Source: Deltaproteobacteria bacterium (GTDB lineage Bacteria; Myxococcota_A; Polyangia; JAAYKL01). From it: a DNA stretch of 41,635 nucleotides. This document shows positions 1 through 41,635 of the stretch, in pieces. The stretch lies in NCBI GenBank assembly GCA_028713995.1, contig JAQTNF010000033.1, positions 1-41,635 on the forward strand, given 5' to 3'. Made by a program: the position numbers and the translations under genes. The notes under the pieces were generated by a model, which saw nothing but the letters and a program-made list of their open reading frames with translations, was not told where the DNA came from and ran no database searches. Numbering within the stretch: position 1 is the stretch's first letter; every line of letters starts with the position of its first letter.

Positions 1-91
1 GGAAACCGCCCCCACCGCCGAACGGCGTCTCCGAGCGCTCGATTTCCGCGAGAGCGAATCCGACCTCCGCGAAGTCGGACCAGTCGGCAAG
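1..91. other. Intergenic edge, no gene seen
   Basis: These bases lie downstream of the NhaD-like gene and contain no convincing reading frame, RNA or terminator. The gene to the left is outside the window. Confidence 0.4.
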
Positions 92-1444
92 TCAGCGCGG
101 CGGGCTTATGCGCAACAGGCTCCTAGCGCCTGTTTTCCCGGGAGGCGGAGAATCTGGCGTGTGTGTGTGAGCAACTGGAAAAACGACAACGCCCAGCCTC
201 GCCGGGCACTCGGAGGCCTTCATCTCCCTGGTGTCTCCCGGCTCCCAACCGCACAGCGCGAGCAGCACGAAGAACCCGATGACGTAGGCCACCGCAACAT
301 GCCAGCCCTGGCGCAGCCACCCGAGCACGTCTCGCCCCTCAGGGAACCGGCTGCACAGCGCCACACCCGCGGAGGAGCCGAACCAGATCATCGAGCCGCC
401 GAAACCCACGGCGTAGGCCAGCATTCCCCAGTCGTAGCAGCCCTGGTCGAGGCAGAGCTTGGTGAGCGGGATGTTGTCGAAGACCGCGGACACGAACCCC
501 AGGGCGAACGCCGTGTGCCACGACGCGGGCGGCAGTTCTTCCACGGGCATGAGCGACGCGCACATGACCAGGCTGAGGAGGAACGCCGCTCCGAGCAGGG
601 CGCCGCGCGCCTCCTTCCAGGGCACCGGGCGCAGGAACCGGCCGAGGACGATGGCGATCCACACGCCGACGGCGGGCAGGTCGAGGAGCACGTTGCCGAG
701 GATGGCGCCGGCCAGGATCAGACCGACCACCGCGAGCCTCCCCCAGTCGATCCGGGCGCCGGGGCGCGGGTCCTTCTCTATGCGCCGATGCCTGTCCTGC
801 TGCCGGGAGGCGAAGAAGGCGAAGAACAGGAACGCCGCGCCCGCGGCCACGTAGGCGTGGAGCACGTTGATCGGGCTCACGCCGTCGATCCACATCATGG
901 TCGTCGTGGTGTCGCCCACCACCGAGCCCGCGCCGCCCGCGTTGCTGGCCGCCACGATGGCCGCCAGATAACCGAGGTGCACCCTGCCGTCGAAGACCGC
1001 GAGCGCGACGGTGCCGCCGATGAGCGCGCCCGCGATGTTGTCGAGGAAAGAGGACAGAACGAAGACGAATGCGAGCAGCGCGAACGGCCCCCGCCAGTCG
1101 TCCGGAAGCAGGCGCGGCATGACCTCGGGTACGCCCGACTCCTCGAAGATCCTGGCCAGGACCGCGAAGCCCAGGAGCAGGCCGAGCAGGTTGAGGAGGA
1201 TCGCCCACTCGCCCTCGCGCAGCCCCTTGTGGAGGATCTGGTCGAGCAGCGGTCGCGAGCCGAGCAGATGGTGCGCCAGATGGAAGCCGGGATCGAAGAT
1301 GAGCTTGTAGGCCAAGACCACGGTCATACCCCCGATGGCCACCCAGAAGGCGCGCTTGTGCGTCACGGCCACACCCAGGAGCGTGAGAGCGAAGAGGATG
1401 AACTCGAGCCGGATACCGGCGATGGACGGCATGAGGGCGTTCAT
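92..1444 (-). CDS. nhaD: NhaD-type Na+/H+ antiporter
   Basis: A 450-residue polytopic membrane protein of the ArsB/NhaD (ion transporter) superfamily, expected to exchange Na+ for H+ across the inner membrane. Seen in the sequence: many hydrophobic segments; a DNIAGALIGGT segment near residue 135; the family-typical SNAGGAGSVVGDTTT block near residues 162-176; and DNIPLTK with GFGGSMIWFGSSAGVA in the C-terminal half, which looks like the second repeat of the fold. Length fits the family. The start codon is chosen because its ATGA overlaps the stop of the upstream antiporter gene, implying translational coupling. The last 40 or so residues after the final membrane segment are polar and resemble no known tail. 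It is the last gene of the minus-strand set that starts at 8241. A related citrate/arsenite permease is the alternative, but the NAGG-GD-TTT block favours NhaD. Confidence 0.85.
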   Translation of the reverse strand: MNALMPSIAGIRLEFILFALTLLGVAVTHKRAFWVAIGGMTVVLAYKLIFDPGFHLAHHLLGSRPLLDQILHKGLREGEWAILLNLLGLLLGFAVLARIFEESGVPEVMPRLLPDDWRGPFALLAFVFVLSSFLDNIAGALIGGTVALAVFDGRVHLGYLAAIVAASNAGGAGSVVGDTTTTMMWIDGVSPINVLHAYVAAGAAFLFFAFFASRQQDRHRRIEKDPRPGARIDWGRLAVVGLILAGAILGNVLLDLPAVGVWIAIVLGRFLRPVPWKEARGALLGAAFLLSLVMCASLMPVEELPPASWHTAFALGFVSAVFDNIPLTKLCLDQGCYDWGMLAYAVGFGGSMIWFGSSAGVALCSRFPEGRDVLGWLRQGWHVAVAYVIGFFVLLALCGWEPGDTREMKASECPARLGVVVFPVAHTHTPDSPPPGKTGARSLLRISPPR

Positions 1445-2604
1445 GTTGGGGACCTCCGCACGAGGAGCCGGAAGAGCCACGGCAGCGCGACGCTCGTCAA
1501 CAATGCGAGCAAGACGACGGCCCCGGCCGTGGTGTCGTCGATGACCTTCACCTCGAGCCCGATCCGGGAGATGACGATGAGCAGGGTGAGCGGCGTGGAG
1601 AGGAGCAGGCCAGCGGCCAACGACTCCCTGATCGACATTCCCTGCAGCGTGAGCGTCACCGACGCCAGGACTTTCGCCAAGAGCGATGCCGCGAGGAACA
1701 CGCCCAGCATGGGCAACACGTCGACGTGCAAGACGGCGCGCAGGTTGAACTGGCCGCCCACCCAGATGAAGAAGATCGGGACGAAGAAACCGAAACCGAT
1801 GGACGACATCTTGGCCTGCAGCACCTCCTTCTCGCGGAACACGAACGCGAAGAGCGCGCCGGCCACGAAGGATCCCAGGATGGCCTCGACGTCCATGAGC
1901 GACGCGAGCGCCACGAACGCCAGCATGGTGGCCATTCCGGCCCGCACTCCGATCTCCGAGGGGTCGCGCGCCGCGCCCACCCGCGAGAAAGTGGCGGGGA
2001 ACCACCAGATGAGCGTCCGCAGCACCACCAGCGCCGCGTACGCGGCCACCACGATCACTCCCAGCTTGGCCATCTCGGTCGCCAGGTGCCAGCCGAGCCC
2101 GAATCGGTAGTACATGCCGAATCCCGTGAGCAGGATGATGGTCATGAACTCGCCCAGAGAGCCGACGAGGATCGTGGTCTGGCCGACCCGAGTCCGGGTC
2201 ATGCTCGCCTCGTTGAGCGTGACCATGACCACTCCCACGCTCATCGCGCCGAAGACCAGGGCCAGGTAGGAAGGCAGCTCGAGGTAGCGGACGATGCCGA
2301 AGGAGAACCCGAAGACGAGCAGCGACGTGCCGGCGGCCCCGGCGAGGCCGCGCACGCCGCCGCGCTCGATGCGCCCGAACTCGAGCTCCAGGCCCACGAG
2401 GAACATGAGCAGCACGAACCCGAACTGGGCCAGAAACGAGATGAAGTCGTTGGGTGCCATGATCGCCAGCACCTGCGGGCCGACCAGGATGCCGAACAGG
2501 ATCTCCCCCACCGCCGCGGGAACGCCGATGCGCCCGCTGAGCAGCGGAATGACGAACGCCCCGAAGGCGATGACGAGCAGGGAGACGGCGTCGTGTGCGT
2601 GCAT
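1441..2604 (-). CDS. CPA2-family cation:proton antiporter, membrane domain only
   Basis: A 387-residue protein with about twelve hydrophobic segments, matching the Na+/H+ exchanger domain of the CPA2 (KefB/KefC, GerN) family. The N-terminal part shows SGRIGVPAAVGEILFGILVGP and the following FLVGLELE segment, both typical of this domain, and Asp/Glu residues lie within later helices. Family knowledge says such proteins move K+ or Na+ against H+ at the inner membrane. It has no cytoplasmic TrkA/RCK domain of its own, unlike KefB and KefC, but the gene just upstream encodes one, so the pair may form a channel-regulator unit (inference). An AGGCGG ribosome site precedes the ATG. It is 12 bp downstream of the TrkA-Usp gene and overlaps the nhaD start by 4 bp. 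The substrate ion cannot be told from sequence. Confidence 0.88.
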   Translation of the reverse strand: MHAHDAVSLLVIAFGAFVIPLLSGRIGVPAAVGEILFGILVGPQVLAIMAPNDFISFLAQFGFVLLMFLVGLELEFGRIERGGVRGLAGAAGTSLLVFGFSFGIVRYLELPSYLALVFGAMSVGVVMVTLNEASMTRTRVGQTTILVGSLGEFMTIILLTGFGMYYRFGLGWHLATEMAKLGVIVVAAYAALVVLRTLIWWFPATFSRVGAARDPSEIGVRAGMATMLAFVALASLMDVEAILGSFVAGALFAFVFREKEVLQAKMSSIGFGFFVPIFFIWVGGQFNLRAVLHVDVLPMLGVFLAASLLAKVLASVTLTLQGMSIRESLAAGLLLSTPLTLLIVISRIGLEVKVIDDTTAGAVVLLALLTSVALPWLFRLLVRRSPT

Positions 2605-2616
2605 CGCGCGGCCGCC

Positions 2617-4056
2617 TCAGCAGGGCATGATCATCACCGAGCAGCGCGCTCGATGGATCAGGTTCAAAACCACGTCCGGCCGGGTCAGGAAGGATCGCCG
2701 ACCGCGCCTGTAGGGCATCACGAGCAGGTCGCAGTCCCCGCACGCGCGCAAGAGTTCCCGGATCGGGTTCCCGGTCATCACCTCCGTGTCGATGTGCACC
2801 CTGTACAGGCCGGCCAGCTTCTCGACCTCCCGGCGGCGCTGCTCCATCTCCTCGCGGTGCTCGTGGCCGACCACGATCTCGGGCTGATGGACAAAGCCAA
2901 GCCGCAGCTCCGCCCCGACCATGCGGGCCACGTCGATCGCGAGCTGGGCGCCCGCCGTGTGGAACGGCAGCTCCGCCATCGCGACGAGCACGCGCTTGTA
3001 GGGGAATGTTCCGCGCGACACGAGCACCGGGGCATTCACGACGTCGATCATCCTCGCCGTCCGCGATCTGCCGAGCCCGATTCGGGACAGGAACGGCAAT
3101 CGCTCCGGAGCGAGGACGAGCACGCCCACGTCCCGACGGGCGGCTTCTTCCACGAGGCTGCTCCTCGCATCGGCCGCGGTGCACGACATCTCGTGCGGCA
3201 CGCCGGCTGCTTTGCACATCCGGGCCAGCTCCTCGAGGCGCGCGTCGTCGCCCGAGCAGCAAACGATCTCGAACCGATCCGCGCGCGTGCTTCCTATCAG
3301 GTAGCGCACCTCGTCGAGCACCTCGGACGTTCCGGATTCGCATAGGCCGACGAGGTGCGAGCCGTACTGCAGCGGGAACTCCGACTCGCCGGAGCGGATG
3401 AGCGTGGCTATGGATGGAAGGATCTCCGTGTCGCCGATGATGAGCACCTTGTCGCCGGGCGCGAGAACGGTGTCGCCGTGCGGCACGATCAGGCGTTGGT
3501 TGCGGTACACGGCGCCCACGAGCCAGCGCTTGGGATTGAGCTCGGACAGCCTGCGGCCGATGACGGAGGAGTTGGGCAGGACCTCGACCTCCAGGATCTC
3601 CCCGATGCCGAGCCCCACGTTCGTCGCCACCTTCTGACCCTGCTGCAGCCGAGACTCCAGGATGGCGGCACCGGCGTGATCCTGGGCAACGATGTCGATG
3701 CCGTCGGCGCGGTAGCGTTCGGTCCAGTCGGGGTGGTAGGTCAGGGCGAACAGGTTGGCGATGCCGAACAGCCCTCTGGCCAGGCGCAGGACCTCGATGT
3801 TGACCTCGTCCGAGCCTGTGCAGGCCACCGCACCGTAGATCCCTTCGAGCTCCGCCTTGCGCAGCACGAGGGCCGAGGTGGCGTCGCCCTGGTGGAAGCG
3901 GAAGCCGTCCTGTCCGTGCAGGTCGGCCGGCAACCTGGCCGGGGTGGCCGCGTCCGTGTCGATCAAGGTCACCTGCCAGCTGCCGCCGAGCCTCTTGGCG
4001 AGCTCCGTTCCCGTGCCCCCGGCTCCGGCAATCAGGATTCTCGGTTTCTTCGACAT
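2617..4056 (-). CDS. TrkA/RCK domain fused to universal stress domains
   Basis: A 479-residue soluble protein. Residues 1-125 form a Rossmann TrkA-N/RCK domain with the nucleotide-binding loop GAGGTGTELA near residue 9 and an acidic DTD at the end of the second strand. Residues about 135-220 match the TrkA-C ligand domain, ending in APGDKVLIIGD. Residues 230-479 look like two UspA-like halves, the second beginning at FPYKRVLVAMAELPFHTAGAQ. RCK domains bind NAD(H) or nucleotides and gate K+ channels and antiporters; UspA domains bind ATP or signal stress. The likely role is regulating the antiporter encoded immediately downstream (inference). The start at MSKKPRIL is chosen over longer options because AGGA lies about 10 nt upstream and the domain begins at once. 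The otsAB stop is 19 bp upstream. The Trk-Usp fusion is uncommon but not unique. Confidence 0.85.
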   Translation of the reverse strand: MSKKPRILIAGAGGTGTELAKRLGGSWQVTLIDTDAATPARLPADLHGQDGFRFHQGDATSALVLRKAELEGIYGAVACTGSDEVNIEVLRLARGLFGIANLFALTYHPDWTERYRADGIDIVAQDHAGAAILESRLQQGQKVATNVGLGIGEILEVEVLPNSSVIGRRLSELNPKRWLVGAVYRNQRLIVPHGDTVLAPGDKVLIIGDTEILPSIATLIRSGESEFPLQYGSHLVGLCESGTSEVLDEVRYLIGSTRADRFEIVCCSGDDARLEELARMCKAAGVPHEMSCTAADARSSLVEEAARRDVGVLVLAPERLPFLSRIGLGRSRTARMIDVVNAPVLVSRGTFPYKRVLVAMAELPFHTAGAQLAIDVARMVGAELRLGFVHQPEIVVGHEHREEMEQRRREVEKLAGLYRVHIDTEVMTGNPIRELLRACGDCDLLVMPYRRGRRSFLTRPDVVLNLIHRARCSVMIMPC

Positions 4057-4075
4057 CTTGATCCCGTTCCTGCGA

Positions 4076-6259
4076 TCACGATGCGACGAGGTCCGTGAGG
4101 ATCCGACGCACCGCCTCGACGTTCTCGAGTATGTATGCCGCCCGTGACTGCCCCGGCCCCACGTGGACGGCGATACCGCCCTCGGGGAGCGCGGCGAACA
4201 TGTCCTCGTCCGTGCGGTCGTCGCCAAAGGCCGCCACGAGTCCCCGGCTCGGCCCCATGCGGGCGAGCGCCGCCGCGAGCGCCACCCCCTTGCTCACGCC
4301 GGCCTGCCTGACCTCCACGACCTTGTTTCCCGCGATGACCTCGACCGGCCTGTTGGCGAGCGTCTCGGTCAGATGCACGCGCAGCTCGCGCGCCTGGGAC
4401 AGCCCGAACACCGGGTCGCTCGTGCGGTAGTGCCACGCCAGGGCAGCGCTCTTCACCTCGATGCGCGAACCGGCCGTGGCGGCCGTGAGACGCTCCAGGA
4501 TCGGCAGCACCGACTCCATCCACGAGGGGTCGGGCTGCGTCAGCGCCTGCCAGGCGCCGGACGGGCGGTCCCTCGACCACAGGCCGTGCTCGGCGTGCAG
4601 CGCGACCGGGAGCGCCCCGAGCCAGCGCTCGAGGGTCTGCCGCGTCCGTCCGCTCGCGACGTGCACGCTGGTGCCGGGCCTGCGTGCCAGCGCCGCGAGG
4701 AGCTCGAGCAGCGCATCGTCCGGCGTGGCTGCGTCCGGCACGTCCGCGAACGGCACCAGGGTCCCGTCGTAGTCCAGGAACAGGGTCAGCCGCCGGGCCT
4801 TGACCAGTCGACGCTTCAGGTCCACGAGCGCCTTCGCGGGGTCCGTGCGCCGCAAACGCTCGGCCCCACGCGCCGTCGGCCGGCGAAGCTCGCGGATGAA
4901 GGAGTCCGCCCATTGCTGGGCGTCGTTCGCGAGCACCGGGTCGCGCATGCTCTTCATGCGTGCTCGGCGTTCCTCCTCGGGCATGCGGATGGCCCGTTTG
5001 ATCGCGGTGGCCACGCCGTCGATGTCGTAGGGGTTCACGAGCACGCAGCCGCCCAGCTCGGACGCCGCGCCCGCGAACTCGGACAGGACGAGCACGCCGT
5101 CGCCGTCCTCCCGGGCCGCGACGAACTCCTTGGCCACGAGGTTCATGCCGTCGCGCAGCGGAGTGACGAGCATCACGTCCGCCGCGAGATACAGCGCGGC
5201 CACCTGGCGCGCGGACAGGGAGCGGTGCATGTGGTGGACGGGCACGGAGCCCGCGTCGGAGAAGCGCGCGTTGACCCGCCCGGCGATCTCCTGCACCTGG
5301 CGCTGGAACTCGCGGTACGCGGGAACGTCCTCTCGCGAGGGAACCGTGACCTGGATGAACCGGATCCGGGATCGCAGCGAGGGCTCGGTCTCGAGGAGCC
5401 GCTCGATCGCCATGAAGCGCCGAGGTAGGCCCTTGGTGTAGTCGAGGCGGTCGATGCCCAGGATGAGCTTGCGCCCCGAGGCGCGGCGACGGATGCGCGA
5501 CGCTTCTCGGATGACCTCGGGATCCCGCCCGAGTGCGCCGTAGAGCTCCGCGTCAACGCCGATGGGAAAGATGCCGAGCCTCACCTCGCGGCCGTCGTGC
5601 CGGACGCGCGACGCGTCGACCTCGCAGTCCATGAGGCCCATGAGCGCCGAGGAGAAGTGCCGCAGGTAGCCCGGCGTGTGGAACCCGATCAGGTCGGCGC
5701 CGAGCATGCCCGCGAGCAGCTCCTTCCTCATGGGAAGGACGCGGAAGACCTCGGGCGACGGGAAGGGGATGTGCAGGAAGAACCCGATGCGGGCGTCGGG
5801 GATGAGCGCCCGCAGCATGCCGGGAACCAGCATCAGCTGGTAGTCGTGCACCCACACCATGGCGCCCTTGCGGTAGCGCCCGGCCACGGCCTCGGCGAAG
5901 CGCCGGTTGATGGCCTGGTATGTGTCCCAGCCGTCGTAGGCGAGCGGCAGGCGATCGGTCAGGTAGTGGAACAGGGGCCACACCACGCCGTTCGAGAACC
6001 CGTCGTAGTACCTGCGCACCTCGCGCCCGGTCATGTAGATCGGGACCGCGCGGTGCTCGGCCAGCCCCCGGTCGATCTGTTCGGCCCTGGCGCCCGACAC
6101 CTTGCCCTCGACGCCCGGCCAGCCGAACCACAGGCCGCCCTGCTTCAGGTGCGGGCCGCGCAGGCCGCTGACCAGCCCTCCCGAGGAGGGCGCGATCAAG
6201 ACCGCTTTGGGCGACGTCCTGACCGTGACCGGCAGCCGGTTCGAGACGATGTAGAGCAT
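4076..6259 (-). CDS. otsAB: Bifunctional trehalose-6-phosphate synthase/phosphatase
   Basis: A 727-residue fusion making trehalose in two steps. The N-terminal 470 or so residues are a GT20 synthase: it opens [14 protein letters not shown], has a [10 protein letters not shown] glycine loop, [15 protein letters not shown] and [14 protein letters not shown] near residues 140-170, [14 protein letters not shown] for the donor site, and [15 protein letters not shown]. The remaining 250 residues are an OtsB-type HAD phosphatase, with the nucleophile motif [10 protein letters not shown] near residue 493 and the metal-binding [11 protein letters not shown] near the C-terminus. UDP- or GDP-glucose plus glucose-6-phosphate would be converted to trehalose-6-phosphate and then trehalose. 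It starts 15 bp after the GH15 gene stop. Synthase and phosphatase are both apparently intact. Fusions of this order occur in several bacteria and in eukaryotes. Confidence 0.95.
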
Positions 6260-6274
6260 CCGCTTCCCCCTTTC

Positions 6275-8107
6275 CTACTTCCAGGCCCTGACCTTCCCGG
6301 TCGTGACCTCGGAGATCTCGCCGATGGTCATGGCCGCGTGCACGAGCCCCACGTGCGTGTATGCCTGCGGGAAGTTCCCGAGCAGCATGCCCGTGTCGGG
6401 GTCGATGTCCTCCGAGAAAAGACCGAGGTGGTTCGCGTTGGCCGCCAGGCGGTCGAACAGCGCCACGGCCTCGTCGAGCCTGCCCATGAGGGCCAGCGCC
6501 TCGGCCCACCAGAAGGAGCACACGGTCAGGGCGCTCGTGGTCGCGCCGAAGTCGTCCTCGTTCCTGTAGCGGAGCATGAGCCCCTTCTCGACGAGCAGCC
6601 GCTCGTAGGCCTCGACCGTGGAGACGAACCGGGGGTCCTTCGCGTCGACAATCCCGATGGTGGGCAGGAGCAGGTTGGACGCGTCCGGGAACTCGCCGCC
6701 GAGGGCCTGCGTGAAGAAGCCGAGCTTGTGGGAATAGCCGCGCGCCAGGACCACCTCGCGCTCGCTGTCCGCAAAGGCCTGCCAGCGTTGCGCCAGGTAG
6801 CGTCTGCCGAACGCCCGCGCCAGGTCGGCCCCGCGCTGGGCCGCGACCCAGCACATGGCTCTCGAGAACGTGTACGGACGCAGCATGGAGCGGAACTCCC
6901 AGATGCCGGTGTCCTCCTGTGGGGCCGATTCCATGGCCAGCCTGACGAGGCGCGTGATGATGGCGAAGATGCCGTCCCGATCCTCGATGACCACGCGCGG
7001 ATCGCGCAGCAGCGTGTCGAGGCAAAGCACGACCTCGCCCATGAGATCGTTCTGCCGCTGCAGGTATGCGGCGTTGCCGATGCGCACGTGCCCGTTGCTC
7101 GCGAACCCCGCCAGGTGGGGCAGCATCACCTCCTCGAGCACGTGCTCGCCCCCGATGCCGTACACGGGCTGCAGCGGCCGCGCCTCCACGGCGTTGCGCA
7201 GGAACGAGACGAAGCGCTCCCCCTCCTGGAGGTGGCTGAGCCTGCGCAGGGCCTCCACCACGAAGGCCGCGTCCCGCAGCCAGCAGTAGCGGTAGTCCCA
7301 CGTGCGCGGCGTGCCCAGGGCCTCGGGGATGCTCGTGGTGGCCGCGGCGATGATCGCCCCGGTGTCCTCGTAGGTGTGCAGCTTGAGGCACAGGGCGGAT
7401 CGGAGCACCTTCTCGGCCGCGTACGTGGGCAGGGAGCACGTCTTGGCCCAGGCGCGCCAGCCTGCGACGGTCATCTCCAGGTCGGATTGCACCGATGAGA
7501 TCGTGGGGCTCTGCGCGAGACGCCCGTAGTGCAGGCACAGGAACATGGGTCGATCGAGCACGAACTCGCGTTTCCCGAGGATGTACTGCGCCGGGATGTC
7601 GGAGGCGAGGTGCACGGGAGCCGCGGCGCCGAGAACCTCGATGCCGGCGCCGGTCTCGTACATGTTCGCCATGGCCCGCCCGTAGTCGGGCCGCGGGTCG
7701 AAATCGACCGAGAGCCGCGGCTTGCCCTTCAAGGGGTGCAGGATGCGGACGATCTCCACGGGGCTGCGCACTCCCAGCCCTTCCGGGATGCGCGGGGCGA
7801 AGTCGAGGATCTCCCAGGCCGTGGCCCCGGCCTCGAAGGTCGTGGAGAGCACGTTCGTGTTCTTGATGTAGCGCATGCGGCCGGTCGTCTCGCCCGCGGA
7901 CGACAGAACGCGCAGGCAGCCGCCCTTGTCCCGGTCGAGCAGCCGCGCGAAGATCGACGGGGAGTCGAACCTCGGCAGGCACAGCCACTCGATGGCGCTC
8001 GTGGGCGAGACGAGGGCGATGACCCGGCCATTGCCGATGGCCCCGTGGTCGAGGGCCGCGCGCGCGCCGCCTTGCCGTGCGTTCCCTGCCTTCGTCTTCG
8101 AGTTCAT
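6275..8107 (-). CDS. GH15 family trehalase/glucoamylase-like hydrolase
   Basis: A 610-residue glycoside hydrolase family 15 protein. The N-terminal beta-sandwich opens DHGAIGNGRVIALVSPTSAIEWLCLPRFDSPSIFARLLD, typical of bacterial GH15. The catalytic (alpha/alpha)6 barrel shows TWDYRYCWLRDAAFV near residue 265 and DTGIWEFR, the segment that carries the general acid Glu in the family, and ends in the typical SEDIDPDTGMLLGNFPQAYTH. No signal peptide is seen, so it should be cytoplasmic. GH15 proteins of this type are either trehalases or glucoamylases; placement beside otsAB favours trehalose hydrolysis or recycling (inference). The start at MNSKTKAG is used because the conserved domain follows closely; the ribosome site is weak (AGAGCC). 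It is followed after 15 bp by otsAB. Confidence 0.9.
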   Translation of the reverse strand: MNSKTKAGNARQGGARAALDHGAIGNGRVIALVSPTSAIEWLCLPRFDSPSIFARLLDRDKGGCLRVLSSAGETTGRMRYIKNTNVLSTTFEAGATAWEILDFAPRIPEGLGVRSPVEIVRILHPLKGKPRLSVDFDPRPDYGRAMANMYETGAGIEVLGAAAPVHLASDIPAQYILGKREFVLDRPMFLCLHYGRLAQSPTISSVQSDLEMTVAGWRAWAKTCSLPTYAAEKVLRSALCLKLHTYEDTGAIIAAATTSIPEALGTPRTWDYRYCWLRDAAFVVEALRRLSHLQEGERFVSFLRNAVEARPLQPVYGIGGEHVLEEVMLPHLAGFASNGHVRIGNAAYLQRQNDLMGEVVLCLDTLLRDPRVVIEDRDGIFAIITRLVRLAMESAPQEDTGIWEFRSMLRPYTFSRAMCWVAAQRGADLARAFGRRYLAQRWQAFADSEREVVLARGYSHKLGFFTQALGGEFPDASNLLLPTIGIVDAKDPRFVSTVEAYERLLVEKGLMLRYRNEDDFGATTSALTVCSFWWAEALALMGRLDEAVALFDRLAANANHLGLFSEDIDPDTGMLLGNFPQAYTHVGLVHAAMTIGEISEVTTGKVRAWK

Positions 8108-8115
8108 GGCAGGCT

Positions 8116-8241
8116 CTAGGTGTTGCACATGCGCATGAGCAGCGCCGACGCGACGATGAAGACGAAGACCATCGCCGGGAAGATGTTTCCCAGGTTCCTC
8201 TTGAACCAGCCCTTCTTTTCCTGTCCGTTCTGATCGGTCAT
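8116..8241 (-). CDS. Small single-pass membrane peptide, 41 residues
   Basis: A short gene with a clear AGAAAGGCGG ribosome site before ATG. The product has a polar, Lys-rich N-terminus (MTDQNGQEKKGWFKRN) and one membrane helix (roughly residues 19-36, IFPAMVFVFIVASALLM), ending RMCNT. Its stop lies only 8 bp from the GH15 start, so it is probably the first gene of the osmotic operon. Function is unknown; it could anchor or regulate one of the antiporters, but nothing in the sequence proves that. Confidence 0.6.
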   Translation of the reverse strand: MTDQNGQEKKGWFKRNLGNIFPAMVFVFIVASALLMRMCNT

Positions 8242-8320
8242 GTTTCCGCCTTTCTGCGAGACGCATACCGTGTGGGCCGAGGGCGCGAGGCGCGCCCCGA
8301 CCGCCCGCAATTCGATTGGG

Positions 8321-8686
8321 CTAGGCGGAAACGCGGGGAGGACGTTCGGGCGGACTGCCGAAGCCGGGCCTCTCGCCACCCTCGACGAACCACAGGATGC
8401 GGGGCGCGCGCTCGGGAACGACGGTGTCGATGGCCACAAGTGCGAGCCTTTCGCCCGGGCCGAAGACGACCGTGGGGTCCATGCGGGGATTGGCAGCAGG
8501 GCTCGTGGGGCCCGAGCCGGCCGCAAAGATCGACTGGGCGTCTACGGCTCCGTCACACGAAGCCGCGCCTCCGGCAGACCGGCCGACGGCGAAGACAAGT
8601 GCGATGACAGCACAAACGAGCAATCCGACCATCGGGCCCCTGACGGGTCGTCGGATGTTTCCCTCTGTTCTTCGCGGTCGGCTCAC
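8321..8686 (-). CDS. Hypothetical exported or anchored protein
   Basis: A protein of up to 121 residues starting at GTG 8686. A strongly hydrophobic segment (MVGLLVCAVIALVFAVG) follows an Arg-rich N-terminus, so it is a signal peptide or signal anchor; the rest is Pro- and Gly-rich with one FVVEGG-like strand. A second possible start, ATG at 8632 (103 residues), has AGGGG a few bases upstream and would give a normal short signal peptide. I do not recognise the family. It is separated from the 41-residue peptide by 79 bp with no feature seen. Confidence 0.5.
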   Translation of the reverse strand: MSRPRRTEGNIRRPVRGPMVGLLVCAVIALVFAVGRSAGGAASCDGAVDAQSIFAAGSGPTSPAANPRMDPTVVFGPGERLALVAIDTVVPERAPRILWFVEGGERPGFGSPPERPPRVSA

Positions 8687-8871
8687 GCGACCACTATAGG
8701 GCCCCGCATCGGGGTGGTCAAACGGGGCCAGGTATTTGTGCCATGTGTTTGCCGGCGCTCGAGCGACTCGCAGCCCGCCATGTTGATGTCAGTGACGACC
8801 CCTCTCTTGGCGAGAAGGAGATACCCGATGGGGGCGAAGCTGTAGAACGATTGGGCCGGGCGACTTTCCAT
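8683..8871 (-). pseudogene. Truncated PAS-domain fragment
   Basis: A 62-codon frame with a strong AGGAGGAG ribosome site 7 nt before ATG. The first 36 residues match the opening of a PAS domain: SFYSFAPIGYLLLAKRGVVTDINMAGCESLERR has the family pattern of Pro-[VI]-Gly-Tyr, a Gly turn, then D-I-N-x-A. After that the likeness stops abruptly and the frame ends, overlapping the GTG of the next gene. A PAS domain needs about 100 residues, so this is a remnant of a sensor kinase or similar protein, or a deletion joint. The intact ribosome site means a short peptide could still be made. Confidence 0.5.
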
Positions 8872-9141
8872 CGGGCGCTCCTCCTGCGAGTCCTCCTCTC
8901 CAGGCTAGCCTCGCCGGCTTCGCGTGAATATTGCGAAAGAATGACATGATAAGTCGAAATGAGTGACACGATCGATTGGCGAGGGGCCGGCCTTCGTGGT
9001 TGTGTGCGTTTCTCGACCAGGGCCGTCACGGGGATCGGGCCTCGGACTGCCCGGGGGCGGCTCGACGAACGCTTGGAGGGCGGGTCTCCCCCCGAGCAGG
9101 CCGATGGTGCAGGATGATGGCCGTGGCGGACCGAGGCTCCT
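8872..9141. other. Intergenic region, 270 bp
   Basis: No gene is supported here. A small inverted pair (TTCGC at 8919 and GCGAA at 8933) sits about 50 bp upstream of the PAS fragment and could be an operator or chance. The rest shows nothing I can name. Confidence 0.3.
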
Positions 9142-10083
9142 CTATTTAGCGCCCGGCCCGAGCGCCATGGCGGCCTCGGGGTTCGCCTTGGCTCGACGGT
9201 GGAGGACGACCCAGAAGACGATCGACAGGAAGAGCGTGACGAGGCCGATGATCTGCGAGGTCGACAGGGTGCCCACGCCGCCGCGCTCGTCGTCGCCGCG
9301 CAGGAACTCCATGAGGAAGCGCGTCAGCCCGTAGTACGCCGTGAAGAACAGGAACGCCTGGCCGCGGAACTTGGTGCGCGACTTGACGAGCATCACGAGC
9401 CCGAACGCGATCCACCCGTTGGCGATCTCCATGAGCTGCGTGGGGTACACGGGCAGCGAGGCCGCGTCCGTGGCCTTCACGAGCCCGAGGCGCAGGTGCT
9501 GGTGGAAGGCGGGCGAGCCGGTGAACGAATGGGCCGCGCACGAGGCGCCGTGGCCCATGCGATCCGAAAGCGCGGCGAACTTGACGCTCCAGTTGGGGAA
9601 GGAGATGCCGATGGCCTTGACCCAGGCCGGCGCGTCGGCCGGGATGGGCCTGCCGTAGTCGCAGCCGTACAGGAGGCAGCCGATGCGCGTGATGCCCAGG
9701 CCCGTGGCCAGGGTGGGAACCACCACGTCGGCCCAGGGCAGGAGCCGGATGCGCTGGCGGCGCAGGTAGATCCAGGAGCCCACAAACCCGCCCAGGAAGC
9801 CGCCGTAGGCCACGAGCCCGCCCTTGCGCACGTTCAGCATGTCGATGATGTTCGCGTCGCGGAACTCGGCCGGGTTGGTCACCACGTACAGGAGGCGCGC
9901 GCCGATCATGGCCGCGACGGCCGTCCATGTGAAGCAGGAGCTCAGCTTGTCGACCGGCAGGCCGTCCTTCTTGCCGAGCCACATCACGATGTACCAGCCC
10001 ACCACGAGCGACAGCCCGAGCATGACGCCGTACGAGTAGATGGGCATGTTGATTCCGGGGATCGTGAACATGATGGGATGCAT
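9142..10083 (-). CDS. lgt: Prolipoprotein diacylglyceryl transferase
   Basis: A 313-residue inner-membrane enzyme that moves diacylglycerol from phosphatidylglycerol to the lipobox Cys of prolipoproteins, the first step of lipoprotein maturation. Seen: an N-terminal TIPGINMPIYSYGVMLGLSLVVGW, the AAMIGARLLYV segment, the GGLVAYGGFLGGFVGSW segment containing the family Tyr-Gly-Gly, then GITRIGCLLYGCDYGRP, which corresponds to the conserved GR.GN/GCF-like region, and a C-terminal RFLMEFLRGDDERG matching the family's RF-EF-R-D. There is an extra loop of about 35 residues (SDRMGHGASCAAHSF and following) before YPTQLMEI. Start MHPIM is the first Met of the conserved N-terminus; its ribosome site is weak. 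It follows the DUF2892 gene after 34 bp. Several lipoproteins in this window are its potential substrates. Confidence 0.93.
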   Translation of the reverse strand: MHPIMFTIPGINMPIYSYGVMLGLSLVVGWYIVMWLGKKDGLPVDKLSSCFTWTAVAAMIGARLLYVVTNPAEFRDANIIDMLNVRKGGLVAYGGFLGGFVGSWIYLRRQRIRLLPWADVVVPTLATGLGITRIGCLLYGCDYGRPIPADAPAWVKAIGISFPNWSVKFAALSDRMGHGASCAAHSFTGSPAFHQHLRLGLVKATDAASLPVYPTQLMEIANGWIAFGLVMLVKSRTKFRGQAFLFFTAYYGLTRFLMEFLRGDDERGGVGTLSTSQIIGLVTLFLSIVFWVVLHRRAKANPEAAMALGPGAK

Positions 10084-10117
10084 GGGCGAAGACGTTAGGC
10101 GCTTCGGGGCCGGTGGG

Positions 10118-10345
10118 TCAAGAACAGCAGCACGCAGGCTTCTTGTCGACAGCCTTGCGCGTGTTGATGCCAAGCGGCCGGTAGAGCAGGCAGAAGCCCG
10201 TCAGCCCCGTGAACAGCGCGACCACCGCCAGCACGCCGAGCAGCACCTTGAGCCAGAACGCGGCGACGAAGAAGGCCAGGACCGCCAGGGCGACGCCCAT
10301 CACGATCCTGATTCCCCTGTCGAGCGATCCCTCGTTCCTCTTCAT
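10118..10345 (-). CDS. DUF2892 (YgaP-like) small membrane protein
   Basis: A 75-residue protein with two membrane helices. It opens MKRNEGSLDRGIRIVMGVAL, the N-E-G-x-x-D-R-x-x-R signature of the inner-membrane DUF2892 family, and has TGLTGFCLLYRPLGINT before the tail. It ends in KPACCCS, a Cys cluster seen in some members and perhaps metal- or thiol-reactive. An AAGGAGG site lies 7 nt before ATG. A promoter-like box on the minus strand at 10386-10414 lies about 40 bp upstream of the start. Probably co-transcribed with lgt. Confidence 0.8.
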   Translation of the reverse strand: MKRNEGSLDRGIRIVMGVALAVLAFFVAAFWLKVLLGVLAVVALFTGLTGFCLLYRPLGINTRKAVDKKPACCCS

Positions 10346-10385
10346 GACGCGCCTCCTTCCGGCCACGATCGTGGCTCTCGCGGGG

Positions 10386-10414
10386 TTGGACCCCGGGGCG
10401 CGAGAAAGGTTACA
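10386..10414 (-). promoter_or_regulatory. Putative ECF-sigma promoter facing DUF2892-lgt
   Basis: Read on the minus strand the site is TGTAACC, a 17-nt spacer, then TCCAA. It shares TGTAACCTTTC, the same spacer length and a similar -10 with the site at 11106-11134 ahead of the anti-sigma/cytochrome genes. The box lies just upstream of the ECF sigma gene itself, reading away from it, and would give a leader of about 35 nt for the DUF2892 gene. That the neighbouring sigma factor uses it is inference. Confidence 0.5.
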
Positions 10415-10421
10415 AGGTGCC

Positions 10422-11090
10422 GTGACCCGCCTCGTGACGCCAGGGACCGCCCGAGAGAACGAACCGTCGCCCGTCGTGGACGCGGACTCGGATCTCGTCC
10501 GTCACGCGCAGGACGGCGACTACGCGGCCTTCTCGCGGATCGTGGAGAAGTACCAGAGCCGCATCTACTCGCTCACCCTGCGCATCACCGGAACGCCCGC
10601 GGACGCCGAGGAGGTGACCCAGGGCACGTTCCTCGCGGTCATTGAGAACCTGTCCGGCTTCCGGGGCGAATCCAGGTTCTCGACCTGGCTGTACCGCGTC
10701 GCGGCCAACCGGGCGCTCAAGGCGGTCCGCGCCCGCGACCGGCGCAAGGAGAAGCCCGCGGAGGAGGACGGCGAGGAGTCCTTCGCCGCCGTCGCCCTGC
10801 CCGAGTACGTGGCGCCGTGGACCGCGGACCCGGAGATCCTGGCCGGGCGAGAGGAGACGCGCGAGATCCTCGGCCGGGCGCTTGACGGGCTCGACGGGAA
10901 GCACCGCGCGGTGTTCCTGCTGCGGGACGTGGAAGGGCTCTCGACCGAGGAGACGGCCCTGGCCCTCGGCCTGTCCGTGGCCAACGTGAAGGTGCGCCTC
11001 ATGCGCGCGAGGCTCATGCTGCGCGAGGCCCTGACCCGCGCGTTCGGCGACTCCGCGGCGGCGCTCGCGATCCATGACCATGACCACTGA
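10422..11090 (+). CDS. ECF-type RNA polymerase sigma factor
   Basis: A 222-residue sigma-70 family, extracytoplasmic-function factor. Region 2 is clear (DLVRHAQDGDYAAFSRIVEKYQSRIYSLTLRITG, then DAEEVTQGTFLAVIENLSGFRGESRFSTWLYRVAANRAL), followed by a charged linker and region 4 (LDGLDGKHRAVFLLRDVEGLSTEETALALGLSVANVKVRLMRARLMLRE). No ATG lies near the conserved start. GTG 10422 is chosen, with AAGG just upstream; GTG 10476 is the alternative and would give 204 residues. The next gene encodes a zinc-finger anti-sigma factor, so activity is probably held in check at protein level. Short, His-rich tail (AIHDHDH). Confidence 0.9.
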   Translation: MTRLVTPGTARENEPSPVVDADSDLVRHAQDGDYAAFSRIVEKYQSRIYSLTLRITGTPADAEEVTQGTFLAVIENLSGFRGESRFSTWLYRVAANRALKAVRARDRRKEKPAEEDGEESFAAVALPEYVAPWTADPEILAGREETREILGRALDGLDGKHRAVFLLRDVEGLSTEETALALGLSVANVKVRLMRARLMLREALTRAFGDSAAALAIHDHDH

Positions 11091-11105
11091 TCTTATGAAG
11101 CCGCG

Positions 11106-11134
11106 TGTAACCTTTCGCCGGGTCGGGGGTCGAA
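11106..11134 (+). promoter_or_regulatory. Putative ECF-sigma promoter ahead of anti-sigma/cytochrome genes
   Basis: TGTAACC at 11106-11112, a 17-nt spacer, then TCGAA at 11130-11134. The same box in the opposite direction lies at 10414-10386. GTAACC-type -35 and CGA-type -10 elements are known for several ECF factors. The predicted start would leave only about 13 nt before the GTG at 11154, a very short leader, so the exact start needs mapping. Confidence 0.5.
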
Positions 11135-11153
11135 ACCGCAGGAGGAATCGTTC

Positions 11154-11390
11154 GTGAAGTGCGAGGACATGCTGAAGGCCCTTGATCTGCATCTCGAGGG
11201 CGGGGCGGCCGACGAGGCTTGCGCCGAGTTCCTGCGCCACATGGCGGGCTGCGAGAGGTGCCGCGTGGTGGTCGACACGATCAGGAACACCGTGGCGCTC
11301 TACAGGGAGTCGGACACGGCGGTCGAGATTCCCGAGGACTGCCGCAGGCGTCTCGAGCAGGCGCTTCGCGAGAGGTGGAACAAGAGATGA
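11154..11390 (+). CDS. Zinc-finger anti-sigma factor (zf-HC2)
   Basis: A 78-residue soluble protein with the anti-sigma zinc-binding pattern His-x3-Cys-x2-Cys (HMAGCERC, residues 29-36) preceded by a Cys near the N-terminus (MKCEDM). Proteins of this kind bind region 2/4 of their ECF partner and release it when the zinc site is oxidised. It lacks any membrane helix, so it would sense a cytoplasmic signal. GTG start with AGGAGGAA upstream. Its TGA overlaps the ATG of the cytochrome gene (ATGA), so the two are translationally coupled. Confidence 0.85.
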   Translation: MKCEDMLKALDLHLEGGAADEACAEFLRHMAGCERCRVVVDTIRNTVALYRESDTAVEIPEDCRRRLEQALRERWNKR

Positions 11391-13333
11391 CCCGGCGCAC
11401 AGCAACGAAGCTCGGCCTCGCGGCCGTGATCGTCGCGATCCTCGGCCTGTCGGGGTACGCGGCGCGGTCGCACCTCATCAACGCCATGATGCCCGCGGGC
11501 AGCAGGCCGGGAGCGATTTCATTCCCCGCGAGCACGCCCACACCGGCCGGTTTCGACGCGGCCGCCGCGAAGCTGTCGGCCGACTTCCCGGGGCAGGCGT
11601 TTCCCCACGTCGAGAGGTTCAAGAAGGCCGGTATCCAGGCCTACGAGGGGCCGCGCACCTGCCTCGGCTGCCATCCCGAGGTCAAGTACAAGGACGCGGC
11701 GACCGGCGCGGATCGCTCCGAGGATCTGATGCAGAACCTCACGACCTCGGTGCACTACCGCTTCTTCTCGAGGAAGCATCCCAACGTGTGGGGCTTCAAC
11801 GGCGCGCTGGCCGACGACTTCCCCATGGGCATGATCGACCGGCCGTGCCCCAAGCCGGGCTCGTTCGCGTTCACCGCCTGGGCCGAGACCGTGCAGACCA
11901 AGGACGGCAGGACATTGTCCGAGGGGTGCGGCCAGTGCCACATCGGCGGGCAGTACCAGGCGCCGCTCGGCGAGCTCATGCCGGGCTACGAGACGCTCGG
12001 CACGGAGAAGGACGCCATCGACTGCCTGATCTGCCACTCGGCCGGCTACGACATGAACCGCAAGCAGGTGGTGCGCGACGGCAACGGCTACGCCCGCTGG
12101 GACCAGGATCGCTCGCTCAAGGCGGCCATGTCGGTCGGCAAGACCACGGCCCAGACCTGCCTGCGCTGCCACCAGCACAACCTGGGCGGCGACATCTACG
12201 TGGACGAGGCCGATCCGTCGTTCATGCAGTCTGCCCGCAACACGGGCAAGGACAGACCGCGCGTGATGCACCCGGGCAGCAAGCGCGGCACGCCGTTCTC
12301 GCCGAGCTGGGACGTGCACGCGGCCATGGGCATGGCGTGCACCGACTGCCACGCAACCGAGGGCCACCGCATCGCCAAGGGCATGAACACGACCACCATG
12401 ATGGCCAACGACCTGCCCGGCGTGGAGGTGTCCTGCGAGAAGTGCCACACCTCGTCGCCGCACAAGGCGAACGCGCTCCTGGCGACGGATCTCAACCGCC
12501 ACACGGCCAAGGTGGCGTGCCTGACCTGCCACATCCCTTCCATCGGCCCGGACAACATGACCATGCGCGACTTCAGCCGGCCGACGTTCGAGAAGGACGC
12601 GGGGATCTACATTTACTCCGACACCGTGAAGGAGACCGCGCCCGGCAAGGGCATCGCCTACGCGTGGTGGAACGGCGACGGCAGCTTCCTCGGCAACCCG
12701 ATCGGCGACAACCCGAACAACGCCGGGCTCTACAGCTTCTACAAGCTGCAGCATCCATGGCCCGAGTTCGCGTCGTTCGACTACAAGGGCTGGTACGAGA
12801 AGACCATGCGGCCCATCGCCAAGCGCAAACCGTCGAAGCTCTACCCGTTCAAGCTCTACAACGGCAGGCAGCACATCGACCTCGGCAACGCGGGGCCGTT
12901 CGGCGGGATGTTCGTGCCCTACAACCTGCCCGTCTACTACGCGACCGGCAACCCCGGGAAGGCCGGCCAGGCCGAGCTCGCCAAGCCCATGATGAAGATG
13001 ATGTACGGCCTCATGTTCAAGTACGACCTGCTCGATCGGTTCATCTCGTACATGGACGTCGGCGAGTGGAATACCGGCGCGTACGAGGACGCGCTCGCGT
13101 TGCGACACGTGGAGCCGCGCTGGATTCCGACCGACGCGCTCCTCGAGGTGAGCCACTCCGTGCGCAAGGACGGCGCCCTTTCGTGCGGCTCGTGCCACGG
13201 ACCCGCGGGCGTCATCGACTGGAAGGGCCTCGGCTACACGGACGATCAGGCGAAGCGCCTCGCCGCGGTCGACTACTCGTCCAAGGTCGCCTTGCCCGCG
13301 CCGCCTGCCCCGCCGGCCGAGCCCGCGCAGTAG
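11387..13333 (+). CDS. Octaheme c-type cytochrome (Otr-like)
   Basis: A 648-residue exported cytochrome. An N-terminal hydrophobic segment (LGLAAVIVAILGLSGYAA) is a signal peptide or anchor. Eight CXXCH motifs bind haem c, at about residues 92, 181, 212, 258, 318, 350, 378 and 600 (CLGCH, CGQCH, CLICH, CLRCH, CTDCH, CEKCH, CLTCH, CGSCH). The first seven are clustered and the last sits after a 220-residue haem-free stretch. This count and the C-terminal outlier suggest the octaheme tetrathionate-reductase (Otr) family, in which a lysine-ligated haem is catalytic; substrate is not deducible. Starts by ATGA overlap with the anti-sigma gene, so expression is probably under the ECF factor. It ends in a Pro/Ala-rich tail (PAPPAPPAEPAQ). 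Confidence 0.85.
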   Translation: MTRRTATKLGLAAVIVAILGLSGYAARSHLINAMMPAGSRPGAISFPASTPTPAGFDAAAAKLSADFPGQAFPHVERFKKAGIQAYEGPRTCLGCHPEVKYKDAATGADRSEDLMQNLTTSVHYRFFSRKHPNVWGFNGALADDFPMGMIDRPCPKPGSFAFTAWAETVQTKDGRTLSEGCGQCHIGGQYQAPLGELMPGYETLGTEKDAIDCLICHSAGYDMNRKQVVRDGNGYARWDQDRSLKAAMSVGKTTAQTCLRCHQHNLGGDIYVDEADPSFMQSARNTGKDRPRVMHPGSKRGTPFSPSWDVHAAMGMACTDCHATEGHRIAKGMNTTTMMANDLPGVEVSCEKCHTSSPHKANALLATDLNRHTAKVACLTCHIPSIGPDNMTMRDFSRPTFEKDAGIYIYSDTVKETAPGKGIAYAWWNGDGSFLGNPIGDNPNNAGLYSFYKLQHPWPEFASFDYKGWYEKTMRPIAKRKPSKLYPFKLYNGRQHIDLGNAGPFGGMFVPYNLPVYYATGNPGKAGQAELAKPMMKMMYGLMFKYDLLDRFISYMDVGEWNTGAYEDALALRHVEPRWIPTDALLEVSHSVRKDGALSCGSCHGPAGVIDWKGLGYTDDQAKRLAAVDYSSKVALPAPPAPPAEPAQ

Positions 13334-13401
13334 CTCGAAGCTTACCGCTCGCAGGCCCGAGGGGGATGGGAAAACCGCGGCTCCTGGTGCATGATGGATC
13401 C

Positions 13402-13962
13402 ATGGAGACCATGATCGCCCCGGGGTTCCTGGTCGCGGCGCCGCAGCTCAAGGATCCCAACTTCGAAGGCACGGTCGTCCTCATGATCGAGCACCAGGAC
13501 GACGAGGGCTCGTTCGGCATCGTGATCAACCGCCGCGCGTCCGTCGATCTGTCAATCGTGCTGCGCGAGCTCGGGCTCGCGTCTCCTACGGATCTCGCGA
13601 GCCATCCCAAGGTGCTGTTCGGCGGGCCCGTGGCCACGGAGCGCGGCCTCATCGTGCACACCGACGAATGGACCGGCGAAGCGACCACGCGCGTCGGCGA
13701 GGGCGTGGCGGTCACGGCGTCCATCGACCTCTTGGCGGCCATCTCGGCGGGCAGGGGCCCGCGCAGCTACCGTTTCTGCCTGGGGTACGCGGGCTGGGGG
13801 CCGGGCCAGCTCGTCTCCGAGATCAAGGCCGGCGCGTGGATCACCGTGCCGTTCTTCGCGGATCTGTTGTTCGAGGTGCCGCTCGAGGATCGCTGGCGCG
13901 CGGCCCTCGCGCACCTCGGCATCGACCCGAACAAGCTCGTCCCGGCGTTCGGCGACGCCTAG
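13402..13962 (+). CDS. YqgE/AlgH family protein
   Basis: A 186-residue cytoplasmic protein of the UPF0301 (YqgE/AlgH) family. It has the typical N-terminus (IAPGFLVAAPQLKDPNFEGTVVLMIEHQDDEGSFGIVINR), the FGGPVATERGLIVHT core and the RFCLGYAGWGPGQLVSEI block. The biochemical role is unsettled; the AlgH name comes from alginate regulation in Pseudomonas. The ATG at 13402 is used because the family begins about there; an earlier ATG at 13367 and a GTG at 13387 are in frame. It is 69 bp after the cytochrome gene. Confidence 0.9.
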   Translation: METMIAPGFLVAAPQLKDPNFEGTVVLMIEHQDDEGSFGIVINRRASVDLSIVLRELGLASPTDLASHPKVLFGGPVATERGLIVHTDEWTGEATTRVGEGVAVTASIDLLAAISAGRGPRSYRFCLGYAGWGPGQLVSEIKAGAWITVPFFADLLFEVPLEDRWRAALAHLGIDPNKLVPAFGDA

Positions 13963-13966
13963 AACC

Positions 13967-13983
13967 TTCCGCGGGCCGCGGAA
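13967..13983 (+). terminator. Perfect 8-bp inverted repeat after the YqgE gene
   Basis: TTCCGCGG and CCGCGGAA face each other around a single G, 4 bp after the stop codon. The placement suits a terminator or an RNA-end stem, but no T-run follows, so a factor-dependent or processing role is as likely. Confidence 0.35.
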
Positions 13984-14026
13984 AGTCCTGATTCCAAAGG
14001 GAGCGTCATCGTGTATATTCCCCGTG

Positions 14027-14051
14027 GGCCGCGTCCCGGCGGGGCGCGGCC
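14027..14051 (+). promoter_or_regulatory. Leader hairpin ahead of ribE
   Basis: GGCCGCG and CGCGGCC form a 7-bp stem with an 11-nt loop, ending a few bases before the GAGGGAGAG ribosome site of ribE. A TATATT at 14014 could be a -10 element but has no good -35. No FMN riboswitch fits in the 104 bp gap. Confidence 0.3.
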
Positions 14052-14066
14052 GATTTCGAGGGAGAG

Positions 14067-14711
14067 ATGTTCACCGGCCTCGTACAGGATATCGGATTGA
14101 TCGAGAGCACGGTTCGCCGCGACGGGGGCGCCGAGCTCCGGATCGCCACGCGCCTCGAAGGGCTCGCGATCGGCGAGAGCGTGGCCGTGGGTGGCGCCTG
14201 CCTGACCGTGACGGCCTTCGAGGGCAATTGCTTCCGGGCGTTCGCCTCGGCCGAGACCCTGTCGCGCACCGGCCTCGACGCCGCCCGGGCCGGTTCGCGG
14301 GTCAACCTGGAGCGCGCGGTGCGGGCCGGAGATCCCCTCGGCGGGCACCTCGTCACCGGCCACGTGGACTGCCGCGTGGCGCTGCTCGAGCGCGCGTCTT
14401 CGGGCGCGGCCGAGCGCATGTTTTTTTCACTGCCCGAGGGACCCTTGCTGCTGCACGTGGCGCAGAAGGGCTCCGTGTGCCTCAGCGGCGTGAGCCTGAC
14501 CGTGAACGAGGTCCTCGCCGACCGGTTCGGCGTGATGGTCATCCCGCATACGCTCACAGCGACCACGCTCTCGGACGCGCGCGTGGGCGACCTCGTCAAC
14601 CTGGAAACCGACGTGCTGGCCAAGTACGTGGCGCGGCGCCTCGAGGGCGGGACCACGCAGGGGGGCGGGCTCTCGATCGAGACGCTCGCGCGTCATGGAT
14701 TCGTGAGGTGA
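14067..14711 (+). CDS. ribE: Riboflavin synthase, alpha chain
   Basis: A 214-residue enzyme that dismutates two 6,7-dimethyl-8-ribityllumazines into riboflavin and a pyrimidine. It is made of two similar barrel halves: the first opens [14 protein letters not shown] and contains [13 protein letters not shown], then [11 protein letters not shown]; the second contains [13 protein letters not shown]. The residues in the GACLTV and GVSLTV pockets and the HVD motif are present. GAGGGAGAG lies immediately upstream. Its TGA overlaps the GTG of the next gene, and ribB-ribH follow, so it heads a riboflavin operon. Confidence 0.94.
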
Positions 14712-15856
14712 AGGGCTTGCAGCAGACAAACGCCATCGAACGCGTGCGGCGCGCCATCGAGGAGATCCGGGCCGGGCGCATGGTCATCCTGGTCGACGAC
14801 GAGGACCGCGAGAACGAGGGCGATCTGACGATGGCGGCCGAGCTCGTCACGCCCGAGGCCGTCACGTTCATGGCCACCAAGGGGTGCGGGCTCATCTGCG
14901 TCACGCTCGTGCCGGATCAGGTGGAGCGCCTCGGCCTCAAGATGATGGTGGACGACAACCGGGCCGCGCTCGGCACCGCGTTCACCGTGTCGATCGAGGC
15001 GGCGAGCGGCGTCTCCACCGGCATCAGCGCCGCGGATCGCGCGCGCACCATCCGCGTGGCCGTCGATCCGGCGTCCGGGCCCGCCGACATCGTGAGCCCG
15101 GGCCATGTCTTTCCTCTGCGCGCCATGCCGGGCGGCGTGCTCCAGCGCACGGGCCAGACCGAGGGCTCGGTGGATCTCTCGCGTCTCGCCGGCTTCCGGT
15201 CCGCGGGCGTCATCTGCGAGATCATGAACCCGGACGGCAGCATGGCGCGGATGCCCGACCTCGAGCGTTTCGCGGGCGTGCACGGGCTCCTCATCGTGTC
15301 CATCGCGGACCTCATCGAGTACCGCCTGCGCCGCGACCGGCTCATCGAGCGCACGTCCGTGACCGAGCTCGAGCTGGGCGGCGAGGAGCGCAAGGCGCGC
15401 TTCACGGCCTACGTCTACAAGGCCGCGCCGGGGGTCAGGCGCAGGGAGTTCGTGGCGCTCGTCCTGGGCGACGTGGCGAACGGCGAGCCCGTGCCGTGCC
15501 GCGCCCACGTGGGCTCGCTCATCGACGACGTGTTCCTGGGCCACACGCGCAGGCGCAGCCCGTCAATCGGTCAGGTCATCGATGCGATCATCCGCCGCGG
15601 GCGGGGAGTGATCCTGTACCTTCCTTCGCGCGAGACCATCGAGGACGAGGTCACGCGGCACGGCGGCGCGGGCGATCCGGATCGCGCCGCGCGCGATCAC
15701 GGCGGGGAGATCCGGGAATACGGCATCGGCGCCCAGATCCTGCTCGATCTGGGCGTTCGCCGCCTGCTCGTCATTTCGAACAACCCCCACAAGCTCGTGG
15801 GCCTGACCGCCTACGGGTTCGAGTCCGTCACGCAGATCACCATGGAGGAGGTGTAG
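14708..15856 (+). CDS. ribB: DHBP synthase with degenerate GTP cyclohydrolase II domain (RibBX-like)
   Basis: A 382-residue two-domain protein. Residues 1-205 are an intact 3,4-dihydroxy-2-butanone-4-phosphate synthase: [11 protein letters not shown] near residue 29, the CVTL region and [10 protein letters not shown] with TEGSVDL. Residues 210-382 are shaped like GTP cyclohydrolase II, ending [14 protein letters not shown] as RibA does, but the catalytic parts are gone: where RibA has the zinc motif with Cys-Asp-Cys-Gly, this has HTRRRSPS, and the EGRGIGL loop is replaced by PSRETIED. The family known as RibBX carries such a modified domain. So only the RibB step is expected; GTP cyclohydrolase must be encoded elsewhere. 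GTG start, GTGA overlap with ribE. Confidence 0.9.
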
Positions 15857-15858
15857 TC

Positions 15859-16344
<486 letters not shown>

Positions 16345-16348
16345 GCCG

Positions 16349-16759
16349 ATGAGCACGAGGCGCCGCTCCCGCGAGGTCGCATTCCAGCTCCTGTTCCAGC
16401 TCGACGCCTCGGGCGCGGCGGCACAGGAGACGGTCGAGCTCTACCGCGCCTCATTCGCCGAGGGCAGCCTGCCCGACGAGTTCAGCGTGGAGCTCTTTTC
16501 CGCCGTGGCCGCGCGCCTGCCCGAGGTCGACGGCGTCATCGAGAAGGCCAGCGACAACTGGCGCCTCGAGCGCATGAGCCGCGTGGATCGCAACATCCTG
16601 CGCATCGGCGTGCACGAGCTGACAGCAAAGACCGATGTGCCGGCGCGGGTGGCGATCAACGAGGCCGTGGAGCTCGCCAAGCGCTTCGGCACGGCCGAGT
16701 CGGCCGCGTTCGTGAACGGCATCCTCGATCGGGTGGCGCGCGACGGGGACAGGCTGTGA
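16349..16759 (+). CDS. nusB: Transcription antitermination factor NusB
   Basis: A 136-residue helical RNA-binding protein that joins NusE/S10 on boxA RNA for rRNA antitermination. It opens with the family's STRRRSREVAFQLLFQLD and closes with RVAINEAVELAKRFGTAESAAFVNGILDRVAR, the ARVAINEAVELAK-F-VNGILD signature. It starts 4 bp after ribH; riboflavin genes next to nusB are a common arrangement. Its TGA overlaps the next GTG. Confidence 0.95.
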   Translation: MSTRRRSREVAFQLLFQLDASGAAAQETVELYRASFAEGSLPDEFSVELFSAVAARLPEVDGVIEKASDNWRLERMSRVDRNILRIGVHELTAKTDVPARVAINEAVELAKRFGTAESAAFVNGILDRVARDGDRL

Positions 16760-17277
16760 GCCGCATCGGCTTCGTGGCGCCGGACTTGAGGCGCCTCGAG
16801 GGCGTCCCGGCCGATGCGGTCGTCATCTTCCGTTTCTCCGATCCCCTGCCGTTCGCGGGTGCGGCCTCGCTCGTGGACTGGCGCATGCTCGGCCACCTGT
16901 CGAGCCTCGCCATCCGCGGGTTCCTCACGGGCGAAGAAGGCGAGGCGCTGCTCATGCCGTTTTCGGGAAGGCTTCCCCAGCGTCACCTGCTTGTGTTCGG
17001 GCTGGGGCCGCGCGCCGGTTTCTGCGAGGCGGTTTTTGAGCGCGCCTTCGCGAAGATGCTCGATACGGTGTTGCGCCTTGGCGGGAAATCGATCGCGGCC
17101 TGTCTGCCCGGCCGGGCCGAGGGACTCGTCCCGCCCGAGCAGGCCGCACAGTGGCTGCTGCCGCTCCACGAGGAGCAGGGAGAGGATTGCCCGCTCACGC
17201 TCATCGAGCCGCTCGCGGCGCAGAAGATCATGGCGCAGGTGCTCGAGAAGTGGCGCCTGCGGAGGCTCGTGCCCTGA
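16756..17277 (+). CDS. Stand-alone M17 leucyl aminopeptidase N-terminal (macro-like) domain
   Basis: A 173-residue protein resembling only the N-terminal domain of cytosolic leucyl aminopeptidase: FSDPLPFAGAASLVDWRMLGHLSSLAIRGFLTGEEGEALLMPFSGRLPQRHLLVFGLGPRAGF follows the pattern of a LDWR turn, gain of a GEXGE loop, and the VGLG strand. The metal-binding catalytic domain is absent, and no remnant follows, since the next gene is convergent. It could bind a nucleotide or peptide ligand or be a structural partner; function unknown. GTG start overlaps the nusB stop. Confidence 0.7.
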   Translation: MSRIGFVAPDLRRLEGVPADAVVIFRFSDPLPFAGAASLVDWRMLGHLSSLAIRGFLTGEEGEALLMPFSGRLPQRHLLVFGLGPRAGFCEAVFERAFAKMLDTVLRLGGKSIAACLPGRAEGLVPPEQAAQWLLPLHEEQGEDCPLTLIEPLAAQKIMAQVLEKWRLRRLVP

Positions 17278-17283
17278 CGGGGA

Positions 17284-19524
17284 TCAGCGCGGGCCGGCGT
17301 CGGGACGCGCTGCCGCCACGGGAGAGGGGGCGGCGCTGAGGTCGTTCACGAGGCGCGCGGGAATGACGAGATTGGCGTCGAGCCCGGCCTTTCGGGCAAG
17401 GAAGCCGTCGTCCTCCTTGCGGTCGCTGCGTGCGCCGATGGAGAGAACGGCCGAAGGCTCCGCCTTCGTGTCCGCGTCCTTGTTCCAGACGCGAATCGTG
17501 AGAGTCGGGGTGTCGAGCCCAAAACCGGCGGGCGCAACGCCGAACGACGCCACACGCACGGCGCGCAGGGCCGCGATGTCCGTGACGAGCCTGCGGGCCT
17601 TGTCCGGATCCGGCGCGCTCGGCCCCTCGGCCTTCCACGCCTCGCCGCCGCGTTCGAGCGCGATCGTGCCTGACGCCGAGACGATCTCCACGCGGCGGAG
17701 GTCCGGCTCGCCGAGGTCGAACACCTCGCGCGAGAGCATGGGCTTCGCGAGCGCCTCGCCGGTGTCCGGGCCCACGACGAACACCGCACCGTCGCCTCCG
17801 CCGAGCCGCGCGTAGCGTTCGCCCTTCCCGTCCTTGACCTCGGCGCCGAGCTCGAGCGCAACGGTCTTGTCCTTGGACGCGGCCTTGTCCTTGGGCGATT
17901 CCTTGCCGGCCGCGTAGCGTACGGTCGCCGCGGCCCACGGGTTCGAAAGCCCGTGCTCGGGCAAGGCCCTCGGAGCCACGAAGCGCCGCGCCTTCAGGTC
18001 GCCCACGATGTCGGCCAGCGTGCGCGCGATCGCCCCGTCCGCCTTGGCCTTGACCGGCGCCGTGAGCTTCCACTCGTCGCCGTCCTTGGCGAGCTCTTGA
18101 GCCGCCGGTCCCTTGAGCGTCATGGCCACGGCCTCGTACCCCTCGCCCACGCTCGTCTCGCGATCCCGGTAAAGCACCGGCTCCGGCTCGAGCAGCGCCG
18201 CGAGGCCGGCCTTGATCGTGAGCACGGCCTTCTCGTCGCCGCGGCGCACGCGCTCCTCGCCGTCCGACGCGCCCGCGAAGACCGAGAGAGCCTCGTCCTT
18301 GCCCTGCAACGTCAGGGTTGCGGTTGCGAGCGGCTCGCCGAGCTTGGCCATTGCCTCGTCGCCGGCCACGACCGCGCTTGCCCGTGTGTCCCTGAGCGCC
18401 GCGAGCAGATCGGTCACGGCCGCCTCATCCGCGTCGGCCGCGGTCTGCCCGGCGATGCGCCAGCCTTTGTCGCCCTTCTCGAGCACGAGCGAACGGCCCT
18501 TGCGCGCCAGCGTCACCCTGGTCACGTCATCGTCGGCGAACACGGCCGGCCGCGTCTCGCGGAAACGGGCCACGGGTCTGTCGACCACCGCGAGAAATTC
18601 GTCGCCCGCGCACGCAACCGTACCGGAGCCGGCCACGGTCACGTGCACCTCGCGGCCGCCGCCCTCGCACGGGCCGCCCACGAGGAGCGCGAGCTCCTTG
18701 CCATCCGGGAGCGCGATCCGGATCGTGCGACCCGCGGGTGCGAGGCCGTACTTGCCGAGTCCTTCGTCCCTCACGCCGTCTGCCACGAAGCTCTTGGCGC
18801 GCACGCCCTCGATCGCGTTTTGCACCTGGCTCACCTCGTCCGCCGCGGCCAGGATCTTCGAGTCGCCTTCCTCGAGCCGCCAGGGACCGTCCTTTTCGCG
18901 GCCGAGCGCGAGGGGCCCGGCCGGACGCGAGACGTTCAAACGCAGGGCGCCGTCGAGCTTCTCGGCCACGAGGCGCTTGTCGCGCAGGTCCGCGAGGGGC
19001 TTGTCCATCGACTTGAGGAACTCCTTGTCGACCGCGTAGACCTCGCCCGGCGCGCCGTCGACGGCCAGGTACACCTTGTCGCCCTCGGCGTCGCCACCCA
19101 CCTTGAAGGACGTGGTCTTGCCGTTGATGGTGAACGAGCCCGAAAGGCGCGGCCTCACGAGCCCGAAGCGCGCGTTCGAGAGCGCGTTCGCGTCCTTCAC
19201 CGTGCGGTCGCGCAGCAGGTAGTCGATGGCGCCCTCGAGCGCGCCGACCTCAGTCGCGTCGGCCTTGACCTTCATCGGCTCCGTGATTTGGAACTCGGCC
19301 TCGGCCCCTTCCACCGCCGAAGGCAGGCGCTCGAGCGAGATGCGCACGCCGCCCGCACCGGTCACGGACAGGGCCTCCACCTTGTCGCGCCGGAACTCGG
19401 AGAAGACCCGGTTCCTGCGCTCCGCGCGCTCGTCCGTGGTCATGGAGCCGCGCTCGAAGAAGAAGATGAACGCCGCGAGCGCGAGCGCGACACCGAGGAG
19501 GATGATGGCGGTCCGGTTTCCCAT
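17284..19524 (-). CDS. DUF4340 repeat protein, Gld-like ABC accessory
   Basis: A 746-residue protein with an N-terminal membrane helix (IILLGVALALAAFIFFFERG) and at least three similar periplasmic units of the DUF4340 type, each giving a strand-rich pattern ending in YARLGG or KVGGDAEGDKVYLAV-like segments. The recurring phrases (ITEPMKVKADATEV, LTAPVKAKADGAIA) repeat with about 330 residues between them. Such proteins regularly sit beside a GldF/GldG-like transporter and are thought to work in cell-envelope or gliding-type functions; the role is not settled. ATG start follows the GldG-like stop after 2 bp. Its stop is 6 bp from a convergent gene. Confidence 0.8.
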   Translation of the reverse strand: MGNRTAIILLGVALALAAFIFFFERGSMTTDERAERRNRVFSEFRRDKVEALSVTGAGGVRISLERLPSAVEGAEAEFQITEPMKVKADATEVGALEGAIDYLLRDRTVKDANALSNARFGLVRPRLSGSFTINGKTTSFKVGGDAEGDKVYLAVDGAPGEVYAVDKEFLKSMDKPLADLRDKRLVAEKLDGALRLNVSRPAGPLALGREKDGPWRLEEGDSKILAAADEVSQVQNAIEGVRAKSFVADGVRDEGLGKYGLAPAGRTIRIALPDGKELALLVGGPCEGGGREVHVTVAGSGTVACAGDEFLAVVDRPVARFRETRPAVFADDDVTRVTLARKGRSLVLEKGDKGWRIAGQTAADADEAAVTDLLAALRDTRASAVVAGDEAMAKLGEPLATATLTLQGKDEALSVFAGASDGEERVRRGDEKAVLTIKAGLAALLEPEPVLYRDRETSVGEGYEAVAMTLKGPAAQELAKDGDEWKLTAPVKAKADGAIARTLADIVGDLKARRFVAPRALPEHGLSNPWAAATVRYAAGKESPKDKAASKDKTVALELGAEVKDGKGERYARLGGGDGAVFVVGPDTGEALAKPMLSREVFDLGEPDLRRVEIVSASGTIALERGGEAWKAEGPSAPDPDKARRLVTDIAALRAVRVASFGVAPAGFGLDTPTLTIRVWNKDADTKAEPSAVLSIGARSDRKEDDGFLARKAGLDANLVIPARLVNDLSAAPSPVAAARPDAGPR

Positions 19525-19526
19525 GG

Positions 19527-21089
19527 CTAGCTCCTCCGCCTGAGCCAGACCACGAATCCGGCCACGATGGCGAGCAGGACCTCCCCGGCGAGGACCTGCC
19601 ACAGCGTGGACACGTCGCCCTCGGTCAGGGCGAGGCGCACGTGCTCCGGGTTCTTGGGCGCGATTGCCACGAGTTCCGTGCGCGCCGCGAGCCAGCCCAC
19701 GAGGCCGGCCCAGAAGTCGCGGTTGTACAGCGATTCGTTCTGCGCGAGCTCCGGCGCCAGAAAGTCGCTGTCGCCCACCACGACGAGCCTGCCCTCGGCC
19801 TTGCCCGAGACGGCCGGCACGGCCGCGGCCATGGCCACCGCGCACGGGCCCGCGACGTCGTCCGCGCCCTTGGCCGCCGGCGTCTCGGACGCGCCCAGGG
19901 AGGCCGCGTCGGTCTCGCCCCACGACTGCGCCGAGCTCCTGGCCAGCACGTCGGCCACGGCGGCGCCGCCGTCCTTCGGAGAAAGCGAACGCACGAGGGA
20001 GAAGACCACGGGGTACGCGCCGAGCTGCTCCTTGACCTGCGCGCCCACGCTGTCCGGGATCGTAAGCTGCTTGACCGACGCGTGACTCCCGAACTCGCTC
20101 GCCACGAACGTGAGCGGGCTCGGGGTGACGAGCCTGCGCGCGTCGACTTCGACAATCACGTCGTTGTCGAGGCCGATGCCGTGCTTGGCCGTGAGCTGCT
20201 CAAGGCCGGTGGGCACGAGGCGCTCGCCCACGAGCAAGGGGTCGAGGAGCAGAAGCAGCCTTCCGCCCTTGCCGAGGTACGCCTCGAGCACGGCCGCCTC
20301 CTCGGCGCCGAAGGCCTTTTCCGGTCCGACCACGGCCACCACGCGGCAGCCTTCGGGGATGCGCGCCCCCGCGACCGCGGTCACGGCCAGGGTCTTGTAG
20401 CCGTCCTGCGCGAGCCCCTCGGTGACCGGGCCGAGCGCCCGATCGCCGGCGCCCTCGAAGGTCCATTCGCCGTGACCCTGCGTGAAGCAGATCTTCTGCT
20501 GCTCGTCCGACGTGACGTGCAGGATGGCGCCGGTGAGCGCCTGCTCGGCCTTGAAACCGGACAGCCCGCCGCCCTGCTCGCCGCCCTCGCCGGTCATGTC
20601 GTCGCTCACGTCCTCGAAATCCGCGGACGACACGAACTTCACGTTGTCGCCGCTCGTCACGATGACCGACGCCTCGACCGCCATCACGCCGCCGCCCATG
20701 TCCTTGAGCTTGGCGCCGTACTTGTCGATGATCATCTTGACGCGATCCGGGTTCTGGTCCGGGTCGAGGATCTCGATCTTGAGCCTGCGCGAGGCGGCCG
20801 TGTAACGGTCCAGGATCTCCTTCACGTCCGGGTAGCGCGGGTCGCCCTGGCTCCACAGCACGTAGAGCTGCACGTCGCGCGGCAGGCTGCCGAGCACCTT
20901 CACGCTCTTGTCCGACAGCGTGTACAGGCCCGACGCGGTCCAGTCGGCGCGCACGTAGTGGCGCATGCCGAGGTAGTTGATCATGATCAGCACCGCCAGG
21001 CCCGCCACGATCGAGATCGCCACGTTGGAGCCGGCGCGCGCCCCGTGTCCGCCCATCGCCGCGGGCGCCTTGTTCTCCTGCCCGCTCAT
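19527..21089 (-). CDS. GldG-like ABC-associated protein
   Basis: A 520-residue protein with one N-terminal membrane helix (IVAGLAVLIMINYLG), a large periplasmic region and a C-terminal helix (AGEVLLAIVAGFVVWLRRR). It has the DWTASGLYTLSDKSVKVLGSL motif of ABC-type_uncharacterised transporter GldG, then IEILDPDQNPDRVK, and CFTQGHGEWTFEG. The family acts with the ABC permease and ATPase next door. Start overlaps the permease stop by ATGA. Confidence 0.85.
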   Translation of the reverse strand: MSGQENKAPAAMGGHGARAGSNVAISIVAGLAVLIMINYLGMRHYVRADWTASGLYTLSDKSVKVLGSLPRDVQLYVLWSQGDPRYPDVKEILDRYTAASRRLKIEILDPDQNPDRVKMIIDKYGAKLKDMGGGVMAVEASVIVTSGDNVKFVSSADFEDVSDDMTGEGGEQGGGLSGFKAEQALTGAILHVTSDEQQKICFTQGHGEWTFEGAGDRALGPVTEGLAQDGYKTLAVTAVAGARIPEGCRVVAVVGPEKAFGAEEAAVLEAYLGKGGRLLLLLDPLLVGERLVPTGLEQLTAKHGIGLDNDVIVEVDARRLVTPSPLTFVASEFGSHASVKQLTIPDSVGAQVKEQLGAYPVVFSLVRSLSPKDGGAAVADVLARSSAQSWGETDAASLGASETPAAKGADDVAGPCAVAMAAAVPAVSGKAEGRLVVVGDSDFLAPELAQNESLYNRDFWAGLVGWLAARTELVAIAPKNPEHVRLALTEGDVSTLWQVLAGEVLLAIVAGFVVWLRRRS

Positions 21090-21826
21090 CCGCGCCACCT
21101 CCTCGCCTCGAGCACCTGCACGGTGCAAAAGAGCGAAAACAGCGTGATTGACCCGTAGTAGACGAGGTGCCGCGTGTCCACGATGCCCCGGCCGAAGTCC
21201 TCCATGTGGCTCCACAGGTTCATGTACGCGAGGACCGAGCCGCCCTGCTGGCCCTGCCCCACGAGCTCGAAGATGCCGACGGTGAAGAGCACCATGATCG
21301 ACGCGAACGACAGGAGCGCGGCCACGATCTGGTTGCGCGTGAGCGCCGAGCACAAAAGCCCGAGCGCGAGGAACATCATGCCCACGCCGAGCGTGCCCAG
21401 GTACCCGGACAGGATCGGCCCGACCTCCAGGGAGGAGAAGCGCGAGAGGAAGAGGGCGTACGTGACGGTCGGCAGCCACATGACCACGTAGAAGCACACC
21501 GCGGCCAGGTACTTGGCGATCACGACCTGCGCCTCGTTGATGGGCGCCGTGAGCAGCGTCTCGAGCGTGCCCGAGTGCTTCTCCTCGGCGACCGAGCGCA
21601 TGGTGATGATGGGGGTCAGCACCATGACCACGATCCAGAAGAAGATCGTGCCGCCGAACATCATTTGCATGGCCGCGCCGTGCGGCGCGCGCGGATCCGA
21701 GAGGAACTGCACGATGAGCACGAACACGACGCCGTTCAAGATCATGGCCGCGGCGAGGAGCACGTACGCGATGGGCGAGACGAAGAACGCGAAGATCTCG
21801 CGCCGGAGCTGGGCGAAGAGGTTCAT
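21086..21826 (-). CDS. ABC-2 type permease (GldF-like)
   Basis: A 246-residue inner-membrane protein with six hydrophobic segments. The cytoplasmic coupling stretch is typical: TPIITMRSVAEEKHSGTLETLLTAPINEAQVVIAKYLAA. Close to GldF and other ABC-2 permeases. It starts by a 4-bp overlap with the ATPase gene and ends by 4-bp overlap with the GldG-like gene, so the three are translated together. Confidence 0.9.
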   Translation of the reverse strand: MNLFAQLRREIFAFFVSPIAYVLLAAAMILNGVVFVLIVQFLSDPRAPHGAAMQMMFGGTIFFWIVVMVLTPIITMRSVAEEKHSGTLETLLTAPINEAQVVIAKYLAAVCFYVVMWLPTVTYALFLSRFSSLEVGPILSGYLGTLGVGMMFLALGLLCSALTRNQIVAALLSFASIMVLFTVGIFELVGQGQQGGSVLAYMNLWSHMEDFGRGIVDTRHLVYYGSITLFSLFCTVQVLEARRWRG

Positions 21827-22809
21827 GCGGCACCTCCCGTGGCTTCGGGCGCCGCGGGCTCCTCGGCCGGCGCCTCGCTCGTGGTGATCTGCACGAAGAC
21901 GTCCTCCAGGGTGAAGGAGCGGGCCGCAAGTCCTCGCAGCTTCATCCCGTTCGCGACCGTCGCGTCGAAGAGACGCTCGCGCACGCCCGGGTCGGGATCG
22001 GCCTTGAGCGTCAGGGAGAAGACGTTGTCGCCCAGCGCGGTCGGGTCGGTCAGTTGCCGCACGCCCTGTACGGCTTTGAACGTGGCGGCCGCCACGCCCG
22101 CGGGATCGCGCACCTCGAGCTCGATGGTGGCCTCGCGCGAGGTCATGGCCGCGCGCAGCTCGTCGGGCCGGCCCTGTCCCACGAGCCGCCCCTTGTTGAT
22201 GATGAGCACGCGCGAGCAGACCGCCTCCACCTCGGGCAGGATGTGGCTCGAGAGGATGACCGTGCGCTCGCAGCCCAGCTCGCGGATGAGCTCGCGCGTC
22301 TGGCGGATCTGGTTGGGATCGAGGCCGATGGTGGGCTCGTCGAGCACCAGGATCTCAGGATCGGCCACGAGCGAGTCGGCGAGGCCCACGCGCTGGCGGT
22401 AGCCCTTGGACAGCTGGCCGATGATGCTCCTGCGCACGTCGCCGATGCGGCAGCGCTCCAGGGTCGAGTCCACGGCCTTGCGACGCCGCGCTCGCGGAAC
22501 CTTCTTGAGCGCGGCCCGGTACGAGAGGTACTCCTCGACCCGCATCTCGGGGTAGAGCGGCACGGTCTCCGGCATGTAGCCGGTGGCGCGCTTGACCGCC
22601 CCGGGCTCCTTGAACACGTCGCGCCCGTTGACCGTCACCCGGCCCGAAGTGGCGGCCAGGTAGCCGGTGAGGATGCGCAAGGTGGTGGACTTGCCCGCGC
22701 CGTTGGGGCCGAGAAACCCCAGGATCTCGCGCGGGTGCACCTCGAACGAGATGTCGTCCACCGCGGTCTTGGCCGCGTAGCGTTTCGTCAATTGTTGGAC
22801 GTCGATCAA
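21823..22809 (-). CDS. ABC transporter ATPase (GldA-like)
   Basis: A 328-residue nucleotide-binding subunit. Walker A is GPNGAGKST (residue 35), the signature is LSKGYRQRVG, Walker B LVLDEP, and the H-loop is SSHILPEVEAVC. The C-terminal 100 residues form an accessory domain typical of ABC-2 ATPases, ending in a Pro/Glu/Ala tail. The start is TTG with a perfect AGGAGG 7 nt upstream. First gene of the minus-strand Gld-like operon. Confidence 0.92.
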   Translation of the reverse strand: MIDVQQLTKRYAAKTAVDDISFEVHPREILGFLGPNGAGKSTTLRILTGYLAATSGRVTVNGRDVFKEPGAVKRATGYMPETVPLYPEMRVEEYLSYRAALKKVPRARRRKAVDSTLERCRIGDVRRSIIGQLSKGYRQRVGLADSLVADPEILVLDEPTIGLDPNQIRQTRELIRELGCERTVILSSHILPEVEAVCSRVLIINKGRLVGQGRPDELRAAMTSREATIELEVRDPAGVAAATFKAVQGVRQLTDPTALGDNVFSLTLKADPDPGVRERLFDATVANGMKLRGLAARSFTLEDVFVQITTSEAPAEEPAAPEATGGAA

Positions 22810-23063
22810 CGGTTGTCCTCCTTCAAGAAAAACGTGCTCACGTTCCTGCGCGCTTGTATCCCAAAGACCGCGCTCAAGTAAACTTCGCGGCGCGGCCCGT
22901 CTCGCCCCGCAACAGGCGGGAAGAAGGGGTTATTCCATAGCGCTTCATGACTTTGCGATTGCCGTGGGCGGAGCGTCCCGCGCTCTTGTGGCCGCGGCTG
23001 CCCTCTGCTACACCAAGGCCCGACGACAACGGACAATCGACCTTTCCATCGCCGGAGGTGAAC
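22810..23063. other. Divergent intergenic region with candidate promoters
   Basis: This 254 bp gap separates the ABC ATPase gene and the PP2C gene. Toward the left, TTTACT and TACAAG are 18 bp apart on the minus strand (about 22850-22880). Toward the right, TTGTGG at 22986 and TACACC at 23009 are 17 bp apart. Both are plausible but not strong sigma-70 matches. Confidence 0.3.
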
Positions 23064-24377
23064 ATGGCCGAGACGAAGGTCGGCGAGAACATCCATTTCT
23101 GGGCCGCGACCGACGTGGGCAAGCTTCGGGACCACAACGAGGATAATTTCCTCGTCGACAAGGCCCTGAACCTGTTCGTGGTGGCGGACGGCATGGGTGG
23201 CCACGCGGCGGGCGAGATCGCGTCCGCCATCGCCGTCAAGTCCATGCGGGACGTGGTCAAGCAGAACACGGACCTCATCGAGGCCTACCGCGAGGGCTCG
23301 CAGATCGCGTCGGCGCGCGACGTGCTCACCATGCTCGAGCACGCGGTGCAGAAGGCGTGCACCGAGATCTACGAGCTCGCGGAGCGCGAATCGGAGAAGC
23401 GCGGCATGGGCACCACGCTCTCCGGCCTGCTCATCGTCAACAACCGCGGCTTCATCGCCCACGTGGGCGACAGCCGCATTTACCTCCTGCGCGGCGGGCG
23501 GGTGGTGCAGCTCACCGAGGACCACTCGCTCGTCAACGAGCTCATCAAGCGCGGCAAGATGAGCAAGGAGGAGGCCGAGCAGTCGCCGTACAAGAACGCG
23601 GTCACGCGGGCCGTGGGCGTATACGAGAGCGTCGAGGTGGACACCATCGACTTCGACGTGCTGCCCGGCGACCAGTTTCTGCTCGCCTCGGACGGCCTGC
23701 ACGGCTACCTGGAGAACGACGAGATCTCGCCCATCCTCCAGGAAGGCCGGAGCGTGGAGGACATCCCCGCGTCGTTCATCGAGCTCGCCAACGAGCGCGG
23801 GGGCAAGGACAACATCACGAACATCGTGGTGAGGATGGTCGATCCGGAGGGCAAGGCCGCCGCGCTCACGCAGGAGGTCAACCTCAAGATCGAGGTCATC
23901 CGTAAGATGCCCCTGTTCAAGTTCCTCACATACAAGGAGCTCGTGAGGATCATGAACATCACGCGCGTCAAGGAGGTGCCGGACGGCGCGCCCGTGATAA
24001 ACGAGGGCGAGGAGGGCGGGGAGCTCTTCATCGTCCTCGCGGGCAGCGTGCGCGTCCACAAGGGCGAGACCTCCATCGTCGTCCTCTCCGCGGGCGACCA
24101 CTTCGGCGAGATGGCGCTCATCGACAAGGCGCCGCGGTCGGCGAGCGTCTCCTCCGTGGGTGTCAGCAAGCTGCTCGTCATCTCAAGGGCCGACTTCTTC
24201 CAGATCATCCGCAACGAGCCCCCGCTCGCGACCAAGCTCCTGTGGAGCTTTCTGCAAGTGCTCTCCGCGCGCCTGCGGAGCACGAGCGACGAGTTGAAGG
24301 GCGCACGGACGTCCACCGAAATAGAAGATCTCACCGAAGAGCTTTTCGAGATCGACACACGGGAGGTTGAAGCATGA
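23064..24377 (+). CDS. PP2C serine/threonine phosphatase fused to a cyclic-nucleotide-binding domain
   Basis: A 437-residue soluble protein. Residues 12-258 are a PP2C phosphatase with the metal-binding motifs DHNEDNF, VADGMGGHAAGE, GMGTT (113), HVGDSRIYLLR (133), LASDGLHGYL (208) and GKDNITNIVV (248). Residues 283-410 are a cNMP-binding domain: FLTYKELVRIMN, NEGEEGGELFIVLAGSVRVHK and FGEMALIDKAPRSASV, the phosphate-binding cassette. It likely dephosphorylates targets of Ser/Thr kinases under second-messenger control (inference), and a kinase gene lies 2.3 kb away. GGAGGTGAAC precedes the ATG; the stop overlaps the following gene. Confidence 0.93.
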   Translation: MAETKVGENIHFWAATDVGKLRDHNEDNFLVDKALNLFVVADGMGGHAAGEIASAIAVKSMRDVVKQNTDLIEAYREGSQIASARDVLTMLEHAVQKACTEIYELAERESEKRGMGTTLSGLLIVNNRGFIAHVGDSRIYLLRGGRVVQLTEDHSLVNELIKRGKMSKEEAEQSPYKNAVTRAVGVYESVEVDTIDFDVLPGDQFLLASDGLHGYLENDEISPILQEGRSVEDIPASFIELANERGGKDNITNIVVRMVDPEGKAAALTQEVNLKIEVIRKMPLFKFLTYKELVRIMNITRVKEVPDGAPVINEGEEGGELFIVLAGSVRVHKGETSIVVLSAGDHFGEMALIDKAPRSASVSSVGVSKLLVISRADFFQIIRNEPPLATKLLWSFLQVLSARLRSTSDELKGARTSTEIEDLTEELFEIDTREVEA

Positions 24378-25588
24378 CGAGAACATCTTCACTGGTTTTT
24401 TTCGCGTTCTTCCTGATGATCGCCTTCGCGGCGCCGGGCTGCACCAGGTGCTCCGGCGAGGTCGGCGACAAGGTCGCGGCCGAGCAGGGAGCGGCGGGCA
24501 AGAAGAGGAAAAAGAAACCGAGGCACAAGAAGGACAACCGCCGCAAGGCTCGACCGCGCGGGGCGGCGAAGACCGGAGCCGAGCTCCTGTACGTACGCTT
24601 TGAGACCGTGCTGGGCACGGTGATGACGGTCGCCCATGAGAACGAGGCCGAGCGACCGGCGAAGCCCAACGACAGCGTCTTCGCAGGCGGGCTCGTCGCG
24701 ACCGGCGAGGCCTCGAAGGCCGTGCTCGCGGTCCGCGAGGTCGGCATGGCGACCCTCGACCAGAACGCCCTCATGATCACGGCCCCGTACACGAGGTGCG
24801 GCGCGGACCTCGTCCGTGGATCGGCCTACATCGAGGGTCCGATCCGGACCCAGCAGCGCGCGCCGTGCTACCTGCACACGCCGTCCGCGGCGATCCTCGT
24901 GACGCAGGCCAAGGCCGTGGTCGCCGTGGCGGACGACGGTCGCGTCAAGGTGGCGGCGCTCGAGGGCCCGGTCACGCTCGCGAACCTCGAGGGGACGAAG
25001 AGCGAGCTCCCGGCCGGTCGGGAGCTCGTCATCGACGCAAAGGGCACCATGGGCAAGGCGGTTCCCGCCGCGAAGTGCGAGGGCGCCCCGGAGCAGTGCT
25101 TGCGCGCCTGGCTCGCCAAGCCGGCGCTGCCCGACGCGCAGAAGCCGAAGAAGGCGTCCGACGCCGTGGCCGCCGCCGAGAAGATCGCCGACGCGCTCCC
25201 GGCAGACGTGCAGGCGCTCATCGCGCTGCAGGAAGCCCACAAGACGCTCGGCGCCGAGCACATGGCGGCCGACAGGAGGGCCGACGCCGGGGCCGCGCAG
25301 GAGGATCCGCTCGCGCAGAAGCTCCGCGACGACGCCATGCGGATGATGGGGCTCACGGACAGGGCGTCGATCCGCATCCACCGCGTGAGCTCGCTCCTCG
25401 CGCTCGCCGCCCGGCTGGCCCCAGCCGACGCCAAGATCGCGGAGCGTATCGTCGCTGCCCGGCAGAAGATGGACGCCATGAAGGGCTCGTTCCCCGCGCT
25501 GTTCGATCGCGCCAAGCAGGGCGCGATGGTCATGGGCGGAGCCAACACGCCCATTCCGTCAGTGCCCATGGCAGGTCCGACCCGATAG
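24374..25588 (+). CDS. FecR-like lipoprotein
   Basis: A 404-residue lipoprotein. The signal peptide ends AAPGC (Cys23), followed by a Lys/Arg-rich stretch (residues 41-62) then a beta-rich domain: VLTQ-like AAILVTQAKAVVAVADDGRVKVAALEGPVTLANLEGTKSELPAGRELVI follows the pattern of FecR domains (alternating strands with a G-V-V-A-L-E-G turn). The C-terminal half is Ala-rich and helical. Role unknown; may report on envelope state to the PP2C protein with which it is coupled (ATGA overlap; inference). Confidence 0.7.
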   Translation: MTRTSSLVFFAFFLMIAFAAPGCTRCSGEVGDKVAAEQGAAGKKRKKKPRHKKDNRRKARPRGAAKTGAELLYVRFETVLGTVMTVAHENEAERPAKPNDSVFAGGLVATGEASKAVLAVREVGMATLDQNALMITAPYTRCGADLVRGSAYIEGPIRTQQRAPCYLHTPSAAILVTQAKAVVAVADDGRVKVAALEGPVTLANLEGTKSELPAGRELVIDAKGTMGKAVPAAKCEGAPEQCLRAWLAKPALPDAQKPKKASDAVAAAEKIADALPADVQALIALQEAHKTLGAEHMAADRRADAGAAQEDPLAQKLRDDAMRMMGLTDRASIRIHRVSSLLALAARLAPADAKIAERIVAARQKMDAMKGSFPALFDRAKQGAMVMGGANTPIPSVPMAGPTR

Positions 25589-25633
25589 GCGCGCCGCGCG
25601 CGACAGGGACCGTCCGATGACCTCCCGATGGTC

Positions 25634-25662
25634 TTGGCACCATGCGTTGTTTCGGTTATAGA
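25634..25662 (+). promoter_or_regulatory. Sigma-70-like promoter of the cold-shock gene
   Basis: TTGGCA at 25634-25639 and TATAGA at 25657-25662 are 17 bp apart, a close match to the housekeeping consensus. Predicted transcription starts about 35 nt before the ATG at 25704, leaving room for the ribosome site GGAAGGAGCAGGAAG. Confidence 0.6.
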
Positions 25663-25703
25663 GCAGTCGTCGTGCGGGTTCGCACAGTGGAAGGAGCAGG
25701 AAG

Positions 25704-25913
25704 ATGCCTCAAGGAACAGTGAAGTGGTTCAACAATCAGAAGGGGTTTGGCTTCATCGAGCAAGACGGGGGTGGGCGTGACGTGTTCGTCCACTACTCTT
25801 CGATAGAATCGAGCGGATTTCGGAGTCTCAACGAGGGGGAACGGGTCGAGTTCGAGGTCACCGAGAACGACAAGGGACCCGCCGCGACCAAGGTCCGCAA
25901 GCTGACCGAGTAA
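25704..25913 (+). CDS. Cold-shock domain protein
   Basis: A 69-residue RNA/ssDNA-binding protein. It has both RNP motifs, [11 protein letters not shown] and DVFVHYSSI, and the usual opening GTVKWFNNQ. It is almost certainly a single-domain CspA-type chaperone. Lone transcription unit, own promoter, no neighbours on this strand. Confidence 0.95.
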
Positions 25914-25933
25914 ATCCCCCCCTAGCCCCCCTT

Positions 25934-26725
25934 TCAACGCAATCCTTCGAACGCCCAGCCGAGAAGCTCCGCATCGCCGGGAGCGCGCCCTTGCCTCCTT
26001 TCGCCCTCGACCCAGGACCAGACCGGGCCGTCGTCGACGCAGGCGGCCGCGTCTTGCGGGCAGTAGACGCGCACGTGAAAGTGGTCGTCGTGAGGGGGGC
26101 TGCCCTCGGGCTGGTGGAGAACCGAGGCGGCCCGCTCGACGAGGCCCAGGTCGCGGCCATGGGCGAGCGCCCAGGCGATGAGCAGGGCCTTGAGCCCGCG
26201 GCTCACGAAGATCCATTGAACCCGCGCCTCGGGGTCGTCGAGCAGGGCCTCGACGAGCAGCCAGTTCCGGTCGGTGTCGAAACGCAGCACCTCGCCGTCC
26301 CGTTCGCCCACGCCGAAACGGTCGAACCGCGCGCCCGGGCGGCTGCTCGTGCTGCGGCCACGCCTGTCGGTGGTGAAGAACCCGAGGTCCGCGTCCCTTC
26401 CGCTGCGGTGCGAGCGGTGTCCGGCGATGAACCCGCCGCACGGAGCGCTCAAGTCCCCGACGAGCGTCGTCGCGCCCGGGCGCGCGGCCGCAACCCGCGC
26501 GGCGACCCGCTTGAGGAGCCGGACGAGCTGCGGCGCGCCGTATCTGGCCGCATCCGCGTGGTAGGCGAGATAGCCCTGGCCCTTGCGGGGCAGGAGCTCG
26601 GATGAGGCATCAAAGCCGTGTTGCACGAGCCCGACCGATCCCTCGACCCCGGGCGTCGCTCCCCGCCACGGCAGGCAGCCCGAGACGAACGCCGCCGCGA
26701 CGACCAAGGCCGCGCGCACCCTCAT
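25934..26725 (-). CDS. Penicillin-insensitive murein endopeptidase-like lipoprotein (M74, MepA)
   Basis: A 263-residue lipoprotein (signal peptide ending VSGC, Cys17). It has the M74/MepA metal motif GHRSHRSGRDADLGF near residue 110 and the second His cluster HDDHFHVRVYC near residue 220. MepA splits D-Ala-meso-DAP crosslinks of peptidoglycan. Its ATG overlaps the kinase stop, suggesting joint expression. A convergent cold-shock gene ends 20 bp away. Confidence 0.85.
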   Translation of the reverse strand: MRVRAALVVAAAFVSGCLPWRGATPGVEGSVGLVQHGFDASSELLPRKGQGYLAYHADAARYGAPQLVRLLKRVAARVAAARPGATTLVGDLSAPCGGFIAGHRSHRSGRDADLGFFTTDRRGRSTSSRPGARFDRFGVGERDGEVLRFDTDRNWLLVEALLDDPEARVQWIFVSRGLKALLIAWALAHGRDLGLVERAASVLHQPEGSPPHDDHFHVRVYCPQDAAACVDDGPVWSWVEGERRQGRAPGDAELLGWAFEGLR

Positions 26726-28353
26726 CCTCCCTTGCGCAGCTGGGGAAAGCCCTCGAGGAACTTTTCGATCCTGGACGCGCCCGATCTCAGCTCGGCCAGC
26801 ACCGCCTCGAGCCGCGCCGCGTCCGTCCGGTCGCGGATCCCGGTGGTGCCCGCGTCGTGCTCGAAGCCGGCGCTCTGCGCCGCCATCCGCCCTCTCAGCT
26901 GCTCGAGCTGGAATCCCAGGTCTTCCAGCCTCACGGCGTCGTCCCGCAGCTGCCGCCGAAGCGCCTTGACGCGCGCGACGGCCTCCCGGGGAGGCTCCTT
27001 GCGGTTCTCCCGGGCCGCCGCGATCCCCAGCTCCAGGGTCTCTGCCCGCCTCTGCGCGACGTGGATCTCGCGTCGCAGGGCCGACTCGTCGCGCGCGATC
27101 GCGTCCACCGCGCGGCCCAGCCTCTCGCGGCCTAGCCGCAGGTTCTCGTCGTCGCGCTCCCGGGTCTCGGCCGACTTCTTCAAGGAGACATCGAGCCGCG
27201 CGCCCTCCTCGAGGAGCGTCGCGAGGCGCCTGTGGCATCCCTTCAGCCAGGGCGGGTGCATGCGGTCCGGCACGCGCGCGACGGCCTCCTCGTAGCCCTC
27301 GACCCTGAGGCGCCAGTCGTCGATTCCGGGCGCGGGTCCGGTGCGGGCGCAAAAAGCCGCGGCGACCGGGCTCGCGATGCCGCGGACGGTGTCGAGGTGA
27401 TCGTCTTCCTCGCTCTCGCACCCGCCGACGGCCGCGAGTCGGGCGAGATCCTCGAGCAGGTGGTGGGCGTCCTGGTACCGATCCTCGGGCCGCTTGCGCA
27501 GGAGCCTCATGACGACCTCGTCCGCCTCGCGCGGAACGGGCAGCGGGCCCTTGGCGCGCGACGGCGGGACCGGGTCACGGCTCAGGTGGCTCAGCATGAC
27601 CTGCGTGGCCGCGCCCTCGAACGGCAGGCGCCCGACGATCGTCTCGTAGAACACGATCCCCAGTCCGTAGAGGTCGGACGCGGGCGAAGCCGCGCCACCC
27701 GTGGCCTGCTCGGGCGAGACGTACTCTGGCGTCCCGAAAACCTGGCCCGTGAACGTGAGCCGCATGTCGTCCTTCATGCGCGCGAGGCCGAAGTCGAGGA
27801 TCCTGACCTGGTCGCCGCCGTCGTCGCGGGGTTCCAGGATGATGTTGTCCGGCTTGATGTCGCGGTGCACGATCCCGAGATCGTGGGCGCGCCCGAGCCC
27901 GCGCGCGACCTCGGTGACGATGGCCACGGCCTTGGCGAACGGCAAAGGGCCGCTCGCGATGAGATCGGCGAGCGTCGGGCCCGACAGATAGTCCATGACC
28001 ATGTAGACCACGCCGTCCTCGGTCTCGCCCGTCTCCCAGACCTTGATGATGTTCTCGTGGTCGATGTGCTTGGCCGCCCGCGCCTCCCTCAAGAAGCGCG
28101 CGCGCTGCACCGGGTCGCCGGCGAGCCCGGACGACAGGACCTTCATGGCCTCCACGCGGCCCGTGTGCTCCTCGCGGATCTTGTAGACCGCACCCATGCC
28201 GCCCGCGCCGAGCTTCTCGATCACGCGGAAACGACCGTCGACGAGCCGGCCAACGAGCGGGTCGTCGATCGAAAACAGGCGCATCCCGTCCACGGGGCAA
28301 ATCCGAACATTGTCCGGGTAGCGGGTCTTGCAGATCGGGCAGTAGCGCTTCAT
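26722..28353 (-). CDS. Hanks-type serine/threonine protein kinase with zinc ribbon
   Basis: A 543-residue cytosolic protein. It opens with a zinc ribbon (Cys5, Cys8, Cys19), then the kinase domain: GAGGMGAVYK (49-58), AMKVL for the ATP lysine, HRDIKPDNI, DFGLAR and GTPEYVSPEQ. After residue 330 a long charged, coiled-coil-like tail rich in Arg/Glu (no transmembrane segment) occupies 200 residues. Start MKRYCPIC is the first Met before the ribbon; upstream ATG/TTG are alternatives without good ribosome sites. Downstream coupled endopeptidase suggests control of the cell wall (inference). Confidence 0.92.
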   Translation of the reverse strand: MKRYCPICKTRYPDNVRICPVDGMRLFSIDDPLVGRLVDGRFRVIEKLGAGGMGAVYKIREEHTGRVEAMKVLSSGLAGDPVQRARFLREARAAKHIDHENIIKVWETGETEDGVVYMVMDYLSGPTLADLIASGPLPFAKAVAIVTEVARGLGRAHDLGIVHRDIKPDNIILEPRDDGGDQVRILDFGLARMKDDMRLTFTGQVFGTPEYVSPEQATGGAASPASDLYGLGIVFYETIVGRLPFEGAATQVMLSHLSRDPVPPSRAKGPLPVPREADEVVMRLLRKRPEDRYQDAHHLLEDLARLAAVGGCESEEDDHLDTVRGIASPVAAAFCARTGPAPGIDDWRLRVEGYEEAVARVPDRMHPPWLKGCHRRLATLLEEGARLDVSLKKSAETRERDDENLRLGRERLGRAVDAIARDESALRREIHVAQRRAETLELGIAAARENRKEPPREAVARVKALRRQLRDDAVRLEDLGFQLEQLRGRMAAQSAGFEHDAGTTGIRDRTDAARLEAVLAELRSGASRIEKFLEGFPQLRKGG

Positions 28354-28435
28354 GGCTCGGCCGGAAACCATGGCTCGCAAGATAGCATAAATGAAGAAAG
28401 CCGGTGAAATGCGGGGCGCCGGCGGACGAAATCGC

Positions 28436-28810
28436 CTAACCGAACCGCTTCTTCAGGAACAGGAATTGGACGTAGGATCGGTAGAGGTCCGGGTTGCTCT
28501 CGGTGCCCCTGTCGATCTTGACGCCGTAGCGCGTGACCGGAGCGCAATCCCCGCCGGCCTGCCCGTTGCCGGGCGCGACCCACTTGACGGTGGCCGAAAA
28601 CGCGCAGCTCTCGTCCCCGGCCTGGAAGAGCAGGTTCGCCCGGTCGAGCACCCCCAGCTCCTCCACGTGGCCCGTCACGTCCATGCACAGGCCGGATTCG
28701 CTGCAGTTCACGAGCTTGACCTGGTGCTTCGCGGACGCTGTCTTGAGGTACATCCGGATGGAGCACTCCCACGAGGCGTCGATTCTTTCGGATTTCCGCT
28801 TATTGTCCAA
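28436..28810 (-). CDS. PilZ-like domain protein
   Basis: A 124-residue protein matching the PilZ fold: basic, Arg-containing start KRKSERIDASWECSIRMYL and the NCSESGLCM (D/NxSxxG) signature, then GVKI near the C-terminus. PilZ binds cyclic-di-GMP, but the first Arg motif is weaker than usual, so binding is uncertain. TTG start with AAGGAGAG 8 nt upstream. It is separated from the kinase by 82 bp. Confidence 0.7.
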   Translation of the reverse strand: MDNKRKSERIDASWECSIRMYLKTASAKHQVKLVNCSESGLCMDVTGHVEELGVLDRANLLFQAGDESCAFSATVKWVAPGNGQAGGDCAPVTRYGVKIDRGTESNPDLYRSYVQFLFLKKRFG

Positions 28811-28959
28811 GATTCCGCTCTCCTTGTTCCTCGGCGAATTTTAGACGTTTTTTCAAGGAGCGAGGTAGAAAAATCCACGCGCACCGGATGAATGGGGTTG
28901 TGCGAACCCGTCGAGGCGCGGAAGATGCCGTGGCGGCCCGTGTGATCCGAGGTGATGCC

Positions 28960-29886
28960 ATGCTGAAGCGATACCGGCTCGACTGCGGGAAGATTGCGGA
29001 GTGCGGGGACTTCGATCAGATCCTCGTCTACGTCAATCCCGACGAGGAGGAGAAGAAACACCTCACCGGGACGCTCAAGATAGACGAGCACACGCTCAAC
29101 TCCGCGCTCGACCCCGACGAGCTGTCGCGCCTCGAGTTCGAGCCCGAGCACATCGCGCTCATCTACAAGCGTCCGAAGAGCTACTCGGCGCAGGACGAGT
29201 ACCTGTTCAAGGTGGCGTCCACGGGCCTGTTCCTTTTCAAGCAGCAGATCGTCATCGTGATCTCCGAGGACGTGCCGCTCTTCGACGGCAAGCACTTCAC
29301 CAAAATCGCCTCGCTCCAGGACGCCGTGCTCAAGCTCATCTACCGCTCCATCTTCCAGTACCTCGAGCACCTGAAGACCATCACGCTCATGACCGACGCC
29401 CTCGAGAAGAAGGTCAGCTCGTCGATGGAGAACAGGTACCTCTTCAGCCTCTTCACGCTCGAGAAGAGCCTCGTCTACTACATGAACGCCATCAACTCGA
29501 ACTCCATGCTCATCGAGAAGCTCAAGTACAACGCGGCCAAGATCGGGTTCACGCAGGAGGAGATCGAGTTCCTCGACGACATCACCATCGAGAACAGCCA
29601 GTGCTACAAGCAGGCCGAGATCTACTCCAACATTCTGGCCGGGCTCATGGACGCGCGCGCCTCGATCGTCAACAACAACCTGAACGTGCTCATGAAGACG
29701 CTCAACATCATCACCATCGGCATCATGGTCCCGACCCTGGTGGTGAGCGCGTTCTCCATGAACGTGGCCATGCCCTTCGACCACTCGCACCCCGCGGCGT
29801 TCTGGTCGATCCTCGCGCTCGCGTCGATTTCGGTGGTGAGCTTCATGCTTTTCTGGCGCCACAGGAACAAGAACCGAGTGGTGTGA
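28960..29886 (+). CDS. CorA-like membrane protein lacking the canonical GMN
   Basis: A 308-residue protein with a soluble N-terminal alpha/beta domain, long helices, and two C-terminal membrane helices (IITIGIMVPTLVVSAFSMNVAMPF and FWSILALASISVVSFMLFW), as in CorA Mg2+ channels. The CorA pore motif Gly-Met-Asn reads Ser-Met-Asn here (residue 266). CorA family members with changed motifs may carry other metals or be regulators. GAGGTGATGCC precedes the ATG. The HAD gene follows after 6 bp. Confidence 0.8.
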   Translation: MLKRYRLDCGKIAECGDFDQILVYVNPDEEEKKHLTGTLKIDEHTLNSALDPDELSRLEFEPEHIALIYKRPKSYSAQDEYLFKVASTGLFLFKQQIVIVISEDVPLFDGKHFTKIASLQDAVLKLIYRSIFQYLEHLKTITLMTDALEKKVSSSMENRYLFSLFTLEKSLVYYMNAINSNSMLIEKLKYNAAKIGFTQEEIEFLDDITIENSQCYKQAEIYSNILAGLMDARASIVNNNLNVLMKTLNIITIGIMVPTLVVSAFSMNVAMPFDHSHPAAFWSILALASISVVSFMLFWRHRNKNRVV

Positions 29887-29892
29887 AGCCGC

Positions 29893-30552
29893 ATGGCCGC
29901 AATGCGACAGGCCGCGTTCTTCGATCTCGACGGCACGCTCGTCGGCGTCAACACGGGCGCCTTGTGGATGCGCGAGGAGCGCCGGGCCGGGCGGCTCCGT
30001 TTGCGGCACGTTGCCGTCGGGGCGCTCTACATGGCTGCGTACCGGTTCCGCGCGGTCGACATGGAGCGCGCCATGGTCCGGGCGCTTACGACCATAAAGG
30101 GCGAGCGCGAGGAGGTCGTGCGGAAACGGACCCACGACTGGTGGCGCTCGAGCGTCGTGCCGTGGATCGCGCCGGGCGCCGCTTCCGCGGTCGAGGAGCA
30201 CCGCGCGCAAGGGCACCTGCTCGTGCTGCTCACGTCCTCGTCGCCGTACGCCTCCGAGATCGCGGCGAGGCACTTCGGGCTCGACGCGGTCCTGTGCACG
30301 GCGTTCGAGGTGAAGGACGGGAGGTTCACGGGAGACGTGGTGCGGCCCATCTGCTACGGCGAGGGCAAGGTCGTCCACGCCGAGCGCTTCGCCGCACAGG
30401 CCGGCGTGAGCCTCGACGAGAGCTTCTTCTACACGGACAGCTTCACGGACCTGCCCATGCTCGAGCGCGTGGGCCACGCCCGGACGGTGGGCCCGGACCT
30501 GCGGCTGCGCATAACCGCCCGGCGCCGCGGCTGGCCCGTGCTCGACTGGTGA
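29893..30552 (+). CDS. HAD-IB family phosphatase (SerB-like)
   Basis: A 219-residue hydrolase. Motif I is FFDLDGTLVG (nucleophile Asp), motif II LLTSSSPY, motif III Lys in GEGKVVHAE, and motif IV DSFTDLPMLE. The small-cap architecture with DLDGT...TSS...DSxxDLP is that of the SerB-related HAD-IB group acting on small phosphorylated metabolites; the substrate cannot be named. Seven bases after the CorA-like gene, so probably one operon. Confidence 0.9.
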   Translation: MAAMRQAAFFDLDGTLVGVNTGALWMREERRAGRLRLRHVAVGALYMAAYRFRAVDMERAMVRALTTIKGEREEVVRKRTHDWWRSSVVPWIAPGAASAVEEHRAQGHLLVLLTSSSPYASEIAARHFGLDAVLCTAFEVKDGRFTGDVVRPICYGEGKVVHAERFAAQAGVSLDESFFYTDSFTDLPMLERVGHARTVGPDLRLRITARRRGWPVLDW

Positions 30553-30596
30553 GGGGTTCGTAGGACAGGGGGTCCATCTCTTGCCGCCGCTCGTGG

Positions 30597-30692
30597 GGCG
30601 GGGGGTTATCCCCCGCCGCTGCACCCCAGATCCCTCCCGCCGCGCCCGGCGACCAATCGCCGGGCTGAAACCACGAAGGACGCCGGGCGTCC
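30597..30692. repeat. Cluster of three palindromes
   Basis: Three GC-rich hairpins follow each other: 8-bp arms around 5 nt at 30597-30617 (GGCGGGGG/CCCCCGCC), 9-bp arms around CCAA at 30644-30665 (GCCCGGCGA/TCGCCGGGC), and a 7-bp palindrome at 30678-30692 (GGACGCC-G-GGCGTCC). No T-run follows any of them. They mark the boundary of the ordinary chromosome with the toxin region and could end the HAD transcript or be REP-like units. Confidence 0.5.
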
Positions 30693-30727
30693 TGTCCGTG
30701 GTACAATGTAGGCTCCGGGAGGACCAT

Positions 30728-31237
30728 ATGAGACATGATCCAAGGACTCCGGGAGTGAAGCCGGCACCGACTCCGACGCGTTGGCAGACGCGGGATGTCG
30801 GCGGGAAAATGTCTGTCGCTGATGTTGCTGCTAAAGTTGGTGGATCATCGATCAGACAAGTCCCTGCTTCGACAAATGTTGAAGGCTTTGGGAAGGTTGA
30901 GACGACGGCCACCCAAGGCAGGGAGTGGGGTTTCTATGCGACCGAGAACAAGGATAAAGAAATTGAGATGTTCTTGGTGGCCGGCAAGTGGGAAGATGAG
31001 CACGGTGGGTGGACGTTATCGAAAGAACTACAATCATCCGCTTTGGGAAGAATCCAAGAAAGCGGGAATACTTTACTTTTGGAAGGACATACCCATCCCC
31101 AAGGAGGGCTTCCGACATGGAAGAGCGACTACGTGGGTGCAAATTGGTGGGATACGCGCGGTTGGGGAAATGTCAGAAACATTACTATTGATGCATCTGG
31201 TGGCAACCGCTGGTGGGAATACAACTATACGCCATGA
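30728..31237 (+). CDS. Orphan DUF4329-like toxin tip (module 1)
   Basis: A 169-residue protein. An ATG preceded by GGGAGG at 30719 starts it. The first 20 codons come from a 32-bp block identical to part of the SD-linker lipoprotein gene near 40.6 kb but read in another frame. The rest is AT-rich and ends in LLLEGHTHPQGGLPTWKSDYVGANW, a His-Thr-His-Pro motif with a following Ser-Asp, as in DUF4329/JAB-like toxin domains. No Rhs core is attached, so it is an orphan tip, paired with the lipoprotein gene 35 bp downstream. Possibly inactive. Confidence 0.55.
   Translation: MRHDPRTPGVKPAPTPTRWQTRDVGGKMSVADVAAKVGGSSIRQVPASTNVEGFGKVETTATQGREWGFYATENKDKEIEMFLVAGKWEDEHGGWTLSKELQSSALGRIQESGNTLLLEGHTHPQGGLPTWKSDYVGANWWDTRGWGNVRNITIDASGGNRWWEYNYTP
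30749..30780 (+). repeat. 32-bp copy of an SD-lipoprotein leader
   Basis: Identical to 40583-40614, where it codes for PGSEAGTDSDA of the lipoprotein. Here it lies in a different frame at the start of an orphan toxin tip. Nothing else around is shared beyond a short GTGGTA stretch. Confidence 0.8.
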
Positions 31238-31272
31238 TGAACGGGCGTCAGTAGAAAGAGTGACAGGAATCA

Positions 31273-31875
31273 ATGTTTGTTGACAGCGAACGAATATCAA
31301 TATCGATTGTGGCTGTATTTCTGATTTCGACGGCATTATTCCAGAGCGGATGCGCATCCCAGAGGCCAGATGTGAGTCGATTGAACAAGCAGATGGTCGA
31401 GACACCAAAGACTGCCGTTATTGTGAACGACAAAGAAATCGAAGTGCAAATCGGAGATAAAAAGCTCTCCTGGATGAAATGCCCTCTGGGAATGACGTGG
31501 GATGGTAAGTCGTGTGAGGGGAGAGCGACAAGAATGCTCTGGGATGAGGCCAAGAAATCCTGCCCTCCGGGATACCGAATGCCGACTCACGAGGAGATGT
31601 TGGTGATAATGGGACCTTGTGTAGAAAAGCCAGAAATGGCTGTAATAAATGAAGAAAAGCGATGCAAGAAATGCAAGGAGAGCGAAATATGCAATCAACT
31701 GTTTTTCTATCACACATGGGCAAAGGAAGAAGAATATGAATCAGGTTATACATGTAAGGACATAAATAAAGATGGAAACGGAAATTGGTGGTTTGACGTT
31801 TATGAAGGGATAATAGCAGTCGGCCCTATGAATACTTCTTCGATGGTGCGATGCTTGAAAGAAGTGGGAAAATAA
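31273..31875 (+). CDS. AT-rich lipoprotein, candidate immunity protein (module 1)
   Basis: A 200-residue lipoprotein; the signal peptide ends FQSGC (Cys27). The mature part is Cys-rich and contains CPPGYRMPTHEEMLVIMG, resembling Cys-bearing DUF1566/FISUMP-type domains, as well as repeated KKCKESEICNQ. Codon use is far more AT-rich than the main chromosome. Its position after an orphan toxin tip suggests a periplasmic immunity protein. Function otherwise unknown. Confidence 0.6.
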   Translation: MFVDSERISISIVAVFLISTALFQSGCASQRPDVSRLNKQMVETPKTAVIVNDKEIEVQIGDKKLSWMKCPLGMTWDGKSCEGRATRMLWDEAKKSCPPGYRMPTHEEMLVIMGPCVEKPEMAVINEEKRCKKCKESEICNQLFFYHTWAKEEEYESGYTCKDINKDGNGNWWFDVYEGIIAVGPMNTSSMVRCLKEVGK

Positions 31876-31919
31876 AACAGATTGTCTGTCATGCTCAAGT
31901 GCGTGTTGGATAAAGTTCC

Positions 31920-34715
31920 ATGACCGCGTCGTGGACCGGGTACGACCCTGTGACGCACCGGGCGGCGGCCACGGTGGTGCAGCAGCTCTCGCCGCAATAC
32001 GCGGGCGCGCCCTCAAAGGCCACGCTGCTCTCGTTCGGGTACGAGTACGACCGTGTGGGCAAGCTCAAGGGCGTCGCGGACTACCGGGGCCGGCCGAACG
32101 ACGGCCAGCATGAGACGTCGTTGCAGGAGAGCGGACGGCTCAAGGCGCCGCATCCGGTGACGGTGAACGCGGGACAGGACATCGCGGGGTACCACCAGCC
32201 CGGGATGCCCGCGGACTTCGACGGGTCCATGACCGCGCCCACGAAGTGGAATGCGAGCGACGCGTTGTTCGACGGCACGAAATGGCCGCTCGGCGCGGCG
32301 CCGTCCGACGCGGTGCTGGGGTACGACAGCCTGTATCAGCTCGTATCCGAGGATCGGGAGTACGCCACGGGCACGGGCGACGACGTGCAACAGGCGCAGG
32401 GCGAGGCCCCTGTGAGCCGCGTGCGCCAGCTCGACTGGGGCTTTGACCCGCTCGGATCCATGACCGAGTGGCTGGAGGGCGGCACAGGGCAGGCAGAGCA
32501 CCGCAACCAGGGCCGGGCATTGGGCGTGATCACGAACGGGTACGCGCTCAACCTGGCTGGCGGATGCAACATGAGCATCCTGTCCACGGGCGGCGCGATC
32601 CCGGCCGGGTGCTTCAGGCCCGACGCGCTCTACTTTGCGAGCAACGTGGACGACGCCGGCCCAGGCCGGGGAACGTGCGTGTGGGTGGAGTACGACGGCG
32701 CCGGGCGCATGGATTGGCAGGTCGTGCGCACGGGATGCAGCGTCTGTGCCTATGACGCTGTGGCGTCGGATCGGGGCGTGGCCGCGGCGACGTGCCCTGG
32801 CGATGCGACCACGGATCCAGCGCACCCTGTAGAGGCGCACGTCACGCGGTACGAGTACACGTGGAACGCGGTGGGCGAGCTCGGGGGGGCCAAGAAGCGG
32901 GTGGACGGCGTGGAGAGCGTGACCATGTCGTACATCTACGACGCCTCTGGCGCGCGGGTGATCCGCGAGAAGTCCGAGGCGGCGTCCGACCCCACGAACA
33001 TCCGGCAGGACCTGTACGTCTCGGGTGGGTACGAGCGGCGCCAGGTGCAGCTCCGGGACGCAGGCGGGACCCCGGTGTCCGTAAACGCAGCCGTGCCGGG
33101 CGAAGCATACGCCAACCTGGAGGGTACACGTCTCGTGCGGTACTCCTCGGGCCTGCGCATCGAGAACGACTACGACGAGACATCCGGAGAGCTTACCGAC
33201 CGCAAGATGTTCCTGTCGTTCGGGAACCACCTCGGGTCCACGAGCGCGGTGGTGGACTACAACGACGGGACGCTGGTGGAGTGGCGCACGGCGTACGCGT
33301 ACGGCGCGGACGAGAGCCACTGGAAGAGCGACGATCCCAGATACGCTGACGCGGACGAGCCATACAAGTTCACGGGCAAGGAGGAGGACGAGGCGGTCGG
33401 GCTCTTTTACTTCGGCGCGAGGTATTACTCGGCGATTCTGGGGAGGTGGTTGAGCCCGGATCCGGTGAGCACGCACCAGGGCGCGATGGAGAGCTACTAC
33501 GGGTATGGAGGCAACAGCCCGTACATCGCCATCGATCCGGACGGGCGGATCGCGAACTTCATCATCGGGGCAATCGTCGGTGCCATCATCGGGGCGGTAG
33601 TAGGGGCGATCAAGGGCGGGTGGAAAGGAGCCATCATCGGAGCCGCTGTCGGCGCGGTTGTGGGAGCCGCGACTTCCGGGGCCGGGTCGGCTGCTGCATC
33701 GGGGGCGGCTGCTGCCGGAATGGGTGCAACAGCATCGGGTGCAGTTGGAGCTGCCGCCGCAGGAGCCGTGGCCGGAGCCGCGGGGATTGTTCAAGCCAAG
33801 GCGTCCGGGGCAACATGGGGACAGTCGTTCCTTGCAGGAGGCATCTCGTTCGCCTGCGGAGCAATCGGAGGAGTTGCCGGCGCAGGTATTTCGTCAGCAG
33901 GAGTAGGTGCCGCATCATCAACTCTTGCCGGGCTCGGAATCGGAGCCAGCCTGAGCGGGACCGTGACATTGACCGAGGCCGCGGTAGCGACGGACGGGGA
34001 CTTGAGCAAGGCGAATTGGGACTCGCTGGCCGCGGACTGGGCCATGAACGTTGGCGCGAGCGCATTAGGGGCCGCGGTCGGGGCGGGGTTGGGGAATCTG
34101 ACGGGGAACGGGGCAGGAGCAGGGGAAGAACCTCGGGTGGCCCAAGGCACAGCCCCTGCACCCAAGGCCCAAGGAGGGAACCCCCCAGTGGAGGTGCAGC
34201 GCGCATTGGCCGATCCCGCCGTGCGGAAAATCATGGCGGAGCAAGCCCGTTTAGCGGTTCAGGAGGGTGTTGAAAAGGGAGGATGGATTGTGAAGGCAAG
34301 CGGGGGTTATCGTTTTTCTCCTTATAAGAACGATCCATTGAACAACCAAGCCATGGACGTCCTTCCCCCGCCGGAAGGAACAGTGTTTGGTTTCCACATC
34401 CATGAGCCGACGATTTACGATTCCAGGACAGCTGAGGGCAGATTAAATCTTTGGAATACGGGATATGGCGAAAGCGTTCCGACTAAGGCCGATGCGAAAG
34501 TCGCTGTGGACTACGGAAAACCTCAAGTGGTAGTGGATTCTATAAATACATATTACCTTTTCCCAGGAGGGAGAAACGCTGGAAGTTTTATGCCGATCGG
34601 TCCGCGGATCGACACCAACATTGCGCCCTCTGTATCAAGTTCGGGGTATTTCAACTACAGATCTTTTGAGCCGATGTCGCCTCACTACCCTATGCCATCA
34701 TGGATGAACAGATGA
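31920..34715 (+). CDS. Rhs/YD-repeat protein, 5'-truncated, with DUF4329-like toxin tip
   Basis: A 931-residue C-terminal part of an Rhs toxin. It starts without signal or the usual thousand-plus N-terminal residues, and its ribosome site is weak, so the gene has lost its 5' end. YD-type strands (FGYEYDRVGKLKGV; YIYDASGARVI) lead to the Rhs core boundary at about residue 481: YKFTGKEEDEAVGLFYFGARYY, then GRWLSPDP. Residues 547-720 are a Gly/Ala-rich helix array (GAIVGAIIGAVVGA), probably a membrane-crossing segment. From 757 the toxin tip begins (VEVQRALADPAVRK), with FHIHEP and a DAKVAVDYGKPQVVVDS block matching DUF4329. Its TGA overlaps the ATG of the SUMF1 lipoprotein. Alternative: a decayed gene that only donates tips. 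Confidence 0.8.
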   Translation: MTASWTGYDPVTHRAAATVVQQLSPQYAGAPSKATLLSFGYEYDRVGKLKGVADYRGRPNDGQHETSLQESGRLKAPHPVTVNAGQDIAGYHQPGMPADFDGSMTAPTKWNASDALFDGTKWPLGAAPSDAVLGYDSLYQLVSEDREYATGTGDDVQQAQGEAPVSRVRQLDWGFDPLGSMTEWLEGGTGQAEHRNQGRALGVITNGYALNLAGGCNMSILSTGGAIPAGCFRPDALYFASNVDDAGPGRGTCVWVEYDGAGRMDWQVVRTGCSVCAYDAVASDRGVAAATCPGDATTDPAHPVEAHVTRYEYTWNAVGELGGAKKRVDGVESVTMSYIYDASGARVIREKSEAASDPTNIRQDLYVSGGYERRQVQLRDAGGTPVSVNAAVPGEAYANLEGTRLVRYSSGLRIENDYDETSGELTDRKMFLSFGNHLGSTSAVVDYNDGTLVEWRTAYAYGADESHWKSDDPRYADADEPYKFTGKEEDEAVGLFYFGARYYSAILGRWLSPDPVSTHQGAMESYYGYGGNSPYIAIDPDGRIANFIIGAIVGAIIGAVVGAIKGGWKGAIIGAAVGAVVGAATSGAGSAAASGAAAAGMGATASGAVGAAAAGAVAGAAGIVQAKASGATWGQSFLAGGISFACGAIGGVAGAGISSAGVGAASSTLAGLGIGASLSGTVTLTEAAVATDGDLSKANWDSLAADWAMNVGASALGAAVGAGLGNLTGNGAGAGEEPRVAQGTAPAPKAQGGNPPVEVQRALADPAVRKIMAEQARLAVQEGVEKGGWIVKASGGYRFSPYKNDPLNNQAMDVLPPPEGTVFGFHIHEPTIYDSRTAEGRLNLWNTGYGESVPTKADAKVAVDYGKPQVVVDSINTYYLFPGGRNAGSFMPIGPRIDTNIAPSVSSSGYFNYRSFEPMSPHYPMPSWMNR
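34153..34402 (+). repeat. Tip 5' block, shared with 35989-36238
   Basis: About 250 bp, nearly identical to 35989-36238, spans the last linker of the Rhs protein and the first part of its toxin tip. Identity ends abruptly after the FHIHEP codons; the following 150 bp of tip diverge. Confidence 0.85.
34548..34711 (+). repeat. Tip 3' block, shared with 36626-36789
   Basis: About 164 bp, differing at one position, covers the last 55 codons of the toxin tip and ends just at the immunity-gene ATG. Together with 34153-34402 it frames a diverged core. Confidence 0.85.
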
Positions 34716-35860
34716 ATACGATTTCCGTTAAATGTCTCATTGTGTCTTTAGTGGCGTTTTATGCCTCGTCATGCGGAAGTGCGCGCGAGTCTCCACCCAA
34801 GCCTGTCCCAACATCCGCTGGGGATATGACGCGAAACCATAAAGAGAAAAAAGATACGCCCACAGAGGCTCAAGAAAAACGCGTCATGGGCAACGATATT
34901 CTGGAAAGGGAGGGTTACCTGTTCCAGAAGATACAGGCAGGAGAATGCTCGATCGAAGAACAATCCAAGGAGACCGTATGCGATCAATGGTCTAGGAACA
35001 GCAAGGAAAAAGCAGCCTGCATGGATCCACCGGGGAATGAATTGCCTGAAGCACTCTTTTTACAAGGTTGGGATCTGAAGAAAGGCACGTTCGAGATATC
35101 GGTAGACACCTACTATATTGGAAAGTACGAAGTAACAGCAAAACAATATGAAGATTGTGTGCTTCAAGGATGGTGCCCTCCAACAAGAGGAGATTGCTAC
35201 AGTATTAGGTACATTGGGTACCCTAAAAGAAGTTCCATTGATAACATGCCTGCATTTTGGAACGAACCTAAAAGAGACAAATGTCCAATGATCTGTGTTT
35301 CATGGGCTGCAGCCAGAAGTTATTGTCGATGGCTCGGCGGAGACCTGCCGACAGAGAATCAATGGGAATATGCAGCACGGTGCAGTGGAATGAGCAAAGA
35401 TACGACCGATAATAAAGGAGGAGAGAGCGAAGGCAAATGTTATGAAAGTAACATATCCCAAACGGTTAAAGAAGAAATTGAAGATTCAAAAATATATAAC
35501 ATGAACGACAGCGTAAGCGAGTGGAACAGGGAACAAGTGTGGATGAGATGGAGTGATAACCCGACAAAAATACAATACTTTACGACCAACAGAGAGGAAT
35601 GCCTGAAGAAATATCCAGAAGAATGTCCGGAACAGAAGGTTAAATATTACTTGCCTGGAATATGCCAAGAAGCCGATGAACATGTTCCGGACAATCTATT
35701 TCGGGGTGGGAGTTCGGAATTGCCTGGATATGCTAGATATCCAGGATGGCGATGGGCGGGACCGCCATTCCCAACGCCAATCATTGGAATGAGATGTGTG
35801 ATTGAACTCAAGTCATCATCTGATGATGGAGGGGCGATGGGGTCAATACCCGCCACTTGA
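34712..35860 (+). CDS. SUMF1/FGE-fold lipoprotein, candidate immunity protein (module 2)
   Basis: A 382-residue lipoprotein, signal peptide ending ASSC (Cys21). It has a formylglycine-generating-enzyme-sulfatase fold: YYIGKYEVTAKQYEDC (134), CPMICVSWAAARSYCRWLGGDLPTENQWEYAARCSG (from about 190), FRGGSSELPGYARYPGWRW and GMRCV. The ATG is the one inside the ATGA overlap with the toxin, chosen over 34700. The final codons lie inside repeat element A, which supplies the stop. An FGE-like immunity lipoprotein is unusual; the family normally modifies Cys or binds ligands. Immunity is inference from overlap and co-variation. Confidence 0.75.
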   Translation: MNTISVKCLIVSLVAFYASSCGSARESPPKPVPTSAGDMTRNHKEKKDTPTEAQEKRVMGNDILEREGYLFQKIQAGECSIEEQSKETVCDQWSRNSKEKAACMDPPGNELPEALFLQGWDLKKGTFEISVDTYYIGKYEVTAKQYEDCVLQGWCPPTRGDCYSIRYIGYPKRSSIDNMPAFWNEPKRDKCPMICVSWAAARSYCRWLGGDLPTENQWEYAARCSGMSKDTTDNKGGESEGKCYESNISQTVKEEIEDSKIYNMNDSVSEWNREQVWMRWSDNPTKIQYFTTNREECLKKYPEECPEQKVKYYLPGICQEADEHVPDNLFRGGSSELPGYARYPGWRWAGPPFPTPIIGMRCVIELKSSSDDGGAMGSIPAT

Positions 35861-35991
35861 TGACACATGGACATCGATCGGGTATCGCATCCGCATGCTG
35901 AGGAAGCAACGCATCGACTTCGAGGGAGCCTGACGCCATGTCATACACCCCGGTCTTTAAGTGTCATCTGGCGGGTATTGACCCCAATGCC
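35831..35991. mobile_element. Inverted-end repeat element, copy A (161 bp)
   Basis: Starts GGGGCGAT then GGGGTCAATACCC and ends GGGTATTGACCCC; the outer ~30 bases at each end are imperfect inverted repeats continuing through ACTTGA-type and GTGTCATC-type bases. Interior carries TCGATCGGGTATCGCATCC. It differs from copies B and C mainly by 3 extra bases (TGA) near its left end. No transposase is seen, so it is MITE- or REP-like. Confidence 0.8.
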
Positions 35992-36793
35992 CTGCACCCA
36001 AGGCCCAAGGAGGGAAACCCCCAGTGGAGGTGCAGCGCGCATTGGCCGATCCCGCCGTGCGGAAAATCATGGCTGAGCAAGCCCGTTTAGCGGTTCAGGA
36101 GGGTGTTGAAAAGGGAGGATGGATTGTGAAGGCAAGCGGGGGTTATCGTTTTTCTCCTTATAAGAACGATCCATTGAACAACCAAGCCATGGACGTCCTT
36201 CCCCCGCCGGAAGGAACAGTGTTTGGTTTCCACATCCACGAACCGGAACAATATTCCCCCGAATTGAGATTTCGGGCATGGAATGAGCAAAAAACCATAT
36301 CGATTCCGACTATCGATGACGCAAAAACTGCCACAACATATAACAAGCCTCAATTGGTAGTAGATTCGCAGAACACCATGCGTGATCAGTTAACAATAAT
36401 ATCAAGTAGTTACAGCCATTTCTCGGCGGGGAAACCAACTCCCGGTGACCAAGCGACACGCCGATACGAAAGCCGAAGCCTGCCGTACGCCACGGACTCT
36501 CGGGGACAAGAACGGCAAGCGGTCCCTGGACGGACAGAGGCGAGGCCACGACGGCGGAATTTCCAAGAATGTAACCAGCAGATATCGCAACGTATTTCTC
36601 TTAACTGGACACGCATGCGCAGAACACATATTACCTTTTCCCAGGAGGGAGAAACGCTGGAAGTTTTATGCCGATCGGTCCGCGGATCGACACCAACATT
36701 GCGCCCTCTGTATCAAGCTCGGGGTATTTCAACTACAGATCTTTTGAGCCGATGTCGCCTCACTACCCTATGCCATCATGGATGAACAGATGA
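35989..36793 (+). pseudogene. Orphan DUF4329-like tip, broken by a MITE (module 3)
   Basis: Begins within the right end of repeat A with a 250-bp copy of the Rhs tip start, then a diverged core (EQYSPELRF and following, DDAKTATTYNKPQLVVDSQN), and finally the 164-bp shared end. A 241-bp element with a 10-bp target duplication lies inside after QN. Its insertion adds 251 bases and shifts the frame, so the tip is dead as it stands. Without it the frame would run to a TGA overlapping the SUMF1 gene start. No core or own start codon is obvious. Confidence 0.75.
36377..36617. mobile_element. 241-bp MITE-like element with 10-bp target duplication
   Basis: Terminal inverted repeats CATGCGTGATCAGTTAA and, on the other strand, CATGCGTGTCCAGTTAA. 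CGCAGAACAC flanks both sides (36367-36376 and 36618-36627). No coding capacity for a transposase. About 61 bp of its right end recur inverted at 39662-39722. Confidence 0.8.
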
Positions 36794-37998
36794 CTGCGAA
36801 TTTTAAAGACCTGCTCATTTCCTTGTTGGTAACACTCTGGATCGCATCATGCGGCAGCACGCGCGAGTCGCTTCCAAAACATGTTCCGACACCCACGAAA
36901 GAAGAGATACAGGACCAGAGTGCGGGAAGTGAAGCGCCCCAAGAGCCTACGCGAAAGAGCGTGACCAGCAATGGCGTCCTGGTGAGAAATGGCTACGTAC
37001 TGCAAAGGATCGAAAAAGGTAGATGCACGATAAAAGAGCGGTCGCAAGAAATGGTATGCGATCAAACGTCGGAAGACAGCATCGAACGAATGGCATGCAT
37101 GGATAGTGAAAGCGATGCAGCGGTGAGGATATTTGAAACATTCTATCTTGGTTATTGGGATCTCAGAAAGGGCGAGTTCGGCCTCTCTGTGGACGAATAC
37201 TACATCGGGAAACAGGAGGTGACGGTGAGGCAGTACGACGAATGTGTGCAAGCCGGCAAGTGTCCTCCGGTGGCAAGCTGCGCGAGGTGGGAACGCGTTG
37301 GTGCTGAGCCTGTGCTTTCCGGACGAGGGATGGATGCGTTCGAGAGCGAAGCCGACACGGAAAGATGTCCGATGGTTTGCGTTAGCTGGGAGATGGCCAG
37401 GGCATACTGCCGATGGCTTGGGGGCGATCTGCCGACAGAGGAACAATGGGAGTATGCGGCGCGTTGCAGCGGGCGCAACAAGGAAGATGCCTTCGCTGAG
37501 CGAGATACCCAAAGAGAACGCTGCTATAGAGGTAAGATTGGGAAGATCGCGAAGACCGACCACGAAGATGGGGTTTTATACGACATGATCGATAATGTGA
37601 GCGAATGGAACAGAAACGAGGTCTGGTCGGCGATGTTCTGTCGTAACCATCGATACCAACTGTTTTTTACGACGAATAAAAACGACTGCAACGACTTATA
37701 CGGAACCGGGGAATGCTATGATTATGAAAGCGACTCGGAATATAATCCATTGTATCCTTTTAAAGGAGGAAGCTCGGAGCTGCCCAGATATACGAGGTAT
37801 CCTGGGTGGAGATGGGCTCAAGCTCCTGCTGGGAATTACTTCACGGGAATCAGGTGTGTGGTTGGAGGTACACCCCCAACGGGGATACAGGAAAATAAGA
37901 AAATTCCCTATGAACCAATGCCAAGAAAACCAGCACCCAACGATAGCAGGGGGTGTGGATCTCCTCCTAAACCGATTCAGGAAAAACCCACCTTATGA
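36790..37998 (+). CDS. SUMF1/FGE-fold lipoprotein, candidate immunity protein (module 3)
   Basis: A 402-residue paralogue of the gene at 34712, signal peptide ending IASC (Cys21). Shared blocks include YYIGKQEVTVRQYDEC, CPMVCVSWEMARAYCRWLGGDLPTEEQWEYAARCSG and FKGGSSELPRYTRYPGWRWAQ. Between these the two proteins diverge considerably, which fits adaptation to different toxin cores. C-terminal tail is different and longer (KKIPYEPMPRKPAPN). The ATG is in the toxin-end ATGA; 36778 is an earlier in-frame ATG. Partner toxin is broken, so it may be an orphan immunity gene. Confidence 0.75.
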   Translation: MTANFKDLLISLLVTLWIASCGSTRESLPKHVPTPTKEEIQDQSAGSEAPQEPTRKSVTSNGVLVRNGYVLQRIEKGRCTIKERSQEMVCDQTSEDSIERMACMDSESDAAVRIFETFYLGYWDLRKGEFGLSVDEYYIGKQEVTVRQYDECVQAGKCPPVASCARWERVGAEPVLSGRGMDAFESEADTERCPMVCVSWEMARAYCRWLGGDLPTEEQWEYAARCSGRNKEDAFAERDTQRERCYRGKIGKIAKTDHEDGVLYDMIDNVSEWNRNEVWSAMFCRNHRYQLFFTTNKNDCNDLYGTGECYDYESDSEYNPLYPFKGGSSELPRYTRYPGWRWAQAPAGNYFTGIRCVVGGTPPTGIQENKKIPYEPMPRKPAPNDSRGCGSPPKPIQEKPTL

Positions 37999-38017
37999 TG
38001 CAGTGGCGGGAAGTGGA

Positions 38018-38175
38018 GGGGCGATGGGGTCAATACCCACCACTTGACACATGGACATCGATCGGGTATCGCATCCGCATGCTGAGGAAGCAACGCATCG
38101 ACTTCGAGGGAGCCTGACGCCATGTCATACACCCCGGTCTTTAAGTGTCATCTGGCGGGTATTGACCCTATGACC
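38018..38175. mobile_element. Inverted-end repeat element, copy B (158 bp)
   Basis: Same ends as copy A and essentially identical to copy C. A GGGAG followed by GCCTGACGCC and an ATG near its right end opens a frame (MSYTPVFKCHLAGIDP) that reads directly into the next module. Confidence 0.85.
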
Positions 38176-38475
38176 ACGTCAGAATACCAGCATACTCAAG
38201 CCGGTTTCGGGCTGACTGACTATGATAAAGTGACATTGCCAGGAGGGGGACAAGCCGGTATTGCGCAAATGCAAGTAAACCAGATGTGCAAGGAGCTTGG
38301 CATCGATCCAAGCAATATAGCACCGCATGGTTTGGAGTTGCCATTCAACCAAAATGCCCCGACACCAAGTTCTCCTGTCCAGGCATATCGAAGCAATGGC
38401 GTTTTGTATCATAATTTGGAAGGTAATGTCTGGAGTGACAAATCTATCCAAAGGCGCTGGACCGGCTGGCCGTAG
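38122..38475 (+). CDS. Orphan toxin tip read from repeat B (module 4)
   Basis: A 117-residue frame whose first 16 residues come from repeat B. The remainder (TTSEYQHTQAGFGLTDYDKVTLPGG, then LGIDPSNIAPHGLELPFNQN) is AT-rich and resembles no family I recognise, although its size and place match Rhs tips. The lipoprotein gene follows after 14 bp. Either a tip expressed from the repeat's start codon or a remnant. Confidence 0.45.
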   Translation: MSYTPVFKCHLAGIDPMTTSEYQHTQAGFGLTDYDKVTLPGGGQAGIAQMQVNQMCKELGIDPSNIAPHGLELPFNQNAPTPSSPVQAYRSNGVLYHNLEGNVWSDKSIQRRWTGWP

Positions 38476-38489
38476 CGATTGGGACACCA

Positions 38490-39626
38490 ATGACGACAAA
38501 AATGATGATATTGTCTCTTCTGTTGATTTTGATCGGCGCTTACGAGGCGTTTGGTGTGTTGGGATGCTCAGCGGGCCATCAATCGCATGCTGTATCGCTG
38601 CGAAATCAAACGATAGAGCATAATACTTATATAAGCGCCATTCGGTTTACCAATGATGGGAGATATCTGTTTTCTCAAGGAGATATGGATGGCAAGATTA
38701 TCTCATGGAACATCAAAACAATGCAGCCGGAGAAAGTGCTGGTTAGACCGTTTGGGAGATATTCAAAATTTGAGATAAGCCCAGTTGGCACGACTCTCGT
38801 ATACCTAAAAGGTAGAGAACTCAAGTTGTTTGATTATGAGACGCTGAGAGATGTTGGGGTTCTTTATGGGAATACGGTGGATCGCATAGTATATCTAATG
38901 GGTGGAAAATATTTGGCTGCCGGAGTTTATGTATGGGATGTAAACGAAAAAAAAATAATATCTGAATTGTATAAATGGGGATTCCTGATGTCTGAAGTTC
39001 CGACAAAAGACGAATTGATATTTTCTGGATATGATTTTCTGGATATCGTCGATATAAAAAGCAAAACGGAAATACGAAGAATCAGGATCGAAAGCAAATG
39101 GGACACGACCATACAGGGGATTTGCCAAGTCATTATTGAATCGGACGGCAAGAGAGGATATGCATTAAGCGATAGTGGTATATTAGGCATTTTCAATGTG
39201 GAAACCGGAGAAGTGACGGCACGCATTAAAACCTATCCAGGAAAGATCATGATGGATGAGAAAAAGAGGAGACTGTATAAAATAACGCGAAGGGCCGGTA
39301 TCACTTCTGAGGATAAGTATATAAACCAAAAATATGCGCTAATAGATATGTCTTATGAATTCGAGGTATATGATATGGATAGCGCAAAACTTATTGACAA
39401 GGGAAAGTGGGTTGTCCCAAAAGATACGATAGAAAAAATGGTAACCGAAGACGGAACGCCAGCCGTTGGGATCTTGGATGCTGTCCTATCCCCCGACGGT
39501 AAAATCATAGCTGTTTCCTCTGAAGGATGTACCATCCGTCTTTTTAGCAGCGAGACCTTCAAGCCCATCGGTCTGCTGGGCGAGGGTTGCCGGGTCGCTC
39601 CAAGACCAATCGAAATAAGTGGTTGA
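38490..39626 (+). CDS. Beta-propeller-like lipoprotein, candidate immunity protein (module 4)
   Basis: A 378-residue lipoprotein, signal peptide ending VLGC (Cys26). It shows WD40-like repeats: AIRFTNDGRYLFSQGDMDGKIISWNIKT, LSPDGKIIAVSSEGCTIRLFSSET and blades between. AT-rich. Placed after an orphan tip, so a periplasmic immunity role is inferred; propellers are otherwise generic binding folds. A Met at 38502 is an alternative start. Confidence 0.65.
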   Translation: MTTKMMILSLLLILIGAYEAFGVLGCSAGHQSHAVSLRNQTIEHNTYISAIRFTNDGRYLFSQGDMDGKIISWNIKTMQPEKVLVRPFGRYSKFEISPVGTTLVYLKGRELKLFDYETLRDVGVLYGNTVDRIVYLMGGKYLAAGVYVWDVNEKKIISELYKWGFLMSEVPTKDELIFSGYDFLDIVDIKSKTEIRRIRIESKWDTTIQGICQVIIESDGKRGYALSDSGILGIFNVETGEVTARIKTYPGKIMMDEKKRRLYKITRRAGITSEDKYINQKYALIDMSYEFEVYDMDSAKLIDKGKWVVPKDTIEKMVTEDGTPAVGILDAVLSPDGKIIAVSSEGCTIRLFSSETFKPIGLLGEGCRVAPRPIEISG

Positions 39627-39642
39627 ACCCAACACATGGAAC

Positions 39643-39662
39643 GGGGCGATGGGGTCAATACC
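39643..39662 (+). mobile_element. Repeat element, copy D: left end only
   Basis: Only the first 20 bases of the A/B/C element are present, then sequence changes to the CATGCGTG end of the MITE. The two element types have thus been joined here. Confidence 0.7.
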
Positions 39663-39722
39663 ATGCGTGTCCAGTTAAGAGAAATACGTTGCGATATCTG
39701 CTGGTTACATTCTTGGAAATTC
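39662..39722 (-). mobile_element. 61-bp inverted copy of the MITE right end
   Basis: The reverse complement of about 36556-36617: starts CATGCGTGTCCAGTTAAG and continues to TTGGAAATTC, then diverges. The other end is not seen, so it is a truncated copy or the end of a larger element of the same family. Confidence 0.75.
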
Positions 39723-39983
39723 GACTGGCGCCCTGCTCACTCGTGAGCACCTCGTTCTCGTGCTCACTCGAATGCGGTGGGGCGAAAGTTCCAGCCGACT
39801 TCCGGCGTGCAGATATCAAGGAAACACGAGCAAAAACAACACGATAGCCTTGCGCGACGAGTTGACTAACCCGGGTCCGTAGCCATCATGTCCCACAGGT
39901 AACGGCGCACCCCACAATGCCCAGCAGGGTGCCGCGCGCGGAGCGCGGGTGGATTCGTGTACGCCGCGAAAGGAGAAACCGAC
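39723..39983. other. Intergenic, no intact gene
   Basis: Holds a short palindrome (GCTCACTCGTGAGC near 39735) and no supported frame. It leads into the ribosome site AAAGGAGAAACC of the Rad52-like fragment. Confidence 0.3.
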
Positions 39984-40112
39984 ATGAACCGCGAGCTATT
40001 GGAGAAGCCGTTTCCGGCCGACCGGATCAAGACCCGGAAGGGCGGGGGCGATGGGGTCAATACCCACCACTTGACACATGGACATCGATCGGGTATCGCA
40101 TCCGCATGCTGA
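39984..40112 (+). pseudogene. Truncated Rad52-like single-strand annealing protein start
   Basis: A 42-codon frame with AGGAG before ATG. Its first 20 codons (MNRELLEKPFP, then DRIKTRKG) match the N-terminus of bacterial/phage Rad52/22-type annealing proteins. At 40045 repeat C interrupts, and the frame stops inside it at 40110. No continuation of the gene is found after the repeat, so the rest was lost. Recognition is from memory of the family start only. Confidence 0.55.
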
Positions 40113-40202
40113 GGAAGCAACGCATCGACTTCGAGGGAGCCTGACGCCATGTCATACACCCCGGTCTTTAAGTGTCATCTGGCGGGTATTGACCCTATGA
40201 CC
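40045..40202. mobile_element. Inverted-end repeat element, copy C (158 bp)
   Basis: Nearly identical to copy B with both ends intact. It interrupts the Rad52-like start on its left and fuses by MSYTPVFKCHLAGIDP to a secreted-protein remnant on its right. Confidence 0.85.
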
Positions 40203-40412
40203 CCCACCTGGACCGCGGTGCCGACCTCGGTGCCGTTCACGGACGCGTTCGGCAACTGGTGCCTGCTGAATTCGGGCTGGCTGGAGCACACGTACACCCT
40301 GCCGGCCGCGTACCTGAACGATCAGTTCAGGATGCGGTGGATCTTCTACTCCAACGCCCAGAACCGTTTCCGCGGCCCGTTCGTGGACAACGTCCACCTC
40401 GTAAAGAACTAA
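40149..40412 (+). pseudogene. C-terminal remnant of a secreted protein fused to repeat C
   Basis: An 87-residue frame begun by the repeat's ATG. The part after the repeat, TWTAVPTSVPFTDAFGNWCLLNSGWLEHTY and then RMRWIFYSNAQNRFRGPFVDNVHLVKN, looks like the last strands of a jelly-roll or CUB/MAM-like surface domain, ending in VDNV as those domains do. GC-rich, unlike the toxin modules. Its N-terminus is missing. Confidence 0.5.
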
Positions 40413-40488
40413 AACCGGAGCGCGGCTTGGTGTGGTATTGTGGGGAGGCTCGCCGCAAGCCTTTGGGGGGTGCAAGGTGGAGGGAACG

Positions 40489-41635
40489 ATGAAGTATAGA
40501 TTGACTGTTATGACTCTTTGGACACTGTTCGCGCTCGCTGTCGGATGCTCTGGTTGTTCGGGAAAAAACTCGAGCGGAAACCCCGGGAGTGAAGCCGGCA
40601 CCGACTCCGACGCGGACTCTGATAACGATTCTGACGCGGACTCCGATTCCGACTCAGACAATGATTCGGATTCGGACGGCGACTCAGACTCTGATTCCGA
40701 CAATGACAGCGATTCCGACAGTGACTCGGACTCGGATGGCGACACGGACACGATCACCAATGTGGAGCCCTGGGTATGGACTGACAACCCGCCCGGCGAG
40801 GGCTGCGGGACAGGATGCAAGCAGCTTACGTTCGTTGAAAGCGTCAGAGAAAGAGCCTGGGATGTTTGGGATAAAATGTTGGCGGTGAAAGACGCGCATA
40901 ACGGTATTTCCAAATATCTTTATGTCATAGATGTCGCGAATAATAAGTTCATGAAGATCCCGGACATGCATCCCGAATATCCGGTGAGCTCGTTGGCAAG
41001 CGCCATAAAAGGACCAGCAATCTATAACGGGATTATCTATTACTCTCTAGCCGTCTTTACCTCCGTTCCTATGAAAGTAGAGTTGATTCGGGCGGATGCA
41101 ATCGCGAAAACCCAGGAGGTCGTATTCTCCAAGGACAGACCGGTCGTGACTGGGGAAATCTACATTCCAGAGGATATCGACGCGTATGGGGATCGCGTCG
41201 TGAGCGTGGCCGGCTGCACCGAGATCGTAAATGGAGTGTGGCCTCTGTGTGTGTACACACCCCCCTGGCCAACGCAGGGACAAGCCATCATCGATGAAAC
41301 ATATGGTTTCTACAACTCCCTGTGGAAGGACACGCTCGTGTTCACCGATATCAGACCCACGCACGCGGACGACATCACCGGCTACGACTTCAAGACCGGG
41401 AAGTTCATCACCATCACCAACGACGACGAGTACCAGATCTTCCCGCGTATTCACGAGAACAGGATTGTCTACATGGACCTGCGAATGGGAAGCGGCACCC
41501 CCGCGAACTGGGACAACTCGTCCGTGTACCTGCACGACCTCACTACGGGGGACACGCGGCACATCGCAGGTGGAAACTGGATCGCGGCCTACCCGGACGT
41601 ATTCGGTGACATCGCGATCTGGCTCGACTACCGTG
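40489..41635 (+). CDS. Asp-Ser-linker lipoprotein with probable beta-propeller (3' end outside)
   Basis: Open to the window end (at least 382 residues). Signal peptide ends LAVGC (Cys20); GGTGGAGGGAACG precedes the ATG. Residues 38-90 are almost wholly Asp/Ser/Asn/Gly (TDSDADSDNDSD-type), a flexible surface linker. From there GCGTGCKQLTFVESVRERAWDVWDK and a series of strand pairs (YNGIIYYSL, GDRVVSVAGC, ENRIVYMDL, IWLDY) suggests a TolB/propeller-like repeat domain. Such linkers occur in myxobacterial lipoproteins. Its leader is shared with 30749-30780. Role unknown. Confidence 0.75.
   Translation, partial: MKYRLTVMTLWTLFALAVGCSGCSGKNSSGNPGSEAGTDSDADSDNDSDADSDSDSDNDSDSDGDSDSDSDNDSDSDSDSDSDGDTDTITNVEPWVWTDNPPGEGCGTGCKQLTFVESVRERAWDVWDKMLAVKDAHNGISKYLYVIDVANNKFMKIPDMHPEYPVSSLASAIKGPAIYNGIIYYSLAVFTSVPMKVELIRADAIAKTQEVVFSKDRPVVTGEIYIPEDIDAYGDRVVSVAGCTEIVNGVWPLCVYTPPWPTQGQAIIDETYGFYNSLWKDTLVFTDIRPTHADDITGYDFKTGKFITITNDDEYQIFPRIHENRIVYMDLRMGSGTPANWDNSSVYLHDLTTGDTRHIAGGNWIAAYPDVFGDIAIWLDYR
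40583..40614 (+). repeat. 32-bp block shared with 30749-30780
   Basis: Codes for PGSEAGTDSDA in this lipoprotein; the other copy sits 9.8 kb upstream in another frame at the start of toxin module 1. Its presence at both edges of the toxin region suggests recombination or duplication of the leader. Confidence 0.8.

Follow-up and report, generated by a model that had tools for sequence, protein, structure and literature searches.

A six-gene row joining trehalose genes to an RCK-Usp regulator and antiporter pair in a Myxococcota class genome

KhtT and KhtU are an established case of a CPA-type antiporter gated in trans by an RCK protein (PMC10117811). In KhtT/KhtU of Bacillus subtilis and CpeA/CpeB of Streptomyces alike, a CPA-type antiporter is gated by a separate RCK_C protein encoded next to it (PMC10117811), and both operons also hold a small extra frame, KhtS or CpeC. 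KefC and KefB similarly put a CPA2 membrane domain under RCK control, but their ion-site pair is Gln-Asp and their RCK is fused at the C-terminus. We compared with these systems a row of six genes at one end of a 41,635-nucleotide stretch (the whole of it called the window; contig JAQTNF010000033.1 of assembly GCA_028713995.1) from a Myxococcota class genome. Its antiporter carries a Gly-Glu pair and has its RCK in trans, and its regulator, in contrast to those of KhtTU and CpeAB, combines RCK_N and RCK_C with a pair of Usp domains; all 24 regulator sequences compared lack the c-di-AMP signature given for the KhtTU-type RCK_C. We consider it reasonably likely that the row is a genuine lineage-specific operon for osmotic or ionic stress, joining two modules that recur separately.

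Gene content and packing

Six frames occupy the minus strand of 92-8241, each verified as an open reading frame, and the distances between them from 5' to 3' are 8, 15, 19, 12 and -4 bp (a 4-bp overlap), as tight as the first-pass annotation had claimed. Computation across the row matched the Pfam families GH15 and TREH_N; GT20 and trehalose-PPase; TrkA_N, TrkA_C and Usp; Na_H_Exchanger; and CitMHS. One correction concerns the regulator, whose Usp portion consists of two such domains in tandem. The overall span held up in that all six frames exist, but for the sixth gene an end at 92 probably overshoots by about 100 bases.

Under a codon model trained with the row's five large genes, all six genes scored 0.49-0.79 bits per codon in frame, compared with -0.84 to -1.35 for shifted frames, and the five large genes kept 0.45-0.73 bits per codon when each was left out of training. 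The first gene (8116..8241, minus strand) encodes a 41-aa single-span membrane peptide with a basic N-terminus and one hydrophobic stretch. Its score of 0.617 bits per codon and GC3 of 0.90 are coding-like, and searches of Pfam and NCBIfam with the peptide gave zero matches.

Upstream of the row lies a promoter-like site, TTGACC-17-TATAGT (8693..8721, minus strand), recognised by consensus match only. Sigma-70-like sites numbered 2 in 11 kb compared with 0.4 expected in shuffles, and the same consensus scan found zero sites on the minus strand inside 92-8241. A 121-aa frame at 8686-8321 (minus strand) was rejected as a seventh gene: it scored -0.171 bits per codon, which is non-coding, and matched nothing in Pfam or NCBIfam. 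The stretch behind the promoter-like site may therefore be a long leader, which for this row may come to about 445 bases. At the other end, a terminator-like hairpin with a T run (188..210, minus strand) sits where the coding signal of the last gene ends. The window begins at the first base of contig C33 of a draft genome, and the row's far end touches that contig end.

Farther along the window, from 28000 to 41635, GC content is 0.47-0.62 compared with about 0.66-0.72 before it, with the exception of 32-34 kb (0.68). Genes in this part encode CorA, a HAD hydrolase, a 931-aa glycine-zipper protein, two FGE-sulfatase-domain proteins and a WD40 protein, and it is possibly acquired DNA.

The trehalose genes

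The third gene (4076..6259, minus strand) encodes a trehalose-6-phosphate synthase/phosphatase fusion that clearly belongs to NF011071, scoring 917.6 bits over residues 2-725 (cut-off 634), and matches PF00982 and PF02358 in Pfam. It resembles the OtsA-OtsB fusion described by NF011071 over its full length, and differs from it in gene neighbourhood only.

Before it lies a GH15 hydrolase, a probable trehalase (6275..8107, minus strand), with PF00723 (171.5 bits) and the TREH_N domain PF19291 (72.4 bits) both above cut-off. The GH15 family includes glucoamylases as well as isomaltose and dextran enzymes, and PDB sequence matches of the row's enzyme belong to these same kinds; a PDB sequence search with the GH15 alone as query yielded nothing useful. 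The enzyme could accordingly be an alpha-glucosidase rather than a trehalase, releasing glucose from glycogen or dextran-like stores to feed trehalose synthesis. In PMC10232917, trehalases are given the catalytic pattern WE[FDEV] / [SGA]E[EH] and glucoamylases WEE / [SPN]EQ. The row's first catalytic region, WEF, fits the trehalase pattern and not the glucoamylase WEE. The second, SED, lies outside both patterns, and its departure from the trehalase one favours the alpha-glucosidase; its residues S565, E566 and D567 are invariant in all nine aligned sequences. Against an alpha-glucosidase stand the TREH_N domain and the NCBIfam scores, in which archaeal trehalases were the best named models (325 and 290 bits) and an oligosaccharide amylase reached 40 bits. 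The archaeal equivalog cut-offs themselves were missed by far (TreH1, 325.5 of 820 bits; TreH2, 289.6 of 1000 bits). GH15 trehalases from mycobacteria and from thermophilic archaea have in common with the row's enzyme the TREH_N and GH15 domains and the WE[FDEV] region, and are set apart from it by the archaeal cut-offs that it misses and by its SED region. On balance we think the alpha-glucosidase unlikely.

Gene neighbourhoods also point to a trehalase. Among the 289 class genomes, 131 have GH15 (E <= 1e-80) and 156 have the synthase (E <= 1e-60). At least 27 of 61 other GH15 genes (E <= 3.6e-112) shared a contig with a synthase match no more than 1 kb away, a hand count that is a lower bound, with synthase matches weaker than about 7e-88 not included. 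Nine of the 27 linked pairs were on the same strand and 18 were divergent, and both orders occurred, with genomes G178 and G003 showing the order seen in the window. Linkage in both orders and orientations means that the association was kept or re-made many times, and no other evidence speaks more strongly for a GH15 role in trehalose metabolism than this recurrence in varying orientation. Taken with TREH_N and the WEF site, it makes the proposed recycling of trehalose by the GH15 enzyme likely, a direction in which its sequence leans as well.

The regulator, the antiporter and the closing transporter

The fourth gene (2617..4056, minus strand) encodes a cytosolic regulator that Pfam, a structure model and fold matches resolve into RCK_N, RCK_C, a degenerate Usp and a second Usp. 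The model, built with 24 sequences (mean pLDDT 84.4, pTM 0.64), contains RCK_N, RCK_C and a pair of Usp folds. In VIA-align, residues 225-479 superimposed on two tandem Usp structures, 3loq with 238 aligned (Z 22.4, 3.1 A) and 3ab7 with 222 aligned (Z 21.0, 2.9 A). Residues 2-140 matched two RCK/KTN structures, 2g1u with 134 aligned (Z 20.2, 3.2 A) and 1lss with 130 aligned (Z 19.0, 2.7 A), and the RCK part has fold matches of the TrkA/KtrA/MthK type. TrkH was absent from the window's own genome at the curated threshold. In a plasmid collection, the regulator as query hit 48 records, in none of which a single place covered 80% of the query.

Two ligands were considered and set aside. ATP-binding Usp proteins carry the pattern G2XG9XG(S/T), which was missing in 24 of 24 regulator sequences. 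The c-di-AMP signature (I/L)(I/L)X2DX1RX5N(I/L)(I/L) of RCK_C was found in 0 of 24, strict or loosened, which removes c-di-AMP as an obvious ligand; the genome itself encodes one diadenylate cyclase domain. A GxGxxG-type nucleotide loop was found in 19 of the 24, some of the sequences being cut at the start. With this loop present and both other patterns missing, a nucleotide at RCK_N appears the likeliest ligand of the regulator, and the two Usp domains together probably serve as a protein-binding or non-ATP module.

The fifth gene (1441..2604, minus strand) encodes the membrane domain of a CPA2 antiporter (Na_H_Exchanger, PF00999, 161.4 bits against a cut-off of 26.2), and its frame stops after that domain, with no RCK of its own. 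Its CPA motif reads A120-M121-S122-V123 ... G151-E152 ... K311, and by alignment its ion-site pair is Gly-Glu, the counterpart of Asp-Asp in NapA and of Gln-Asp in KefC. An identity as KefB-like K+ efflux system was rejected on the misfit of the ion-site pair and of the TM4 stretch: a Gly-Glu site instead of Gln-Asp means that the antiporter is not a Kef, and the KefB and KefC models scored far under cut-off. The best solved relative is NapA of Thermus thermophilus (E 6.1e-32, profile search), which has a similar TM4 stretch (A-T/M-S-V) and, like the row's protein, a conserved Lys at motif position 8; the row's antiporter keeps this Lys but lacks the Asp-Asp pair of NapA-type electrogenic CPA2 proteins. 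By CPA motif rules derived on other clades (PMC6181914), exchange is predicted to be electroneutral when position 6 is neutral, and a non-polar residue at position 4 sets a protein apart from Kef. Kef-like motifs have Thr at position 4 where the row's antiporter has Val, and the neutral residue at its position 6 makes it electroneutral by prediction.

That the regulator lies directly before an RCK-less antiporter, an observation of the first-pass annotation, proved to be a recurrent arrangement in trans. Of the 289 class genomes, 16 carry the regulator, the window's own among them (E <= 1e-40), and a CPA2 gene lies directly beside it at 15 of the 16 other class places; at the sixteenth (L152) the contig ends inside the regulator gene, and a partial regulator match (G038:C994) was left out of the examined loci. 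With the antiporter as query, named genomes of bacteria and archaea gave 80 loci, 29 of which hold the pair, with the RCK-Usp protein in its own gene directly upstream at 25 and a diverged regulator at four loci of Archaeoglobi. In all 29 the regulator is 5' of the antiporter. Most other antiporters among the 80 loci are about 220 residues longer at the C-terminus, many of them with an RCK match.

In the tree, 41 rows with RCK in cis or of other kinds fall together on one side of a split (SH-aLRT 99), and the main trans group of 26 rows, window included, requires 2 to 3 changes. The trans form is perhaps older than the cis form, on a tree that is unrooted and has several long branches. The MAG contig L093, which bears the title Helicobacter pylori, has an antiporter that groups with an Arcobacter row, and its title may be wrong. 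Ion sites in the first trans group are GE in 20 of 25 and AD in 5 of 25; the remaining 55 antiporters have AD (39), GE (10), SD (4) and AE (2). Among loci L060-L139, antiporters with their own C-terminal RCK carry Ala-Asp and those with a separate RCK-Usp gene carry mostly Gly-Glu, and ten Campylobacterota antiporters in this set are Gly-Glu, yet no such regulator was found nearby.

The pair is thus a widespread, little-noticed variant of trans-RCK antiporters, a kind of system already known in itself, and we found no description of an RCK-Usp antiporter pair in the open-licence literature, as judged by titles and abstract openings. A bolder proposal, which we regard as doubtful, is that RCK-tandem-Usp proteins and GE-type CPA2 antiporters constitute a widespread undescribed two-gene system of cation/proton exchange, extending from Myxococcota to Archaeoglobi and ANME-1 (AD or SD in the archaea). 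The Usp tandem, sensing stress, and the RCK ring, sensing a nucleotide, would then be two inputs to one gate, wired in this genome to trehalose turnover so that one transcript would set both ion export and solute synthesis.

The sixth gene (92..1444, minus strand) encodes an IT-superfamily transporter called NhaD-like from a CitMHS match, a weak NhaD match and its fold. Its last 35 codons score -0.783 bits per codon, which is non-coding, and alignments to its relatives stop at about residue 416, which puts the probable end of the gene near 197, by the hairpin at 210-188. The non-coding tail at 92-197 overlaps that hairpin, and read-through, a frameshift or a contig-end error are all compatible with it.

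The earlier count of two antiporter types is not supported for this gene: NhaD models are its only named NCBIfam matches, but both cut-offs were missed (TIGR00775, 56.2 of 577.1 bits; NF038006, 46.6 of 80 bits). What it shares with NhaD is the IT-superfamily fold and those sub-threshold matches, on which Na+ extrusion is possible, not established. The protein may instead move an anion (phosphate, sulfate, arsenite or dicarboxylate), a real possibility, though less likely than not. The anion carrier draws on the Pfam assignment to CitMHS and on the structure model (mean pLDDT only 72), an IT-superfamily elevator fold whose best solved matches are Pho90, NaDC3, NaS1 and ArsB (Z 20.8-23.3, 363-373 aligned). 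No NhaD structure was among the fold matches listed, which decides nothing about NhaD identity. The NhaD matches speak against an anion carrier, as does the composition of the IT superfamily, which includes true Na+/H+ exchangers besides anion carriers (PMC9408914); with both transporter kinds in one superfamily, the fold does not decide the ion. A PDB sequence search with the NhaD-like profile yielded nothing useful, and a plasmid collection gave zero matches to the protein. Few class genomes have relatives of the gene (8 of 289, counting the window's own), and an 84% paralogue is present in the same genome (L048 7340-8626, G000:C20), where its upstream neighbours are CrtC-lipocalin and DUF1302 genes.

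The row as a unit

Each module of the row is conserved, but the full six-gene row was found in no other genome checked. Neither trehalose nor NhaD-like genes adjoined the pair at any of the 16 other class places, and none were near it at the 80 named loci within the fetched stretch, where many contigs were short. Conversely, 12 stretches around GH15, synthase or NhaD-like genes held no pair, with one weak RCK match. Trehalose genes lay within 8-14 kb of the pair at 2 of 16 class loci. These distances are 8 kb from GH15/TPS at L147 (G093) and 14 kb at L041/L059 (G047), both of the same family, and in both genomes RND efflux genes are near or between the pair and the GH15/TPS genes. We found no description of trehalose, Usp, KefB and antiporter genes in one operon in the open-licence literature, by titles and abstract openings. 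The idea that trehalose and antiporter genes form one unit thus does not generalise, since their union is not conserved across class and named loci, and we read it as a lineage-specific arrangement. The row consists of ordinary parts in unusual order plus one under-described module.

Such a pattern would also arise if two or three independent units (GH15-TPS/TPP; RCK-Usp/CPA2; NhaD-like) had become adjacent by rearrangement, each under its own control and with short gaps reflecting genome compaction. Independence would agree with the separation of the modules almost everywhere else and with the different setting of the NhaD-like paralogue in the same genome. It is harder to reconcile with the spacing at the two module joints, 19 and -4 bp, which leaves little room for promoters outside coding sequence, and with the lack of promoter-like matches inside the row, and we judge it improbable. 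The signs of a single unit are the common strand, the short gaps, the promoter-like site upstream with none inside, and the hairpin at the end.

For the row as one stress operon, we infer a single transcript that salt or drying would trigger. The synthase/phosphatase would make trehalose and the GH15 enzyme would hydrolyse it to glucose. The RCK-tandem-Usp protein would dock on the CPA2 membrane protein from the cytosolic side and gate cation/proton exchange in trans, as KhtT gates KhtU. The NhaD-like IT-superfamily transporter, duplicated in the genome, comes last in the row.

Bacteria stressed by salt or drought balance ions against compatible solutes, with genes that are usually scattered. 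Both functions on one message, if true, would make the coupling of ions and solutes directly testable. The pair is a conserved one-to-one gene association of a Usp protein with a transporter, and its putative separate RCK-tandem-Usp gate and atypical ion site offer a handle on how universal stress proteins may act on a membrane transporter.
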